Assembly: GCF_005473905.2 (NCBI RefSeq)
Contig: NZ_CP061336.1
Span: forward strand, 3,836,501-3,900,500
From: Ruminiclostridium herbifermentans
GTDB lineage: Bacteria > Bacillota > Clostridia > Acetivibrionales > DSM-1351
Direction: 5' to 3'
DNA length: 64,000 nucleotides
Below the pieces are notes generated by a model that was not told where the DNA came from, searched no databases, and saw only the letters and a list, made by a program, of their open reading frames with translations. A program made the position numbers and the translations under genes. Of the stretch, positions 1 to 64,000 are shown one piece after another; the first letter of the stretch is position 1; each line of letters opens with the position of its first letter.

Positions 1-370
1 CCCCTTCTATAATAGCCTTTGATGATTCAATACAATAATTATCATTATATAGACTTAATAATTTTTTCCTTTCAGCTTCCCTAATAGCAATCTCTGAATC
101 TGAATATTTCAATAAATGAACTATATCAAGTGAATTATGTATTAATGGACTTACTTTTTCTATAAATTCTTGGCTTGGTACTTCAGATTCAATAAAAACA
201 TAGCTAGGGAATAACGGAGATACTTCTTTTTTAACAATTCCTGATATTTTAATTATCTTCTCATGTAATGGTACAAATGGCCTAAACTTTTCAGAATCTA
301 ACCGCTTTTTAATCAACTGCTCTACTCTAAATTCTCGGCCTGTATGGACAAAAAGTACATACCAATACAT
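1..370 (-). CDS. loaP: LoaP/NusG-family transcription antiterminator, N-terminal part (cut by window edge)
   Basis: The frame is open from the start codon to the window edge (123 codons visible). The N-terminus MYWYVLFVHTGREF and the later LFPSYVFIE block match the NusG N-terminal domain that contacts RNA polymerase. Specialised NusG paralogues of the LoaP group in Firmicutes keep RNA polymerase moving through terminators in long biosynthetic operons; that role is known for the family and inferred here. Two in-frame ATGs are present; the second (370) is chosen because the AGGGG ribosome site lies 9 nt before it but directly abuts the first (379). The C-terminal KOW domain would be outside the window. 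It is co-oriented with, and about 2.2 kb downstream of, the chorismate-derived cluster. A UpxY-type or ordinary NusG assignment is less likely but not excluded. Confidence 0.75.
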   Translation of the reverse strand, partial: MYWYVLFVHTGREFRVEQLIKKRLDSEKFRPFVPLHEKIIKISGIVKKEVSPLFPSYVFIESEVPSQEFIEKVSPLIHNSLDIVHLLKYSDSEIAIREAERKKLLSLYNDNYCIESSKAIIEG

Positions 371-780
371 ATTCCACATCCCCTAAATATCATTTCTGCT
401 AATTGCATAGCTTCGCCCGTTCACTTATTTTTATTAATAAGCTATGATAATCTTCACTGTATATTCCAAGTTTATTGTTAACGTGACACAGCAGCGATTA
501 ACAACAAAACATGTGCTTATCTTATATATTTAAGAACTTATTTCATAGGTCAAAATATCGTATGTTACTACGATTTCCTACCATGAATGTGGCTGATTTA
601 TTATAGCTAAATTATAACGATAAAATATTTCATAGAATACTTTTTCATTTCCTTTTTCAGTATTTTATGGTTACTATTCAATTATAAAGGTATAAAATTC
701 ATATAATTCAAAATTCATTCATATTAAGCATAATAAAAGTACTTTATTATGCTTTTATGTATATTAATATGAAGAACCAA
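371..780. other. Intergenic region between LoaP-like and LytTR genes
   Basis: About 400 bp of AT-rich DNA without a convincing gene. It should contain the LoaP-like gene's promoter and leader. Apart from the palindrome at 727-753 and the ribosome site next to 380 I see no clear element; no consensus promoter stands out. Confidence 0.5.
727..753. terminator. Palindromic hairpin downstream of LytTR gene
   Basis: Perfect 11-bp inverted repeat AGCATAATAAA / TTTATTATGCT around a 5-nt loop, starting 28 bp past the stop codon of the minus-strand LytTR gene. The stem is AT-rich and the U-tract on the minus strand is poor, so it is a weak or bidirectional terminator at best. Confidence 0.5.
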
Positions 781-1275
781 TTATATTCCTAAAAATTTAC
801 GAAACTCCTTGATGCGGCTTCTACTTACAGACACCTTATCCGTTAATCCTTCGAAAGTAATAAAGCATGTATTGTCGAAGAATGGCATTACCTCCTTTAT
901 TTTTTCCATGTTAACCAAATAGCTGTTATGACATCTAAAGAAAAACAAATTCTTAAGCTTTCCCTCCCAGTAATTTAAAGAATAGCTGCTCAGATATCTC
1001 TCTGTTTTTGTAACAACAGATACTTTTCTATCTTTAGCTGCTAAATAAAAAATGTCTGATGGGTCTAATATAACAAAGTTCTTTCCATATGATATTGACA
1101 CTCTTCTAAAAGCATGGCATGGTTCACATTGTTTAATAGGATTAATTATACCCGCGACCTCTAATTCTTCATATTTTTCTAAAATATTAGAAAGCTTTTC
1201 CACTCCTAGGCTATCCTTGTTTATGATAATTGCTTCTATTTTCTTATTTGTCCTTACTTTTTTAATATCATTCAT
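781..1275 (-). CDS. LytTR-type DNA-binding regulator with shortened N-terminal domain
   Basis: 164 residues. Residues about 57-163 match a LytTR DNA-binding domain: a start like 'ILDPSDIFYLAAKDRKVSV', the central FFRCHNSYLVN block (the position where LytTR proteins usually carry F.R.H.S.lvN) and the closing SVSRSRIKEFRKFL block. The first ~50 residues resemble only the end of a response-regulator receiver domain and no phospho-acceptor aspartate is evident, so it may not be controlled by a histidine kinase. LytTR proteins bind pairs of short direct repeats upstream of target promoters. Its position beside the LoaP-like gene and at the downstream end of the biosynthetic cluster suggests local control of that cluster; this is inference. 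The ribosome site TAGGAG precedes the ATG at a normal distance. Confidence 0.8.
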   Translation of the reverse strand: MNDIKKVRTNKKIEAIIINKDSLGVEKLSNILEKYEELEVAGIINPIKQCEPCHAFRRVSISYGKNFVILDPSDIFYLAAKDRKVSVVTKTERYLSSYSLNYWEGKLKNLFFFRCHNSYLVNMEKIKEVMPFFDNTCFITFEGLTDKVSVSRSRIKEFRKFLGI

Positions 1276-1351
1276 ACTGTATACTCCTAAAATGTTATTT
1301 TTACTTAAGTCTACAACCTATCCAGTATAATGAAAATGCAGTACGGGTATG

Positions 1352-1852
1352 TCACCAAAGATTAAAATTTACTAATTGAGTAACAATTCTAGATAACCAC
1401 TTGGGATATTTCTTAAGATATGTCATTAGATTTATGTTAACAAATATAATATATTTCTTTCCTAATCTTGATAAAATTGACACAAAATAATTTAGTATTC
1501 TAATAGATAAATATTCATACCATTTCTTCCAACGATAGAAAGTTGATTCTTCTGCTGCAACTGTACTGTTCTTCAAATCTGTAAGAACATTTTCTATATT
1601 ACAACTTTCATAGCGCTTATACGGTATTAAAATATCAGGTAATTCGTGATGTATTCTTTTACAGTTACTGCACTTGAGTCTTCTAATAACTAAAGTAATT
1701 TTATCTCCATCTTTGTTAATGTATTTTCTCTTACGACTACCAACTACTCTGAGTCCGTATCCGCAGCTTGGACAAGATACATATTCTTTTCCTCTGACAT
1801 AAAAGAGTTGAGCTGAAATTGGGTCTAGTTCATAGTTTGATAAAATAATCAT
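1352..1852 (-). CDS. DUF6431-like zinc-ribbon protein, probably transposon-associated
   Basis: 166 residues. The N-terminal half has two Cys pairs (CPSC near residue 27 and CSNC near residue 61) that would form a zinc ribbon, followed by the HHELPDILIPYKRY block, which I associate with DUF6431-type proteins found with clostridial insertion sequences. After that comes a short helix-turn-helix-like stretch (STFYRWKKWYEYL) and a hydrophobic tail. No catalytic transposase domain is present and I see no inverted repeats around it, so it is either an accessory ORF or a remnant of a lost insertion sequence. The family name is from memory of the motif pattern. Confidence 0.5.
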   Translation of the reverse strand: MIILSNYELDPISAQLFYVRGKEYVSCPSCGYGLRVVGSRKRKYINKDGDKITLVIRRLKCSNCKRIHHELPDILIPYKRYESCNIENVLTDLKNSTVAAEESTFYRWKKWYEYLSIRILNYFVSILSRLGKKYIIFVNINLMTYLKKYPKWLSRIVTQLVNFNLW

Positions 1853-2617
1853 AATCTAGATACACCATATTTTCTTTAGTGTAAGCAACAATTTTATTAT
1901 ACTAACGTACATTATTTATGTTTATATGTATAATATTGCTTATTTATGTATTATAACTTATTTTATCAATCTACATAACAATTATGTATTTTATACCACG
2001 AATTGTGTAAATCGTACTTGTAATCTGTCATCTTAACCATGATGATTTGTATTCTGCATATTATCATATCCCCCTATTTATCTTGTTTTCCAATTTATAT
2101 ATTATCAATACAATAATATACAATACAAAAGCGAAAATTATTGCACCTGTGGCTAAATTCTAATAATTATTTCAATTCGTATCTGCTCATATTTAAGAAT
2201 TTCATTATTTATTTCTGTGTGTCCATTAAATTTTTCAATGTTCATAAATGCCCATTAAAAATCAAATGCAACACCTATTTTTAATTACATTATAACTTTA
2301 AATAATATTTACACCCTATCATGATAGTAATGATATAAAAACAAAACTAGCTTGAAAACAATTCTATAGTCTTAATCCTAACAAATATTTTACGTTCTAA
2401 GCTTTTCTACAAGAATAAAAAATAAAGCTTAAAGCCAATTAGTATTATATACTAAAAGTCTCGAAGCTCATGTATGTTATCAAGCCATTTATGGTACCAT
2501 TTACAAAAGCATAATTTCCTTTCCATTCTTCCTCACAATCTCAGTGTCATCATTTTATTCTATATACCCATAAATCTTGTTGAGATTATTGTCGTTATTG
2601 ATGATATTGCCCGTTTG
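1853..2617. other. AT-rich intergenic region, 765 bp
   Basis: No ORF of gene-like character on either strand. The only structure seen is a weak inverted repeat at 2399-2430 (AAGCTTTT / AAAGCTT, 16-nt loop), about 190 bp past the stop of etfA, without a U-tract. It separates the biosynthetic genes from the regulators, so the 3' end of the cluster transcript probably lies here. Confidence 0.4.
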
Positions 2618-3646
2618 TCAACAGCAGAAATGCCCATATCTATTAGTTAGTTTTTTTATAATGCTTATTAAATTCTTAGCAACACTTTCATTATCTCCAA
2701 CAATACCATAAGTTGCATAATTAAATATTCCCGCATTTTTATCATTATTAACTGCTATTATAGTGTTGCAATTCAGTATCCCAGAAACATGCTGAAGCGC
2801 TCCAGATATTCCGAAAGCCAAATATACATTACAGTTCAGGCTTATCCCAGTTTGTCCGATTAAATTGTTTTTATCAGCCCAATCGTTTTCCGATGCAGGC
2901 CTCGTAAATCCTATTTCAGCATTTAGCAGTTTTGCAAGTTCCTTTATAATAAGATATACCTTCTTCTCTTTTACACCTCTTCCAATACCTATAACTATAC
3001 TTGATTTTTCTATAGAATTACAATTTAGGTTTTCTGTATTCAAAACATCAATAATCCTTAGTAAAGACTTATCAGTTCCTTCTCTTCTTAACCTGATAAT
3101 ATCGCCAATTCTTTTTTCATCCCTTTTTTGTTCTTTTGCTATGCCCCTTTTAACAGTTGCCATCTGAGGTCTTGTATTCTGACATTTAATTTCTGCATAT
3201 AGGTTTCCTTCGAAAGCAGGTCTCTTTTGAATTAGTATTTTTACATCGTTACTATCCATTTTTAAATCCGTACAATCGGCTGTAAGGCCAGTCTTCAAAT
3301 TATAAGAAATCTGAGGTGCAATTGATTTTCCCAATAAACTTCCGGTAAATAAAAAAACATTAGGCCTATAATCCTTGCAGAAATCCGTTAACATATCTAC
3401 AAGTAGATCTTCTTGAAACAAACTCAAGTTATTCTCAAGAACATATACGATGTCACTACCATATTTAATTAAACTGTGTGCATCCTCATCTTTAAGGTTA
3501 TTGTGTATAACAACTGCACATAGTCGTTCTTTAGACGCTATTGCCAATTCTTTTCCAACACTTAGAAGCCTATATGTATCTTCATTTATCACGCCATTAT
3601 GGTATTCTATAAATACAAAAACATCCTTATAATTATTTAAACTCAT
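2618..3646 (-). CDS. etfA: Electron transfer flavoprotein, alpha subunit
   Basis: The start at 3646 is preferred over the ATG at 3664 because GAGAGG lies 6 nt before it. The protein (342 residues) has the ETF N-terminal domain and a C-terminal FAD-binding domain with the usual signature: GFTRPASENDW, IGQTG, AFGISGALQH and an AVNNDKNAGIF block near residues 240-320. With EtfB it forms a soluble heterodimer that passes electrons between a flavin dehydrogenase and a downstream acceptor. It is the last gene of the run, after etfB, and near an acyl-CoA dehydrogenase homologue at 6778-7884, the obvious redox partner. A dedicated ETF inside a biosynthetic cluster implies that the pathway contains an oxidation or reduction of a CoA-linked or carboxylic intermediate. 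Whether it bifurcates electrons cannot be told by eye. Confidence 0.9.
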   Translation of the reverse strand: MSLNNYKDVFVFIEYHNGVINEDTYRLLSVGKELAIASKERLCAVVIHNNLKDEDAHSLIKYGSDIVYVLENNLSLFQEDLLVDMLTDFCKDYRPNVFLFTGSLLGKSIAPQISYNLKTGLTADCTDLKMDSNDVKILIQKRPAFEGNLYAEIKCQNTRPQMATVKRGIAKEQKRDEKRIGDIIRLRREGTDKSLLRIIDVLNTENLNCNSIEKSSIVIGIGRGVKEKKVYLIIKELAKLLNAEIGFTRPASENDWADKNNLIGQTGISLNCNVYLAFGISGALQHVSGILNCNTIIAVNNDKNAGIFNYATYGIVGDNESVAKNLISIIKKLTNRYGHFCC

Positions 3647-3681
3647 ACTTAACCTCTCTGACATAAATTATGTTAATTTGC

Positions 3682-4419
3682 CTATTTAAGTATTTCTATG
3701 ATTTCTCTTTCAGTAATGAATTGGCATTTAGATGAATAAACTGGTTTATATGTAGCCACAACTTGTGTTGGAGAACCATATAACCCTATGCTATCTATTT
3801 CAAGACTTAAATCCTTATTATTCCATACTTTGGGTTCATAGTCCTTATATTTTACCAATTCCCTCAATGATATGTACTTAGGTTCACAAATATCTTTTTT
3901 AACAGTAATAACCACTGGAAGTTGAGCCTCCAGTACAACATCTCCATAATCTGATTTTTTGATAACTGTTATATTTTTACTACTTATATCCTTAATCATT
4001 TTAACATATGGAATATATGGAAGATTGAGACTTGCAGCAATAGAACCTCCTACCTGGCCAGTCTCACCATCTAAAGTTTTTTCTCCGCAAATTATTAAAT
4101 CATATATCAAGTTTTTGTTTAAAGCATGAGATATTATTTTAGCTGTAGCATAAGTATCTGAACCAGCAAAAGCATTGTCACTAAGCAGTATTACCTCATC
4201 AACTCCCAGATATTTTGCCTTTTTTAATACATTCTTAGCTGCCAATGGTGCCATTGAGATCACAGTAACTCTGCCACCATGCTTTTCCTTTAAATTAAGT
4301 GCTGTATGAACTGCCTTAATATCGTAAGGATTAATAAATATACCTGGTAACTTATATAGGCTTTGAGAACTCATTTGCCTATTATTAACCACTGCTTTTA
4401 CACATACCACAATATTCAT
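3682..4419 (-). CDS. etfB: Electron transfer flavoprotein, beta subunit
   Basis: 245 residues, the normal length for EtfB. It shows MNIVVCVKAV at the N-terminus, INPYDIKAVHTAL, the SDNAFAGSDTYATA block, and the signature ICGEKTLDGETGQVGGSIA (residues about 110-130), which binds AMP or FAD in this family, then AQLPVVITVKKDICEPKY. It lies 35 bp upstream of etfA and 24 bp after the thiamine-diphosphate enzyme, so it is almost certainly in the same operon. Function with EtfA as an electron carrier is established for the family; the partner being the acyl-CoA dehydrogenase homologue of this cluster is inferred. Confidence 0.9.
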   Translation of the reverse strand: MNIVVCVKAVVNNRQMSSQSLYKLPGIFINPYDIKAVHTALNLKEKHGGRVTVISMAPLAAKNVLKKAKYLGVDEVILLSDNAFAGSDTYATAKIISHALNKNLIYDLIICGEKTLDGETGQVGGSIAASLNLPYIPYVKMIKDISSKNITVIKKSDYGDVVLEAQLPVVITVKKDICEPKYISLRELVKYKDYEPKVWNNKDLSLEIDSIGLYGSPTQVVATYKPVYSSKCQFITEREIIEILK

Positions 4420-4443
4420 TTTAACCCAACCCTCAACTATATT

Positions 4444-6138
4444 TTATTTCATAGACCTCAATACTTCATTAAACCATTTAAGTCCCGGACTATAAGAGTT
4501 CTTATCGACCATAGCATTTATACATACAGTCTTCTCTAGCTTCATAGCCTTATTAAGTATTTCCAGCATATCTTCTTGTTTTTCCAGCAAAAATCCATGT
4601 CCACCTAAAGCTTCCGTCACCTTGTCATAATATACCATCCCAATATCAGCAGCATATACATCATTATACAAAACTTCTTGAGTTGTTTTGCACAATCCCC
4701 ATGCAGCATCATTATGTATTACAATAGTTATTGGTATTTCATATTTAATCGAAGTATCTATTTCCATCATATTAAATCCTATTGAACCATCGCCTGTATA
4801 TAAAAGTACTCTCTTTTCAGGTGCTGCTACTTTTGCACCTAATGCTAAAGGAAGTCCGCATCCCATAGACCCATGTGTACCATCAGGTGCTATTATTATC
4901 TGTCCTATTTCCGTTGCTTTAAAGAGTAGACTACCCCAGAACATAGCATTAGATCCATCTAATACTATTATAGTATCTTTCTCTATTTCTGCCTGTATAC
5001 CTTGTATTAGTTTCATAGGATTAATCAAGCTTGTCTCACTATAATTCTCTTTATACAGTTCTGTCCAGAACTTCTCTGTATTTTCGTCTAATACTTTAAC
5101 CCACTGACTTTTGTTCATAGCTATATTTTTTTCTTTATAAGCATCTATTAACCCCTTTAAACATACATTAATACTTCCCACTATCTCTAAGAACTTTTTG
5201 CAATTAATATAGGTATACTTATCATTACTTTCTGTGATAAAAATGAATGTTTGGTTTTCATTAAACACTGGTTTATCAAAGCTTGACATCTGATAATCCT
5301 TATTGACACCAATACAAAGTATCGTATCAGCTTGTGAAAGTGCATAAATTTGCGGTCCTGCTTCAAGAACACGGCCTAAACCATAACAATAGCTTTTGTC
5401 ATCTGATATCAATCCTCTAGCTTTATTTATTGTAAAAACAGGTATTTTTGCAATCTCGACAAATTCATTCAATAAAACCTCGGCTTTAGAATAGTATGCC
5501 TCGTCCCCAACCAAAACAATAGGTTTGTCTGCATTTGCTAAAACATCTACAACTTCAGCAAATGCTTCACTCGGAACATAATTTACTAAGTAATTTTCAT
5601 AATTTCTAATACACTGAATGCTTTCCGGCGACTCAATCTCTCTTCTTAGTATGCTTATTGGTATTTCAAGTACCACAGGGCCACGCCTACCTTTGTATGC
5701 AACCTCAATTCCTCTTGCTATATACTCTTTTATTCTTTTTGTATCATGCACCGTTGCACACCATTTACAGTATTGTCTGACCATTGATAACTGATCCATG
5801 TCCTGAAGTGCACCTTTATCTTTTTGCTCAGTAACAACGCTACCTACTATAATCAGAATCGGTGTTTCAGCCATATATGCTTTAACTATACCGTTTATCG
5901 AGTTACTAAATCCTGGTCCGCCAGAAACCATAGCTATCCCGCACTGTCTTTTGATCTGTGCCCATCCGTCAGCCATATGTACAGCGGCCTGTTCGTGTCG
6001 TACACCGATAAATTTCAAACCATATTTTTTCATATGAACTAATATTGGTGATATTTGATTTCCAACTAGTCCAAATGCAACATCTATTCCTTGCTCTTTA
6101 ATTGCCTGCACCAGTAGTTCTCCACCACTGAAAGTCAT
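4444..6138 (-). CDS. Thiamine-diphosphate-dependent enzyme (acetolactate synthase / 2-oxoacid decarboxylase superfamily)
   Basis: 564 residues with the three-domain plan of acetolactate synthase-like enzymes. The N-terminal Pyr domain has the cofactor-activating glutamate in GVRHEQAAVHMADG (about residue 44) and SGGPGFSN; a central NAD/FAD-like domain follows; the C-terminal PP domain has the diphosphate-binding GDGSIGFNMMEIDTSIKYEI (about residues 445-465) ending in NDAAWG. Such enzymes decarboxylate a 2-oxoacid and either protonate the result to an aldehyde or join it to a second carbonyl to give an acyloin. Substrate is not predictable by eye; an arylpyruvate-type compound made by the neighbouring genes is a reasonable guess. 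It starts 3 bp after the bicupin gene and is followed by etfB. No ilvN-type regulatory subunit is present, arguing against housekeeping branched-chain synthesis. Confidence 0.85.
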   Translation of the reverse strand: MTFSGGELLVQAIKEQGIDVAFGLVGNQISPILVHMKKYGLKFIGVRHEQAAVHMADGWAQIKRQCGIAMVSGGPGFSNSINGIVKAYMAETPILIIVGSVVTEQKDKGALQDMDQLSMVRQYCKWCATVHDTKRIKEYIARGIEVAYKGRRGPVVLEIPISILRREIESPESIQCIRNYENYLVNYVPSEAFAEVVDVLANADKPIVLVGDEAYYSKAEVLLNEFVEIAKIPVFTINKARGLISDDKSYCYGLGRVLEAGPQIYALSQADTILCIGVNKDYQMSSFDKPVFNENQTFIFITESNDKYTYINCKKFLEIVGSINVCLKGLIDAYKEKNIAMNKSQWVKVLDENTEKFWTELYKENYSETSLINPMKLIQGIQAEIEKDTIIVLDGSNAMFWGSLLFKATEIGQIIIAPDGTHGSMGCGLPLALGAKVAAPEKRVLLYTGDGSIGFNMMEIDTSIKYEIPITIVIHNDAAWGLCKTTQEVLYNDVYAADIGMVYYDKVTEALGGHGFLLEKQEDMLEILNKAMKLEKTVCINAMVDKNSYSPGLKWFNEVLRSMK

Positions 6139-6140
6139 AA

Positions 6141-6761
6141 TTAAGTCTCCCTCCTGCTTATTTGTATTATTAGCATCTCTTCATCTGGATTATTTATCCT
6201 CAAATCAAAATCTTCATTGGTACAGCCTTCAAGTTTATAAATTTTCATTGGGTAAAGATTTATTTCCTTTCCTGCATTCCATATAGCAATTTGTTTTTCT
6301 GTTACAAGAAAAAAATCAAAATTTGATGACTTATCTATTGTTATAGACGCAGCTTCTTCTTGGCTCATAACCCTGAACAACTTATGTTTGCCTAGAGTTA
6401 CATCGTTTATCTTTATTTTTTTTCCAGAAATAATACTGCTTAATGGAGATATCTTTACTTTATCCTTATCAATGTACTTAAAATCTAATGCGAAAAAATC
6501 TTCATCTGAGTTGGCACTATGTTCTAAATTCTTATCAATTAGATAGGATGTGTTCTTCTCTATATCATATGATGTGTTTTCTACTATGAAGTTGAATTTA
6601 CCCCAAAAACAAAATCCAAATTGCTCATGTTCATGTTTATGTGCATCCAACAGTACACCTTTATTTATTTTTGACAGTAATATTTCAAAATTTTCTTCCT
6701 TATAAAACGCTTGATAAAAACCTTCTTTAACAATTTTCTCATCTGAAACTTCCCTAATCAT
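6141..6761 (-). CDS. BacB-like bicupin protein
   Basis: 206 residues. The first cupin (residues about 25-100) has a metal-site pattern HKHEHEQFGFCFWG with a later histidine in KNLEHSANSDED. It resembles the metal-binding cupin of BacB, the bacilysin enzyme that isomerises the dihydro-hydroxyphenylpyruvate made by BacA. The second half (residues 110-200) looks like a degenerate cupin without the histidines. It lies one gene away from a BacA-like protein (7899-8537), which strengthens the comparison. Likely role: isomerase or oxygen-independent tautomerase acting on an unstable dihydroaromatic intermediate. It could also be a regulatory cupin. It overlaps nothing and is spaced 2 bp from the downstream gene, so it is co-translated. 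Confidence 0.6.
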   Translation of the reverse strand: MIREVSDEKIVKEGFYQAFYKEENFEILLSKINKGVLLDAHKHEHEQFGFCFWGKFNFIVENTSYDIEKNTSYLIDKNLEHSANSDEDFFALDFKYIDKDKVKISPLSSIISGKKIKINDVTLGKHKLFRVMSQEEAASITIDKSSNFDFFLVTEKQIAIWNAGKEINLYPMKIYKLEGCTNEDFDLRINNPDEEMLIIQISRRET

Positions 6762-6777
6762 ATAAGTTCACTCCTAT

Positions 6778-7884
6778 CTATATAAATCTTGAGATAGACC
6801 ACTTCATTACCTCTGAAACACCACCTAAAATAGTCATTATTCTTATATCCCTATAAAGCTTTTCAACTTTCACTCCTTTTACATACCCATATCCACCAAA
6901 ATATTGCAGGCATTTATCGCATATCTCTTTTGCTTTTTCAGTAACAATTAGTTTTGATATTGAAGAATGCAGTATCTTACCCTCAACATTTTCGCTGTAT
7001 ATGTTTCCAGTGTAATATACCAATGTTTCCATCATCTCTAAATTTGCTTTTATTTCTGCTAAATCATATTTTACCGATTGCATTTCAAATAAAGGCTGCC
7101 CATTAATAATTCTGACTTTACTATATTCAACAGCTTCATTGAAGGCTCTTTGAGCAATCCCTAATGCAACGGCACTGTTACAGATTCTCATCAACTCCAT
7201 ACTTTTCAAAATTACTTCAAGACCTTTACCAATACCCAATAGGATATTATCTTTATGTACTTTAGCATCCTCTAGATAAATTTCTGAAACAGCCATAGAC
7301 TCTAATCCCATAGTTTCTTCTGTCTTACCTATTACGATGCCATCGGTATTCTTTAAATCTACAATGAAGAATGTATTATTATTGTCAACTAGAGCATTAA
7401 CAAGGGCATATTGGGCAGTACCTGCACATGTTATCATGTTTTTTATTCCATTTAATATATAATAATCACCATCTTTATGTGCAATAGTTTTTATTTCTTT
7501 TTCCGGTTCATTGACTGCAAGTGTACCTATATAATTTTCTCTTAAAGTATTACTTAAGAACAATTCCTTTTGTTCTTGAGTGCCAAGCAAATATATGGGA
7601 TAGCAGAATCCGAAATTAATCGTTTCAAGTACATGCGCCAATGACGGATCTGAATATGCAATTCTGCTTATTATCAGCAAGGCGGAAACCGCATCCAATC
7701 CAACACCGCCAAACTCTTCTGACACCATAAGTCCTTTATATCCAAGGCTTCCAAGCTGTTCCAAAACTTCATATAAAAATGTTTTTTTATTTATATCATT
7801 ACTGTTCTGCTTTTCTATGACATTCAGAATAAAGTCATCTATCGATTCTTTTATCTCATTTTGAAAATCATTAAATAAATACAT
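6778..7884 (-). CDS. Acyl-CoA dehydrogenase homologue with unusual active site
   Basis: 368 residues from the ATG at 7884, which has GAGGTG 4-6 nt upstream. The fold is clear: helical N-terminal domain, a middle beta domain (TLAVNEPE, YYILNGIKNMITCAGTAQYALV), and a C-terminal flavin-binding domain with QYFGGYGYVKG and KLYRDIRI. In typical family members the catalytic glutamate lies in an EGTSEI motif near the C-terminus; here the equivalent is ILGGVSEV, with Gly instead of Glu. The alternative glutamate used by isovaleryl-CoA dehydrogenases (in a DLER motif) aligns with methionine in MELMRI. So classic alpha,beta-dehydrogenation may not be its reaction, or the base is elsewhere. Electrons would go to EtfAB of the same cluster. 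Confidence 0.85.
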   Translation of the reverse strand: MYLFNDFQNEIKESIDDFILNVIEKQNSNDINKKTFLYEVLEQLGSLGYKGLMVSEEFGGVGLDAVSALLIISRIAYSDPSLAHVLETINFGFCYPIYLLGTQEQKELFLSNTLRENYIGTLAVNEPEKEIKTIAHKDGDYYILNGIKNMITCAGTAQYALVNALVDNNNTFFIVDLKNTDGIVIGKTEETMGLESMAVSEIYLEDAKVHKDNILLGIGKGLEVILKSMELMRICNSAVALGIAQRAFNEAVEYSKVRIINGQPLFEMQSVKYDLAEIKANLEMMETLVYYTGNIYSENVEGKILHSSISKLIVTEKAKEICDKCLQYFGGYGYVKGVKVEKLYRDIRIMTILGGVSEVMKWSISRFI

Positions 7885-7898
7885 ATAGCACCTCAATA

Positions 7899-8537
7899 TT
7901 AATCAAGTTTATTATTTTTAAATATAACCCATAGAATTTTTGCACTATATCTGGGAGTGATGAACTTTATTCCTTTACCCTTATAAATTTCATAAGAAGA
8001 TTCGTTGGTCACACCTATATCTGTTATTCCATTGGCTACAAATTCAGCAGCTTGAGCAGTAGAAAATGTTCTTACCAACTCGAGATTATAGTTTTCCTGT
8101 ATATCCTTGCCTATAAAATTTACAATTTTCTCAACCGCTGGACAACTAGCTATTTTTACATCTATTGACTTTGAAAAAACATAATCATTTTTTGATATAA
8201 TTCCATATTTGGGTGTTTCATAAATAAAACTTAAAACATTTGAAAAGTCCTTGCACCAGAAAAAATCCGTAATTCTTTCATAAGCTGCCGGAACTAGTGC
8301 ATAATCTGTTTTATTACACCTCAGTTGTTCATAAACTTCATTAAAATTATCCTTCAGATCAATACTATAATTACAAGCACTGTTAACTTTAGATAATTCA
8401 TCAACTAGGAATAATGCTGCACAATTACTGCTTGTCCCAACTGGCCCAAGAGTTACTATCTTTAAACTACTTTTATGTCTTAATTCAAATTTGAACTTTT
8501 CAAATTGCTCTATAAATGGAGACATAATCAATTCCAT
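7899..8537 (-). CDS. BacA-like prephenate-processing enzyme (prephenate decarboxylase/dehydratase fold)
   Basis: 212 residues. The N-terminal VTLGPVGTSSNCAALFLVDEL motif and the two-lobed layout (ALVPAAYERITDFFW in the middle, then TFSTAQAAEFVANGITDIGVTN) match the prephenate dehydratase fold. The dehydratase TRF catalytic motif expected near the C-terminus is absent, as in BacA, the bacilysin enzyme that decarboxylates prephenate without aromatising it, and no ACT regulatory domain follows. I therefore place it in the BacA-type group, with prephenate or an amino analogue as candidate substrate. An AroQ-type mutase in the upstream block (15493-15777) could supply it. A second possible start is the ATG at 8525. 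Adjacent genes are spaced 14-18 bp, indicating one operon. Confidence 0.6.
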   Translation of the reverse strand: MELIMSPFIEQFEKFKFELRHKSSLKIVTLGPVGTSSNCAALFLVDELSKVNSACNYSIDLKDNFNEVYEQLRCNKTDYALVPAAYERITDFFWCKDFSNVLSFIYETPKYGIISKNDYVFSKSIDVKIASCPAVEKIVNFIGKDIQENYNLELVRTFSTAQAAEFVANGITDIGVTNESSYEIYKGKGIKFITPRYSAKILWVIFKNNKLD

Positions 8538-8554
8538 ATGCCACCCCCGGAAGT

Positions 8555-9985
8555 TTATTTTGTTTTAATAACTTCTTTACTGATTATATCCTTTGCTGAC
8601 ATTCTTTCTAGATCATCATAAGCAGCCTTTTTTGTCCTTTTATCTATTATCCTTGCTGCTTTCCAACTGACCAATGAACCTGTGTATATAACGGGATTCA
8701 ATTCATCTGAAAATGAAACTGTATTCTTAATATTGAAATACTCATTGAATCTTTTCTCAATCTCTTGTAATATACCAGAGTTTTCATATTCTCTTTCAAG
8801 CATTTCTATTTTTATTTCAACATGATCTAATCCATCAGGATTATCAATAATCATCTGGTAGCCTAAACAGTTGGCTATATTAGTCATTATTGCCTTTTCA
8901 ATATCAGATGCTTTGTACTCAACTCCACCAAGCAAAATCCTGTCCTTAACTCTGCCCAATATTTCTATTTCTGGGGAAGGTATTGGTCCATTGGGATTGA
9001 TGCCGATTTTAACAATATCTCCAGTTCTATATCTTATTAGTGGCTTCCCACCAGGATTAAGCATCGTAACTACTAATTCTCCTTCACCCTCCTGACCTAT
9101 TACTTCTTCAGTCTCATAATTAATTACTTCATATATGTAGTTATGAGGGAAAATATTCATTTTCCCATTTTTATTGCATGTAGCCATTACCAATGCTTCT
9201 TGAGAACCATATAAGAAATTGAATACCTTAGCCCCCCATAACTTTTCTATATTATTAATCATAGGTTCAGTACACATTTCTCCTGTCAACATAAACATTT
9301 TGATATTAAAATCCTTTTTGATATCATATCCATGCACCTTAGCAGCCTTTAACAATGTCATGGATAATCCAGGAGTACACATAATTACCTGAATGTTTAA
9401 TTTTTTTATCAGTTCCAGTGCCTTTTCAAAGCCTATTATAGGTGAATAAGGCCATGCTTTAACAGCGCATAGATCAAGATTATGGCATACATTACCCAAA
9501 GTATCTCCAAATGAATGAATTTCTGTTGGTCCATAAACTCCTACTACAGGTTTTTCATCGCCAAAAACACTTTCGAAAACCTGCTTGTACATAAGAGATA
9601 TTGTAATATTACTAGACATAACATCTATCATACTTCTTGGACAAGGTGTAGCTTTCCCTGTTGTACCTGTTGTTTCATAGTAATAAGCATTTTTATGTAT
9701 TGGCTGTGATAATATATCAATATCTGCATCCCTTAAAGTTTCTTTTGTTGTAAATGGGAGTTCCTTCATTGTTTGTAACGTATAACTACCGAATTTATTC
9801 TTATAGGCTTCTAAAGCATTCTTGTAGTATTTTGAATTATTGTACACATATTCTAGAATTTCATTAAGTTTCTGATTCTGATAGTTTTCCAATTCATTAT
9901 CAACTAATTCTCCATCAAAAAACTTTTTAACTACCTTTTTGTAACTATTCAAGAATTTTTGATTTTCTTCATTAATAATATGCAT
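8555..9985 (-). CDS. PaaK/CapK-family adenylate-forming enzyme (aryl- or acyl-CoA ligase)
   Basis: 476 residues. Signatures of phenylacetate-CoA ligase-like enzymes are present in order: TTGTTGKATPCPRS (ATP-binding loop, residues about 105-118), VYGPTEIHSFGD, FLYGSQEALVMATC, then LIRYRTGDIVKIG and GRVKDRILLGGVEYKASDIE at the hinge to the C-terminal domain. The enzyme should activate a carboxylic acid as an acyl adenylate and probably transfer it to CoA. The absence of carrier-protein or NRPS genes favours CoA. The acid could be anthranilate or another product of the chorismate enzymes next to it; this is inferred from context only. It lies 25 bp after the upstream amidotransferase/chorismate-binding fusion, and an AAGGGTGG ribosome site supports the start. 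Confidence 0.85.
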   Translation of the reverse strand: MHIINEENQKFLNSYKKVVKKFFDGELVDNELENYQNQKLNEILEYVYNNSKYYKNALEAYKNKFGSYTLQTMKELPFTTKETLRDADIDILSQPIHKNAYYYETTGTTGKATPCPRSMIDVMSSNITISLMYKQVFESVFGDEKPVVGVYGPTEIHSFGDTLGNVCHNLDLCAVKAWPYSPIIGFEKALELIKKLNIQVIMCTPGLSMTLLKAAKVHGYDIKKDFNIKMFMLTGEMCTEPMINNIEKLWGAKVFNFLYGSQEALVMATCNKNGKMNIFPHNYIYEVINYETEEVIGQEGEGELVVTMLNPGGKPLIRYRTGDIVKIGINPNGPIPSPEIEILGRVKDRILLGGVEYKASDIEKAIMTNIANCLGYQMIIDNPDGLDHVEIKIEMLEREYENSGILQEIEKRFNEYFNIKNTVSFSDELNPVIYTGSLVSWKAARIIDKRTKKAAYDDLERMSAKDIISKEVIKTK

Positions 9986-10010
9986 AATCTATCCACCCTT
10001 TCGTAAATTG

Positions 10011-12128
10011 TTAAACATCTAGTTTCTCTAATGCTTCTTTAATTGCTGCAGTTTTATGCTCTATTTCATTCCATTCAGATTCCGGAATAGAATCTGCTAC
10101 AATTCCTGCAGATGCTTGTAAATATAAATTATCTCCCTTTCTCAAAACTGATCTAATTATTATTGAAGTAATAGCATTTCCATTGAAATCAAATATGCCA
10201 AATGCACCCCCATATGGTCCCCTTTGTTCATCCTCTAACTCTTCGATTATTTCTAAAGCACGTACTTTCGGTGCACCAGATAATGTTCCGGCTGGAAAAG
10301 TACTTTCAAATAACTCCATTGTATTTGAATCTTTTGAAATATTACCTTCAACATTGCTTATCAAGTGGAATACATGAGAGAATTCCTCTGCTCTCATCAA
10401 CTTGCTTACTTTAACTGTCCCTGCCGTAGCCACTCTTCCAATATCATTTCTAGCCAGATCTACCAACATTATATGTTCCGCCTGCTCTTTTGCATCATTT
10501 ACCAGCTCGTTCAACAGTTTTTCCTTTTCTTCTTCATTTACTCCCTTACCCTTAGAAGTGCCTGCTATTGGTCTTATTTTGACATTCAAGTCTTCAACCC
10601 TAAGCTGTAGTTCAGGACTATTGCTTATTATTTGATATTCACCAGCATTCCAATAGAACATATAAGGAGAAGGATTCATCTCTCTAAGTTTCTTGTAGAG
10701 TCTTAATGGTTCTATTTTTTTATTAATACAAAGTCTTCTCCCAATTTGTACCTGGAATATATCTCCTTCATAGATATATTTTTTGGCTTTTTCAACTTTT
10801 GCAATAAAATCTTCCTTTTTCATATTGGAAGTTATACTCAAAATATCTCCACTGGGAATTTCATCAGGATAAATAATTTCGCTTGGTAATACATCTAATA
10901 ATTTCTGTTCATTAGCATAGCACTCGTCATCTAAATAATTACTTACAATTATTAAATCTGAGGAATCTTTCAGCACATGTATTATAGTTGAAAAGTAGCA
11001 CAAGTGTACATCTGGCAAGTTTAGAACATCAATATTTTTCTTTTCAACTTTCTCTATATACCGAAAATAATCGTAAGAAAAGTATCCGATTAATCCTTGA
11101 CTAATATTTAAATTAAAATCATGTTTTCTAACTGTTTTGAACATACTTTTTATAATAGGATATATATCTGAAAACTTTTTATCCCCAAGGCAAAAAACAT
11201 TATTAGCCGAATCATACATATCACTAAAATTATTAATAAACAGATTCTTAATCTCATCATTTTTTGAATCAATTAACATTTTTTTATCTTTAATAATAAT
11301 TTCAAATTTAGGAAATACACCGATGTAACTACTTCCGCAGTCTTCTACAGGACCATCAACTGAATCTAAAATACAACTGTTTTTTTCTCCAAAACTAAAC
11401 TGTATTTTTTTTAATATTTCAAAGGCATTTTGATCTGTTTTTAACTTTACTGCAGATTGGATTACCTCTTTAAAGGCAGTAGCTTGAATGGCTTTTTCTT
11501 TTTTCTCTATGCAAAAATTCTCACCAACATTTAGATTTTCAAAATTTCGTATATACTTTCTTGTTCTATCTAAATATGTCTTGAGCATATCTTTGCCCTT
11601 CTCAGTCATTACGGATTCTGGATGAAATTGTACACCCTCTATATTATATTTTTTATGTTTAATTCCCATTATCTGACCATCTTCAGTCTCACAGGTTATG
11701 TCAAAACATTCTGGTAACGTATCTCTATCCACCACTAAGGAATGATACCTAGTAGCTATAAACCCTTCTTTAAACTCGCTCATGATTCCTTTATCAAAAG
11801 TAGTAATCCTAGACATTTTGCCGTGAAATAAACTATTGGCATGAATTATCTTTCCACCAAATGCTTCACCTATTGCCTGATGCCCCAAACAAATTCCAAA
11901 AATTGATATATCCCCTGCGAACCTTTTTATAACATCTATGCATATACCTGCTTCACTTGGAGTTCCTGGACCTGGAGATAGGAATATTGCATCTGGGCTT
12001 AATTCTTGTATTTTCTCCAGTGATATAGCATCATTTCTTACACAATAAACATCATTTCCAAGTTCTAATAAATATTGATAAACATTAAATGTAAAAGAAT
12101 CATAATTATCTATAAGAAGTATTTTCAA
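10011..12128 (-). CDS. Fused glutamine amidotransferase / chorismate-binding aminating synthase (copy B)
   Basis: 705 residues from a TTG start at 12128, chosen because GGAGGG lies 8 nt upstream and the paralogue aligns from there. Residues 1-190 are a class I amidotransferase with the Cys in FGICLGHQ and the His-Glu in VQFHPES, so ammonia release from glutamine should work. The rest is a TrpE/PabB-like chorismate-binding domain with the lysine-free [10 protein letters not shown] motif near residue 520, [23 protein letters not shown] and [12 protein letters not shown]. Aminodeoxychorismate synthases have PIKGT with a nucleophilic lysine; PIAGT is the anthranilate/ADIC synthase type, which aminates C2. 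Amidotransferase-first order is unlike PhzE or rhizobial TrpE(G). It starts the second transcript of the cluster. Product: anthranilate or 2-amino-2-deoxyisochorismate. Confidence 0.85.
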
Positions 12129-12277
12129 TTTAATCACCCTCCATTGATTTTATAAATGCTAATACCTTTGTATTAAATTTTTACTAAATGTGTTGATATC
12201 AGAATCCTTTTTTCAGAAATTCATTACAAATAATAAATACTCCATATAATTATCATCCTCAACTTCTACACTTCAGT

Positions 12278-12304
12278 TTTGACCCTTTAATCTTTAAAGT
12301 CAAA
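12278..12304. promoter_or_regulatory. Inverted repeat, possible operator upstream of copy-B synthase gene
   Basis: TTTGAC and GTCAAA half-sites separated by 15 bp that are themselves partly palindromic (CTTTAA / TTTAAAG). It lies about 150 bp upstream of the start codon at 12128 in the leader of the second operon. It may be a regulator site or part of an RNA structure; no consensus promoter is obvious next to it. Confidence 0.35.
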
Positions 12305-12417
12305 GCAAAAATACATAAGAAATTAAGCTGACTAAATTAGTAATATTTATATTATTTTAAGTTATATTTCCAATATGAAATTTACGGAAATTGTCTTTCA
12401 GCGCTGATAAACAAAAA

Positions 12418-12448
12418 AACTGCTTCGCCAATTCGAGACGAAACAGTT
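12418..12448 (-). terminator. Rho-independent terminator inside the biosynthetic cluster
   Basis: Read on the minus strand: AACTGTTTCG, an 11-nt loop, CGAAGCAGTT, then a run of seven T. Ten base pairs including one G-T pair. It lies 296 bp after the ubiX stop codon and 290 bp before the next synthase gene, splitting the cluster into two transcription units unless read through. A small hairpin (ACGTG-TTTCT-CACGT on the minus strand, 12506-12520) lies 58 nt upstream of it in the same transcript. Confidence 0.8.
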
Positions 12449-12743
12449 CGCTATACCACTCAAAAACTACAAATTTCGAATACATTATAATATTCTATCC
12501 CTATAACGTGAGAAACACGTAACAAACTACTATTAATTCGTTCTAAATCTCCTGAGCCCATTTCTTTAAGAGTATTATGTTGAACCTTTCACCAATCGTC
12601 AACTCGCTGTAATAAAAACATCTTAAATACTTTTCCCATTCATAGATTTTATCTATATTCACTTTTCAAAAATTATTTTGTTATTACTTACTTTACACCT
12701 ATTTTTTGTTATTGTCAATATGTTTTATTTTTTCTTTTATAAG

Positions 12744-13301
12744 TTATCCATTCCATCTTTTTGAAATATAGGTTTCTATGCCAAACTGATCAAGGATTTT
12801 CATCACATGATGGTTGATGATATCTTCAAGTGTTTCAGGGCGATTATAGAAAGCTGGCATAGGCGGTACAATTCTTACACCCAATCTTGAAAGCTTCAAC
12901 ATGTTTTCAAGATGAATTGCATTTAGAGGTGTCTCTCTAGGGCATAAAACCAGTTTTTTTCCTTCCTTGAGAACTACATCAGCTGCTCTTGAAATGAGGC
13001 TTTCGCAGTAACCATTTGCTATTGAACTTAATGACTTCATACTGCAAGGAACAATAATCATTCCATCGGTAATAAATGACCCGCTTGAGACTTTAGAACC
13101 CAAATTACCATTGTCAAACACCTCATCAGCAAGACTTTCAATATAATCATATGTGTAGACAGTTTCTATCTCAAGATTCTTTTTTGCCCATTCGCTCATT
13201 ATAAGATATGCTTTCACATTATTGATTCTCCTTAATGCCTCCAAAAGCCTTATTGCATATATAACTCCTGTTGCCCCAGTTATTCCAACTATTAGCTTCA
13301 T
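12744..13301 (-). CDS. ubiX: UbiX-type flavin prenyltransferase
   Basis: Start taken at 13301 (MKLIVGITGATGVIYAIRLL), the conserved N-terminus of the family; an in-frame ATG at 13313 overlaps the upstream stop. The protein (185 residues) shows the FMN-binding GATG loop, a MIIVPCSMKSLSSIANGYCESL block and a C-terminal LVLCPRETPLNAIHLENMLKL segment followed by VPPMPAFYNRPET, all standard for UbiX/Pad1. The enzyme attaches a dimethylallyl group to reduced FMN, making the prenylated FMN cofactor needed by UbiD decarboxylases. The UbiD homologue of this cluster (15874-17289) is the evident customer, and two flavoprotein reductases in the cluster could supply reduced FMN. Ends the first block of the cluster. 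Confidence 0.93.
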   Translation of the reverse strand: MKLIVGITGATGVIYAIRLLEALRRINNVKAYLIMSEWAKKNLEIETVYTYDYIESLADEVFDNGNLGSKVSSGSFITDGMIIVPCSMKSLSSIANGYCESLISRAADVVLKEGKKLVLCPRETPLNAIHLENMLKLSRLGVRIVPPMPAFYNRPETLEDIINHHVMKILDQFGIETYISKRWNG

Positions 13302-13309
13302 CGTACCCC

Positions 13310-13660
13310 TCATATGTTTTTACTTCTTAGCATAATACATAATTCTTCAGCTATCTCCTGACATAATTCAAATGAGTAATTTATTTCTTCAGAAGATATA
13401 TTATCCAAATGTATACCGCAGCAAATAGCAAAATTGCCCTTATATTTTCTTTTTAATATACTAGAAAACAAATCTGTAATAACATTTTCCTTATGCTTCT
13501 TAAAAGTGAATGTTCGAAAGGCTTCGGTGCAAGAACCCACTGTTACTGCTCCCAAGTGGGGGCTATCACCTCCCGTCAGTATAATACACAAATCATTTCC
13601 CATACTGACCGCCATCATTTTTATTTCCAAACGATTTCTCTTTCTGGTTATCTGTATCAT
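13310..13660 (-). CDS. LpdD-like small subunit / prenylated-FMN chaperone
   Basis: 116 residues. The central ILTGGDSPHLGAVTVGSC and the later CCGIHLDNISSEEI match the small proteins (LpdD/VdcD type) that travel with UbiD-family decarboxylases such as gallate decarboxylase and are proposed to help insert or mature prenylated FMN. The GAGG ribosome site is 6 nt before the ATG. Its stop codon overlaps the alternative start of ubiX, so the two are translationally coupled. Its presence, with UbiX and UbiD, gives a complete decarboxylase maturation set devoted to this cluster. Family assignment is from motif recall and fairly sure; the exact chaperone role is from the family literature. Confidence 0.75.
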   Translation of the reverse strand: MIQITRKRNRLEIKMMAVSMGNDLCIILTGGDSPHLGAVTVGSCTEAFRTFTFKKHKENVITDLFSSILKRKYKGNFAICCGIHLDNISSEEINYSFELCQEIAEELCIMLRSKNI

Positions 13661-13736
13661 TTAAAGCCTCTGTTACATCTTAACTTAATTTCCAAACACA
13701 TTTGTCGCTAGTATTATATCAGTATAGGCTAGCAAC

Positions 13737-14693
13737 CTATTCTATGTTTGCGACTAATTTGGTATATGGTGTATCTATGTTTAAGCTTTCTCCTAATGTA
13801 ATTATTGTATTTGCGTATAATTCTCCCTCATTATGCTCTTTCATTTGTTCAATATCTCTTTGATATGATGTTTTTGTATCAGCCGGATATTTTCTTACCA
13901 ACTCAATGCAATCATCTATTATGTTATCGGACATATTAATGCCTTTTTTATCAGCTATGCTTTTAATTTCTCTCATGATATTTTTAAGGATATTTAATAA
14001 ATAGCTGTCCTCAATAACCCTTCCCATCGTGACTCCAAATTTAGCCGTAACTAAAGCAAACGAGCATATAAGTATGTATTTTTCATAAATCAATGGGTAT
14101 GGATTATCAACCCATTGGAATTGTATTCCTGCCCTTTCGAATAATTTAAATAAATCATAGGGAATGTAAGAATAATTTTGAGGATCACGTCCAAACACTA
14201 TTCTTCCATTAGGGCCTGTCTGCTTAATAACTCCTGGCTTATCTATATATGAAGCTATATACACACAGGCAGGAAAAACTATTCCCTTATCACATACTTG
14301 TCTAATTCTCTCATATATGTCTATTCCATTTAAGAGAGGTAAAATAACTGTATCATTTGTAATCTTATCCTTTATAGACTCTATAGCACCGCATAAATCA
14401 TAACTTTTCGTGCATATAATGTAAATATCTGCAGGAGGAATCAATGAAGCATCATTCACTACTGCATATGGTTTAATAATTATTTCTCCCTGTTCCTCGG
14501 TATGCATAGTCAGCCCATTTGAATATATTTCTTTATAATGCTCTCCCCTTGCTACAAAATAAACTCTAAAATCCTTATCCTTTATAAAATGTGTACTAGC
14601 TGACATAGATTGACAAAGTTTACCTCCAAAATATCCTCCAACACCGCCAACACCATATATGCAGATATTTATTATTTTTCTTATTTCGCTCAT
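13737..14693 (-). CDS. Ketopantoate reductase-like NAD(P)-dependent 2-oxoacid reductase
   Basis: 318 residues. The N-terminus ICIYGVGGVGGYFGGKLC is a Rossmann dinucleotide-binding loop; VVNDASLIPPADIYIICTKSYDL and ILPLLNGIDIYERI (residues about 75-130) are typical of the PanE/ApbA family, as is the helical C-terminal domain with SYQRDIEQMKEHNEGELYANTI (the usual spot for substrate-binding Ser/Glu). Housekeeping PanE reduces 2-dehydropantoate; within this cluster a different 2-oxoacid, for instance an arylpyruvate or dihydroaromatic pyruvate, is more likely. Upstream is a hairpin at 14801-14838, and downstream the LpdD-like gene follows after about 75 bp. Confidence 0.8.
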   Translation of the reverse strand: MSEIRKIINICIYGVGGVGGYFGGKLCQSMSASTHFIKDKDFRVYFVARGEHYKEIYSNGLTMHTEEQGEIIIKPYAVVNDASLIPPADIYIICTKSYDLCGAIESIKDKITNDTVILPLLNGIDIYERIRQVCDKGIVFPACVYIASYIDKPGVIKQTGPNGRIVFGRDPQNYSYIPYDLFKLFERAGIQFQWVDNPYPLIYEKYILICSFALVTAKFGVTMGRVIEDSYLLNILKNIMREIKSIADKKGINMSDNIIDDCIELVRKYPADTKTSYQRDIEQMKEHNEGELYANTIITLGESLNIDTPYTKLVANIE

Positions 14694-14800
14694 TTAGTTC
14701 CCTTCTGTTAGAAAAAATATTACTATCAGATTTTCTCCTCAAACTAATCCTTTATAATACTTTATTGCTTTAAAGATGTTTAAACTGGAAATACATATTA

Positions 14801-14838
14801 GGCAAAAGACTAAAGCAAAAAGCCTTAGTACTTTTGCC
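14801..14838 (-). terminator. Stem-loop between two cluster genes (attenuator-like)
   Basis: GGCAAAAG-ACTAA pairs with TTAGT-A-CTTTTGCC: 13 pairs with a single bulged base and an 11-nt loop. It sits 38 bp after the stop of the quinone-reductase-like gene and about 110 bp before the next gene. No good U-tract follows, so it may act as a transcript-processing or partial termination site. Confidence 0.5.
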
Positions 14839-14875
14839 CATAATAGTATATGTAAATTTAAAATATAATTATATA

Positions 14876-15475
14876 TCAGCCCTCTTTTGGAAAATATCTG
14901 ATAACAGTTTCCTTTACATCATCAAGCCAAGACTTTCTTTCTTCAATGGTACTAGTTACGATAACCCCGTACATCTTTCTATAAAAATTATTAACACCGC
15001 ACAACCCAAAAATGCAATTTTTCCATATTGTTTCAAGCGGATCACCAAATACATTCATCTCTCTCTCATGATAAGTATTTGATGTATTAAAAACAATGGC
15101 TGCTTTTGCCTTCAGCAAACCGATAGGAACACCTTCACCGCTGTCATTTTCTTCAAACTCATAAGTCACTCCAGGTCTAATAACCCTATCTATCCAGCCC
15201 TTTAATAATGCTGGAGGCTGTCCCCACCAGTTCGGATGTACTATAATTATACCATCGGCATTTGCTATCTCATTGCAGTGATTGCTAATAACATCATCAA
15301 CACAAGCCCCTTTAGGTATTTCCGCACTTCTTAAAATCGGGTCAAAACTTTCTTCATACAAGTCATGATATATTACCTCATGTCCTACACCTTCAAGAGT
15401 TTCAACTACCATATTCGCAATCGCATGATTAAAGCTTCCCTTTTTTGGATGAGCCAAAATTACAACAATTTTCAT
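14876..15475 (-). CDS. Flavodoxin-fold NAD(P)H:quinone oxidoreductase-like protein
   Basis: 199 residues. The N-terminus KIVVILAHPKKGSFNHAIANM and the block IIIVHPNWWGQPPALLKGWIDRVI (residues about 75-100) followed by GLLKAKAAIVFNTSNT are diagnostic of the NQO1/MdaB/KefF family, which transfers hydride from NAD(P)H through FMN or FAD to quinones and similar acceptors. In this setting it could reduce a quinoid or dihydroaromatic pathway intermediate or supply reduced flavin. It starts 17 bp after the chorismate-mutase-like gene with an AAGGAG ribosome site and is likely co-translated with it. Confidence 0.85.
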   Translation of the reverse strand: MKIVVILAHPKKGSFNHAIANMVVETLEGVGHEVIYHDLYEESFDPILRSAEIPKGACVDDVISNHCNEIANADGIIIVHPNWWGQPPALLKGWIDRVIRPGVTYEFEENDSGEGVPIGLLKAKAAIVFNTSNTYHEREMNVFGDPLETIWKNCIFGLCGVNNFYRKMYGVIVTSTIEERKSWLDDVKETVIRYFPKEG

Positions 15476-15492
15476 TTCTTTTCTCCTATTTT

Positions 15493-15777
15493 TTAGTTAT
15501 TCCTTTTTCTCAATATTTCAAGTTGCATATCTGTAATCACTTTAATTATGTTTTTATATATCTCTACAATCAATTCCTCATGACCGCCTGCTTGTACTGC
15601 CTTATTTCTAACTTTATCCAGTACTATTTTTACTCTGTCACAACCAATTACTTCTTCCTCACTTGTTTTATATTCTACAATTTTTAATACACAATCTATT
15701 CTTTTTACCAGTGATTCTACAATTACATTATCTATCTTATCAATTTCCGCTCTTACTTTTTCTATTTCTTCTTTCAT
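15493..15777 (-). CDS. AroQ-type chorismate mutase-like protein
   Basis: 94 residues, all helical, the length of a stand-alone AroQ chorismate mutase. The start VRAEIDKIDNVIVESLVKRIDCVLKIVEYK carries the conserved R..ID.iD..iv.ll..R pattern and a helix-1 lysine (YKTSEEEV); later come RVKIVLDKVRNKAVQAGG and a final helix. AroQ proteins convert chorismate to prephenate, but relatives act as 4-amino-4-deoxychorismate mutase (PapB) or isochorismate pyruvate lyase (PchB). In this cluster the substrate could be chorismate or the aminated chorismate made by the fusions; the BacA-like gene would accept a prephenate-type product. Perfect AAGGAGG ribosome site upstream of the ATG. Confidence 0.8.
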   Translation of the reverse strand: MKEEIEKVRAEIDKIDNVIVESLVKRIDCVLKIVEYKTSEEEVIGCDRVKIVLDKVRNKAVQAGGHEELIVEIYKNIIKVITDMQLEILRKRNN

Positions 15778-15873
15778 AAAACCTCCTTCATAATTTCATT
15801 TATATAATTAATTGTATAATATAAATAATATTACATAAGCTTAACGCTATTTCATTTTATGGTATTTCTATAC

Positions 15874-17289
15874 TTAATAATTATAGAATGTTCTTTTAAA
15901 TTCATTTTTCATGTTCCATGGTACTGTACAGTCAAATACAGCCTTTGCTGTATTTCCGATTGCATTAATGCTTTTCGAGTACTGTGGAGACTGTGTGAGA
16001 TCTGCCGAGAAACCAGGCATGTTCTGAATCAATGTGAAATCTTTGTCTGCCTGAAACCGCGTGGTCATAGCCCATAATACATCCTCATGGGAATAAATAT
16101 TAACATCCTCGTCAACAATTATGACGTGCTTTAGCATATGGAAGGCAGAAAGAGCCAATAATCCTGCCTGCTTAACTAAAGCATCATCCCTTTCAGACTT
16201 CTTTCTTATTTGCAGAATTAAGAATAAAAGTCCTCCTCCTGCTGAACTATAATGGGCATTAATAAAATCTCCATAAAGATTTTCCTTCAAAAGCTTAATT
16301 ACAGATGCCTCAGCAGGAATACTCAGAAGTTCTGACTGCTCCTTTCCAGGGCCAAGTAAGGCTTGGTAAACTGCATCATTTCTATGTGTAATAGCTTTTA
16401 TTTTTACCAAAGGTATAGAGCTTTTTGCAGTACCTTGATAACCAAGAAATTCAGGAAGAGAAAATCCTAATGGATCATTTAGATTTTCATTTACCAATTC
16501 ATTTGTAATCTCGCCTTCCAGAACTATCTCCGCATTACTTATACATAATGCATCAACTGAAATACATTTTGAAACATTTACAGGACATCCTCTAATGCCA
16601 CCTGCAATAGAAAGTTCATCATCACCAGTAGCAACTGTTGGATTTGAAAAACAAGCTGCATAATAAATTGCTGGATCCAATCCAATATTTATTGATATAG
16701 GAAGACTTGCATTTTTCTTAATAGCTTTATTATATAGCACTCCCAAATCACGACCTGGAACAATCCATATACTCATCGTATCCTTACTGTGAATGCAAAA
16801 CCTATGTATAGAACAGTTTCTTTGGCCTGTTTCTGGATCAGTGGCATATACAACACCAAGTGTGATAAAGGGTCCGCAATCGTACTTTGACAAAGTTGGT
16901 ATTGGAAGAAGCTTCATAATATCCACGTCTCTTACTATATTTTCCTGACATGGCGGATTATCAAGGCTCTTAGGTGGAATTCTGTTTTTAAGTGCATTTA
17001 GCATAACCTCTATCACGGAATTATTATTTTGACTGCTAAGCAAAAGGTTGCTCCTTTTTCTGCTTCCAAATAAACCCATTAACACAGGAATAGAATAACC
17101 TTTTACATTTTTATAAAGAATGGGAGACCCCTCTATACAATTAGGAGATGCTGGTACGCCCGCTCCATGATTTACATAATGCATCGCCAATTCGCAATTT
17201 GCATCAATTGGTTTGGTATACTCTAAAATACTTTCTCCTTGACTTTCGAGGAATTTTACTGCTGAGCGTAAGTCATTTATTTTCTCCAT
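15874..17289 (-). CDS. ubiD: UbiD-family prenylated-FMN-dependent (de)carboxylase
   Basis: 471 residues from ATG 17289, chosen because family proteins begin just before a DLR..l..lE pattern (KINDLRSAVKFLESQGE); a start at 17313 is possible. The protein carries family blocks in order: NCIEGSPILYKNVKGYSIPVLMGLFGSR, CGPFITLGVVYATDPETGQRN, IHRFCIHSKDTMSIWIVPGRDLG, a GGIRGCPVNV segment, then NDPLGFSLPEFLGYQG, where the final Glu is the expected catalytic acid, and an ALLGPGKEQ block. These enzymes decarboxylate, or sometimes carboxylate, aromatic or alpha,beta-unsaturated acids. UbiX and an LpdD-like protein in the cluster supply its cofactor. Its start lies inside the end of the upstream cupin gene, so translation is coupled. 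Confidence 0.92.
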   Translation of the reverse strand: MEKINDLRSAVKFLESQGESILEYTKPIDANCELAMHYVNHGAGVPASPNCIEGSPILYKNVKGYSIPVLMGLFGSRKRSNLLLSSQNNNSVIEVMLNALKNRIPPKSLDNPPCQENIVRDVDIMKLLPIPTLSKYDCGPFITLGVVYATDPETGQRNCSIHRFCIHSKDTMSIWIVPGRDLGVLYNKAIKKNASLPISINIGLDPAIYYAACFSNPTVATGDDELSIAGGIRGCPVNVSKCISVDALCISNAEIVLEGEITNELVNENLNDPLGFSLPEFLGYQGTAKSSIPLVKIKAITHRNDAVYQALLGPGKEQSELLSIPAEASVIKLLKENLYGDFINAHYSSAGGGLLFLILQIRKKSERDDALVKQAGLLALSAFHMLKHVIIVDEDVNIYSHEDVLWAMTTRFQADKDFTLIQNMPGFSADLTQSPQYSKSINAIGNTAKAVFDCTVPWNMKNEFKRTFYNY

Positions 17290-17623
17290 AAATATTATCA
17301 ACTCCGATTTCATCGACTACAAACACAACTGTTTTATCATTGTCTAGACCTTTTGAACGATGTTTTACACCGTCAGGGATTACAAAACCCATTCCTGGTT
17401 TGCATTCATAGCTACTGTCTTCAAACATTATTGTAAATACACCGCTTAATACATATCCTTGGTGTCCTATTTCACACCATTTTTCTTCGTTAAATCCTGC
17501 TGGAAGTTCAAGAATCCTTACTCTTTTGCCATTGCAGAACACCATCTTTACTCTTCCTACTGCTCCAGGCTTGTCCCACTTTTTCCATTCAATGTTGTTA
17601 AAATCAATACCTACATTATCCAT
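17273..17623 (-). CDS. Small single-domain cupin protein
   Basis: 116 residues from the ATG at 17623 (a TTG at 17644 is the alternative; AAGGGG lies between them). One cupin fold is visible: VRILELPAGFNEEKWCEIGHQGYVLSGVFTIMF then GMGFVIPDGVKHRSKG. The metal-binding pattern is atypical, with one His in EIGHQGYV and one in PDGVKHR. It may be an isomerase or ligand-binding accessory protein for the aromatic pathway. It overlaps the start of the UbiD gene by 17 bp, a tight coupling that suggests the two proteins are made in similar amounts. Confidence 0.65.
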   Translation of the reverse strand: MDNVGIDFNNIEWKKWDKPGAVGRVKMVFCNGKRVRILELPAGFNEEKWCEIGHQGYVLSGVFTIMFEDSSYECKPGMGFVIPDGVKHRSKGLDNDKTVVFVVDEIGVDNIYGENK

Positions 17624-17681
17624 TTCTATATAATCCCCTTTCAAAAATTATTTGATTATTTTTTAATATTTATTTTTTACA

Positions 17682-19838
17682 TTATAATGATAAACTTTTA
17701 TACAAATTAGTCTTACATACATTAGTAATAGACTGTCTCAATGCACCAAGCTTGTTTAATACTTCATTCCATTCGTTTTCAGGTATAGAATCTGCAACTG
17801 TTCCAGCAGCTGCCTGTATATATATTCTGCCATCTTTTTTTATAGCGGTTCTTATTATAATTGAACTTATTATGTTTCCATTGAAATCAAAACATCCAAT
17901 AGCACCACCGTATGGTCCACGTTTTTCTGGCTCAAGTTCTGAAATTATTTCCATCGCACGGATTTTTGGTGCTCCAGTTAACGTTCCTGCTGGGAATGTC
18001 GCTTCAAAAAGTTCCATGGAATTTAAATCGGATTGTAGCTTACCCTTTACTGTACTAGTCATATGAAAAAAATTAGAATATTCTTCAACTTTCAATAAAT
18101 CAGGAACATGTACAGATCCCTTTACAGCCATTCTTCCGATATCATTTCTTGCTAGGTCTACAAGCATTATATGCTCTGCATTTTCCTTTTTATCTTTTGA
18201 AAACTCCTCCAGTACTTTTGCTCTTTCATCAGCATCCTGCCCTTTTCCTTTGGATGTACCTGCAATAGGCCTAATCATAGCGTGCCCATCTACTACCGAA
18301 AATTGGAGTTCAGGGCTATTACTAGCAAAAGTATATGTATCATTTTGAATAAAACTCATATATGGTGATGGATTCAATCGTCTGATTTGATTGTATACAT
18401 CAAAAAGTTCACATTCAGCATTAATTTCTTCTCTCATCGATATTTGAACTTGAAATATATCTCCCTCAACAATATATTTTTTACATTTTTCAACTATTTC
18501 TAAATATTTTTCTTTACTAATATTCTGCTTTATCCAACTCTCAAGGTTTTCAGTTCCTCGATTTGTTTCCACTTTAGGTTTGTGTTTATAAGGATTCTGA
18601 AAGCACTTAATTATATGTTCTTTAGGTAGTGCAATAGTATCGTAATTAGATATTATTGAGAAGCTTTTGCTCTTGTATTCTGAATAAATAATTGTAGAAT
18701 AGAAGCTTAACTCAACATCAGGAAAGTCAAGCGGGTCTACATTATTTTTAGGAACTGATTCAAGGTAATGAAGATATTCATATGTAAAATAGCCTATAAG
18801 TGGTACAGATATAATTAATTTTTTATCATGTAAAATGTCAAGATAAAATGAACTTTTAATTAGGTTAAATATTTTAGAAAATCTGTATCCACTGATATCA
18901 AAACAACCATTCTTACGTTTAAAGTATATAGACAGCGCTTCGCTTAAGTGATCTATATACCTTTTATTTACACCCTCAATTATCAACAATCCATTTTTTA
19001 GCTTAACCGTAAACTGCTTATCAATCGCTACTGCAGAAAAATTACAATCAGTTATTGGACCACCTGCCGAATCAAGGAAGGCACAATCATGATATCTGTC
19101 ACTATAGTTGTAAAGACTTAAAAATCCCGAATAAAAATCCCCGTCATATTCGTATGTCTCAATTTCTTGCTTTAGCTGTATATTGATTCTGCTGAAAAAG
19201 ACATCGTTATCTGAACTAAACATAGTGTTATCTATAGCAGCCGAATCTGGATTTATTTTGGCTTTACAATTACATCTATCCAAAAATATTTTTAGCATCT
19301 CATATCCGCCCTCAGTTAATATAGCCTCAGGATGGAATTGTAATCCCTCAATATCATAATCTTTATGCTTTACTCCCATTATTTCTCCATCATCTGTTTC
19401 ACAAGTGATTTCCAAGCAGTCTGGTAAAGTTTCTCTTTTTATTGCCAAAGAATGATATCTAGTTGCAATAAATTGCTTCCTGCTAAACTCCTTAAAAATA
19501 CCCTTTTCCAAGGAATTTATTATTGAGGTCTTACCATGCATTAAGCTTCTCGCATGAACTATATCACTTCCGAAAGCCTCTCCTATGCATTGATGCCCTA
19601 AACATATTCCAAGTATAGGAATCTGACCCTTGAACTCATGTATAATATCAAGACATATTCCGGCATCCTTTGGTGCTTTAGGACCAGGAGATATAATAAT
19701 GCATTCAGGCTTTAATTTTCTAATAGAATCTATATCAATAGCATCATTACGGACAGTATAAATATCATAATTCAGTACTTTTATATATTGTACAATATTA
19801 AATGTAAAAGAATCATAGTTATCTATCATCAAAATCAT
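17682..19838 (-). CDS. Fused glutamine amidotransferase / chorismate-binding aminating synthase (copy A)
   Basis: 718 residues, the same architecture as the copy at 10011-12128. The N-terminal amidotransferase has the Cys in LGICLGHQCIGEAFG and the His-Glu pair in LQFHPEA; the C-terminal chorismate domain has [10 protein letters not shown] (about residues 524-533), [28 protein letters not shown] and AAAGTVADSIPE. It lacks the PIKGT lysine of aminodeoxychorismate synthase, so anthranilate or 2-amino-2-deoxyisochorismate is expected. The middle region diverges strongly from copy B, so the two may differ in product or regulation rather than being a recent duplication. The second gene of the first transcript, 30 bp after the FMN-reductase-like gene. 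AAAGGG ribosome site before ATG. Confidence 0.85.
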   Translation of the reverse strand: MILMIDNYDSFTFNIVQYIKVLNYDIYTVRNDAIDIDSIRKLKPECIIISPGPKAPKDAGICLDIIHEFKGQIPILGICLGHQCIGEAFGSDIVHARSLMHGKTSIINSLEKGIFKEFSRKQFIATRYHSLAIKRETLPDCLEITCETDDGEIMGVKHKDYDIEGLQFHPEAILTEGGYEMLKIFLDRCNCKAKINPDSAAIDNTMFSSDNDVFFSRINIQLKQEIETYEYDGDFYSGFLSLYNYSDRYHDCAFLDSAGGPITDCNFSAVAIDKQFTVKLKNGLLIIEGVNKRYIDHLSEALSIYFKRKNGCFDISGYRFSKIFNLIKSSFYLDILHDKKLIISVPLIGYFTYEYLHYLESVPKNNVDPLDFPDVELSFYSTIIYSEYKSKSFSIISNYDTIALPKEHIIKCFQNPYKHKPKVETNRGTENLESWIKQNISKEKYLEIVEKCKKYIVEGDIFQVQISMREEINAECELFDVYNQIRRLNPSPYMSFIQNDTYTFASNSPELQFSVVDGHAMIRPIAGTSKGKGQDADERAKVLEEFSKDKKENAEHIMLVDLARNDIGRMAVKGSVHVPDLLKVEEYSNFFHMTSTVKGKLQSDLNSMELFEATFPAGTLTGAPKIRAMEIISELEPEKRGPYGGAIGCFDFNGNIISSIIIRTAIKKDGRIYIQAAAGTVADSIPENEWNEVLNKLGALRQSITNVCKTNLYKSLSL

Positions 19839-19868
19839 ATTATACCCTTTCTATATGCCGCTAACAGC

Positions 19869-20450
19869 TTAAACTACTGCTTGCCTTTTCTCATAGTAAT
19901 ATTCCACCATTCTGGTTATACATCTGTTGATAGAATTTTTCCCTTCCTCATCAAGCATTGCATCTCCAGGAAAGTCTCCATCACACATTACTACAAGAGG
20001 AAAACCACTTCCAAGAATAATCATTTCATTTAGGTAAATATTCATAAAAATTTGTGAAATTACACTAAGATGTGCGTATCTTCTTCCAACAGCAATGACA
20101 TTAGCGAGCTTATCTTTTAAAGGACGTCCTTTAGTTCTTAAGAATCCAAAACCACATCTTTCAAGAAATTTCTGCATAATCGAATTTGTTGAAAAAGCAT
20201 AAACAACTGGTAAGTAAATAATTGCATCTGCTTTTAACATTTTGTCCACAATCTTTGGCATATCATCATCAATAACACATGTACCCTTATCACACATATA
20301 ACATGATTTACAATTTTCAATTTTATAGTCACTGATATATACACCTTCTATTGTATATTTATTACTTAATTCATGGTTCTTCAAGTATTCAAATATATTA
20401 GAAGAGTTTCCATTTTTTCTTGATGACCCAATTAAAACCAGAATATTCAT
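19869..20450 (-). CDS. NADPH-dependent FMN reductase / iron-sulfur flavoprotein-like
   Basis: 193 residues, flavodoxin fold. The N-terminus NILVLIGSSRKNGNSSNIFEYL is the phosphate-binding loop for FMN; residues about 48-58 (CKSCYMCDKGTC) give a compact four-cysteine set, as in iron-sulfur flavoproteins of anaerobes, though the spacing may also be a zinc or structural site. DAIIYLPVVYAFSTNSIMQKFLER is the usual flavin-contact region. It is the first gene after the strong promoter at 20484-20512, and it could provide reduced FMN for UbiX or reduce a pathway intermediate. Confidence 0.8.
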   Translation of the reverse strand: MNILVLIGSSRKNGNSSNIFEYLKNHELSNKYTIEGVYISDYKIENCKSCYMCDKGTCVIDDDMPKIVDKMLKADAIIYLPVVYAFSTNSIMQKFLERCGFGFLRTKGRPLKDKLANVIAVGRRYAHLSVISQIFMNIYLNEMIILGSGFPLVVMCDGDFPGDAMLDEEGKNSINRCITRMVEYYYEKRQAVV

Positions 20451-20483
20451 GCTTATAACCTCTTTTTGTACCTTTTTGAAATA

Positions 20484-20512
20484 ATTATACTCACATTGTC
20501 CATATTTGTCAA
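20484..20512 (-). promoter_or_regulatory. Consensus sigma-A promoter of the biosynthetic cluster
   Basis: On the minus strand TTGACA (20512-20507), exactly 17 bp, then TATAAT (20489-20484): a perfect match in both boxes and spacing. It lies 34 bp upstream of the first start codon (20450) of the cluster. No operator is obvious, so expression may be set further downstream, for example by terminators and antitermination. Confidence 0.85.
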
Positions 20513-20542
20513 CTCATTTCATTTTTGGAATTAAATTCTTAT

Positions 20543-20752
20543 TTATATAATTTTATGATTTTGCATTACTGTTATGTTAGTAGTCTCTGAATTACTTTTC
20601 TTGAACCTGTTTACTGCCGCCTGCTGCTTTGACTGTGCCAATTTCATTGTGTCGTTTGCTTCCTTCATCTTTATTCCACCACGAATTCCAGAACCGACCC
20701 CTGTTATACCGGCTGCTACTGCCAGTCCACTAATAATTAATGGCAATGTCAT
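20543..20752 (-). CDS. Small hydrophobic/amphipathic protein of unknown function
   Basis: 69 residues from the ATG at 20752 (a GGGGT ribosome site 7 nt upstream; the earlier in-frame ATG at 20770 is less good). One glycine-rich membrane-like stretch at the N-terminus (LPLIISGLAVAAGITGVGSGI), then a charged helix (KMKEANDTMKLAQSKQQAAVNRFKK) typical of coiled coils. I do not recognise the family. It follows directly the YkgJ-like and membrane-helix genes, in the same direction, so the three look like one cassette. Confidence 0.6.
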   Translation of the reverse strand: MTLPLIISGLAVAAGITGVGSGIRGGIKMKEANDTMKLAQSKQQAAVNRFKKSNSETTNITVMQNHKII

Positions 20753-20769
20753 GACTAATACCCCATTCA

Positions 20770-21008
20770 TTATTTATTCTGAAGTCTTCTACAGACCTCA
20801 TAATTAAGTTTATAATACTCTTCCAACGTGTATTTCTCTTTGAAGTATTCCCAATAGCTATCATCTACTCTGCAAAGCAATGGCCTGTCATCATATATAG
20901 AACGTAAATTACCATCAAGGTATTTACATATCCCCTGTCTAAATCAATATATAATTCTGATTTATCAAGATCACGGCAGCATTCTCCGCATTTACTGCAT
21001 TTAAACAT
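20770..21008 (-). pseudogene. YkgJ-family CxxCxxxCC protein, broken by one-base deletion
   Basis: From the ATG at 21008: MFKCSKCGECCRDLDKSELY, with the cysteine cluster of the YkgJ/zinc- or iron-chelating family, then the frame fails. After restoring one G in the C4/G4 run at 20932-20935 the reading continues as GICKYLDGNLRSIYDDRP, LLCRVDDSYWEYFKEKYT and ends in KLNYEVCRRLQNK, a full-length ~80-residue protein of this family. Either the gene is dead or the base is a sequencing error. It is not visible as a simple ORF. It overlaps the upstream stop codon by one base. Confidence 0.75.
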
Positions 21009-21591
21009 TAGCTGTACACCAGCCTATTGGATTTATTGCCCATGAAGGTATCAAAATCTCCATTCCAAGGCAGCTTTATGGCAAAAACTTTGTATGTAGC
21101 TAATAATACTTTATTTAATTCTTCATCATTTTCACATTTTTCTATCTTTGCAGCAGCATTACTGAATTTTCTGTTTCTTCCCTGAAAAGGCTAATATCAA
21201 TATTGCTTAATTTAGCAGCCAATCTTTCCATTACATCTGCAATCCCCTTATAATTATTAGTCTCTGAAGGAAACATATTTAAACCATTAATAATTGCATT
21301 CATCAGCTTACTTCTATCAAGGAAAATCAATAATGTGCACGAGAGCAAACCGCTGACCAAGGTTGAGCCAAATGCCTGTAAAATCTCTCCTATAACTGGT
21401 ACAGTACCTACAGGAGTATTACTAATCAATTCACCTACAATGGTGCCAACAAGCACACTCGCTCCAGTAGCTATTATAATTGTTGCTGCTTTAATTCTAT
21501 CTCCAAGCAACAAACCATCCGGAAATACATTATCATCAATATAGACATCTGTTCTTTTTTTCAATTCTCCTAAAAAAGAAGTCTCTGACAA
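21008..21591 (-). pseudogene. Membrane-helix protein of unknown function, broken by one-base deletion
   Basis: A TTG start at 21591 fits the AGGGGG ribosome site (8 nt) better than the GTG at 21600. The first ~140 residues contain a glycine-rich hydrophobic hairpin (AATIIIATGASVLVGTIVGEL and GEILQAFGSTLVSGLLSCTLLIF). The open frame stops at 21142, but restoring one A in the A4/T4 run at 21167-21170 extends it in frame by about 55 residues (NAAAKIEKCENDEELNK ... GNKSNRLVYS) to a stop that overlaps the start of the YkgJ-like gene. With the repair the gene would encode about 194 residues. I do not recognise the family. Confidence 0.6.
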
Positions 21592-21639
21592 TAGAAACAC
21601 CCCCTGTCAATTAAAATTATTATCTACACCCATATTTAA

Positions 21640-21678
21640 GGGGCAAAAAAGAGCATTTTTTCGCTCAATTTTTGCCCC
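21640..21678. repeat. Long stem-loop in intergenic DNA
   Basis: GGGGCAAAAA and TTTTTGCCCC arms, with a nested GAGC/GCTC inner pair. It lies about 50 bp upstream of the frameshifted cassette; the stem could serve as a terminator for either strand or as a leader element. The rest of the 21.6-21.9 kb gap shows no gene. Confidence 0.5.
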
Positions 21679-21910
21679 AAATTTTCTCCAAAACCACAAC
21701 ATATTGTGGTCAAACTTTATTTTTTCTCCTCCGAACCACATTTCGTCATCAGATTGTCGTTTCAACGTGCCTTGAGTAGGCAAAAATGATGTGGTATCTC
21801 TCTAGTCTCCCCTTGGCGGCAACCTATATTTTTGAAACAGTCGCCTGGGCAAACCATTTTTTCGTTGATTTGGTGCCTGCTTTTACTTTCAATTCAAGTA
21901 ATTTGTAGGC

Positions 21911-21950
21911 AATAAAACCTTCAAAACAAATTGGTATTGAAGGCTTTATT
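21911..21950 (-). terminator. Rho-independent terminator of the PNPOx-like gene
   Basis: AATAAAGCCTTCA and TGAAGGTTTTATT on the minus strand form a 13-bp stem (one G-T pair), 52 bp downstream of the stop at 22003. The 3' arm itself is U-rich. Confidence 0.65.
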
Positions 21951-22002
21951 TCTTACAAATTAATTTAATAACTACAGAAAAGTATGATATTTTAAGCTTA
22001 AC

Positions 22003-22473
22003 TTATGACCTCTCATCATATTTATGAAATTTATAAGGCGAAATTGATTGATAATACTCTTCATCAAATACTAATTCATCCCTATTCATCTCCCCTAAAG
22101 AAGTGTTATAGTTCCAAATTACAAGAGGCCTTATTTCATATAATTCATTACAACTCTTTTCAAATACTGATTTATACTTAGGAAAACGCTTATCATAAAT
22201 TTCCCTTTTGTTTTTATATTCTTCACTTCCATACTGAATCATTCTAACAATACCATGAATTTGTAAAGTCCCAACACATATTGCTACATAAGGATTATTT
22301 TTAATGTTAATACACTTTAACGTATCAGAATAACTTCCAAAATAAAGATGGAGATTTTGATCATATGCAAAACAAACAGCTGAATTATCTGGAAAACGAT
22401 TATTTGTTGTTGCCAAATATAATATTTTTTCTTTTTCTAATATCCTAAGAACAGTATCTAAATTAAGTTTCAT
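22003..22473 (-). CDS. Pyridoxamine 5'-phosphate oxidase-family (FMN-binding split barrel) protein
   Basis: 156 residues. The N-terminus LRILEKEKILYLATTNNRFPDNSAVCFAYD and LYFGSYSDTLKCINIKNNPYVAICVG are typical of the split-barrel flavoproteins related to PNPOx, which bind FMN or F420 and act as small reductases. The C-terminal part (EIRPLVIWNYNTSLGEMNRDELVFDEEYY) is typical of clostridial members. It is a single-gene unit with its own terminator (21911-21950). The substrate is unknown. Confidence 0.8.
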   Translation of the reverse strand: MKLNLDTVLRILEKEKILYLATTNNRFPDNSAVCFAYDQNLHLYFGSYSDTLKCINIKNNPYVAICVGTLQIHGIVRMIQYGSEEYKNKREIYDKRFPKYKSVFEKSCNELYEIRPLVIWNYNTSLGEMNRDELVFDEEYYQSISPYKFHKYDERS

Positions 22474-22843
22474 AGTACTCCTTCACCACTAAGAATAAGA
22501 TTGTCACTAAACATTATATAATTATATGGGGTTAATTATTTTATGGCAAGTGTTTACCCTGCTATTACATATTAGCCTCTTCTGTCTAGATATTCACGGT
22601 AAATCCTGCGGACGGCAGCATATTTACAACTATACAAGTGCCATCTCACACAATCACACAAGTAGTACGCCTTGGTTATTAACTTGGCAAACTAGTAACT
22701 TTTTTCATTTGAGAACTTTATTCTGAACAATTATTCAATTGTCTTGATAAAGTATTTTTCAATATGATCATTTTTTTCACAAAATCAATAAAAGTATCAA
22801 AACTATACATAAGGCTGATACTTTTAAAGCATATTCATACTTG
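22474..22843. other. Intergenic region, 370 bp
   Basis: No convincing gene on either strand. It must hold the promoter of the PNPOx-like gene and the 3' end of the Fic transcript. A short plus-strand ORF near 22526-22726 has no ribosome site and no recognisable motif. Nothing else seen. Confidence 0.4.
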
Positions 22844-23605
22844 TCACATTTGTTGAATTTGATGTGATTGATTTTGTTCCTGTATTATAGAGATATATTT
22901 ATCAAGCTGTGCTTCTTCCAATTCTGCAATCATATTTACAAAATCATCTAGAATGCCTTGAACTGCATATTTATCTAATGCATTATAATAATCCAATCGA
23001 TTTTCTTTCGCTATAGAAATAGGCAAAAAACCATAGCTCATCAATTGATAGTTCATAATCAGTCTTGCTGTTCTACCATTACCATCTAGGAACGGATGAA
23101 TTCTAACAAACTCTGCATGTGTCCATGCTGCTAGTTCAATTGGATTCAAATCTTTCTTATACATTAAATCAGCAAAGAAATTCTTTATCTGAATGTACAT
23201 TTCATTTCTTGCAGGTGGTGTGTGACTGGCACCACTAATAAAAACCTCTTCATTTCTATATATACCACCAACTATGATATTCTCCGTAACAAGCGCATGA
23301 ATGTCTTTTACTATTTTTTCGCTCAAAGGTAGCCCTTCGTTTATACATTGCTTCACATAACGGAAGGCTTTTTGATGATTTACAACTTCGTATATTTCTC
23401 TAAGTGTTTTTCCTCCAATGGAAATACCATCTTCCAATACCACTTTAGTTTCCATAAGTGTAAGGGTATTTCCCTCTATTGCAGTAGAGTTATGAGTAAA
23501 TTCTACTTCAAACGCATTATTGTAAGATTCAATTGTGACTTCATGAAGTGTATCTTTTCCCTCTTCATACAACTTTTGTTTTTCTAATATTCTTTTAAAA
23601 TCCAA
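22844..23605 (-). CDS. Fic-domain protein (Fic/DOC AMP-transferase family)
   Basis: 253 residues, TTG start with GAGGTG 5 nt upstream. The catalytic motif HPFLDGNGRTARL (about residues 175-187) is intact: histidine, the phosphate-binding GNGR loop and the final arginine. The N-terminal FTHNSTAIEGNTLTLMET contains an inhibitory helix-type motif (S/T..I.GN, here STAIEGN) that usually blocks the active site in the same chain. Family members attach AMP or other nucleotide parts to target proteins. No antitoxin gene is next to it, consistent with the self-inhibited type. It is flanked by AT-rich gaps. Confidence 0.9.
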   Translation of the reverse strand: MDFKRILEKQKLYEEGKDTLHEVTIESYNNAFEVEFTHNSTAIEGNTLTLMETKVVLEDGISIGGKTLREIYEVVNHQKAFRYVKQCINEGLPLSEKIVKDIHALVTENIIVGGIYRNEEVFISGASHTPPARNEMYIQIKNFFADLMYKKDLNPIELAAWTHAEFVRIHPFLDGNGRTARLIMNYQLMSYGFLPISIAKENRLDYYNALDKYAVQGILDDFVNMIAELEEAQLDKYISIIQEQNQSHQIQQM

Positions 23606-23993
23606 GATTGCACCTCATTTCATAGTTTACTTTTACACACATACTTTATGACCATTATAGCATACTGATTACAAATAGTAAGACAGAAATTTATATTATG
23701 CTTGGCTGTTGCAAAAACTTTTGACTCTTCTGCAACAACTATGTTAAAACCATATCCTATTATTGGTAAGGAGTAAATGCTTTATGAAATCAAGTCTATT
23801 TCAATGGAAACACTACGAGGTTCTGGTGCAAATACTTCAAAATAAATATACTCATCACTAAAATGCTAGTCTTTTAACCATTGCACCCGTTATCTTGTTT
23901 ATAAATTCAACCTCTAAAAGGACACATTGAACTTTATTAATCTATAACTAAGTGAATTTCTACTTATTAATTGCAATACCTACTTTATTAAGG
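23606..23993. other. Intergenic region, 388 bp
   Basis: No gene seen. It includes an imperfect inverted repeat TGTTGCA / TGCAACA near 23705-23735 and the likely promoter of the Fic gene. Otherwise featureless AT-rich DNA. Confidence 0.4.
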
Positions 23994-24440
23994 CTAAAAA
24001 TAATCTAACGGTAAAGTTCTAGTAAAATCGTCACCAATAATCTCTATTTGAACCGAAGGAATTTTATCACTATTTTCAATATTATCCCCTATTAAAGTCT
24101 CATCAATGTCTTGAATTAATGGGAAATCTTGATCCATATTAATTTCTTTATATGGTTCAATCACAAATGGAGATTTCGACCTATCAGATTCCTTTAATTC
24201 TTTCTCATAAAATCCAAGTGCAGCCGATATTATTGGATTATTTATTTTTATTTTAACTTTAAAAGGATCTGATGTTTGTTCTGCTTTATTTGCAATTGTA
24301 AGATACAATTTAAATGTATTTTGTTCAATCGCAAAAGCACTACTTTTTGAAATTTGTATGTTATTTTTGTCATTACCACATGAACTGCAAATAAAAGCTA
24401 TAGCCAATATCATTGATAAAATCTTAATTCTTGTTTTCAT
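23994..24440 (-). CDS. Secreted lipoprotein of unknown function
   Basis: 148 residues from the ATG at 24440, with GGAGG 5 nt upstream. The N-terminus MKTRIKILSMILAIAFICSS followed by CGN is a lipoprotein signal peptide: lysine/arginine start, hydrophobic core and a lipobox whose cysteine would be lipidated. The mature part (about 125 residues) has no recognised domain; NTFKLYLTIANKAEQTSDPFKVKIKINN looks like an immunoglobulin-like beta sandwich. Its neighbour upstream on the same strand is a secreted protein, and both could act at the cell surface. Confidence 0.7.
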   Translation of the reverse strand: MKTRIKILSMILAIAFICSSCGNDKNNIQISKSSAFAIEQNTFKLYLTIANKAEQTSDPFKVKIKINNPIISAALGFYEKELKESDRSKSPFVIEPYKEINMDQDFPLIQDIDETLIGDNIENSDKIPSVQIEIIGDDFTRTLPLDYF

Positions 24441-24540
24441 AGTCCCCTCCACTAACTATTTATATATATATCTATTACTTATATTACTATATATAACAAA
24501 AACTCTGTAAAATAATTAGAATAGCTACAAAAATTCATAA

Positions 24541-24585
24541 TTGAACTCACTAGAGTATCTAAATTGCATTCTCTAGTGAGTTCAA
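24541..24585 (-). terminator. Terminator hairpin of the secreted-protein gene
   Basis: A perfect 15-bp inverted repeat (TTGAACTCACTAGAG and its complement) with a 15-nt loop, 12 bp after the stop codon at 24598. There is a weak U-rich tail on the minus strand. Confidence 0.75.
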
Positions 24586-24597
24586 AATGTTATAAAT

Positions 24598-25893
24598 TTA
24601 GTAGTTAACTTTTATGGCAGTTGCATACCATGTATTATTACCATATGTAATACTCAAATATGTAGACCCGGAAGTTTTAGACCAATGATCATTTATTAAT
24701 GCAAAGTCATAGTTAAATGTAGCATTGTACCTGTTTACTGTAGAATATCTTATAACGCCTTTAGCAGTCACTGTATGACTTCCATATGGTTCTTGATATA
24801 GGCTAATATAAAAAGGTCCATAGTTCTTCAATGTATTCTCAAAAAAAGAATAATTCATATTACTGAAAAACGTTTCTGGATCATCAGATGTTTTTTGAGT
24901 TGGTTTTCCAATTACTTCAGCAGCTATCTTAAATATTTGATCATTATCATCAAAATCAACACCCGTGTCCATGGAATAATATGATGAATTCGCCATTGAA
25001 TTATATGCCAAGCGTTTTTCACTAGCGGTAAGAGACCAGTAATAGCCCATAATTTCAAGAGTTGATATTAAAGCACAATCCATATAATGTGGATAATCAG
25101 AACTTTCTTGTAAAATCTCTGGGCAAGTTTTCGTATATCCTTTTTCGTATTTAACATCACCCCAAGTTGTACCTTGCTTTTTTTCAAAATTTTTAATCCA
25201 AGTCACGGGATCAGTAATATAATCACCAGTTGGATTTCCTTCATTGTTACCACATCTAAATCCAGAAATTATTTGTTCTTTTTGATCATCAGATAGCGTA
25301 CCCCATCTATTTGATTCCTTCTTATCTCTATTTTTTTGTTTTTTATTATGTCCATTCTTTACTTTATCAATGTCTTTCCCTTTATATATACCATCCTTGA
25401 CTTTGTTTCCTAAAACTGAAAAATGTGAAAGCCCATCAACATAACATCTATCATTTTCATTAAAATATTCAGTATCAACTTCTCCAAACGAGTATTGAAT
25501 AACCTCACCACTATCAGAGTCAACAATCATAGATCCATCATTATATATAATCATTGTTTGAGATAGGTTATCATCTAAATCATAGAGAGGTACAATCTTT
25601 TTTATACAAAAGTCTCCATCCTCTAACTGCTGTTGCCACGGGCAATCAGGATTTCCTTGCATTGTAACTAATGATTCAATTAATCCATATGATACAGATG
25701 TTTCTAGCTTATCTAATTCACTTTCATCAATTTTTTCAATTTGCCTATCAGGAATCAGATTTCTTACATTATCCCTAGCTTTGAAATGACCAGTATTATC
25801 TTTAGCTAAAACTGATAGTGGGCATGTGTTAACTATTAGCGAAAAAACTAACAAGCCCGTTAAAAAAGGTTTCTTTAAAAATTTAAAAATCAT
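24598..25893 (-). CDS. Secreted protein with a papain-fold-like (C39/C10-type) C-terminal domain
   Basis: 431 residues from the ATG at 25893 (GGAGG upstream). Residues 1-30 form a signal peptide ending at SVLA. The N-terminal ~200 residues look like a propeptide region, then a lysine-rich linker (HNKKQKNRDKKESNR), then a C-terminal domain beginning PHYMDCALISTLEIMGYYWSL, where the Cys is a candidate nucleophile (its neighbours DCA are usual in papain-fold peptidases), followed by GSHTVTAKGVIRY (candidate His) and FALINDHWSK (candidate Asn/Asp). That order is as in C39/C10-type cysteine peptidases. The catalytic role is a guess from motif order; it could also be an inactive homologue. Confidence 0.6.
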   Translation of the reverse strand: MIFKFLKKPFLTGLLVFSLIVNTCPLSVLAKDNTGHFKARDNVRNLIPDRQIEKIDESELDKLETSVSYGLIESLVTMQGNPDCPWQQQLEDGDFCIKKIVPLYDLDDNLSQTMIIYNDGSMIVDSDSGEVIQYSFGEVDTEYFNENDRCYVDGLSHFSVLGNKVKDGIYKGKDIDKVKNGHNKKQKNRDKKESNRWGTLSDDQKEQIISGFRCGNNEGNPTGDYITDPVTWIKNFEKKQGTTWGDVKYEKGYTKTCPEILQESSDYPHYMDCALISTLEIMGYYWSLTASEKRLAYNSMANSSYYSMDTGVDFDDNDQIFKIAAEVIGKPTQKTSDDPETFFSNMNYSFFENTLKNYGPFYISLYQEPYGSHTVTAKGVIRYSTVNRYNATFNYDFALINDHWSKTSGSTYLSITYGNNTWYATAIKVNY

Positions 25894-26335
25894 AAAATCC
25901 TCCAAATTTATTATTTTTCATCTTTAAATTGCTCTATGGCATTATAGATGAGTAGTTACTCTAATTAACAAAAATATTACAACTCCCGATAATTTTTGGG
26001 TGTATATGTTAATATTTGAAAATTTTAGCATAAATATTTTTATTTTTCAAGATAGAAATTATTTTACAATTTAAAGAATTGACTTATATATCATTAGGTT
26101 GAACAAACAATAGTCTGTTGAGTTTTTTGAGGTATGTGTATTCATAATTAATTTATCGTGTATTATTCCTTCCACTCCCCCGACTCAAACAGAACATTAA
26201 CACTCATAATTGTTATTATTCCATCATTAAACCAATTATCAAATTGTCATCATACCTTAATTGATTAAATGGAATTAACAATGTCCTCAACAAAGGGTAG
26301 TTACAAATTACATCATTTAAACCCAGCCTGCATTA
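25894..26335. other. Intergenic region with no gene
   Basis: About 440 bp of AT-rich DNA holding the promoter region of the secreted-protein gene. No ORF or hairpin of note seen. Confidence 0.4.
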
Positions 26336-26500
26336 CTACCTCTTCTTCGAATGCCATAATGCCTCCATTTCTTCTCTAGTTGCAACTGGGAAGTCTTTGG
26401 TTTCTTTCTCTCCCTGCTGTATGGGTGCCAAATAAGGAATAATATCTCTGCAAAGTTTCTGATTTGGGCAGGTCATTATAAACCCACATATATCTGTCAT
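26336..26500 (-). CDS. Short ORF of unknown function next to a mobile-element remnant
   Basis: 54 residues starting MTDICGFIMTCPNQ and ending EALWHSKKR. Composition is protein-like (CPNQKLC cysteine pair, then IIPYLAPIQQGEKETKDFP), but there is no clear ribosome site. I do not recognise it; it may be a fragment of a larger gene lost by transposition, since the recombinase remnant begins 96 bp upstream. Confidence 0.3.
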   Translation of the reverse strand: MTDICGFIMTCPNQKLCRDIIPYLAPIQQGEKETKDFPVATREEMEALWHSKKR

Positions 26501-26595
26501 GAAAATCTTATCTGCAGTATAAACATTTTTTTAATTAACGGTCTTAACTAATGTTTAAAAAGCTAACATTAAATTATTGAATTATATTAATATTT

Positions 26596-27116
26596 CTATG
26601 CACACTTTATTTCTGACCCATCCAACAATTCCACACTAATTCCATCCTCATAAACCATTATCTTCTCAACTAATTTAAAGTATAATCCAGCATCAAAATT
26701 TTCTATAGGTTTTGTCTCATTAAAAACATTAATAAACCTCTTGGCAGTAACTCTCTCCAAAATATCCTCGCTTTCAATTTGCTTTTCCCACTTTGTCATA
26801 TAGTAATCTATATTTTTGACCAACTCATTAAACGCATCAACAAATACCTGATATAAAACCTTTTCATTAATATGCCTGTTCCCACACCCTATTTTTCCTT
26901 TAACCTTGTATTTGCTATTACACTGCCAAATAGTTCTTTTTAATCTTTCATCTATTGAGTTACAAACCTTTCTCCCAAAGGTACTTCCACAGCAGCCACA
27001 GATAACTCTACCTGCAAACGGGTTATCATTAGTAACAAAGTCCATCTTTTTTCATAGTATAAGTGCTCCTCTTCGTTTTTGATTGGGGCTGTGAGAACCT
27101 TGTCCGCCCTCACAAG
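26596..27116 (-). pseudogene. C-terminal remnant of a large serine recombinase
   Basis: The N-terminal catalytic domain is missing: homology begins abruptly where an IS21 fragment ends. Reading from the upstream side, a stretch VRADKVLTAPIKNEEEHLYY is followed, after restoring one A in the A6/T6 run at 27047-27052, by MDFVTNDNPFAGRVICGCCG, with zinc-ribbon cysteines (CGCCG and C.... CGN), a coiled helix and the closing LVEKIMVYEDGISVELLDGS, the usual end of clostridial large serine recombinases. It resembles the end of the recombinases at 32922-36476 but is not a copy of either. Confidence 0.8.
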
Positions 27117-27352
27117 CAACTGTACGCCTATCGACATCAAGTTCTCTTGCAATCTGGCTTTTATTAACTTTCAATGTTGCATCCTCCATAAATGGTTTTA
27201 ACTTATAAAGATCCTTGACAGTCTGAATATTTAAATCTGTTATGATACTACTTTTGATAATCATTAGGGTACCTCCTTTTTATACCCTGTAATCATAACA
27301 TTTGTACATTTTTATTTAATATTATATGTTCATTATTAATTATAACTTTATA
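27117..27352 (-). mobile_element. Truncated IS21-family element (one end and the first 50 codons of istA)
   Basis: In reverse orientation the sequence from 27352 matches the left end of the complete element at 41394: TATAAAGTTATAATTAATAA, then the AAGGAGGTACCCTA leader and ATG, then istA codons up to about residue 50 (DVDRRTV). There it switches abruptly to recombinase sequence. It carries several base differences from the two other copies (for example GAACAT for GTACAA in the end repeat), so it is the oldest. It lies at the 3' end of the 156-residue ORF, which it truncates. Confidence 0.85.
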
Positions 27353-27810
27353 GATATGTCCCGCATGAAAGAGTAACTGGGTGTTGCATTTTTTATTGCA
27401 TCACTCTCAAGTTTTATTTGAAACAGCCGACCTTGTATTCTATTCATCTCGGCCTGATACTTTGTTAAAAGCAAATTATATTTCTGCTCGAATACTTCTT
27501 CATATTCTTTCTCAACATTTATCATCTTCAGAGAAGGCAACTCTTTAATATGTAGAATATTGCATAGTGCGCAATAATAATCTATCTGGTTATTGTATTC
27601 AACATTCTTTGGAGAAATTGTCCTTATTACAGCATTTAGTAACTCTTCAGTAGCGTTAACAACAGTACTTTGTGTATGTTTATAATACAACTCTCCCAAT
27701 TGCTCCATAGATGTTTTTACAAAAATCTCATCATCTAACCATTCAGACAGATCCTCTTTTATATATTCGAAAATATTATCACAAATATTTCGCTTTTCTT
27801 CCTTAGTCAT
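27340..27810 (-). CDS. Unknown protein, C-terminus replaced by IS21 end
   Basis: 156 codons, but the last few (from about 27352 down) and the stop come from the IS end, so the native protein was longer. Charged, helical, no recognised domain: KRNICDNIFEYIKEDLSEWLDDE at the N-terminus and LTKYQAEMNRIQGRLFQIKLESDAIK near the end, suggesting a helical coiled segment. It may be part of an earlier mobile element. The N-terminal MTKEEKR has an AGGGG ribosome site upstream (GAGGGGAGGATTTCACTTT). Confidence 0.5.
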   Translation of the reverse strand: MTKEEKRNICDNIFEYIKEDLSEWLDDEIFVKTSMEQLGELYYKHTQSTVVNATEELLNAVIRTISPKNVEYNNQIDYYCALCNILHIKELPSLKMINVEKEYEEVFEQKYNLLLTKYQAEMNRIQGRLFQIKLESDAIKNATPSYSFMRDISIKL

Positions 27811-28222
27811 AAAGTGAAATCCTCCCCTCGGCCAAACTATTCTTCATCCAACCCGACCACACAACCCAGGCAAAATCAAAAAACATCTAAATCGACCACT
27901 CACGAACACATGTTATCCAAATTGACCACTCATCAAACACTAACATCTAAATCGCTCTGTCACGTTCAAAATCGTGCCTTTGGACTTGTTCCCGCAAAGT
28001 GATATTTTCCACAATTTTAGTACATCGAATATATACTCTCAAACCTCGAAAAGCCCAGTATTAATGGACTTTCCACACACCTACTCTTTAACCCTTGACA
28101 TCAATACGCAGCACTCAACGTGCAACGAGCGGGGTGGTTTGATGTCTTTTACATTGTCGGTAGTCGGGAACAAGTCAAAGGCACTTTTTGCACTATCGGT
28201 AGGCGGGAACATATCGACATAT
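27811..28222. repeat. Repeat-rich non-coding region between mobile-element debris and ars operon
   Basis: No gene on either strand. There are imperfect direct repeats TAAATCGACCACTCA (27888-27902) and CAAATTGACCACTCA (27918-27932) with a partial third at 27946; an inverted pair GTGCCTTTGGACTTGTTCCCG (27974-27994) and its near complement (28165-28184); and a direct repeat TCGGTAG(T/G)CGGGAACA (28157-28172, 28196-28211). Multiple short end repeats of this kind are usual at IS21-type ends, so part of this may be the terminal region of another lost element. No ORF for it remains. Confidence 0.5.
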
Positions 28223-28269
28223 ATAATTATAACGCCAACTACTAGATTTGTAATTGGCGTTATAATTAT
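28223..28269 (-). terminator. Terminator of the arsenic operon
   Basis: A perfect 16-bp stem (ATAATTATAACGCCAA and its complement) with a 15-nt loop, overlapping the arsC stop codon by one base. On the minus strand the 3' arm ends in an AU-rich stretch. It ends the run arsR to arsC. Confidence 0.8.
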
Positions 28270-28670
28270 TATGACTTTAGTTTTGCTTTTAACTCTTTTA
28301 TTTTTGATTCTATTGTTGATATTACTCTTTTAAATTCCTCATCACTCTTACCTGTAGGATCATCCAACCCCCAATCTTCCCTGTGTTTACATGGAAGGTA
28401 AGGGCATTCCACATTACACCCCATTGTAATAACAATATCTACTGGAGGTAGTTCATCAAGCAACTTTGAATGTTGAGTTTTCTCCATATCTATATCATAA
28501 AGCTCTTTCATTAGGCGCACAGCATCCTGGTTAATTTGAGGTTTTGTTTCTGTGCCAGCAGAGTAGCTTTCAAATATATCTCCTGCAAAGTGCTTACCAA
28601 GTGCCTCGGCTATTTGGCTTCGACATGAATTATGAACACATATAAATGCGACCTTTAGTTTATTACTCAT
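28269..28670 (-). CDS. arsC: Arsenate reductase, thioredoxin-coupled type
   Basis: 133 residues, the family's usual length. The phosphatase-like loop CVHNSCRSQIAEAL (C-X5-R) at residues 11-17 binds arsenate and provides the first nucleophilic Cys; GCNVECPYLPC supplies the two further Cys (about residues 84-93) that relay the disulfide to thioredoxin. It reduces As(V) to As(III), which the neighbouring Acr3 then exports. Last gene of the operon, 18 bp after acr3. Confidence 0.95.
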   Translation of the reverse strand: MSNKLKVAFICVHNSCRSQIAEALGKHFAGDIFESYSAGTETKPQINQDAVRLMKELYDIDMEKTQHSKLLDELPPVDIVITMGCNVECPYLPCKHREDWGLDDPTGKSDEEFKRVISTIESKIKELKAKLKS

Positions 28671-28687
28671 TAAGTATTACCTCCTTT

Positions 28688-29740
28688 CTAGCTTTTTTCT
28701 GGAAACCAGTGCCTTGTATTATTCGCTATCTTTACTAATATCAACATAACAGGCACTTCTGTTAGAACCCCTACAATGGTAGCAAGTGCAGCTGGGCTTT
28801 GTGTTCCAAACAATGCAATCGCAACGGCAACTGCCAGTTCAAAAAAGTTAGAGGCACCAATCATACCAGCAGGCGCTGCTATCTCATGAGGTAGTTTTAT
28901 AACCTTACTTGCTAGATATGCAATGAAAAAGATTAGGAAAGTCTGAATAATTAATGGTATAGCAATTAAAACAATATGAAGTGGATTGTTCAGAATTACA
29001 TCGCCCTGGAATGAAAAGATTATTATTAATGTTAGCAATAGACCTATGGTAGTGATATTCCCAAACTTCGGTATAAAACTCTTTTCAAAGTAATCGAGTC
29101 CTCGCTTTTTTGTGATGTAATTACGGGTAATTATACCACCAGCCAGCGGGATAACAACAAACAATACTACAGATAAAACAAGAGTGTCCCAGGGTATGGT
29201 TACACCGCCCACACCTAGAAGAAACGCAACTATGGGCGTGAAAGCTATGAGAATTATAAGATCATTTGTTGCCACTTGCATGACGGTATAAGCCGCATTG
29301 CCTTTAGTCAAATAACTCCATACAAATACCATCGCTGTACACGGTGCCGCTCCAAGAAGTATTGCTCCCGCAAGATAGTCTTGTGCCAATTCTGCCGGAA
29401 TTAGAGATTTAAAAATTACAAAGAAAAACAGCCATGCAATGCCGAACATGGTAAAAGGCTTTATCAACCAGTTAGTTATCCATGTAACAAAAAGCCCCTT
29501 AGGATTTTTTCCTACATTTCTAATACTTTGAAAATCTACTTTTAGCATCATTGGATATATCATAAGCCAGATTAAAATCGCCATAGGTATTGAAACATTT
29601 GCATATTCAAAACGTCCTAAAAACGCTGGAATTCCGGGTAAAAACTTTCCAATCAATACACCTGCAAACATACATAAAATAACCCATACGGTTAAGTACT
29701 TTTCAAAAAATCCAATTCCACTATTACGTTCCTTACTCAT
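28688..29740 (-). CDS. acr3: Arsenite efflux permease Acr3
   Basis: 350 residues from the ATG at 29740 (GGAGG 10 nt upstream; the TTG at 29749 is too early). Ten membrane segments are evident. ILLGAAPCTAMVFVWSYL carries the essential conserved cysteine of Acr3, and GASNFFELAVAVAIALFG is the second signature helix. It exports arsenite or antimonite, here probably energised by ArsA encoded two genes upstream. The stop codon of the DUF2703 gene lies 3 bp upstream. Confidence 0.95.
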   Translation of the reverse strand: MSKERNSGIGFFEKYLTVWVILCMFAGVLIGKFLPGIPAFLGRFEYANVSIPMAILIWLMIYPMMLKVDFQSIRNVGKNPKGLFVTWITNWLIKPFTMFGIAWLFFFVIFKSLIPAELAQDYLAGAILLGAAPCTAMVFVWSYLTKGNAAYTVMQVATNDLIILIAFTPIVAFLLGVGGVTIPWDTLVLSVVLFVVIPLAGGIITRNYITKKRGLDYFEKSFIPKFGNITTIGLLLTLIIIFSFQGDVILNNPLHIVLIAIPLIIQTFLIFFIAYLASKVIKLPHEIAAPAGMIGASNFFELAVAVAIALFGTQSPAALATIVGVLTEVPVMLILVKIANNTRHWFPEKS

Positions 29741-29745
29741 GTAAA

Positions 29746-30276
29746 TCAATCCTCCTTTCTTTCTAAGCTATCAAAAAATGTAATTAAGTTTTGTGGGATT
29801 TCATATTTCTCATTTGTCAAGGGGATTGAACTATGGCCATCATAAACTTCTTTCAAAATTGCGTTAATAATCATGGATTTTGGTGGTTCCGTATACTCTA
29901 TACCATCCTGCACCCAAACTCTGCAATCCACAGAGTCGCCACATAGATCTCCACATTCCTTGCAGGAAGATTCCTTAACCTCAAGAGCAATATCCCTGCC
30001 ATTTACACGAATGGTTGGAGAACTTAAAAAATGGTGTTCAATGGCTAACTCCCTTGAATTTATATTAATCTTATTCAATACTATATCAAACCCTGCCGCT
30101 CTTAATACCGTTGATACTTCATTAACTGCATCCTCAAGATTAGTTTCAGTTCCTTGACACCTCTTACACACACTCAGATCAAGATAAAGAAAATCTATTA
30201 TAATCTGCCTTTTTTCCTGTTCTTGTCCGCAGCAGCCACTGCCACAAGAGCAACAGCCAGCATCACTTTTATTCAT
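29746..30276 (-). CDS. DUF2703-type cysteine-rich protein of the ars operon
   Basis: 176 residues. The N-terminus has CCSCGSGCCG, a metal-binding-like cysteine cluster; then IIIDFLYLDLSVCKRCQGT (thioredoxin-like start with a CXXC), VNGRDIALEVKESSCKECGDLCGD and SVDCRVWVQDG. This pattern matches DUF2703 proteins seen in clostridial arsenic operons. Family role is unproven; it may be a thioredoxin-like redox partner or a metallochaperone of ArsA/Acr3. The start overlaps the end of arsA by 8 bp and a GGAGGT ribosome site lies inside arsA, so translation is coupled. Confidence 0.75.
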   Translation of the reverse strand: MNKSDAGCCSCGSGCCGQEQEKRQIIIDFLYLDLSVCKRCQGTETNLEDAVNEVSTVLRAAGFDIVLNKININSRELAIEHHFLSSPTIRVNGRDIALEVKESSCKECGDLCGDSVDCRVWVQDGIEYTEPPKSMIINAILKEVYDGHSSIPLTNEKYEIPQNLITFFDSLERKED

Positions 30277-32041
30277 CACTTTTACTACCTCCAGAAAAGT
30301 TCACTATATTTTCAATTGATGCATCCTGAAACCAGGGGATTGCAACAAAGTTATCAGAACTTATTTGCTTAACTTTTTCCAGCCATTGCTTTTCAGCATC
30401 AGCGCGAGCTATTAACATACTATTTTTAGTATTCGTCAATGAAAGGCACTGATTAACCACCCACCATTTGTTATTAATTCCCGCTCTATTCAGGTCATCA
30501 CCCAGTCTCTGAGCTTCAAATACCGGTGTTGCTTCAGGTAATGTAACAATAATAACCTCTGTTTGTTTCTCATCCCGAAGTCTTGGAAGTAATCTTTGAA
30601 CAGATATTGGCGTTTCACCTTTGGTTCTCTGCACTTCTCTATGGTAGCTCTGTGTAGAATCAAGCAACAGAAGCGTGTGACCCGTTGGTGCAGTATCAAT
30701 TATTACAACTTCGTTTTCAGCCTTGTCAACAATCTCAGCAAATGCTCTAAATACTGCAATCTCCTGTGTGCATGGAGAGCGTAAATCCTCTTCAACATAA
30801 GCAACATCATCTTCGCTCATTGTTTCACGAGCCTTACTTAATACCTCATTTTGATATCGCAATAGTTCCTGCTTTTCATCTATTTTACTTAGCTTAATAT
30901 TTTCAGTATCTTCAACCACATATTTGAGATGATTAGCTGGGTCTGTAGATGTTAAATGTACCTTAACACCCTTTCTAGCAAGAGCCACAGCAATGGTTGC
31001 AGCAATAGTTGTTTTTCCAACACCGCCTTTGCCCATTGTAAATATCACTTTTTTACCTGCCCTATAAATATCTTCAATCAGAACATCTAGGTGTCTTAAA
31101 TTTAAGGATTTGCTATAAATACTATTTTTTGTGTATTCGTCACTATATAAAAATGTTCTAATATTATCAATACCTACAACGTTATAGGAACGAAGTGGTA
31201 TAGTGAAAATCTTAAACTTTTTTAAACCCTGTGGCATATTTTCCAAAGCCTTTTGCTGCTTATCTAACATTTTAATCGAAACATCGTCAGTTGCTTCACT
31301 CAGTATACCATTGATAACTAAAACCTGATTGTTTATCCCTAGCTCACTAAGCTCATGGCTTGAACGTTCAGCTTCAATCAAAGGAGTTTCCTCCGGCCTT
31401 GATACCAATATCAAAGTTGTTTTATCTTTATCTGCAAGGTTTTCAACCGCATTCTTATACATATCCTTTTTATCTTGAAGTCCAGCGAGCTGACCTAAAC
31501 ATGACGCCCCATGTGTACTTTCACTGATAAAATTACTCCACGCTGATGGTAATTGCAGCATACGAAGTGTGTGCCCTGTCGGAGCAGTATCAAAAATAAT
31601 ATAATCGTATTTATTCTCTGTGGATTTATCAGTGATGAAGTTCGAAAACTGGTCAAAAGCGGCAATTTCAACAGTACATGAACCCGAGAGTTGTTCCTCC
31701 ATATTTACAATTACACTATCCGGCAACTTCCCCCTATATGGAGCAATAACCGATTCCCTATACTCTCTGGCAGCTTCCTCTGGGTTAAGATTCGCCACAA
31801 CTAAACCCGGCGCTCCATCAATCGGCACACCTTTGCCATCAAGCTCAGTATTAAAAACATCCTGCAAATTGGATGCAGGATCAGTGCTTATAAGGAGAAC
31901 ACTTTTTCCATTATCAGCTAAATTTACTGCCACAGCACAAGCGGTTGAAGTTTTACCTACACCACCCTTTCCTGTGAAAAACATATACTTAGTCAGATTT
32001 ATCCCATCTAAACTAAATGGCTCATAATTATTCTTTAACAT
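30269..32041 (-). CDS. arsA: Arsenite-stimulated efflux ATPase ArsA
   Basis: 590 residues from the ATG at 32041, one base after the arsD stop; the upstream 11 codons of the longer frame have no ribosome site. Two ATPase halves are present, each with a GKGGVGKT P-loop (residues 24-31 and about 333-340), a signature DPASN / DPANH and the FDTAPTGHTLRMLQLP / IDTAPTGHTLLLLDS switch. Cys residues in SGSCTVEIAAF and SPCTQEIAVF are the expected arsenite ligands. It couples ATP hydrolysis to the arsenite pump. It follows ArsD, its arsenite-delivering partner. Confidence 0.95.
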   Translation of the reverse strand: MLKNNYEPFSLDGINLTKYMFFTGKGGVGKTSTACAVAVNLADNGKSVLLISTDPASNLQDVFNTELDGKGVPIDGAPGLVVANLNPEEAAREYRESVIAPYRGKLPDSVIVNMEEQLSGSCTVEIAAFDQFSNFITDKSTENKYDYIIFDTAPTGHTLRMLQLPSAWSNFISESTHGASCLGQLAGLQDKKDMYKNAVENLADKDKTTLILVSRPEETPLIEAERSSHELSELGINNQVLVINGILSEATDDVSIKMLDKQQKALENMPQGLKKFKIFTIPLRSYNVVGIDNIRTFLYSDEYTKNSIYSKSLNLRHLDVLIEDIYRAGKKVIFTMGKGGVGKTTIAATIAVALARKGVKVHLTSTDPANHLKYVVEDTENIKLSKIDEKQELLRYQNEVLSKARETMSEDDVAYVEEDLRSPCTQEIAVFRAFAEIVDKAENEVVIIDTAPTGHTLLLLDSTQSYHREVQRTKGETPISVQRLLPRLRDEKQTEVIIVTLPEATPVFEAQRLGDDLNRAGINNKWWVVNQCLSLTNTKNSMLIARADAEKQWLEKVKQISSDNFVAIPWFQDASIENIVNFSGGSKSDE

Positions 32042-32042
32042 C

Positions 32043-32402
32043 TTAACAGCACCCCTTTGGTCCGCAGCAGCCACTCTTCTTTTGAGGTTTTGTGCTTATT
32101 TCCACCCCTAACCATTCTGAAAACTCTTCGTTTGTTGGGTAGCTTTTGGTTTTTACAATTTCACCATCTGCCAGTGTTACAGGAAGAATATCTGCTCCTT
32201 CCTTTTGTAGAATTTCACTTATAACTTTATTGGAGATAAAATCCTGGGGTTCACTAGACAAACCATGCCTTTTTATAATAATCCCTTTTTCTTTAAGCGA
32301 ATTAATTACAGTTGCTACTCTTAACAGCTCCGGATCAATAGATGGACCACAAACTCCTGTTGAGCAACACATTGCTGGGTCAAAAATCTCAATATTTTTC
32401 AT
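32043..32402 (-). CDS. arsD: Arsenic metallochaperone ArsD
   Basis: 119 residues from the ATG at 32402 (AAGGAGG 6-7 nt upstream). The N-terminus MKNIEIFDPAMCCSTGVCGP has the family's Cys12-Cys13-Cys18 arsenite site; a second cysteine group CCGPKGCC lies at the C-terminus. Known role: takes As(III) and hands it to ArsA, raising pump efficiency; it may also bind weakly as a repressor. Sits between arsR and arsA as in many bacterial operons. Confidence 0.93.
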   Translation of the reverse strand: MKNIEIFDPAMCCSTGVCGPSIDPELLRVATVINSLKEKGIIIKRHGLSSEPQDFISNKVISEILQKEGADILPVTLADGEIVKTKSYPTNEEFSEWLGVEISTKPQKKSGCCGPKGCC

Positions 32403-32415
32403 TACTAAATCCTCC

Positions 32416-32751
32416 TTAACAACATTGATTATCAGATTTTTTATTTTTGCTCTTTTTACAAATACAATCTTCTTTGTCATTTGTTATGCATGTAAAGAAA
32501 GCTATTACCTCATCCGTTTTTTTCTTGTTTAATGTATATATCATCCATGCCCCATCACGTACTGCATTTACAAGACCACTTTCAGATAATATCTTCATAT
32601 GATAACTAAGAGTGGATTGAGAAATACTGAATTCTTCTAATATATCGCATGCGCACATTTCTCCACACGATAGCATATCTATAATCTTTAACCGTGTTTC
32701 ATCTGACATAGCCTTAATTGCAGGAACATAATCTGCATATGAATGCTTCAT
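32416..32751 (-). CDS. arsR: ArsR/SmtB-family arsenic-responsive repressor
   Basis: 111 residues from the ATG at 32751, supported by AAAGGAGG 6 nt upstream; the longer frame adds 29 codons that read through the promoter and operator. A winged helix with SDETRLKIIDML, the metal site SCGEMCACDILEEF (Cys-x-Cys on the DNA-facing helix) and ISQSTLSYHMKILSESGLV (recognition helix). A cysteine-rich tail (CITNDKEDCICKK ... CC) may add ligands. It represses the operon until As(III) or Sb(III) binds. A palindromic operator lies 35-54 bp upstream. Confidence 0.93.
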   Translation of the reverse strand: MKHSYADYVPAIKAMSDETRLKIIDMLSCGEMCACDILEEFSISQSTLSYHMKILSESGLVNAVRDGAWMIYTLNKKKTDEVIAFFTCITNDKEDCICKKSKNKKSDNQCC

Positions 32752-32785
32752 AAAATTACCTCCTTTATATTTATATGTATCAATG

Positions 32786-32838
32786 ATATCGAATGTTCTC
32801 GATATGACAATAATATCAAGCATATCGATAGTTGTCAA
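32786..32838 (-). promoter_or_regulatory. Promoter and ArsR operator of the arsenic operon
   Basis: On the minus strand TTGACA (32838-32833), 17 bp, TATTAT (32815-32810), a near-consensus sigma-A promoter. Between it and arsR is a palindrome ATATCGA-N6-TCGATAT (32786-32805), with a half-site ATATCGA also in the spacer (about 32822-32828). This is the typical arrangement for repressor blocking of open complex formation. Next to it, at 32874-32911, lies a separate terminator. Confidence 0.85.
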
Positions 32839-32873
32839 TATGATTTTGTAATTGTAATAAGTTAATTACAAAA

Positions 32874-32911
32874 ACCGCCGACCAAGATGCCACAGCCCCT
32901 TAATCGGCGGT
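32874..32911 (-). terminator. Terminator of the serine-recombinase operon
   Basis: ACCGCCGA and TCGGCGGT arms (8 bp, 22-nt loop) followed on the minus strand by five T, 11 bp past the stop codon at 32922. It stops recombinase transcripts before they reach the ars promoter. Confidence 0.8.
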
Positions 32912-32921
32912 CAAACCCATT

Positions 32922-34493
32922 TTATATTTCTATGTCAATTTCAACACCAGATTTAAATTCAATAGTAAGTTTATCATCATAGACCGTTATTTTCTCTATA
33001 AGCTTTTTTACTAGTTGCTCATCATACTCCTCAAGGAGGGTGGGTTGTTCATTTAGGAAATCAACCATTTCTTCTAGTCTTTGCTTAGAACCCTTTTTTC
33101 CGGCTTCTTCTGCTAAAACTTTATGCCTTTCATCCCTAAGCCTATAGATTTCATCGGCTATATCATTATAATCTTCTTTAGAATTGGCCAATCGCAAAAG
33201 ATCTTTTTGTAATTCTTCGAGCCTTTTATCTATTTCATACACTAAATTATTGTCCGTTTCACTTATCACAGTTTCTATATTTTCCTTTAAGGTAATCAAA
33301 AAGTCATCTTTTTGCCCAAGTAGCTTATTAATTGCATCCACCGTAGCTAAGCCTATCATGTCCTCTTGTACAGTTCGAGAATGACAAGCTAACCCTGTAT
33401 TCTCAAGCCTACTGACACATCTCCAAACAATCGATTTTTTGCCTCTGTTATTCCAATGAACTCTACGGTATATTTCACCACACTCTCCACAGAAAATAAT
33501 TTGTGAAAATACATGATTTGCACTAAAGTTTCTTTTCTTTCCACTAGTACTTATATGTCCTTTACTTCTACGAACTAACTCTTCTTGAACCTGCATGAAA
33601 ATTTCACGCGGGATAATAGCTTCATGACTATTCTCAACATAATATTGAGGTACGATACCGTTATTTACAACCCTCTTTTTTGTAAGAAAATCTACTGTGT
33701 AAGTTTTTTGGAGCAATGCATCACCAATATATTTTTCATTGCTTAATATCTTCCTTATGGTACTGGTATGCCACCTTTTTTTGCCCGCTCCTGTAAGTAT
33801 GCCATCTGCTTCAAGTCCTTTTTTAATTTTATCCATACTGGAGCCTTCAAGATATTCTCGGTAAATTCTCTTAACTATTTCAGCCTCCTCCGGTACAATT
33901 ACTAATCGCTTATTCTCATCCTTGGTATATCCTAAAAACCTAGAGCAATTGACCATTACTTCTCCTTGTTGGTATCGGTATTGATAACCAAGCTTTACAT
34001 TCTGGCTTAATGACTGGCTTTCTTGTTGCGCTAAGGAAGCCATAATAGTTAGCATAATTTCACCTTTGGCATCCAGTGTATTGATATTTTCTTTTTCAAA
34101 ATATACCGCAATATTTTTATCTTTTAATTTTCTGATGTAATGTAGGCAGTCTAAGGTATTCCTAGCAAACCGGCTAATTGACTTTGTAATAATCATGTCA
34201 ATTTTACCGGCCATGCACTCATCAATCATACGGTTAAATTCATCACGTTTTTTTGTGTTTGTACCGCTGATACCATCATCAGCAAAGATCCCTGCAAATT
34301 CCCACTCTGAATTTTTCTTAATAAATTCAGTATAATGTTCAATCTGCACTTCGTAACTACTAGCTTGTTCATCACTGTCGGTAGAAACTCGACAATAAGC
34401 AGCAACCCGAAGTTTTGGTGTTTCATCTTCTTTTCGATTGTTGCCCATGCGTTTTATTGCAGGTATAATCATTACATTTTTACTAACTGCCAT
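32922..34493 (-). CDS. Large serine recombinase (third of three)
   Basis: 523 residues from the ATG at 34493 (GAGGGA ribosome site). The N-terminal resolvase domain has [16 protein letters not shown] with the catalytic Ser37, [12 protein letters not shown] and [16 protein letters not shown]. The recombinase domain (about residues 180-290) includes [26 protein letters not shown], then a zinc ribbon [17 protein letters not shown], and a coiled-coil tail. Such enzymes integrate or excise mobile elements by cutting both strands at att sites. It is the last gene of a three-gene overlapping set and the one nearest the ars operon. Confidence 0.93.
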
Positions 34494-34494
34494 C

Positions 34495-34920
34495 TTACTG
34501 TCCCTCACTTTCTATTAAGCTATAAACATACTCCGCTTGTGTAAAAGGATTTGTATACTTCTGAATTACTTGTCCTATGGTAAACTTCTTAGAAATAGTA
34601 GGTTTGTCTTCTTTCTTGGGTTCAAAGATTCTACCTAGCTTTTTCGCTCTCTTTACCCTCTCTGCTTCTGCTTTTTCGTAGGTCTCTTTATCAATGATGG
34701 CAGGGTAATTATCATCACCAAGATAACGTTCATTTCTTAGCATCCTTCCAGCAGTTCCATGATAAGCATCTATTCCAGCAGTCTTTGCTGCGACCGATAA
34801 AGAAAGGCCTGATAAGTATCCCCTATTCAAACTCCTAACCTTTTCAGCTTTTTCTTCATCGATAACTGCTGTACCATTCTCTATCCTATAGCCGTAAGGC
34901 GTATGTGCCACTTTTCTCAC
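34495..34920 (-). CDS. Small recombinase-domain protein without catalytic domain (second of three)
   Basis: 141 residues from the GTG at 34920, whose GTGA overlaps the stop of the upstream gene; the ATG at 34947 lies inside that gene without a good ribosome site. Only the DNA-binding recombinase segment is present ([16 protein letters not shown] ... [43 protein letters not shown]), with no resolvase serine and no zinc ribbon. The stop codon is followed 2 bp later by the start of the next recombinase. It looks like a dedicated accessory DNA-binding subunit or directionality factor; that role is inference. Confidence 0.7.
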
Positions 34921-36476
34921 ATCCTTTCCCTTAGTGTGATTCCACATTTCAGAACGAAACCTATCTCTACCCTTGAGAAAACGATAATTTTTTCAACATA
35001 ATCATTAAAAAGTTGGTCATTAAAGTCACTTAACATTTCAGCCTTATTTGTAAATTTTATTAAGTTACTGACTTCCTGCACCTTTGATAATTCTCCATTT
35101 AAAGCATGAATTAAAGCTTCTTTTTGCTCCATATAGTTATTTGCTTCCATTTGCAGTTCATTGTTTTCTCGATTAAAAAGGGCAGGTTCTAGATATCCCT
35201 TCGCCATAAGCTTTACAAGCAGTTCTCTCTGTTCCGCGTTTTTTTCAATTTGCTTCTCTAATTCCTGAATTCTTGAAAGGTTATCTGAGTTGCTCATTCC
35301 ACGCAAAGCATCTAATAGTGGTTGTAGAATAAGTTTTCTGCCGAAAATCAGCTTGTTCATCATAGTAACAAATGCCGTCTTTATATCCTCATCTCGAATA
35401 AACTGCATTGAACATTCTGTTATCTGCTTTAAGTGTTTACTACAACACCAGGCTACATATTTTCTTGTGCCAGATGAATGAATTCGTCTTTTAAAGGTGC
35501 TACCACATTCCGAGCAAATAATTTTTCCGGAGAAAGAATACCGGTTTTGGTACTTATCATTACGCTTTTCTATACCCTTTTCTTTTGCCCTTTGATTTAA
35601 GGCAGCTTCTACTGCTTCAAACATTTCATGGCTGATAATTGCCTCATGGTGATTTTCTATTAAATATTTATTTTTCTCACCATAATTGGTGCGCTTATTA
35701 AATCGGGAATCTGTATAAGTTTTTTGCAGTATAGCATCCCCAGTATATTTCTCATTTTTTAATATCCCTCGAATTGTAGTAGCAGTCCAACGAGCACCTC
35801 TTTTAGTAGGTATACCCATTTGATTAAGATCATCTGCAACTTTCTGTGTACCTTTGCCCGATAATACTTCTGCGAAAATATACTTCACGATTTCTGCCTG
35901 CTCAGGGTTTACCACCATTTGACCATCAATGTTGTCATAACCAAATGGTGGGTATGAAATCTTAAAAGTTCCGTTTCGAAATCTCCTTTGAACTGCCCAT
36001 TTGTTGTTTTCCGAAATGGAAATGGACTCGCTTTCTGCAAGTCCACTTAATATAGAAAGCATCAACTCACTTTCCATTGATTGGGTATTGATATTCTCTT
36101 TCTCAAAATAGATGTAAATACCCAGGTCCAACAGTTTACGAACCATCTCTAAACAATCCGTTGTGTTTCTTGCAAACCTACTAATGGACTTTGTAATAAT
36201 TAAGTCAATCTTCTTGCTTTCGCAATCTGATAGCATTCTAAGAAGTTCTGACCGGTTTTCTTTTTTAGTCCCACTGATCCCCTCATCATAATACAAGCCA
36301 ACATATTCCCATTCTGGGTTTGCCTTTATGTAAGTCTCATAATGGGATTTTTGTGCTTCTAGGCTCACTAACTGTTCATCACTGTCCGTAGAAACACGAC
36401 AATAAGCAGCTACTCGTAATTTTGGCTTGATAATTGATGTACCCTTATTCCCGTCTATTTTTGTTATCTTTTTCAT
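34917..36476 (-). CDS. Large serine recombinase (first of three)
   Basis: 519 residues from the ATG at 36476 (AAGGAGG 6-8 nt upstream). The resolvase domain has [16 protein letters not shown] with catalytic Ser29, YDEGISGTKKEN and [18 protein letters not shown]; then GTQKVADDLNQMGIPTKRG, TATTIRGILKNEKYTGDA, zinc ribbon KIICSECGSTFKRR and a coiled coil. It shares the same design as the enzyme at 32922-34493 but differs widely in sequence. Its stop overlaps the GTG of the small recombinase-domain gene. Probably the element's integrase together with its neighbours. Confidence 0.93.
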   Translation of the reverse strand: MKKITKIDGNKGTSIIKPKLRVAAYCRVSTDSDEQLVSLEAQKSHYETYIKANPEWEYVGLYYDEGISGTKKENRSELLRMLSDCESKKIDLIITKSISRFARNTTDCLEMVRKLLDLGIYIYFEKENINTQSMESELMLSILSGLAESESISISENNKWAVQRRFRNGTFKISYPPFGYDNIDGQMVVNPEQAEIVKYIFAEVLSGKGTQKVADDLNQMGIPTKRGARWTATTIRGILKNEKYTGDAILQKTYTDSRFNKRTNYGEKNKYLIENHHEAIISHEMFEAVEAALNQRAKEKGIEKRNDKYQNRYSFSGKIICSECGSTFKRRIHSSGTRKYVAWCCSKHLKQITECSMQFIRDEDIKTAFVTMMNKLIFGRKLILQPLLDALRGMSNSDNLSRIQELEKQIEKNAEQRELLVKLMAKGYLEPALFNRENNELQMEANNYMEQKEALIHALNGELSKVQEVSNLIKFTNKAEMLSDFNDQLFNDYVEKIIVFSRVEIGFVLKCGITLRERM

Positions 36477-36528
36477 CGACTCACCTCCTTTTTGGTAGGT
36501 CACATATTACCTCTGAACGCCCAGTATA

Positions 36529-36759
36529 TCAAGGAATATCGGGCATTATCTGTGCTAACATAGGTGAGAAAGTTTCGCGGTTTAATAGCATAATTTTGTT
36601 GAACTCTTCCTTTGAAATAAGACCCTTATCAAGCATTTGATGTAATAGCTTTTCCGCCCTATAATAATCAAATTCTCTTTGAAGAGCCTCGGCACTTAGA
36701 TATTTCCTTTTTGGATTTAATAGTAGATCCTGTTTATCTGTAATTTTAGTAATCTGCAT
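36529..36759 (-). CDS. SHOCT-like small protein upstream of recombinases
   Basis: 76 residues from the ATG at 36759 (GGAGG 8 nt upstream). The segment QREFDYYRAEKLLHQMLDKGLISKEEFNKIMLLNRE is a short helical SHOCT-type motif (helix-turn with conserved Leu/Gly-Leu-Ile). Genes of this kind often stand directly upstream of clostridial large serine recombinases. The stop is 52 bp upstream of the recombinase ATG, so they share a transcript. Possible role in directionality or DNA binding is not established. Confidence 0.7.
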   Translation of the reverse strand: MQITKITDKQDLLLNPKRKYLSAEALQREFDYYRAEKLLHQMLDKGLISKEEFNKIMLLNRETFSPMLAQIMPDIP

Positions 36760-36837
36760 ATAGGTAACCTCCATTTCTACAGGTAGACCCCTGCACCTAT
36801 ATGCAAAAATCCCTAATGATTCGAACCCCTAAAGGTC

Positions 36838-36878
36838 AAAAAAAATGACCCGAAGAGCTATTACACTCCTCAGGTCAT
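36838..36878 (-). terminator. Strong terminator after the prophage lysis genes
   Basis: A 13-bp stem (ATGACCTGAGGAG with its partner, two G-T pairs, 8-nt loop) followed by a run of eight or more T on the minus strand, 12 bp downstream of the amidase stop. It ends the late operon. Confidence 0.9.
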
Positions 36879-36889
36879 AGGTAAAAGTG

Positions 36890-37591
36890 TTAATCATACT
36901 TTATAAACGCATCCGTAAAGCCAGCCTTTTTCGCTTTGGCAAGCTGGGCCTCTGCATTGGCTTTTACGGAATAAGCACCGATTTGAACGCGGTAGTATTT
37001 CTTTTTCTCTGTTTCTCCAGATTTAGCTCCTTCACTTAAGAGGCTTTTTACATCTGCACGAAATGTATCCATGCTCTTTCCATGCTTAGGAAACCAGTTT
37101 TTCGGATCACCATGATTACTTGCGATTCCTCTTTGATAGCCTTCATAATGGCCAATAATATCTTTTTCAGTTAGATTGTATAATTTGCAAAGATAAACAC
37201 AAAGCTCTACCGCTTCTTTATAAACCGCATTAAAATACGAGGCATCGGTCAATCCATCCTCGCATATTTCAAAACCAATATGTGTATCATTTGCACTTCC
37301 TCCAGCATGCCACCCTCGATGGTCCCATGGTAGAGTTTGATAGGTAGCAATTGAACCATCCTTAAGTTTTCCAATGAAAGCATGGACACAAACCTGTTTT
37401 CCATCGGGCCTATCCTGATTCCAGTGATTATTGTACTGATTTACACCTAATAAACCATCATCCGGCCCAACATATCTACGAAGATAAGGATTGTTGGCAC
37501 CGGTGCTATGAACCATGATACCTTTCGGTGTAATCTTTTTACCTGCCTTATAACAAGCATTTTCAGTCAGAATAAGTTTTCTTAGATTCAA
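36890..37591 (-). CDS. Phage endolysin: N-acetylmuramoyl-L-alanine amidase with SPOR domain
   Basis: 233 residues, TTG start overlapping the holin stop (TTGA). Amidase_2-type zinc amidase: GIMVHSTGANNPY (first His), WHAGGSANDTHIGFEICED, and GHYEGYQRGIASNHGDPKNWFP (zinc-binding His and catalytic region). The C-terminal KKYYRVQIGAYSVKANAEAQLAKAKKAG is a SPOR-type peptidoglycan-binding domain. It cleaves the bond between muramic acid and peptide in the cell wall. Together with the holin it releases phage progeny. Confidence 0.95.
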   Translation of the reverse strand: MNLRKLILTENACYKAGKKITPKGIMVHSTGANNPYLRRYVGPDDGLLGVNQYNNHWNQDRPDGKQVCVHAFIGKLKDGSIATYQTLPWDHRGWHAGGSANDTHIGFEICEDGLTDASYFNAVYKEAVELCVYLCKLYNLTEKDIIGHYEGYQRGIASNHGDPKNWFPKHGKSMDTFRADVKSLLSEGAKSGETEKKKYYRVQIGAYSVKANAEAQLAKAKKAGFTDAFIKYD

Positions 37592-37998
37592 TATTCCTTA
37601 CCTCCTTTATTATGCAACTGAACAAGGATATCTTTTAATTTTTCTGGTATTGGTAGTCCTAATCGACCAGCATTTTCTAGCATAGATACACCTTCATTGG
37701 AGCAATAGAAAAAGATGATAGCAGTCCGAAGCACGCTCCCATCTCCGATCAGATTTGTATCAATCAAATGTCCAACTCCAACTAGAATAAAAATAAGTAC
37801 TTTTTTGAATATGCCCTTAAACCCTATTTCACTTGATAGTTTCTTTTCAACAATGGCACACATGACACCGGTGATATAATCAGCCACCATTAATGCCACT
37901 AATGCATATAAAAATCCATCAAAACCTCCTAAAAACCATCCTAAAAGTCCACCAAGTACAGTAAACGCAGTTTGTATCCAACTCCAAATTTCCTTCAT
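37588..37998 (-). CDS. Phage holin (toxin-secretion/lysis holin family)
   Basis: 136 residues from the ATG at 37998 (AAGGAGG upstream). Two hydrophobic hairpins: WIQTAFTVLGGLLGWFLGGFD and FLYALVALMVADYITGVMCAIVE, then IFKKVLIFILVGVGHLIDTNL. The motif ADYITGV followed by a lysine-rich cytosolic loop is usual for the phage holin 4 family. It makes membrane holes so the amidase reaches the wall. It overlaps the amidase gene by 4 bp. Confidence 0.9.
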   Translation of the reverse strand: MKEIWSWIQTAFTVLGGLLGWFLGGFDGFLYALVALMVADYITGVMCAIVEKKLSSEIGFKGIFKKVLIFILVGVGHLIDTNLIGDGSVLRTAIIFFYCSNEGVSMLENAGRLGLPIPEKLKDILVQLHNKGGKEY

Positions 37999-38034
37999 TA
38001 TTTTTACCTCCTTCATGATTGGTGCATATATAAA

Positions 38035-38064
38035 AAGAGTGTCTGCATTATCGCAAACACTCTT
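38035..38064 (-). terminator. Terminator between tail hydrolase and holin genes
   Basis: AAGAGTGT(T)TGC and GCA(G)ACACTCTT with a 6-nt loop, followed on the minus strand by a short T run. It may lower expression of the lysis genes relative to the tail genes. Confidence 0.65.
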
Positions 38065-38079
38065 GGTTCAGTGTGTTAA

Positions 38080-40551
38080 TTATATTTGTTTAGGTAAGGC
38101 TTCCCATAACCTCATATCCTCCTGTCCCAGAGACCATATCGCAATCCCCCTAAGCTTCCATCGATACGCTGCCTCATTTGCCCAATAGACTAGGCTATCC
38201 ACGTCTTGGTAGTAAAGAATTGAGAAGCCATCAGCATCCCCGAGAAATAGGCGTGAAATCCATACATTAATGTCCTTAGGCACAATCTTTACTGAATAGT
38301 CATTTCCACAGACCAATGATAAAAGCTCTGAGTGAAAAAAATCATAATCCATGGAAATATCCTGACTTCTTGTTGAAGCTTCCTCCACATCACTGTTAAC
38401 TGTAAAAACCTGAAACTCACTATCCCATGTAACACCAGTTCTTTCTAGTCTCCCATACTCCGTTCTAGTTCCATCTGGGAAGATTACATCAAATCTTTCA
38501 TAAGGTTCATAAGTCCAGGCATCTCCTAATCTTATTAATTCACATAGAATACGTCCATCCGATTGAATTCCGGCATAACCACCTGAATAACCATCAAGCG
38601 ACGCTGTGAATCGCAAAATACTACTTGCTCCAGAATAAACCCTTACAGAATTACTACGTATCCTCATTTCAATGGTGTACATTCTTGGATTTGAGCGAAG
38701 ATCTGATGATGGAGTTTTAGAAATTTCGGTTGCATAGCTTCCGATTAGAGTAGAACCATTATATAGTTCAATACGCTGTGAATTAATATTTAAACAGCAA
38801 AAGAGTTCTCCACAAAAAATGCCAGCTCGACCACTTCCATCTGAAGGAAAAGCTAATCTCGCTCTTAAATGAACATCTGAGAAACCATTATATTTCCACG
38901 CCAACCTCCCATGTCCATCAAGCTGTGAATAAGGGCGAGTAGCTGGATCATTCTTGTTCTGCCACACCTCCCACTCTCCGCTTAATGTTGTCCAATAGCT
39001 GGATGGAAGCGGATTTTCATCTCGAAAGTCCTCATACCAAATTAGTGCTGAATCAGGCTTTCTACGAAGTACTTCCGTTGTCAATTTAAATCCTCGATCG
39101 GGCTGAACCATTAAACCGTTCACATCTTTAAACTGGCGAGGGGATAACATGAAGTCAGCCTCTCCAGCAGAAGGCTCTTCACTAAAGCTTGAACATACCC
39201 GAAATCCATAGAACTGTACTCCTGTTACTGAGGAACTAACTGTGACAGTATGAGTTCCAGCTGAAAGATATACACTCGAAGCCAAAGAGCTCCAGCAAGT
39301 TGTTCTCCAATATGGCCACCATAACCTACTCTCACTAAATACCTTATTTATTCCGTCAAGCGAAACATGGATAGTATTCTTGTCCCAAAAAGGAAAAGAA
39401 AAGCGAATAGCTACATCATAAAAACCAGCAGATTCTATTTCAAATTCGTAGGTGGCTTCACCTTCATCTCCAAGTGTAATAAATTGAGATGAAACTGATA
39501 CATTACCAAAATAATTATCAGGTGTTCCACCACTACGGTCTATAAAGATTGTGCCAAATTCAGTTTTTTGTTGCTTACTATAGGCGGTCAAATATCTGCG
39601 ACGACTATAGGATTCCTCAAGTAATGGGTATGTTCTTGAAACAGCATCCCAGCCTTCCATGTAGTCATACACATGTGGTAACGCCCAAGGAACCTTATCA
39701 TAATCATCCCAATACGCAATGATTGGAATCATTGGTTGAGGTGGCCCGTCATCAGTAAAGTTATATCCTCCTGTCATCCAAAGCTTTGCTGCATAATAAG
39801 TGTTTGAAATCCCACGATATGTTATTCCAAGGTTCTCTGGTGTATCATGTATCCTCCAGTTCCAGCCATAGGCGGGCAATCCCAAAAATATTTTTTCAGG
39901 ATTCATAACCCGAACAGCATAATCATAAATACCTTCCAACCAATCCCTCGGAGAAACCGGTCCCGGAGCAGAACCAGCCCATGCCATGCCATAACTCATA
40001 ATCGCTGCCGTATCACAGTACGGATTTAAGTCTTCATAGACACACCAATTTTCGCCACCAACCGAGCCTTGTACTCCCGTCATTCCTGGTAAACAAATAT
40101 TAACGAGTTTAGAAGAATCATAGGCTTTGACAGTATTATATATGTCACGAAATAGGGCATTGGCAGCATCCTTGTTCTCGTAGCCACCTCCACGTTCCAA
40201 GTCTATATCAACCCCTGCACACCATGGATACTTTTCCATAATGCGAATGATCTCAGTAAGAAATTTATCCTTCGCACCACTGGTATTATTTCTAAGGGCA
40301 GTAAAAATAGAAGCTGTACCATGATTCATAATAGTCAGTAGCCATTTGATATGAGGCCAACGGTTAATATAGGTAAGCATACTGGATATGCTTGTTCCTG
40401 TTTCTGTTATTGTCCCGGTGATATCCACTTCAAAAGTAAAAATACCCACCGTATCAATTCGATCACCATAGTCTCGTAATGCTTGATACATGCGGGTATT
40501 CCCCATGAAACTCCAGACCATACAACGCTTACCTTTTAAATAGTCAATCAA
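38080..40551 (-). CDS. Tail-associated GH18-type glycoside hydrolase with a large inserted region
   Basis: 823 residues. Residues 1-290 form most of a GH18 barrel: the DxDxE motif GVDIDLERGGG at 115-119, a later IMSYGMAWAGSAPGP and IFLGLPAYGWNW. Then about 450 residues of beta-rich, carbohydrate-binding-like sequence (including KTEFGTIFIDRSGGTPDN, VSLDGINKVFSES and HLRARLAFPSDGSGRAGIFCGE). The last ~50 residues (FSILYYQDVDSLVYWANEAAY, LRGIAIWSLGQEDMRLWEALP) look like the final strand and helix of GH18 cell-wall enzymes, so the extra domains appear nested inside the barrel. The start overlaps the upstream stop (TTGA). Likely degrades the host wall during infection. Confidence 0.8.
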   Translation of the reverse strand: MIDYLKGKRCMVWSFMGNTRMYQALRDYGDRIDTVGIFTFEVDITGTITETGTSISSMLTYINRWPHIKWLLTIMNHGTASIFTALRNNTSGAKDKFLTEIIRIMEKYPWCAGVDIDLERGGGYENKDAANALFRDIYNTVKAYDSSKLVNICLPGMTGVQGSVGGENWCVYEDLNPYCDTAAIMSYGMAWAGSAPGPVSPRDWLEGIYDYAVRVMNPEKIFLGLPAYGWNWRIHDTPENLGITYRGISNTYYAAKLWMTGGYNFTDDGPPQPMIPIIAYWDDYDKVPWALPHVYDYMEGWDAVSRTYPLLEESYSRRRYLTAYSKQQKTEFGTIFIDRSGGTPDNYFGNVSVSSQFITLGDEGEATYEFEIESAGFYDVAIRFSFPFWDKNTIHVSLDGINKVFSESRLWWPYWRTTCWSSLASSVYLSAGTHTVTVSSSVTGVQFYGFRVCSSFSEEPSAGEADFMLSPRQFKDVNGLMVQPDRGFKLTTEVLRRKPDSALIWYEDFRDENPLPSSYWTTLSGEWEVWQNKNDPATRPYSQLDGHGRLAWKYNGFSDVHLRARLAFPSDGSGRAGIFCGELFCCLNINSQRIELYNGSTLIGSYATEISKTPSSDLRSNPRMYTIEMRIRSNSVRVYSGASSILRFTASLDGYSGGYAGIQSDGRILCELIRLGDAWTYEPYERFDVIFPDGTRTEYGRLERTGVTWDSEFQVFTVNSDVEEASTRSQDISMDYDFFHSELLSLVCGNDYSVKIVPKDINVWISRLFLGDADGFSILYYQDVDSLVYWANEAAYRWKLRGIAIWSLGQEDMRLWEALPKQI

Positions 40552-41129
40552 AGGCGCTCACTTCCTTCCTGCATTTCTTGAAACTCAAATAATACCCGGG
40601 CTGATTTTCTGTCTTCTAGCTTTATCACATGTTTGCTATCACCGGATGCTGTATATTGAAAAAAACCTTCCTTATCAGTTGGGTTTCCGTTCTTTAAACA
40701 CTGCCTAGTTGATGCTAGTAGCGAAAAGGTATCACCTGGACTAACTGCCTCATTAAATATCACCTTGTGCGCCCCTGCTCCTTGAGACAATTGGATACTG
40801 CCTGCAGCCATATTTTGGTTGGGATAAATATGACAGTCAAGGCCAGCGGAAGTTGAACCCAGATTGAAGAGAATAATCGTCTCTCCGCTTCGAACTACTC
40901 CATTATAAAAGCGAACAGGAACAATTGTCTCATTCTCTCGATATTTTTGCAGCATGCTCTCTGTGTTAGTTGTATAACCAGTAAGGTGATTTCCTTCCTG
41001 TGCTTGAATATCAGTAAAATATACCGTACCTGTACAATCTTCAAGAAGTAAATTCACTGTTACGCTTACTACTCGTTTATCCTCTTTACAATGAATCGTC
41101 TCGGTAAATCTGGTAAATGCAACTGACAT
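40548..41129 (-). CDS. Phage tail/baseplate-associated protein (unknown)
   Basis: 193 residues from the ATG at 41129 (AGGTGG upstream). The first ~50 residues (RVVSVTVNLLLEDCTGTVYFTDIQAQEGNHLTGY) resemble the whole 64-residue gene product at 41139-41333, so the module is duplicated. The remaining residues are a beta-rich domain. The position between tail endopeptidase and tail hydrolase suggests a receptor-binding or baseplate component. No family name can be given with confidence. Confidence 0.6.
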   Translation of the reverse strand: MSVAFTRFTETIHCKEDKRVVSVTVNLLLEDCTGTVYFTDIQAQEGNHLTGYTTNTESMLQKYRENETIVPVRFYNGVVRSGETIILFNLGSTSAGLDCHIYPNQNMAAGSIQLSQGAGAHKVIFNEAVSPGDTFSLLASTRQCLKNGNPTDKEGFFQYTASGDSKHVIKLEDRKSARVLFEFQEMQEGSERL

Positions 41130-41138
41130 TTGCACCAC

Positions 41139-41333
41139 CTACCCATCCAGCGTCCATTGTATTTCTGACACATGACCAACCCAGCCCGTAGCAACAGAGC
41201 CACCTTGCAAAAGCATATCCGTAAAGAATACCTCACCAGTACAATCAGTAATGAAAAGACGGATGGTAAGCGACTTTATCTTGCCAAAACCTCTCGGTGT
41301 AATAGCATGAGCTGTCTGTGAAAAATAAGCCAT
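41139..41333 (-). CDS. Small phage tail-region protein, paralogous to N-terminus of the next gene
   Basis: 64 residues with KIKSLTIRLFITDCTGEVFF and TDMLLQGGSVATGWVGHVSE; shared with the downstream protein is the pattern L-(F/L)-x-x-DCTG-x-V-x-FTD-(I/M)-x-x-Q. It starts 15 bp after the true end of the interrupted endopeptidase gene (stop 41349-41351), with GGAGG upstream. Likely a small baseplate or head-on-tail-fibre module. Confidence 0.6.
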   Translation of the reverse strand: MAYFSQTAHAITPRGFGKIKSLTIRLFITDCTGEVFFTDMLLQGGSVATGWVGHVSEIQWTLDG

Positions 41334-41480
41334 ATCGCTACCTCCTTCCTAATAGAGATCAATAAACCTAGTTTCTGTCGAACCGTCCTCATATATAAAG
41401 TTATAATTAATAATGTACAAATAATATTAAATAAAAATGTACAAATGGTATGATTACAGGGTACAAAAGGAGGTACCCTA

Positions 41481-42773
41481 ATGATTATCAAAAGTAGTAT
41501 CATAACAGATTTAAATATTCAAACTGTCAAGGATCTTTATAAGTTAAAACCATTTATGGAGGATACAACATTGAAAGTTAATAAAAGCCAGATCGCAAGG
41601 GAACTTGATGTCGATAGGCGTACAGTTGATAAATACATTAATGGCTTTCATAAGGCCAAATCCAGAGAATGCGTGAATTGTATCACTGCTTACTATGACA
41701 TTATTGCAGAGCTTCTATCTGATAACAGCCAGCAGATATTTTATTACAGAAGAGTTTTATGGCAATACCTAGTAGACAATCATTCTTATGAAGGGTCTTA
41801 TGTGAATTTCTGCTACTATCTAAGAAAATATCCTGAACTAGACTCATATTTCAAAAAAAGCAGACCTTCAAACGCAAATAACGTAACCATACGTTATGAA
41901 ACAGGAATGGGTCAACAAGCACAACTAGACTGGAAAGAGTCTATACGATTTACTCTTTCAACAGGTGAAATAATAGAAGTAAACATATTTGTATTATTGC
42001 TGTCATATTCACGTTTTAGAGTGTACAGGGTATCTCTATCAAAAACACAGGATATATTATTTTCATTCCTTGATGATGCGTTTAACACGTTTGGAGGTGT
42101 TCCAAGTGTGATTGTCACCGATAATATGAAAACAGTTATGGATGAGCCAAGAACAGAGTATACAGAAGGGAAAATAAATATAAAATTTAAGCAGTTTGCG
42201 GATGATTATGGTTTTAAGGTGCACCCTTGTATTGCAGGAAGACCAAGAACAAAAGCCAAAGTAGAAGCACCAATGAAACTACTTGATGAGATAAGAGCCT
42301 ACAATGGAAAACTTGATTACAAGGAACTTAATGAGTTGGTCACACGAATAAATAACAGAGTAAACATGCAGGTAAATCAAGGTACAGGTCGTATTCCATT
42401 AATGTATTTCAACAAGGAAAAAGCTTTCTTAGGAAGCTTACCAGCCTATACCATAAGAAAGCCTTATCAAATAACTCCACATAAAGTAAAAGTTAATTCA
42501 TCCAGCATGTTCAACCATAATGGATGCCAGTATTCTGTACCACCAGAATACGTTGGAAAAACTCTTACTTTACAAGTGTATGATGGTTACATACATGTTT
42601 ATTATAACATAGAATTAATAACTATCCATACCCTTAGTAAAAAGAAACTTAATTACCTTAATGAACACTATACTGCTATAGCAAGAAAATCGCATGCATT
42701 TAAGGAAGAAAATATAAATGAGCGGGCAAAAGAAAACTTACAGGTTATAGGAGAAGTATACAGTTATGAATAA
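41481..42773 (+). CDS. istA: IS21-family transposase IstA
   Basis: 430 residues, AAGGAGG 6 nt upstream. An N-terminal helix-turn-helix (KVNKSQIARELDVDRRTVDKYI) and a DDE integrase core: QQAQLDWKES (first Asp, about residue 151), VIVTDNMKT (second Asp) and KAKVEAPMKLL (Glu), followed by a C-terminal beta domain. It catalyses strand transfer of the element. Its stop overlaps the istB start by 8 bp. Both flanks in the gene are intact, so it should be functional. Confidence 0.95.
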   Translation: MIIKSSIITDLNIQTVKDLYKLKPFMEDTTLKVNKSQIARELDVDRRTVDKYINGFHKAKSRECVNCITAYYDIIAELLSDNSQQIFYYRRVLWQYLVDNHSYEGSYVNFCYYLRKYPELDSYFKKSRPSNANNVTIRYETGMGQQAQLDWKESIRFTLSTGEIIEVNIFVLLLSYSRFRVYRVSLSKTQDILFSFLDDAFNTFGGVPSVIVTDNMKTVMDEPRTEYTEGKINIKFKQFADDYGFKVHPCIAGRPRTKAKVEAPMKLLDEIRAYNGKLDYKELNELVTRINNRVNMQVNQGTGRIPLMYFNKEKAFLGSLPAYTIRKPYQITPHKVKVNSSSMFNHNGCQYSVPPEYVGKTLTLQVYDGYIHVYYNIELITIHTLSKKKLNYLNEHYTAIARKSHAFKEENINERAKENLQVIGEVYSYE

Positions 42774-43518
42774 CAGTACATACAAACAGTTATGCAGGAA
42801 TATGGAGATTCTTGGCCTTGGGCAAATGGTAATTCATCTTGATGAAATATCTAATTTTGTGACATCCAACAATCTTTCGTTTACAGAAGGACTACTGAGA
42901 CTTAGTAATTACGAAGTTGATTTTAAGGAGGCCAAAGCATCTAGATCTATGATTAAAGCAGCAGCATTTCCTTTTGTAAAGGAATTGAAAGATTATGATT
43001 TCAATTTTCAGCCGTCAGTAAATCAGCAAGAAATACAAGAACTTTGCACGCTTGGTTTTCTTGAAAGAAATGAGAATATAGTATTTCTTGGTCCAAGTGG
43101 TGTTGGAAAGACTCATCTGGCAACATCAATAGGAATAGCTGCAGCAAAGAAACGTACTAGCACATATTTTATCAAATGTCATGATTTATTGCAGCAACTA
43201 AAGAAAGCAAAACTGGAAAACAGACTTGATGTAAGACTCAGACACTTCTGCCATTACAGACTACTTATCATTGATGAACTTGGCTACTTACCCATTGATA
43301 AAGAAGATTCTAATATGTTTTTTCAGCTTATAGATATGAGATATGAGAGAAAAAGTACCATTCTTACAACAAACATGAATTTCAACGAATGGGATGGTGT
43401 ATTCTATGACGCAGTTGTAGCCAATGCAATACTTGACAGGGTATTGCACCATGCACATGTAATATCTATATCTGGAAAGTCATACAGATTAAAGGATCAT
43501 ATGAAGCAAGGAGAATAG
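42766..43518 (+). CDS. istB: IS21-family helper ATPase IstB
   Basis: 250 residues. Walker A FLGPSGVGKTHLATSIG (about residues 104-120), Walker B LLIIDELGYLP, and TTNMNFNEW sensor region, as in DnaC-like AAA+ helper ATPases of IS21. Known role: shapes target DNA and activates IstA. The start lies inside the end of istA (translational coupling), and the stop is 50 bp from the right end of the element. Confidence 0.95.
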   Translation: MNNSTYKQLCRNMEILGLGQMVIHLDEISNFVTSNNLSFTEGLLRLSNYEVDFKEAKASRSMIKAAAFPFVKELKDYDFNFQPSVNQQEIQELCTLGFLERNENIVFLGPSGVGKTHLATSIGIAAAKKRTSTYFIKCHDLLQQLKKAKLENRLDVRLRHFCHYRLLIIDELGYLPIDKEDSNMFFQLIDMRYERKSTILTTNMNFNEWDGVFYDAVVANAILDRVLHHAHVISISGKSYRLKDHMKQGE

Positions 43519-46056
43519 TTGTACATAATTATTTAATACTTTTTATACATTTTTCCTTGACAGTTTATATCATATTCAATGACAACTTCAATTCCAACTT
43601 TTCCATTTGGCCCTTTCTGTAGATTTTCCGATGCAATCTGCGCTGAAAATGTGTAACTCTTTCTACTAGCAGGATACACAGTCTGTGATAGACTTTTTGT
43701 CATTCCTAAAACTCCCTCAGCTTTAAAAGAAGCTGATCCTGATACCCCATTATTAGGGTCCACTGTAAAACCTGAACTTATCCAATAGGTTAACCCGTCA
43801 TCAGCTCGTGAATTTCTTAGATGATTAAAAGGAACTAAGTCTTTTACTTCCTGACGGTCAAGAACATCAGCTGAAGATAAAATATCAGCAGCTTTATCCC
43901 AAACAGCAGATGAATCCCCCAGTTCTCTTAACGTTGTTGATAGCTCCAGCACTGTTTTCCATGGTTCTTGGAGATTATATTGTCTGCGTACCACACGAGT
44001 TTTGACAGATAAATTCAAATCTCTATCATCCACAGTTACTATATCACCTAGTTTCCATGCCTCATGCTCATATCCTGTCAACACTGATAAGTCCATTGCA
44101 GAGAGAACATATGAGATTCGTGGCTTCGCATACTGAGCTAAGCGCATATTAGCGAACTCAAGCAGCTGATAAGGGTTGCTGATTGATGAAGCATCCAGCG
44201 TTCCTACTCTAACTTCTGATGAATAGCTATAATCCTCAACATACTCTTTATTACCATTGATAGAAGCAAATGTTATACCATCTTTTCCATAAGCATAAAG
44301 GCGAGTGATTAGACTTCTAGTATCCACTACGCGCTGTATACTTTTCATGTTCTTTCTATAGCAAAATAATGCCCCACTATCAGTACCTCCAAATGTCAAG
44401 AGATGTACCAAACGATTGGCACTATCGAAAATCAAGTCGCCTCCATGAATATTCTGTATTGTTCGTAGGATAGCTAATGCATTCTTTTCTGTTGATTGCC
44501 ATGTACGTTTAGTATTTACAGTTACGTTTCCTAATGACCAGCCAGTATTAAGTAAGGCATAGCGCATAGGGACTTCTGGTGTCTCTGCAACAAATTCCAT
44601 GGGTTCTTTTTCAGCACTAAAAGAAAGATCATAAAATGCTGCTTCCGCATATACTTGAGTTACAACTCTTCCATCGGAGCTTTTCTCATCTGTTATAGTT
44701 CGAATACGATAAACATCATTAACAATCTGCACCTGTTTTTCATTGTCTAATGTCTCTCGCTTGGAATCATGAAATGGCAGTTTAAACTCCAGAATATCAG
44801 CGCCATTTACTTCACTTGTTACTACAATATCAAAGGCATTTTCTAACACTGCTTCCCAAGCCCCGTTAGTATCCAACACAACTGGTCTTGCAAATCCAAG
44901 TCTCTCATAAGGAGGTTTTGGTATATCATGTAGTTGTATTTCAAGAAGTTTAGGAGTTCTACTGGTGTCTTGAGTAGATAATGTAATTCGATAACGAATA
45001 TATTCTCTGTTTGGAGATTGTAATTCCCCACTTGTTCCAATAGCCTGCCATTCAGTCCAACTAGACAAATCATCTGATGTAGAAGTTTCAACTAAGCTTA
45101 TCGATGTTATACCTGCAATGTATTCACTTGTAACTGATACTCTACCCGTTCCAGAAAGCCCACAGGCAGCTGCTATCGAATAAAACTGGCCACTTTGTGC
45201 ATAGACTCCGCTTGTTGCTTTTAGTATGACAGAACCAGGGTCCACAAGAGCATCAACATCAGCAGTGCTGTCTCCACCGTTTGCCAAAATTGAAGATTTA
45301 AAATAGAAAATAAGATCCTCCATGGTAAGCGAAGAATCTTTTTCATAGAACCAGTCATCAAATCCTCCTGCGTAATAATAGGTATTTGCATGCATCCCCA
45401 TCACAATGTCCGCAACACAGGATTGATTTAAGTCTCCCGTGAATGTTCGAACTGGAGATTGCCAGACAGCCCCATCACTTCGATCGCAAAGTAAGTTCTG
45501 TACCCTTTTGCTGTTTACCTCAATGATTGATGCAATAAAGTACCACCCGTTATTCTTTAGGGGAATAGTAGGTGTTTCTGTCTGATCATATATCAGGGAG
45601 CCGGAAGAATTATACAGCATTAATCGCAACCTTCCCTGAAATAAAGAAACATAAAAAATTGGTTGGCCAGGGCCTTGTCTAGTATTGAAAATCGGGATAT
45701 ACGTCTGCCCCACAGAATAAGTAGTTGGGTTTATCCATCCACCAACAACAATCTTTTCACCTAAATCACTAAAAAAGCTACCATCATTGGTAGCCACTAA
45801 ATGCGTCTTTTCACTTGTTGGATTAATGATATTCTGCCTAAAATATCTTCCTAATCTACCAGATGATAAGTTGGCTGATGTGCCTGACCATCCGGATACA
45901 AAGAAGTTTCTGTTATGACCAGAATCATCTGCAAGCATGTTATTGCTATCTGGTGTAGCTTCATTAAATCGCCAAAGAGCAACTGTCTTCTCGCTTACAG
46001 GAAACTCACCTGTAAAATCTGTCTGTGATGTTAAGATTGATTTAATTGCCACAAGC

Positions 46057-46830
46057 TCACCTCCATCTGCTTTTAGCCATAATCTTCAGCTCCGAAAAAG
46101 TTGCTCCCGCCACTGAAACTGTTATTTCATTTTCACCTTTGTGCAGTATAGGAAAGTTAAGCTCATCCAAGCCTGCAAGCCCATTTCTAAGTGTATTTCC
46201 GTTTGCATCGGTTATTTTTGCAGTTACTAATCCACTATCAATGACAAGCACTTCATCTGCTGCCAAAGCTCCAAATACTCGTAGTTCTTCGCCATTTGTC
46301 GTAATAGAAATGTAGGTGGATGATGAGCTGCTGATTATCCCCTTAAGTTGATAAACCGGTTCTGAATCCGCATTCCCAGTTAACCTTTTAATTTCATGAG
46401 CACCAACACTGGAAATCGTAAATTGTTCATCTATCAGTGCATAGGCGTGTGGATCTGGACAAATAAATTTTAATTCAAAGGCTCCAGCAGTTCTAAGTAA
46501 TCTCTCACAATCTACTTGTTCAGTAAGCCGAGCATAAAAGTATCGATCGGGAATATCCTCTAATACAAACTGCTTGAGACCATTCATTGGATTAAGCCAT
46601 TCTGCAATAGAATCTAAAACGCTCACTAAATCTGCAAAACTCTTTTGAGGATATACATTACAGCTGATTGTTATGATCCGCTCTGAACTATCACAACCAA
46701 AATCTGCAACTCCCGCCTTTCCTGGAACAACCTCATACGAATTTCGTAGAGCGGGCGATGCCTGCCACCTTGTAAGTTTTGCTTTTATCTTCATATTTTT
46801 TGAATTGATACCATTATAAACGAAGCCCAT
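46057..46830 (-). CDS. Phage distal tail protein (Dit)
   Basis: 257 residues. The start GFVYNGINSKNMKIKAKL and the domain YFYARLTEQVDCERLLRTAGAFELKFICPDPHAYA are typical of siphophage Dit/Sipho_tail proteins: N-terminal hub-ring fold with a C-terminal beta extension (ISSSSSTYISITTNGEELRVFG). It joins the tail tube to the tail endopeptidase downstream. Stop is 4 bp from the start of the endopeptidase gene. Confidence 0.85.
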   Translation of the reverse strand: MGFVYNGINSKNMKIKAKLTRWQASPALRNSYEVVPGKAGVADFGCDSSERIITISCNVYPQKSFADLVSVLDSIAEWLNPMNGLKQFVLEDIPDRYFYARLTEQVDCERLLRTAGAFELKFICPDPHAYALIDEQFTISSVGAHEIKRLTGNADSEPVYQLKGIISSSSSTYISITTNGEELRVFGALAADEVLVIDSGLVTAKITDANGNTLRNGLAGLDELNFPILHKGENEITVSVAGATFSELKIMAKSRWR

Positions 46831-46843
46831 ACATCGCCCTCCT

Positions 46844-49400
46844 TTATGCAGTTATAAATCTTCCTTGAGCTCGTGATCCTGTTTGCATTAAATTATATAG
46901 CTCCTGTGAAATCTTCCGAATGTCGTCCTCACTTCGAACAATCATCTGCTGTATCGTAATTAATGAACCTTCAAAAGTTCCATAGCTGCTACTAATGCCA
47001 GCTCCATTCATATTCAGATTGGAGTTGATGTCAAAATCAGTTGGGATGGCATTTTGCATATCTTGACTAACACTATTCATTGCTTTTTCAAAACCAACCC
47101 CAATACCCTCTCCAAGGTTTTCACCTATACCAGCAAATAATGTTGATGGTGAATGAATGCCAAAGAAATTTTTTATTTTATCGACAACCCCACCAAAAAA
47201 GCCTGAAATTTTATCCCAAAGCCAGGCTCCAGCATCAGAGATACCCTGCCATAATCCTTTGATTAAATTGGTTCCAATCTGAGCCATTTGCCAAATTGAA
47301 CCTGTAAATCCTTTAACCAGTGCTGTAATAATTTGTGGTACAGCTTTTACAACCTCTACAATAATCGTTGGAAGGTTTTTAATCAGTGAAACTAACAACA
47401 TGATCCCCGCCTGAATAATCTGAGGTATGCTACCAATAATAGCATTCACAAGAGATGACACAATCTTTGGTATAGCAGTAATAACAGTCGAAATGATCTG
47501 TGGAAGATTTTGAATCAGTGCTACTAACAATTGCACTCCGGCATCAATAAGCTGCGGGATTGAGCCCAAAATCGCTGTTATTAACCCGTCGACAATTTGC
47601 GGAATTGCTTCTACAATTACTGTGATGATTTCTGGTAAAGCTGAAATTAAAGATGTTAGAAGTTGAATACCCGCTTCAATTATTTGAGGTATTGCACCAA
47701 TAATAAAATCTACTATCCCAGTAATAATGACCGGCAATGCTGCAATCAACACTGGAAGAGCATCCAAAATCCCCTGAGTTAGTCCAAGTACAAGCTGAAG
47801 TGCCGCCTCTAGGAGCATTGGTAGGTTATCCAAAAGTGCCTGCACAATTTGTATCACTGCTGATACTGCAGCTGGAATTAACTGTGGCAGTGCTTCTGCA
47901 ATTCCACTGACAATAGTTCCGATCATTTGTACTCCTGCCGTAACAAGTGCCGGTAAAGTTTCAATGATTCCATTGACTAGTGTCATCAATAGTATGACAG
48001 CAGCCTCTGTTATCTTCGGTAATGCAGAGGTAAGTCCTTGAACTAGAGAAATAATTATTTGAGAAGCAATATCCACTACAATTGGCAACTGCTCAGAAAT
48101 AAATTGAACTGCTTCTTCTAAGATTCCACCAAAAGCATCAATTAAGCCTTGAACACCATCTTTCTCAAAAGCTTGAGATAATTCATCAATCCAACCATTA
48201 ACCATCGGAAGAACAGTTCCAGAAAGCATGGTTGTTAACCCTTCAGCAAGCTGCCCCTTTAACGAAGCAACTCCATCCTCAAGAGTTGCCATTTGCCCAG
48301 AAAAAGTTTTGGATTGTGCTTCCATTGAACCATAGAAACGCCCACCTTCTGATGTTGCTGATGCAAATGCCTCCGCAACCATGTCTGCTGAAATTGCCCC
48401 TTTTGACATTTCCTCCTTGAGTTCACCGATGGATTTTCCGGTCTTACGTGAAATTTCCTCTAATGGGTTAAAGCCTGCATTAATCATTTGCATTAGGTCT
48501 TGCCCTGTTAACTTACCGGTTGAGGACATCTGTGCAAATGCTAAAGTTAAACTTTTGAATTTTTCGGCATCCCCCTGAGATATATCACCCAACTGTTTCA
48601 TTCTTATTTGAGCTTCTTCTGCAGACATTCCAAAGCTCATAAGAGTTTGGGCTGATTGAGCAAGATCTTGCATTCCAAATGGAGTAGCCGCTGCTTCCTT
48701 TTTCAGATCATTCACTAACTTTTGTGCTTTTGCCTCATCGCCCAGCATGGTAGTAAACGATGCAGTATAACTTTCCATTTGAGCGTTGTATTCAACGCCA
48801 TCCTTCATCGCACCCACAAATGCTTTTCCTATTCCCAATAGCCGAGCCTAATGCTTTTACTCCACCGATTATGGCATCTGATAGCAGATTTGCTTTAAGT
48901 ACATCTCCCAAAACAGAGGTTTTCTTAGTGGCATCATCCATTTCATTGCCAACATCATCAACATTATCAGCAAGTTCATCGGCTGCATCAGCAGCATCTT
49001 CCATGTTGTCAGCACTTTCATCTGTAGCATCGGAATGATCACGCAAACTCTTATTGTTATTTTCAAGTTCTCGTTCCATGCCATTGAGCTCAGCCAAAGC
49101 TTTATTTAATTGAATCTGCCAATTTTGAGTTCTACGATCATTTTCTCCGAAAGAAGTGGAGGCATTATCTAGTGCAGATCGTAGTGTCTCTATCTTTTCT
49201 TTTTGTGCATCGATCGTTTTTTCTAATATTTCATTACGCGCTGTTAAGGCTTGGATGGACTTATCATTTTTATCAAACTGGGAGCTGATTAGAGCCATCT
49301 CACTACCTAAGACTTTAAATGCCTGGTTAATATCACGAAGTGCATTTTTAAATTCCTTTTCGCCTTCCACTCCGATTTTTAAACCGAAATTATCTGCCAA
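46844..49400 (-). pseudogene. Tail tape-measure protein gene, one-base frameshift
   Basis: The first segment starts with TTG at 49400 (GGAGG upstream; ADNFGLKIGVEGEKEFKNAL) and has a coiled-coil region (ALTARNEILEKTIDAQKEKIE). It runs out of frame at a CCC/GGG run (48834-48836); deleting one G joins ALGSAIGIGKAFVGAMKDG to a second segment of about 660 residues with the usual tape-measure features (GYMSAEEAQ-like helix, hydrophobic repeats IPQIIEAGIQLL and LP.II....iP.iv repeated about 10 times, and FFGIHSPSTLFAGIGENLG near the end). The tape-measure protein sets tail length and helps DNA entry. With the correction it is about 850 residues. Either sequencing error or an inactivating mutation. 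Confidence 0.8.
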
Positions 49401-49426
49401 GATTACCTCCTCCTTTCGTTGAAAAA

Positions 49427-49998
49427 TCAAATCCCATAAGGAATAATGTCATCGATATAAAGTTCCCGCTTCGGTTTTGACATCCCAAGGAACTGCTTAT
49501 GACACTCCCATAAATCCATAAGCAAGCCAATAGGTGTAAGCCATGTTTCCTCTTCAGTGCGATTTAAATGAACAGTTCCGTAATATAAAAGCCGGGTAAA
49601 GAGTTCATTCTCATTTACCCGGTTTGCACGTTTTTTGAGTTATCTTCAGACTCAATATTCCTTTTTGTTCCCTTGAACATAGCTTCTGTTAGAGCACTCT
49701 TATATGTCGCTAGTTCCAAAGGAGAAGTAAGAAGCTCAACTTCTTCTTGAGTAAGAAGCGGCTTTTTGTTATCTGGATTTCGCAGGTTATGAATGAGCAG
49801 GCTCTGATTGGCCATTAAAGTTATCAGCCAGACTATTTCATCCAGTGCCATTTCGAAGTTCTCAGACTTCATCAATTTTTCACCCAAATTTTCAAGGCCA
49901 CCATATCTACCCGCAATTTCTTTCGTGGCTTTAGTAGTAAGAATAAGTTCATACTCCTGCCCGCCAATATTAATCATTGCACTTCGTTCTTTATCCAT
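49427..49998 (-). CDS. Tail assembly chaperone, frameshifted long form (gpGT-like)
   Basis: The 127-residue gpG product ends with SKNVQTG at 49615. A -1 shift on A AAA AAC (49630-49636) replaces the last residues by KRANRVNENELFTR and extends the protein in frame by about 65 residues (RTEEETWLTPIGLLMDL, YIDDIIPYGI) to a TGA at 49427-49429. This matches the G/GT arrangement that tailed phages use to help fold the tape-measure protein. Signal: see 49592-49636. Confidence 0.85.
49592..49636 (-). promoter_or_regulatory. Programmed -1 ribosomal frameshift signal
   Basis: Slippery heptamer A AAA AAC in the right codon phase at 49630-49636, a 7-nt spacer (GTGCAAA), then a perfect 9-bp stem CCGGGTAAA / TTTACCCGG with a 13-nt loop (49592-49622). 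This is the standard stimulatory design. The stem sits at and past the gpG stop codon. Confidence 0.88.
49615..49998 (-). CDS. Tail assembly chaperone, short form (gpG-like)
   Basis: 127 residues. GGQEYELILTTKATKEIAGRYGGLENLGEKL and a helical middle are characteristic of siphophage tail assembly chaperones encoded between the major tail protein and the tape measure. It ends 10 bp downstream of the slippery site. See the long form and the frameshift signal for the -1 product. Confidence 0.82.
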   Translation of the reverse strand: MDKERSAMINIGGQEYELILTTKATKEIAGRYGGLENLGEKLMKSENFEMALDEIVWLITLMANQSLLIHNLRNPDNKKPLLTQEEVELLTSPLELATYKSALTEAMFKGTKRNIESEDNSKNVQTG

Positions 49999-50010
49999 TT
50001 CAATTCCCCC

Positions 50011-50613
50011 TTACTCTCCAATTCCACTAGAAGCTGCGAATGTGGGCTCATACACTTCGTTGAACCAGCTATTAATAACCGTTGAAGTTACCCCTTCATC
50101 ACCCTCGTTAACTTCCGCCTTCCATGGATGCTTACCTTGACCATCTAGCTTATTTCTTCGAAGCACTGTTCCTTCGATAGTTGGGGTTGAAAAAGTGATA
50201 CTATCGCCTTTTGTCGCTAAGTTTGTTGCAGGAATTCCAAACTTCACACGATACAGCCAAAAGTATCGGTATTTACCGTTTGCTTTTTGTGCTCTGAAGC
50301 CAATCGCAACTGGAGCTCCACCATCCTCACTGGTTGAGATGAGCACATGATTGTCATCAATGGTAGCTCCTGTTAAATCTCCGGCAGCTGCTACACCTAT
50401 ATCATCAATACCGAGTGTAAGGGTACCGCTTTTAAATTCTTTTACAATCTCAGCAGCACCATCATCTGCATAAAGAGTTGCCTCAGCAAGCTCAACGGAA
50501 AGTTCTGCACTGATTGCTTTTGCCAGCGGTTTCGGTGTTTCATAGGTTTCATCACCGTTTATGTCTTCAGTGATTTTTGCATAATAAAGCCTATCAAGAC
50601 CTATCGTAGCCAT
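50011..50613 (-). CDS. Major tail protein
   Basis: 200 residues. The start ATIGLDRLYYAKITED and the pattern ISAELSVELAEATLYADDGA and KEFKSGTLTLGIDDIG match phi13-type major tail proteins of Firmicute phages, and the C-terminal FWLYRVKFGIPATNLATKGDSITFSTPTIEGTV is a tail-tube beta fold. It polymerises into the tail tube. Position between the tail terminator and assembly chaperone agrees. Confidence 0.88.
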   Translation of the reverse strand: MATIGLDRLYYAKITEDINGDETYETPKPLAKAISAELSVELAEATLYADDGAAEIVKEFKSGTLTLGIDDIGVAAAGDLTGATIDDNHVLISTSEDGGAPVAIGFRAQKANGKYRYFWLYRVKFGIPATNLATKGDSITFSTPTIEGTVLRRNKLDGQGKHPWKAEVNEGDEGVTSTVINSWFNEVYEPTFAASSGIGE

Positions 50614-50616
50614 TTC

Positions 50617-50970
50617 TTATTCCTCCATTTCCAATTGAAATTCATATGATTTAGCCACATCTATGGCATAATGGTGATAATCGGTATCATCCTCATGTCC
50701 AATGTACCGACGGTCCGTTATAGTAAAATCCGCACCCAAAAGAGTGCGGACAATAGTGTTTTTTATAGTTGTATAATTTCCTTTTACAAATAAGGAAAGT
50801 CTAGCTTCCTGTACTTCATATCCTGGTGCATTATCAGCATGAACTTCGAATAAATCAATAAGTGGTGTAATTACAATATAAATATCAGGAGGAACACCAG
50901 AAAACCGTCCTGTCTCTACTGGAATATTGCACATATCTGCAATGAATTTGAGTTCATTTAATATACTCAT
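50617..50970 (-). CDS. Tail terminator / minor tail protein
   Basis: 117 residues. Start ILNELKFIADMCNIPVETG then VITPLIDLFEVHADNAP and ARLSLFVKGNYTTIKNTI, typical of the small proteins (DUF3168-like or gp11-like) between the tail-completion protein and major tail protein. It likely caps the tail end. It overlaps the upstream gene by 4 bp. Confidence 0.65.
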   Translation of the reverse strand: MSILNELKFIADMCNIPVETGRFSGVPPDIYIVITPLIDLFEVHADNAPGYEVQEARLSLFVKGNYTTIKNTIVRTLLGADFTITDRRYIGHEDDTDYHHYAIDVAKSYEFQLEMEE

Positions 50971-51398
50971 AAGTTTTCTACCTCCTGCTCAAACCTTTTC
51001 TTCATAGCGTCAATACATGCTTTTCTTGACGCACTTCTTGCAGGCTTTAAAAATGGTTTTGGTGGCTGACCCGATTTTCCGTATTCGATGATATTGGCAA
51101 TCTTAGCGTTACTTTCGCCGCTTCTTCGTGGCTCCTTAAAACCTATCTTCACGTTGAAATTGCCATTTCGGTCCACTTTAGCAGGAGAGAGACCCAACGA
51201 ACTAATAAGCTCACCTGTAGACCGACTTTTTTCTTTTGTTCCACTACCAACTACAGCTTGCAAATTAGATCTAACCTTTTCCAAAACGATTTCCCCGCCT
51301 GACTCAAGTACCTTTGGAATAATTTCATCCGTCTTATCGCCAAGCTTTGAAAGCTTTAAAAGAAAATCCTCAGGCATTTTCACTTGTACCTTAGCCAC
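50967..51398 (-). CDS. HK97 gp10-like tail completion protein
   Basis: 143 residues from the GTG at 51398 (GGTGGGG upstream). Start AKVQVKMPEDFLLKLSKLGDKTDEIIPKVLE, then TGELISSLGLSPAKVDRNGNFNVKIGF and GESNAKIANIIEYGKSGQPPKPFLKPA are typical of gp10 proteins. It probably finishes the neck or joins head and tail. It overlaps the head-closure gene by 8 bp. Confidence 0.8.
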   Translation of the reverse strand: MAKVQVKMPEDFLLKLSKLGDKTDEIIPKVLESGGEIVLEKVRSNLQAVVGSGTKEKSRSTGELISSLGLSPAKVDRNGNFNVKIGFKEPRRSGESNAKIANIIEYGKSGQPPKPFLKPARSASRKACIDAMKKRFEQEVENL

Positions 51399-51726
51399 TT
51401 GACCCCACCACCTTTTTTGCCAAGGCTTCAATATACATGCCTCGACCTTTTACATCTTCAACATTTGTAATCTCATAGCGGCCATCATTACACACAATCA
51501 CCATATTGGTAGATACCTCAACATCAGGTATCTTACGAAAACGAAACAGCGCAGTTGCTTCAGAAAATGTCGCTCGGTTAGCCCACTTTTCATTTCCATG
51601 ACGATCTTCCTTATAAGCACGAACGGAAGCGAGGATGGTGTCCTTAGATTTACCGAAGCCTTCACTGTCTTTCGTTCTTTCAACAGAAATGAGATCGATA
51701 AAGGTATTCATTTTTCCAAAACTCAT
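51391..51726 (-). CDS. Head-tail adaptor / head closure protein
   Basis: 111 residues. MNTFIDLISVERTKDSEGFGKSKDTILASVRAYKEDRHG then ATALFRFRKIPDVEVSTNMVIVCNDGRYEITNVEDVKGRG, the small beta-barrel fold of Firmicute phage head-closure proteins (SPP1 gp16 / HK97 gp7-like). It closes the capsid after packaging. Confidence 0.82.
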   Translation of the reverse strand: MSFGKMNTFIDLISVERTKDSEGFGKSKDTILASVRAYKEDRHGNEKWANRATFSEATALFRFRKIPDVEVSTNMVIVCNDGRYEITNVEDVKGRGMYIEALAKKVVGSSG

Positions 51727-51729
51727 ACT

Positions 51730-52044
51730 CTACACCTTCCAATCCCGGTCAAGCCTGAGCAGTAAATTTACAGTGTTCCAAACCTGCTGGCCTGCCTGCA
51801 CGTTATCAGCAAAAAAGCCGCCAGTGCTACCATCCCTACTTTCATAGAAGTGAGATGACAGCATAATGACGGCCTGCTCGGTAGTTGGCGGCATTGTGTT
51901 CTCATTATAATGACCTTCCGGTACATGCTGGTAACTCTCGGCATATGCGATAGCGGTGGTGATGTACATTTGAAGAAGTTCATCATCGCGATCGTGCTCA
52001 AGAATTAGATTTGCTTTAACTTTTTCTAAAAGTGTCATCACCAT
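51730..52044 (-). CDS. Head-tail connector protein (gp6-like)
   Basis: 104 residues. Helical, TLLEKVKANLILEHDRDDELLQMYITTAIAYAESYQHVPEG, followed by PPTTEQAVIMLSSHFYESRDGSTGG, the pattern of HK97 gp6-type connectors that form a ring under the portal. The start at 52044 has AAGGAT just upstream. Confidence 0.85.
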   Translation of the reverse strand: MVMTLLEKVKANLILEHDRDDELLQMYITTAIAYAESYQHVPEGHYNENTMPPTTEQAVIMLSSHFYESRDGSTGGFFADNVQAGQQVWNTVNLLLRLDRDWKV

Positions 52045-52055
52045 CACTATCCTTT

Positions 52056-52277
52056 CTAAGGTGTATCTCCATTCATGATTCCTGCAGTTTTCAGCTTACT
52101 GAGCAAGGCATTAAAGTCCGTCACTAGAGCTTCTACAGTTTCCGCAGTGCTTGCCGGTTGATTTTCAAGAACAGGGAGCCCAGTTACTTTGGCTCCCTCT
52201 TCAATGACAAGCTCTCCACCAATAACGGTTTTTTCTCCACCTTGTTCGGTGTAGTTCTTTGCGTTATAGCTCATCAT
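52056..52277 (-). CDS. Head fiber-like protein
   Basis: 73 residues. SYNAKNYTEQGGEKTVIGGELVIEEGAKVTG, then ASTAETVEALVTDFNALLSKLKTAG, matching small head-fiber or decoration proteins seen after the capsid gene in clostridial phages. A GGAGG ribosome site is at the start. It may bind the capsid surface. Confidence 0.7.
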   Translation of the reverse strand: MMSYNAKNYTEQGGEKTVIGGELVIEEGAKVTGLPVLENQPASTAETVEALVTDFNALLSKLKTAGIMNGDTP

Positions 52278-52289
52278 TTACACCTCCCA

Positions 52290-53489
52290 TTAAGCCTTCT
52301 GCTGAAGAACTTTGATGGCTTCAGGTAGAATGAGCTTTCCATCTACACGCTGGCTTGCAAGGAAACCAACCTGCCCAGTAGTTGCAAAAAGCTCGTTTAA
52401 ACGTTTGAAAGAACGCCCCTGTCTGTCAGCAATCCAATAGTATCCGAAATCACCGAAAGCAATCGTCTTTGCTCCGGCTTCAATAATAGGAGCATAAGCA
52501 GAAGTGTAAACCGGACGATTCAGCAACGTATCTGGAGTACCTGCTGTTAAAGAAGGCTGCCACAGATATTGACCTTGACCGTCTTTCAGTTTACGGATTG
52601 CTTTTACTGTTGCGTCATTCATCAGGAATACCGCGTTCTTTTTGTAAGGAGCCTTTAGGGAATAAACAAGCTCGATAATCTCATCTGCCGTAATGGCAGT
52701 TGCAGACCCTGCTGTCACTCCAAGCTGTGCTCCGCCTGTTGCGTTGAAAATACCAGTAGGTTTTCCATCTCCGTCTCCAACTAAAAAAGCTTCTTCTTCC
52801 TTAGCACCGATTCTACGGGCAAATTCAGTGGAGATATAATTCTCTAGATCAAATACACTGTCATTGAGAAGTTCATCAGAAACTTTAATCATTGTACCCA
52901 GCTTGTAAGCACCGATAGATGTCTGACCGAATACAGAATCACTCTCATCAAACTCCTCACCTTCGTCAAGCCAAGCCGCTGTACCTTTGGTCACCACAAC
53001 CGGGATTTTACGATCACCGCTTGAAGTCTGAATAATTTTTGCCAGTTTACGGAATACATTCTCTTCCTCAAGGGTTTGAACTAGGGTACGCTCAAATTCA
53101 TCAGGAACAAGATATCCTCCCTCTGAATCAGTGCCTACAGACAAAGCATTTAGCACATCATGACGAGGATTTTTGCTACGCATTACGTTCCAGAATGCCT
53201 TTCTGTACTCATCACTGGCTCTTCCGGTCTTTGTATCCATCCCCGGAATAGCTGGCTTTTCGGTAAGAGGTGTGTTTACAGGCTTATTAAGCTCTGCTTC
53301 AAGAGCTTCTTGGCGCTCCAATCTTGCGATTTCCTTACCCAGATTAATAATATCTGCTTCCATTTTGTCGTAGGTTGCGGCATCCTCTGCGGACACAAGT
53401 CCATCACTACCACGCTTTGAATCAAGAAATGCCTTTGCTGCTTCCCATGCTTTTGCGCGCTTTTCACGCAGTTCAAGAATTTTACTCAT
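52290..53489 (-). CDS. Major capsid protein (HK97 fold)
   Basis: 399 residues from the ATG at 53489 (GGAGG 8 nt upstream). The N-terminal ~100 residues are helical scaffold-like (DKMEADIINLGKEIARLERQEALEAE), then the mature fold: GTDSEGGYLVPDEFERTLVQTLEEENVFRKLAKII, KRKIPVVVTKGTAAWLDEG-like, SDELLNDSVFDLENYISTEFARRIG, AFLVGDGDGKPTGIFN and QSLTAGTPDTLLNRPVYTSAYAPI. The delta domain would be removed by the ClpP-type protease upstream. Confidence 0.95.
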   Translation of the reverse strand: MSKILELREKRAKAWEAAKAFLDSKRGSDGLVSAEDAATYDKMEADIINLGKEIARLERQEALEAELNKPVNTPLTEKPAIPGMDTKTGRASDEYRKAFWNVMRSKNPRHDVLNALSVGTDSEGGYLVPDEFERTLVQTLEEENVFRKLAKIIQTSSGDRKIPVVVTKGTAAWLDEGEEFDESDSVFGQTSIGAYKLGTMIKVSDELLNDSVFDLENYISTEFARRIGAKEEEAFLVGDGDGKPTGIFNATGGAQLGVTAGSATAITADEIIELVYSLKAPYKKNAVFLMNDATVKAIRKLKDGQGQYLWQPSLTAGTPDTLLNRPVYTSAYAPIIEAGAKTIAFGDFGYYWIADRQGRSFKRLNELFATTGQVGFLASQRVDGKLILPEAIKVLQQKA

Positions 53490-53501
53490 TTTCATTTCCT
53501 C

Positions 53502-54182
53502 CTAATATTTCAACAAATTAAGCCGCTCATAAAGCGATTCGGCTGACTGTTTTACAACTGGTTTTTGAAGCTTATTCATTAGTGAATTGGTCACTGCTCT
53601 TCTGCTGAAGACAAAGCTATCTTGTAGTGCACTCTCTCCTGGTTTGAACATAATGTCATCTGCAAAACCAAGCTCGACTGCCTTATTGGCATTTAGCCAA
53701 GTTTCAGCATCCATCAGGTGAGATAACCTTGTTCTAGACAAACCGGTTTTAAGTTCATAAGCGTTGATGATACTTTCCTTAACTTCATCCAGCATCTGCA
53801 TTGCCTTTTGCATCTCCTCGCTATCGCCAATGGCTATGGTGAAAGGATTATGGATCATCATCAGTGATGTTGGAGACATTAAAACTTCTGTACCTGCCAT
53901 GGCAATGACCGAGGCGGCTGATGCTGCGATGCCATCAATCTTTATGGTGACATTGCCTTTATAATCCATCAACATGTTGTAAATCTGTGATGCTGCGATA
54001 CAATCACCACCAGGTGAATTAATCCAAACTACTATGTCACCCTCGCCACTCATTAGCTCTGCTTTAAAAGCAGCAGGAGTAATATCATCATCAAACCAAC
54101 TCTCCTCAGCAATTGCACCGTTTAGATAGAGGGTCCGTGACTGTGTATCTTCATCACGCACCCAATTCCAAAATTTCTTCAT
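53502..54182 (-). CDS. ClpP-type prohead protease
   Basis: 226 residues. TLYLNGAIAEESWFDDDIT, DIVVWINSPGGDCIAASQIYNML, then the nucleophile region GIAASAASVIAMAGTEVLM (Ser) and MIHNPFTIA (His), a serine protease of the ClpP fold used for head maturation. It overlaps the portal gene by 4 bp. The remaining Asp lies further along. It is followed by the capsid gene with 12 bp spacing. Confidence 0.93.
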   Translation of the reverse strand: MKKFWNWVRDEDTQSRTLYLNGAIAEESWFDDDITPAAFKAELMSGEGDIVVWINSPGGDCIAASQIYNMLMDYKGNVTIKIDGIAASAASVIAMAGTEVLMSPTSLMMIHNPFTIAIGDSEEMQKAMQMLDEVKESIINAYELKTGLSRTRLSHLMDAETWLNANKAVELGFADDIMFKPGESALQDSFVFSRRAVTNSLMNKLQKPVVKQSAESLYERLNLLKY

Positions 54183-55438
54183 TCATTTTTTCCCTCCATT
54201 CCTTCTTTATTTGCGAATATGCCTGCGTCCGCAAGCTTGGTCATATTGCCATTGATTAGATATAAGTCCCCGCCAAGCTCAGGTGGGATTCGGTCAAGGT
54301 TTTCAAGCTCCCTAATATCATTGGCACTCATCCAACCATTCTGTCTCGCGGTTGCATAACCGTTCATCCGAGAGACATAATCACCTCGAAGCAGTCCATC
54401 CACATTAAACTTGGCAAAATAGAGCTTCTTTTCATCTGGTCTTAAAAGTGATCGGCTGATGGCCTGCTCCCAACGGATCACCCAAGGGTCCAAAGTGTAT
54501 TTCACAAACTCCAGTGACTGTTGCTCAATATTAGAAAAGCTCGATTTTTCCAAGTCCCCAACCATATGTGGAGGTACGCGGAAAATCCGAGCGATTTCAT
54601 TATTCTGAAACTTTCTTGTCTCTAAAAACTGAGCTTGTTCTGGTGAGATACCAATAGACTGATACTTCATCCCTTCCTCAAGCACTGCCACACGATGGGA
54701 GTTGCTGCTTCCTTGATAAGCCGCATTCCAGCTATCTCGCACTTTTTGTGGGTCCTTAATCGTTCCAGGATGCTCAAGCACTCCTCCAGGCGCTGCCCCA
54801 TTTGCGAAAAACTTAGCTCCGTATTCCTCAGTAGCCATGGCCAGTCCCACAGCATTCTTCGCCATTGCAATCGGTGAGTAGCCTACAAGTCCATCAAAGC
54901 CAAGACCAGGGATATGCAGTACATCAGATGGATAGAGATAAACTTGGCTGTCTTTTCCGAGAGTAGGCGCATCATCTGAACTTTGGTGATACAAATAAAA
55001 AAGCCGGCCGTTTCTGTCACGGTCGACCGTCATTTTGTTAGGCATCAGCGGATATAAAGCAATGACTTCACCTTTCCCGTTTCTAATTATCTGGGAATAG
55101 GCATTTCCCCATAATAGAAGATGTGTCATTAATGTTTCCCGGAAAATGAAGGAACTCATCTCAGGGTTTGGCTCATCATGCAATAAAAAGTATAGCGGGT
55201 GATTAAGTGCTTTTTCCTTACCACCACTTGATGTGTATCTATATAGATGAAGGGGAAGCCCAGCAACAGCCTCTGCCAGTATTCTTACACAGGAATAGAC
55301 CGCAGTCATTTGCATAGCTGTGTGCTCATTCACCGGTTTCCCACTAGTTGTTCCACCAAAGAAGAAACTATAGTTACTACCCGCTATCCTATCCTGTGGT
55401 TTATCACGTGCCTTGAAAATACTTTTTAGCAGTCCCAT
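54179..55438 (-). CDS. Phage portal protein
   Basis: 419 residues from ATG 55438 (AAGGAGG 8 nt upstream). The pattern AVYSCVRILAEAVAGLPLHLYR, HPLYFLLHDEPNPEMSSFIFRETLMTHLLLWGNAYSQI, GYSPIAMAKNAVGLAMATEEYGAKFFANGAAPGG, and IEQQSLEFVKYTLDPWVIRWEQAISR is that of HK97-type portals. It is the dodecameric ring at one capsid vertex through which DNA enters. It is separated from terL by the AraC-type cargo gene. Confidence 0.95.
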   Translation of the reverse strand: MGLLKSIFKARDKPQDRIAGSNYSFFFGGTTSGKPVNEHTAMQMTAVYSCVRILAEAVAGLPLHLYRYTSSGGKEKALNHPLYFLLHDEPNPEMSSFIFRETLMTHLLLWGNAYSQIIRNGKGEVIALYPLMPNKMTVDRDRNGRLFYLYHQSSDDAPTLGKDSQVYLYPSDVLHIPGLGFDGLVGYSPIAMAKNAVGLAMATEEYGAKFFANGAAPGGVLEHPGTIKDPQKVRDSWNAAYQGSSNSHRVAVLEEGMKYQSIGISPEQAQFLETRKFQNNEIARIFRVPPHMVGDLEKSSFSNIEQQSLEFVKYTLDPWVIRWEQAISRSLLRPDEKKLYFAKFNVDGLLRGDYVSRMNGYATARQNGWMSANDIRELENLDRIPPELGGDLYLINGNMTKLADAGIFANKEGMEGKNE

Positions 55439-55469
55439 TTGCATCACCTCCTTAAAAATGGGCATAAAG

Positions 55470-55498
55470 AAAGCACCTACCTTATTGATAGATGCTTT
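55470..55498 (-). terminator. Terminator of the AraC-type gene
   Basis: A 12-bp stem AAAGCATCTATC / GGTAGGTGCTTT with two G-T pairs and a 5-nt loop, 60 bp past the stop of the AraC-type gene and just before the portal ribosome site. It may isolate this cargo gene from the structural operon. Confidence 0.7.
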
Positions 55499-55561
55499 AC
55501 ACTTTTAGTGTTTGGTTTTTATAAAGTTTGCATGTTTTTGTTTTTTTAATGTGTAAATTTC

Positions 55562-56428
55562 TTATTTTCTCTTACGCACAGCCATCCAAACTTCACTGTA
55601 AGCATAATTTTCTTTTTCTTCATCCATCCTCGTGAATGAAAATCCAGGAGCTTGAATCACTTCATAATCGGAAATAGGTAGCCATTCTGAAACAGTTTTT
55701 GCATAAGTCTGCTGCAAAGTTTCTGGGAAAGGACCCTCATTTGGGAAAACTGCCCAAGTGTATGCCGGAACTTCAATTACATCTAAAAGTTCACTCACAT
55801 TTTCTTCTGTGGTTAAAACACCAATTAAATGAGTGAGATCTCCTTCGTCTTTCATAAAATTATGTTCATGTTCATAAGAAGCATTGACAACTTCATAAGG
55901 TTCAATATTCTGAATGGCATGCATTGCTTCTTTTTGCTCTTGTGTAATACTGTTGGCCAATTCAACAATGGCATTATTTACGCCCTCAAATTGCATAGGC
56001 ACTCGTTTACTTACACCAGCAAATTTAAATGCGGGCATTTCTACAATTTTATAATCCATACTTTCTCCTCCTTTAACATTGATATAAAATGAAAGTTTGG
56101 GAAACGATTTGCTGACACCTGTTTTAGCGACTTCCGATGGTAAAAACCCACTCCAAGATTTAAATGCACGAGTGAAGCCATCGATTGATTCGTAGCCATA
56201 CTTGAATGCCACATCGGTTACTCTTTCATTATTTAATAAATCCTTGTTTGCTTCTGATAGTTTTCTATTTTTAATATATTCATTCAATGTTAACCCAGAT
56301 AAATAATAAAAGATTTTCCGAAAATGATAATCTGAGACACCAGCGTATTTGGATATTTCTTCAAGTGTGATGTCTGCAGTTAAGTGTTCTTCAATATAGT
56401 CAATGACTTGATTAAGTTCTTTTAACAT
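55562..56428 (-). CDS. AraC-family regulator with GyrI-like effector domain (prophage cargo)
   Basis: 288 residues. N-terminal AraC helix-turn-helix pair (LEEISKYAGVSDYHFRKIFYYLSG and VTDVAFKYGYESIDGFTRAFKSW, residues 20-95), then a GyrI-like ligand-binding domain (MDYKIVEMPAFKFAGVSKRVP ... FSFTRMDEEKENYAYSEVWMAV). Such fusions respond to small hydrophobic drugs or metabolites. It stands alone between the terminase and portal genes with its own terminator and a 146-bp gap to terL, and has no structural function in phage, so it is a cargo gene. It may regulate host genes elsewhere. Confidence 0.9.
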   Translation of the reverse strand: MLKELNQVIDYIEEHLTADITLEEISKYAGVSDYHFRKIFYYLSGLTLNEYIKNRKLSEANKDLLNNERVTDVAFKYGYESIDGFTRAFKSWSGFLPSEVAKTGVSKSFPKLSFYINVKGGESMDYKIVEMPAFKFAGVSKRVPMQFEGVNNAIVELANSITQEQKEAMHAIQNIEPYEVVNASYEHEHNFMKDEGDLTHLIGVLTTEENVSELLDVIEVPAYTWAVFPNEGPFPETLQQTYAKTVSEWLPISDYEVIQAPGFSFTRMDEEKENYAYSEVWMAVRKRK

Positions 56429-56574
56429 CGTTTCACTCCTTCCATAAATAGATTATAGCAAAGGATTTAGTATTAAACTCGACATTTTGCTAACAAATAT
56501 TGTCGTATAAATTCTACTTATCCATAATTAATCTGAAATATTAAATTTTATTATGCCATAGAATCCATCTAAAA

Positions 56575-58182
56575 TTAAAGAATTAATAAACCCCTTCCAT
56601 CATAAACAGAATTGCCTGCTCCACTTTTACGGATTGCCCGATCAAGAGCCATAATGGTAGCTACTGCACCATCTATTCTTTCAGTTGATTTTTCTTTATC
56701 CGGTTTGATATTTCCAGCAGGATCAGTACGTATAAAGATGTTATCCATCATCCATCGGAGCACCGGATGACCACCATGCGCCAGTTTCTCTTCCAAGGTA
56801 AGCTTCATAAGCTCCTTCGTTGGCGGACTCATATCTTTAAAACCTTGACCGAAAGGAACTACTGTAAACCCAAGGTTCTCTAAGTTTTGTGTCATCTGTA
56901 CAGCTCCCCACCGGTCAAAAGCAATTTCTCGAATGTTGTACTTTAAGCCCAGCTCTTCGATAAAGTTTTCGATGTAACCATAATGCACCACGTTTCCTTC
57001 AGTGGTGTGTAAGAACCCCTGCTTCTCCCATACGTCATAGGGCACATGATCACGCTTTACCCTTTGGTCCATGTTATCTTCTGGAATCCAGAAAAAAGGG
57101 AGGATGATATATTTATCTCCCTCATACTCAGGAGGGAATACAAGAACAAATGCTGTTATATCGGTTGTAGAGGATAAGTCCAAACCACCATAACACACAC
57201 GTCCTGTAAGACTTTCTAGGTTTACAGTAAAAGCACATTTATCCCACTTTTCCATAGGCATCCAACGTACCGACTGTTTAACCCATTGATTTAGACGAAG
57301 TTGTCTAAATAAGTTTTCTTCTGCTGGATTTTGTTTTGCACTTTCACAAGCAATATGAATTTTTTCTATATCAACGGTAATGCCCATTGAGGGGTTGGCT
57401 TTCGCCCACACCTTCGGATCGGTCCAGTCATCATCTTCGTCAGCACCGTAAATGACAGGATAGAATGTAGGGTCAACCTTTCGTCCTTCTAGAATATCTT
57501 TAGCCTTTTGATGCACCTCGTAGCAAATAGAGTGAGTATCATTTCCGGCAGTCGTAATTAAAAAATACAGCGGCTGCTTTCTTGCATCACCTGAGCCATG
57601 GGTCATGACATCAAAAAGCTGTCTATTTGGTTGCGCATGAAGTTCATCAAATACAACACCATGCACATTTAGTCCATGCTTGGTATACGCTTCTGCAGAC
57701 AAAACTTGATAGAAACTACCTAGCGGTTTATAAACAAGTCGTTTTTGCGATAGTACCGGTTTAATTCTTGCTTTCAGAGCTGGACATTGTTCTACCATAT
57801 CCACTGCTACATCAAAAACAATGGAAGCTTGCTGTCTGTCAGATGCACATCCGTATACTTCACCGCCATGCTCAAAATCACCACAGGTAAGCAGTAACGC
57901 AACCGCTGCTGCAAGTTCAGATTTCCCTTGCTTTTTAGCGATTTCGATATATGCCGTATTAAATTGACGGTAACCATTAGGCTTTATAATCCCAAACACA
58001 TCGCGGATAATCTGTTCCTGCCAGTCTATAAGTTCAAATGGTTGCCCATACCATTCTCCCTTCGTATGTTTTAAGCAATTAATAAAAGACACCGCAATGT
58101 CTGCAGCGTCCTTATCATATACCGAACCATCTGCCTTAAAGATGGTCGGCTTATATTTTTTTAGTTTACGTATGGCCGCCAC
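56575..58182 (-). CDS. terL: Phage terminase large subunit
   Basis: 535 residues. The ATPase domain has a Walker A-like AKKQGKSELAAAVA (residues about 82-88) and a Walker B VHGVVFDELHAQP (Asp179-Glu180), then TTAGNDTHSICYEVHQ; the nuclease domain includes GGLDLSSTTDITAFVLVF (catalytic Asp), and IAFDRWGAVQMTQNLENLGFTVVPFGQG. It packages DNA into the prohead. The only start with a nearby ribosome site is a GTG that abuts AAGGAG. No small terminase is recognisable upstream in this window. Confidence 0.93.
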   Translation of the reverse strand: MAAIRKLKKYKPTIFKADGSVYDKDAADIAVSFINCLKHTKGEWYGQPFELIDWQEQIIRDVFGIIKPNGYRQFNTAYIEIAKKQGKSELAAAVALLLTCGDFEHGGEVYGCASDRQQASIVFDVAVDMVEQCPALKARIKPVLSQKRLVYKPLGSFYQVLSAEAYTKHGLNVHGVVFDELHAQPNRQLFDVMTHGSGDARKQPLYFLITTAGNDTHSICYEVHQKAKDILEGRKVDPTFYPVIYGADEDDDWTDPKVWAKANPSMGITVDIEKIHIACESAKQNPAEENLFRQLRLNQWVKQSVRWMPMEKWDKCAFTVNLESLTGRVCYGGLDLSSTTDITAFVLVFPPEYEGDKYIILPFFWIPEDNMDQRVKRDHVPYDVWEKQGFLHTTEGNVVHYGYIENFIEELGLKYNIREIAFDRWGAVQMTQNLENLGFTVVPFGQGFKDMSPPTKELMKLTLEEKLAHGGHPVLRWMMDNIFIRTDPAGNIKPDKEKSTERIDGAVATIMALDRAIRKSGAGNSVYDGRGLLIL

Positions 58183-58238
58183 CTCCTTATGGCTACGAAA
58201 AAAGGAACCCCGCAGAATTCCTTCAAAATTTGTTTAGG

Positions 58239-58424
58239 CTATTCTGTTTTCGCTTCCCCTGTCAAAATGAAATGGACATATTCTCCTTTGTTCTTTTCAA
58301 GGTAATCTACTAGCTCCGTATAACCTGCTCTTAAAGCAATACTTGTCACAACCGGAAGATCAAACATATTCGTTTCACCTGTTTCTCGAATGGCAAGTAT
58401 TTGTTGCATAATTATCTCATTCAT
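58239..58424 (-). CDS. DUF5049-like small phage protein
   Basis: 61 residues: NEIIMQQILAIRETGETNMFDL and then LRAGYTELVDYLEKNKGEYVHFILTG, a pattern I associate with DUF5049 proteins found just upstream of terL in clostridial phages. It overlaps the upstream gene by 8 bp. Function unknown. Confidence 0.65.
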   Translation of the reverse strand: MNEIIMQQILAIRETGETNMFDLPVVTSIALRAGYTELVDYLEKNKGEYVHFILTGEAKTE

Positions 58425-58875
58425 TGGCTACCTCCTCCGATTCTACTGAATCGGTTGTCGCTTTGCGCAGGATTTCCACATCGAAGCCTGCACTCTTATA
58501 GCCTTCTAAAATTGTACTGTAATAATAACAGCTCGGCTGTCCAAGCGGCCTCCCATCATTCATGATGTATACCATCGCCTTAACGGTTTTACCCCCCAAC
58601 TTCACTTTTATTGTTTCCTTGCGATAAAGGAACGGCCATCCCTCGTAACGGTCAAGTGCTGCTTCATCGACAGGTGTGATTTCCCACACTAAAACGGGTA
58701 CGTTGCCACCCTTAAAAGGCTCGATAGTCGCCACAGCGCCTGCGTGTGCCCCTCTAAATAATAAACGGTGGTCATTGATTTGACTTGCTCCTACCACCTT
58801 CGCTGTGGGGCATCTGTTGGCCATTTGTTTCAGGTTAAGGTTGGAGCCATAGGCAAGATATAATTTATTATTCAT
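58417..58875 (-). CDS. Gamma-glutamylcyclotransferase (AIG2-like)
   Basis: 152 residues. YLAYGSNLNLKQMANRCP is the phosphate-like binding loop of gamma-glutamylcyclotransferase-fold enzymes; VDEAALDRYEGWPFLYRKETIKV has the conserved Asp-Glu site (E in RYEG is the expected catalytic acid) and MVYIMNDGRPLGQPSCYY the substrate-binding area. It breaks gamma-glutamyl amide bonds to form 5-oxoproline. It directly follows an amidoligase gene, a pairing known from phages and bacteria. Confidence 0.88.
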   Translation of the reverse strand: MNNKLYLAYGSNLNLKQMANRCPTAKVVGASQINDHRLLFRGAHAGAVATIEPFKGGNVPVLVWEITPVDEAALDRYEGWPFLYRKETIKVKLGGKTVKAMVYIMNDGRPLGQPSCYYYSTILEGYKSAGFDVEILRKATTDSVESEEVANE

Positions 58876-58913
58876 TGTAATCCTCCTTCTTAGCTTTGTG
58901 GGTTAGGGGCAGC

Positions 58914-59813
58914 TCAGGCCGCCCGAAACCGCCATGCAGCTGAACCCGAAAGTGCTGCTGTCAAATGCTCTCTGCAGTTTGCAAATTCATCTCCAATGAA
59001 ACCAATCCGGTTTAGGTAGGTTCTCATGGCAAATTTTTCGTTTTCCACCTGCGGTTTCTTTGCTGATGCACATTTTTGCGTTAAGGCTTGGTGGTTGATG
59101 GCAAGTGCTAGAACAATGTAGCTTCTTATCTTTCCTGCATGAAGTTCGCTATTAAATCCCCTAAGTTCAACTGTATGGTTTCCGGTAAAAAAGCTGTGAA
59201 GGTTGAGGAAATGGTAGCGGCTGTTGTGATAATGAGTGCTTCTACTCTCGCTGTAACCTTCGTACCAAATGTCCTCAATTTGTCTCATGGTTCTAGGCTT
59301 TTTACGGTTCATCTTCTCAACCAAAATGCTGTCCATCTTTTTGCAGTAATTCATTCTCTGCGGTGCAATCTGGAGTGCTTTATAAAATAAGTCATTTTTG
59401 CTTGCAATGATATTTACAAAGTTTCGAATGCTTCGTGGGGTATGTTCAGCACCGTCTAGATGAATGTGAATTCCGCATGATGTATTTGTAAAGGCTCCAG
59501 CTTTGCGAAGCTTTCTTACTAGCTCCTGCAAAGTTTCAATGTCCTCCCGGTAGGTTAGGATTGGGCTAACCAGCTCAACGCTATAATCTCTACCTGCAGC
59601 TACTTTTCTTCTACCTTCTTTTCTTTGGCAGTTGATGCTCCCATCGTACATAAACTTCCACACTCGACCATCTGGAGTTTTTACCTTCTTGGTGTCGTAG
59701 TAAGTCCCGCCTTCACTGTAAATGCCTTGCAAATATTCTGCAGCGACTCTAGCTGCCCTTTCCCTTGTAATCCCTGTAAATTCAATCTCAATCCCGAATT
59801 TTGCACTTAACAT
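58914..59813 (-). CDS. Amidoligase-family enzyme (COOH-NH2 ligase)
   Basis: 299 residues. FGIEIEFTGITRERAARVAAEYL is the signature start of the amidoligase family, followed by KFMYDGSINCQ, YSVELVSPILTYREDIETLQELVRKLR, CGIHIHLDGAEHTPRSIRNF and a VELRGFNSELHAGKIRSYIVLALAINH block that provides the metal/ATP site. These enzymes form amide bonds between carboxylates and amines using ATP. The last ~45 residues (VENEKFAMRTYLNRIGFIGD ...) form a module that is repeated in the neighbouring protein 60176-60961. Role in the phage is unknown; modification of a wall peptide or other host molecule has been proposed for the family. Confidence 0.88.
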   Translation of the reverse strand: MLSAKFGIEIEFTGITRERAARVAAEYLQGIYSEGGTYYDTKKVKTPDGRVWKFMYDGSINCQRKEGRRKVAAGRDYSVELVSPILTYREDIETLQELVRKLRKAGAFTNTSCGIHIHLDGAEHTPRSIRNFVNIIASKNDLFYKALQIAPQRMNYCKKMDSILVEKMNRKKPRTMRQIEDIWYEGYSESRSTHYHNSRYHFLNLHSFFTGNHTVELRGFNSELHAGKIRSYIVLALAINHQALTQKCASAKKPQVENEKFAMRTYLNRIGFIGDEFANCREHLTAALSGSAAWRFRAA

Positions 59814-59948
59814 CGTGTATCGCTCCTTTTAAAGTGTGTTTGTCCTTTCGGCATGTACATATATCACTCTAAAAGGCTTATATAGCAAGACAATTCTGCA
59901 ATATAAATCTACATATTTACTGCCATATTGGTCTTAAAATGTGTATGT

Positions 59949-60176
59949 TTACTCTTCGATTTTCCTGCATAAATCCTCTCCAAAGACCACTCCAAGGGAA
60001 CTGCCTGAATCCCAACTGACGTGGATGGTTCCCATGTCATCAACACTAGTAACCGTACCTTTAGTTCCAGGCTGAAGCTTGGTATAAGGGTCATTCATTT
60101 TAAGTAGCATGACACGAGTTCCCGGAGTGTAATAACTCCTAAGTTGTTTTAGCATTTCTGGGTGAATGATATTCAT
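59949..60176 (-). CDS. DUF4314-type protein
   Basis: 75 residues. EMLKQLRSYYTPGTRVMLLKMNDPYTKLQPGTKGTV followed by GTIHVSWDSGSSLGVVFGEDLC, a small beta barrel found as DUF4314 in clostridial phages. Its ATG is overlapped by the stop of the upstream gene. Function unknown. Confidence 0.8.
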   Translation of the reverse strand: MNIIHPEMLKQLRSYYTPGTRVMLLKMNDPYTKLQPGTKGTVTSVDDMGTIHVSWDSGSSLGVVFGEDLCRKIEE

Positions 60177-60961
60177 TATTCACTCACCTCCTTATGCTTG
60201 GCAGTTCCGCTTTTGAAGGCAGAGCTACCCGACAGTTTGGAGAGGAGAATTTTTCGTTCGGTTTTGTATTCTGGACCGATAAAGCCAAGTCTTAGAAGGA
60301 AACAACGGAAAGCGTACTTTTCATTCTCCACTGATTTCTCGGTCGAGTTGACGCGAGTCTGCTTCTTTGCCATTTCGCAAAGTGCTGTTACAAAGTGAGT
60401 ATAAGCCTTAACCTCCTCTGCGGAGCACTCACTTTGGAACCAGGGGAAGGTTACAAATTCCTCATTTACGATAATGGGAATAGAGTCAGTATCAAGTGCT
60501 TTCTTTATAAGGGTTTCTTTGCTTTCTACCAATCCTTTTAGGTTATCAAGTGCGATTTCGGTAAAACTCTCCCTCGGCATTTGAATAATCAATCTAACAT
60601 CTTCGATTTCATCTGGCTCGGCGTATACGGGAGATTCTTCGTAATCATTATATGGGCTTACCCTTCCACCAAGAGCCGCTTCATAGGGAATTTGAATATT
60701 TTCAGGAACAAGCTCTGCTTTTGGAAGTGGTGTGTCATATTCTTCCGTAGCTGCCTTGAAGTCATGAAAGCTTAATAGAGCATCAACCAGTTCAGAATTA
60801 TCTGGTCCTCTGACTACTCCATTTTTGTCAATATTGTAGTCTGCCACCTCATATGCAAATGTAGGTGCTCCAAGATATCTTACAGGAGCATTCAGTTTTT
60901 GGCTGATTGCGTTGACTAACTCTTTTCTTTTTGCTCCTGTGACATTATAGTTTATCTGCAT
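60176..60961 (-). CDS. Phage protein of unknown function with C-terminal module shared with the amidoligase
   Basis: 261 residues. The N-terminal part (KRKELVNAISQKLNAPVRYLGAPTFAYEVADYNIDKNG) and middle (DVRLIIQMPRESFTEIALDNLKGLV) resemble 'virulence-associated' proteins common in clostridial prophages. The C-terminal part VENEKYAFRCFLLRLGFIG and following residues up to KLSGSSAF align with the end of the amidoligase (VENEKFAMRTYLNRIGFIG ... ALSGSAAW). It may be a scaffold or partner for that enzyme. Stop overlaps the DUF4314 start. Confidence 0.6.
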   Translation of the reverse strand: MQINYNVTGAKRKELVNAISQKLNAPVRYLGAPTFAYEVADYNIDKNGVVRGPDNSELVDALLSFHDFKAATEEYDTPLPKAELVPENIQIPYEAALGGRVSPYNDYEESPVYAEPDEIEDVRLIIQMPRESFTEIALDNLKGLVESKETLIKKALDTDSIPIIVNEEFVTFPWFQSECSAEEVKAYTHFVTALCEMAKKQTRVNSTEKSVENEKYAFRCFLLRLGFIGPEYKTERKILLSKLSGSSAFKSGTAKHKEVSE

Positions 60962-61061
60962 TTTTATACCGCCTTTCTATTTTCGGTACATACATATATC
61001 ACTCTAAAGGCTGTTAATATCAAGTCATTTAGAGCATCTTTCTGTAGAAAATACTGTTCCA

Positions 61062-63005
61062 TTAATCGGCGGTATTCCGTGCAGATAACACAATGCCAGT
61101 CAGCACAAAACAGACGCATGGAAGTGCTACACCATTACCCCACATTTTGTACTCAGCTGAATCGGAATGGGGGTTGTTAAGCCATTTAATAATTTGCTTT
61201 CTTGTTTTCGGCTTGCTACTCTTACCCATGATTTTGCGATGGGTTTCCCAAACCTCCGTCCAGAATGAAATTTCATCTTCTGTAGGATTTTCCGTACCAA
61301 GGTCATCACACCAATCATCCGGGAAGCCTTGCAATCTTGCACATTCTGTTGGTGTAAGCCTTCGGACGATATAATTTGGCTCATCGTTTTTCTTGACTGT
61401 AATAAGCATATCGTTTGATGCATCCTGACCGTTAAAACCACTTGGATGTGCACCTGCAGAAATCGTACCGCTGATATTTTGATAAGGTTGTGCCACAGCC
61501 GATGGGCCTTGAGCATTTAATGTTGAAGCAACACTGTCTTCTGTTATCCCTAAATTTCTAGCAAAATTCTGTCCGCAGTTAAAGGTTTCACGATCAATTG
61601 CATACACAACACCATGTCGATCCACTGTATTAAGAGTAAAACTCATATTATCATTTATGCCAGCTCCTTGAGGACCGTTTTTATCCTGTCTTCCAATCAT
61701 AGAGCCTTGAAGAGCAACTACAGCAATACCACCTTGATTACATCCCGGATTTCCACCATTAGCATCGATGGTTCGAGAAGTATCCGCTTTATATACACCG
61801 CTGTGAGGATTGCTTGACTGCATAGAGTTGCTCTTATCAGAACAGATGCCAAATGCAGTAGGCACAAAAACGGTCTGGTCATTGTTGCATCCAAGGGTCG
61901 CAGATTTATTATCTTGAATTAACGCACCTTTTCCGCCACCTTCACACCCGGAACGAATTTTTAGGGTCTTTGGAGTCTCATTTAATGATACAGCCGCTGG
62001 TACGACTCCTGCCCTTAACGTTGGTGAAATTTCCTCCTCATATCCAATACTACGACTATCAGATGAATGTTCTGTGCAGAATCCAGCAGTTGTTACAAAA
62101 GGTTGGTTATTACCACCCTTCCCATATGTAGCGGATACAGTTGGTGCTACATCAACGGGGCCTTTGTATCGTGTATCTTGACTGTGGTTTTCAAACAGTA
62201 CACAAGGCGGATGATTTGCTTTTGCTCTAAGTGTTGCCGTCTTATCATCAAGCACATCGATGCGTTGTCCACCTTGATCGTTTAAGCATACAGTGCCTGT
62301 CTTTCTAGTGCAGTTTTTAGCATTTCCGGCAGTTCTTTGCCACGGGCTGCCGCTCGGCGTAAAATCCCTTGGCATGCCTTCGGACTCAAATAGTATTTCT
62401 CCGGCACATCTGTCTGCAAAATCTGCGACAAGGTAGATTCTACGACGACGTTGGGGTACTCCGAAATATTGCGCATCGATAGTTCGGTAAGCCACACTCC
62501 ATCCGTCTCCCATATAGATGTCAGCGTATGGCCATCGACCTTTTTCAGGTAAAGGCACCGAGGTGTTCGGCTCTTTGACGCTGATGACCGTTTCGAGGAC
62601 TGCCTTGAAGTCTTCCCCTTTATTTGATGAGAATGCACCGGGGACATTTTCCCAGACTGCGTACCTTGGATATTGTCCATTGGTCTTACACCTCATTTCC
62701 TTGATAATTCGGATTGCTTCATAAAAAAGGACGGATTGCTCTCCGTCCAGACCAGCTCTTTTACCCGCCACACTCATATCCGTGCAGGGAGAGCCAAAGG
62801 TTATGATATCTACAGGCGGAAGCTCCGCGCCATTTAATTTGTTTATATCCCCATAATGCTTCATCTGAGGGATACGTTTAGTCGTAACCCGTATAGGAAA
62901 CGGCTCAATTTCAGATGCCCATAAAGGTTCGATGCCGCAAAGCAAACCACCTAGAGGAAAACCTCCGCTCCCATCAAAAAGGGAACCAAGTGTCAATTTA
63001 CTCAT
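61062..63005 (-). CDS. C5-cytosine DNA methyltransferase with repeat-rich specificity region
   Basis: 647 residues from the ATG at 63005 (GGAGG 9 nt upstream). Motif I LGSLFDGSGGFPLGG binds SAM; motif IV FGSPCTDMSVAGKRAG contains the catalytic Cys; motif VI ENVPGAFSS; motif VIII QRRRRIYLVAD; and near the C-terminus the motif X-like LTPTECARLQGFPDDW. Between motif VIII and the C-terminus (residues about 250-520) are eight or nine repeats of a T-(L/V/I)-x-A-type unit (ATLRA, PTVSA, PTLRA, ATLGC, RTIDA, FTLNT, STLNA, GTISA). This region would carry DNA recognition. Probably protects phage DNA from host restriction. Confidence 0.9.
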   Translation of the reverse strand: MSKLTLGSLFDGSGGFPLGGLLCGIEPLWASEIEPFPIRVTTKRIPQMKHYGDINKLNGAELPPVDIITFGSPCTDMSVAGKRAGLDGEQSVLFYEAIRIIKEMRCKTNGQYPRYAVWENVPGAFSSNKGEDFKAVLETVISVKEPNTSVPLPEKGRWPYADIYMGDGWSVAYRTIDAQYFGVPQRRRRIYLVADFADRCAGEILFESEGMPRDFTPSGSPWQRTAGNAKNCTRKTGTVCLNDQGGQRIDVLDDKTATLRAKANHPPCVLFENHSQDTRYKGPVDVAPTVSATYGKGGNNQPFVTTAGFCTEHSSDSRSIGYEEEISPTLRAGVVPAAVSLNETPKTLKIRSGCEGGGKGALIQDNKSATLGCNNDQTVFVPTAFGICSDKSNSMQSSNPHSGVYKADTSRTIDANGGNPGCNQGGIAVVALQGSMIGRQDKNGPQGAGINDNMSFTLNTVDRHGVVYAIDRETFNCGQNFARNLGITEDSVASTLNAQGPSAVAQPYQNISGTISAGAHPSGFNGQDASNDMLITVKKNDEPNYIVRRLTPTECARLQGFPDDWCDDLGTENPTEDEISFWTEVWETHRKIMGKSSKPKTRKQIIKWLNNPHSDSAEYKMWGNGVALPCVCFVLTGIVLSARNTAD

Positions 63006-63170
63006 CTGCATTCACCTCCGGTAGGTCACAATATCTGAATTTCGAACCATCTCTTAAAAGAAACACACCATCAGAATTTCCCACTTGCTCAATATACCTT
63101 TTTACAATGACATCACAGTACTTTTCATCCAGTTCAATGGTGTAGCAGATTCTATTTGTCTGCTCACAGG
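62998..63170 (-). pseudogene. DNA methyltransferase, C-terminal part, cut by IS21 insertion
   Basis: The last 57 codons of a gene: TCEQTNRICYTIELDEKYCDVIVKRYI is typical of the C-terminal SAM-binding part of adenine/N4-cytosine DNA methyltransferases (beta class; the usual wording is R.CyGiElDp.Y.dv...R). The frame continues to DGSKFRYCDLPEVNADE and a TAA overlapping the start of the C5 methyltransferase gene. Beyond 63170 it runs into the IS21 copy, and the rest lies past the window, so the gene is broken. Confidence 0.75.
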
Positions 63171-64000
63171 TATAAAGTTATAATTAATAATGTACAAATA
63201 ATATTAAATAAAAATGTACAAATGGTATGATTACAGGGTACAAAAGGAGGTACCCTAATGATTATCAAAAGTAGTATCATAACAGATTTAAATATTCAAA
63301 CTGTCAAGGATCTTTATAAGTTAAAACCATTTATGGAGGACACAACATTGAAGGTTAATAAAAGCCAGATCGCAAGGGAACTTGATGTCGATAGGCGTAC
63401 AGTTGATAAATACATTAATGGCTTTCATAAGGCCAAATCCAGAGAATGCGTGAATTGTATCACTGCTTACTATGACATTATCGCAGAGCTTCTATCTGAT
63501 AACAGCCAGCAGATATTTTATTACAGAAGAGTTTTATGGCAATACCTAGTAGACAATCATTCTTATGAAGGGTCTTATGTGAATTTCTGCTACTATCTAA
63601 GAAAATATCCTGAACTAGACTCATATTTCAAAAAAAGCAGACCTTCAAACGCAAATAACGTAACCATACGTTATGAAACAGGAATGGGTCAACAAGCACA
63701 ACTAGACTGGAAAGAGTCTATACGATTTACTCTTTCAACAGGTGAAATAATAGAAGTAAACATATTTGTATTATTGCTGTCATACTCACGTTTTAAAGTA
63801 TACAGGGTATCTCTATCAAAAACACAGGACATATTATTTTCATTCCTTGATGATGCGTTTAACACGTTTGGAGGTGTTCCAAGTGAGATTGTCACCGATA
63901 ATATGAAAACAGTTATGGATGAGCCAAGAACAAAGTATACAGAAGGGAAAATAAATATAAAATTTAAGCAGTTTGCGGATGATTATGGTTTTAAGGTGCA
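63171..64000 (+). mobile_element. Second IS21-family copy, cut by window edge
   Basis: Starts at 63171 with the same left end as the complete element (TATAAAGTTATAATTAATAA), then the AAGGAGGTACCCTA leader and istA. A few base differences from the copy at 41394 (for example GACACAACATTGAAG and AAAGTATAC) show they are not recent identical sisters. The right end and target duplication are outside the window. Confidence 0.9.
63258..64000 (+). CDS. istA: IstA transposase (second copy, partial)
   Basis: Open frame from ATG 63258 to the window edge (about 247 codons), aligned to the complete IstA with few substitutions, including the HTH and the first two active-site Asp motifs (QLDWKES and IVTDNMK). 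No frameshift is seen in the visible part. Confidence 0.9.
   Translation, partial: MIIKSSIITDLNIQTVKDLYKLKPFMEDTTLKVNKSQIARELDVDRRTVDKYINGFHKAKSRECVNCITAYYDIIAELLSDNSQQIFYYRRVLWQYLVDNHSYEGSYVNFCYYLRKYPELDSYFKKSRPSNANNVTIRYETGMGQQAQLDWKESIRFTLSTGEIIEVNIFVLLLSYSRFKVYRVSLSKTQDILFSFLDDAFNTFGGVPSEIVTDNMKTVMDEPRTKYTEGKINIKFKQFADDYGFKV

Follow-up and report, generated by a model that had tools for sequence, protein, structure and literature searches.

Acyl-CoA dehydrogenases (ACADs) have a glutamate base as their catalytic hallmark. Cyclohex-1-ene-1-carboxyl-CoA dehydrogenase (PDB codes 7p98, 7p9a and 7p9x) is said to be an ACAD that acts on a ring without this base. In ordinary ACADs the glutamate takes the α-proton, the β-hydrogen goes to N5 of FAD, and the K-x-W/F-I-T isoalloxazine motif plays a part in the transfer of electrons to Etf (PMC6017585). 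In Mcd, a related ACAD, the change T317G at the threonine of this motif opens the enzyme to O2 (PMC6017585). An ACAD acting beside a six-membered ring is represented by ThnO, the 2-carboxycyclohexylacetyl-CoA dehydrogenase, which introduces an exocyclic double bond (PMC11659651).

In the bacilysin pathway BacA and BacB convert prephenate into isomers of dihydro-4-hydroxyphenylpyruvate, and BacG then performs a reduction, which the review cited here places on the epoxide form (PMC9147277).

The window analyzed here, a stretch of 64,000 nucleotides from Ruminiclostridium herbifermentans, encodes an ACAD homolog that lacks both of the usual glutamates and is flanked in its operon by BacA-like and BacB-like genes. 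A preliminary description of this DNA had pointed out the two missing glutamates, while the flanking genes did not appear in it, and the operon setting is the new element. Among the papers listed in a literature search that lay mostly outside subscription journals, there was no description of a Glu-less ACAD subfamily, and the one paper joining prephenate decarboxylase with acyl-CoA dehydrogenase had, to judge by its title, another subject.

The Glu-less ACAD and its relatives

The N-terminal, middle and C-terminal ACAD domains (PF02771, PF02770 and PF00441) all score above cut-off in the window protein, whose listed open-reading frame begins four codons upstream of the ATG, at a TTG. The AlphaFold2 model, built from 27 sequences, has a pLDDT of 92.6 and a pTM of 0.92, and by this model the protein is a member of the ACAD superfamily with its fold intact. 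In the structural comparison short-chain ACADs come first (Z 52.5; 366 residues superposed with an rmsd of 1.7); the matches also include the caffeyl-CoA reductase CarC (6fah, Z 49.4), cyclohex-1-ene-1-carboxyl-CoA dehydrogenase (7p98, Z 49.0) and the entries 1egd and 1ege, titled as human MCAD T255E, E376G. By sequence the top PDB match is CarC, although narrowly, as a plain ACAD follows with an almost equal score, and for the relative at locus L008 the best match is MmgC with CarC in sixth place. The best curated models for both the window ACAD and the co-encoded EtfA are the acryloyl-CoA reductase subunits, far under their cut-offs.

The replacement of the canonical glutamate by glycine and of the DLER-type glutamate by methionine, the latter read by eye in the preliminary description, is borne out by the raw sequence and by alignment. 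Gly354 occupies the place of the glutamate in the EGTSE motif, with ILGGVSEV pairing in phmmer alignments with IYEGTSQV and EGTSEV of solved ACADs, and Met232 occupies the alternative site directly before the conserved arginine, with MELMR pairing with LDVGR and LDGGR. The flavin motif is altered as well, reading K-N-M-I-T with Met150 in place of the Trp or Phe, and the GSD loop of the window protein is changed and shortened.

Six homologs from five genomes form one clade in a tree of 32 proteins, with branch support of 100/100, and the grouping recurs in all of the 200 bootstrap trees (100%). A previous tree, of 47 proteins with four of the members among them, agrees on the clade. Twelve long fusion proteins (>450 aa) were omitted from both trees and retained in the residue counts, and 19 further closely related rows were omitted from the second tree. 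Every clade member (6/6) has Gly at the first site, while the second site is Met in four and Ser in two. The comparison set consists of 67 ACADs from loci fetched in the same searches, with L072 dropped as its ACAD reading frame was not recovered there. The canonical Glu is present in 65 of these and the alternative Glu in two, leaving none with neither; L054 and L055 carry Ser at the canonical site and Glu in the alternative column. With Gly throughout the clade and a Glu at one site or the other in the entire comparison set, the state of Gly354 and Met232 is more than chance.

A relative from Anaerobacterium chartisolvens (L002) is 51% identical to the window ACAD and reads TILGGTSE and MELMR. 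A relative from the same genus (G278, L008), at 37% identity, has TIFGLTSE and NKMR, with Gly at the aligned Glu position. In a genome from another family of the order (G396, L018) the gene is split over reading frames, through either a sequencing fault or decay; it is counted by its C-terminal fragment alone, for Gly354 and Met232, and this fragment carries SIIGGTSE and MEIMR. By eye, and outside the counts, its N-terminal fragment has His at position 84 and another frame reads K-A-M-I-T. G701, a genome from outside the class, has two members (TIMGGSTE and TIMGGTSE, both with Ser at the second site), which are its sole ACAD matches in the search. The reading of the window copy as a pseudogene was rejected, given its intact reading frame and relatives at 37–51% identity.

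Clade members were found in four of 58 genomes of the order. In searches that scored first-look candidates, at most four per genome, members appeared among 398 genomes of the phylum in G000 and G701 only, at no less than 607 bits with the next protein at 331 bits, and among 391 genomes of the class scores above 320 bits occurred in G278 and G000 only. From these sequence comparisons the existence of a distinct Glu-less ACAD subfamily is nearly certain, and the clade, as sampled, is rare and comes from Clostridium-like bacteria.

The Trp/Phe position of the flavin motif is Met in all five readable clade members and Phe, Trp or Tyr in all 67 other ACADs. His84 shows the same pattern, being present in 5/5 readable members and 0/67 others. 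It is located in a helix predicted by the AlphaFold2 model (residues 80–100), which we take to be the counterpart of the helix that lines the acyl pocket in MCAD. Thr152, which matches T317 of Mcd, is retained in 5/5. A screen for polar residues that three clade members share without exception and that 55 ordinary ACADs seldom have yielded three proton-capable side chains absent from all 55, namely His84, Thr191 and Ser237. In the G701 copies Ser237 is replaced by Ala, and Thr191, although invariant, belongs to the middle domain. No new clade-wide Asp or Glu stood out in the substrate-side helix 80–100 when the clade was compared with these 55 ACADs. The preliminary description had considered a glutamate elsewhere in the active site as the finding that would speak against it, and at the sequence level none was seen: Glu87 of the window protein has Ala, Glu, Asn and Asn as its counterparts among the remaining full-length members, four in number, and is thus not a conserved replacement. 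His84 appears to be the strongest candidate for handling the proton or for binding a ring.

Operon and gene setting

The ACAD gene is one of eight consecutive, co-directional genes of the minus strand, which span 12137 to 2618 and are separated by 2 to 25 bases. The preliminary description had credited the ACAD with its own EtfAB and a CoA ligase-like gene, and EtfB, EtfA and a PaaK-like ligase are indeed members of the operon.

Table 1. Positions of features in the window; the first eight rows are the genes of the operon in their order.
Feature	Position	Strand	Remark
Fused glutamine amidotransferase/chorismate-binding (TrpEG-type) enzyme	10011..12137	minus	PIAGT motif
PaaK-like AMP-dependent ligase	8555..9985	minus	476 aa
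BacA-like protein (prephenate decarboxylase type)	7899..8537	minus	212 aa; lacks ACT domain and NxTRF
Glu-less ACAD homolog	6778..7884	minus	368 aa; ATG at 7884, stop ends at 6778; Pfam and alignment
BacB-like cupin	6141..6761	minus	206 aa
ThDP enzyme	4444..6138	minus	564 aa; acetolactate synthase/oxalyl-CoA decarboxylase/benzaldehyde lyase family
EtfB	3682..4419	minus	245 aa
EtfA	2618..3664	minus	348 aa
Gly354 of ACAD	6825-6823	minus	codon; canonical Glu site
Met232 of ACAD	7191-7189	minus	codon; alternative Glu site
Met150 of ACAD	7437-7435	minus	codon; flavin motif residue
His84 of ACAD	7635-7633	minus	codon; clade-specific residue
Run of genes next to the operon	12744-20450	minus	see text
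Ketopantoate-reductase-like gene	13737-14693		
Arsenic-resistance genes	28688-32074	minus	ACR3-like, ArsD-like, ArsA-like; by eye
Prophage	about 33000-63000		terminase, portal, capsid, tape measure, serine recombinases; by eye
IS21-like pair	41481-43518		within the prophage region

The 212-aa BacA-like protein has no Pfam family match and matches the prephenate dehydratase model weakly. A search with a profile built from this protein plus three relatives brought up, in two other genomes, genes of 203 and 207 aa, which are followed by a cupin gene of 235 or 238 aa and then by an SDR-like gene (neighbors assigned by eye), as in the bacABC order. A tblastn search with the L018 homolog returned 20 plasmid records, with a BacA annotation in nine of the 15 listed. 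On the Streptomyces plasmids L092 and L093 the BacA-like genes have an aminotransferase and a gene of the phenylacetate-CoA-ligase family beside them, within NRPS/PKS genes. The NxTRF motif is absent from eight BacA-like sequences and present in an aligned prephenate-dehydratase-like protein of L012. By its sequence the 212-aa protein fits the prephenate decarboxylase (BacA) type, with a prephenate-dehydratase-type domain, a length of about 200 aa and a profile that finds BacA.

BacB consists of two cupins, each with an HxHxxxQ...H set of metal ligands. The profile of the neighboring cupin has BacB 3h7j (1.3e-14) and 5zbe (3e-8) as its two best PDB sequences, and the first ligand set, here His41, His43, Gln47 and His81, is invariant in all seven aligned sequences. 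In the same alignment the second set is absent from the second half of the window cupin.

EtfB carries DGETGQVG, which may correspond to the FAD-binding motif of bifurcating Etf, and EtfA is without the two CxxCxxC motifs (a ferredoxin-like extension) present in EtfA of L009, L018 and L019. EtfA and EtfB are the only PF01012 proteins found in the window genome, and the ACAD is its only PF00441 protein. A separate prephenate dehydratase is encoded elsewhere in this genome. From this gene content as a whole, the ACAD–Etf module probably serves the pathway of the operon alone. A role in fatty-acid or butyrate metabolism was rejected, the genome's only PF00441 protein and only Etf pair both being in this operon.

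Two of the four chorismate-binding enzymes of the genome are in the ACAD region, and both, which are TrpEG-type, carry the PIAGT motif. The corresponding motif of PabB is PIKGT. A 4-aminated prephenate route was rejected on these grounds, and anthranilate-type products are likelier. The run next to the operon (Table 1) contains genes for UbiX (VdcB-like), a PAC-like chaperone, ketopantoate-reductase-like and flavodoxin-fold proteins, an isochorismate-lyase-like CM_2, UbiD (VdcC-like), a cupin, the second TrpEG-type fusion and an FMN reductase, and perhaps represents a linked aromatic-acid pathway. The SDR family has no match in the operon or in the adjoining run.

ACAD, BacA-like, cupin, ThDP and Etf genes are clustered in four of the five genomes with clade members, where the genes of the relatives were named by eye. 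Among the 58 genomes of the order, a BacA-like match occurs in six and a clade ACAD in four, all within the six; the chance of such an overlap, calculated by hand, is 15 in 424,270 (about 4e-5) if the genomes are taken as independent, which they are not. Moreover, the analysis set out from the window genome, and of the four sequences in the BacA profile one came from a locus found through its ACAD. G112 and G086 have BacA-like genes without a clade ACAD, and in G112 (L010) a Glu-bearing ACAD is found near the BacA-like gene. In the same G112 locus, of the genus of the window, L010:4536-16087 holds, in a single run, a NifH-type gene (392.6 bits, cut-off 394.35), two NifE/BchB-like subunits, and IPMS/homocitrate-synthase-like, LeuC/LeuD-like, DAHP synthase-chorismate mutase, BacA-like and ACAD genes; the nitrogenase-like genes possibly encode a nitrogenase-like reductase of secondary metabolism.

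A DAHP synthase/chorismate mutase fusion, assigned by eye with the model run on a similar L010 protein, lies beside the cluster in L008 and also in L032, and points to a supply of prephenate. The L008 cluster (G278) also contains a U32 peptidase-family protein (9785-10756). Relatives in this family perform O2-free hydroxylation with prephenate as the donor.

In G701, whose assembly consists of about 70 contigs, the genes are scattered, with the clade ACADs on contigs 24 and 11, the BacA-like, cupin and ThDP genes on contig 30 and the Etf genes on contig 40. By eye, a KASIII-like gene follows each of its clade ACADs, and another is present in L002. One of the two ACADs (L104:1-14235) lies by LeuC/LeuD-like, IPMS-like, IlvD, IlvC, radical SAM and KASIII-like genes, also named by eye, a set that suggests chain extension of a 2-oxo acid. 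From the arrangement in G701 it seems that members of the clade can function apart from BacA and BacB.

Proposed function and its alternatives

The subfamily is proposed to act in a prephenate-derived secondary-metabolite pathway, coupled to Etf and likelier as an ene-reductase that takes the place of BacG; a probability of about 0.4 is assigned to this reading. The BacA-like protein would decarboxylate prephenate without aromatizing it and the BacB-like cupin would shift a double bond out of the ring, giving a product whose chain is a 2-oxo-3-enoate conjugated to the ring. The ACAD would then pass hydride between N5 of its FAD and this conjugated ring compound, with the electrons carried by its own EtfAB; its substrate may be either the 2-oxo acid or a thioester that the PaaK-like ligase has formed. 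In the reductive direction, the likelier one, hydride would be placed onto the far end of the system to form the enolate of a 2-oxo acid, or of a thioester with an extended system, in which the left-over charge would be delocalized across the ring and the keto or thioester group, making this enolate more stable than a simple acyl-CoA enolate. By general chemistry such stabilization may make a dedicated carboxylate base dispensable, and the proton could be handled by solvent or by the clade-specific His84. The ThDP enzyme would subsequently take the 2-oxo acid.

Reduction in the place of BacG is favored as the operon has no SDR-type gene and both ACAD and EtfA resemble subunits of clostridial reductases, below cut-off. 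The reductase reading is nevertheless weak, with a plain ACAD nearly equal to CarC, MmgC the best match for the L008 protein and short-chain ACADs leading the structural matches, and the ketopantoate-reductase-like gene of the window, or in A. chartisolvens (L019) a KR-like gene recognized by eye and lying about 22 kb upstream, could also act as a reductase. Further points against the proposal are the missing second metal site in the BacB-like cupin, the BacA-like genes of G112 and G086 in genomes without a clade ACAD, and the epoxide form on which the review has BacG act. The ACADs of G701 also speak against it, as they lie away from BacA-like genes and EtfAB, so that the substrate may not be the direct product of BacB. 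In its complete form the proposal is put forward as doubtful: an undescribed ACAD subfamily, in which solvent or His84 stands in for the Glu base, would serve as an O2-free counterpart of BacG, performing a vinylogous hydride transfer, driven by Etf, on a non-aromatic dihydrophenyl 2-oxo acid (or thioester) of prephenate origin.

The reverse direction, oxidation, could be served by an enzyme that acts on a ring-bearing CoA thioester through 1,4- or aromatizing elimination with its base on another helix. The PaaK-like ligase could supply such a thioester, and cyclohex-1-ene-1-carboxyl-CoA dehydrogenase, in which the Glu is reportedly lost and Asp91 used instead, is among the structural matches; the predicted helix of His84 also contains position 91. 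In the five full-length clade members, however, position 91 is Phe or Tyr and position 90 is Asn or Ser, with no acid at either (the 7p98 numbering is maybe off by one), and aromatization of a BacA product would presumably waste the BacA step. Such an activity is regarded as unlikely. The same grade is given to an ordinary α,β-dehydrogenase or reductase for acyl-CoA or acyl-carrier protein substrates whose Glu is replaced in function by a different residue or by a carboxylate of the substrate: the fold is kept along with most of the scaffold, and the KASIII-like genes noted by eye hint at thioester substrates, but the substrate-side helix offers no clade-wide new acid and the flavin-side Trp/Phe is Met in 5/5.

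The altered flavin motif and GSD loop might also mean that catalysis is weak or lost, and the protein could be a non-catalytic relative whose sole part is to bind EtfAB or to assist a different enzyme of the pathway. In keeping with this, both the Glu and the flavin Trp/Phe have been lost, as has the GSD loop in the window protein, and the MCAD mutants 1egd and 1ege, where E376G is accompanied by a Glu moved to 255 (T255E), indicate that Gly alone removes the base. The reading frames are nonetheless intact in five of the six members, the signature residues are held at identities of 34.7–55.3% between genomes, and Etf genes lie alongside in four of five genomes, which makes loss of function rather improbable. 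Most remote is an oxidase or oxygenase-type relative, an option named in the preliminary description. The loss of the Glu and the flavin Trp/Phe change resemble two of the three changes that turn Mcd toward oxidase activity, while the third and most effective one, at the Thr (PMC6017585), is absent from the clade, which keeps Thr152 in 5/5. The window ACAD is co-encoded with EtfAB, the only Etf pair of its genome, and the clade genomes, as relatives of Clostridia, are presumably anaerobic. Amine oxidation, also suggested earlier, found no evidence, whereas the idea of an unusual reaction gains support, as does its placement on an aromatic-ring precursor, through the BacA-like and BacB-like flanking genes. 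Within the proposed Etf-coupled pathway from prephenate, the Glu-less family may thus perform a reaction not yet described.

Comparison with known systems

The clostridial, Etf-linked acryloyl-CoA reductase AcrC and caffeyl-CoA reductase CarC are similar to the window ACAD in co-encoded EtfAB and in providing its best models and PDB match, narrow or below cut-off as these are. CarC, unlike the window protein, keeps the Glu (IYEGTSQV), and the operons differ. ThnO likewise retains its catalytic Glu363 and is catabolic (PMC11659651).

With the bacilysin pathway the operon has the BacA-like and BacB-like neighbors in common. The BacC, BacD, BacF and BacG types are unmatched among its proteins, and an ACAD, EtfAB, a ThDP enzyme and a ligase are found instead. 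The operon and its relatives point to little-explored biosynthetic gene clusters in relatives of Clostridium, based on BacA/BacB-type chemistry.

Cyclohex-1-ene-1-carboxyl-CoA dehydrogenase shares the fold (Z 49.0, 25% identity over the structural alignment), but its reported Asp91 contrasts with the lack of an acid at 90–91 in the window clade. The Gly at the position of Glu376 in human MCAD T255E/E376G (1egd and 1ege) is the same as that which the clade has by nature; the mutant is laboratory-made and has a Glu at 255, where the matching window position 232 is Met. A natural, conserved clade without the Glu, tied by its operons to prephenate-derived ring chemistry, offers a testable example of what the ACAD fold can do in the absence of its base.
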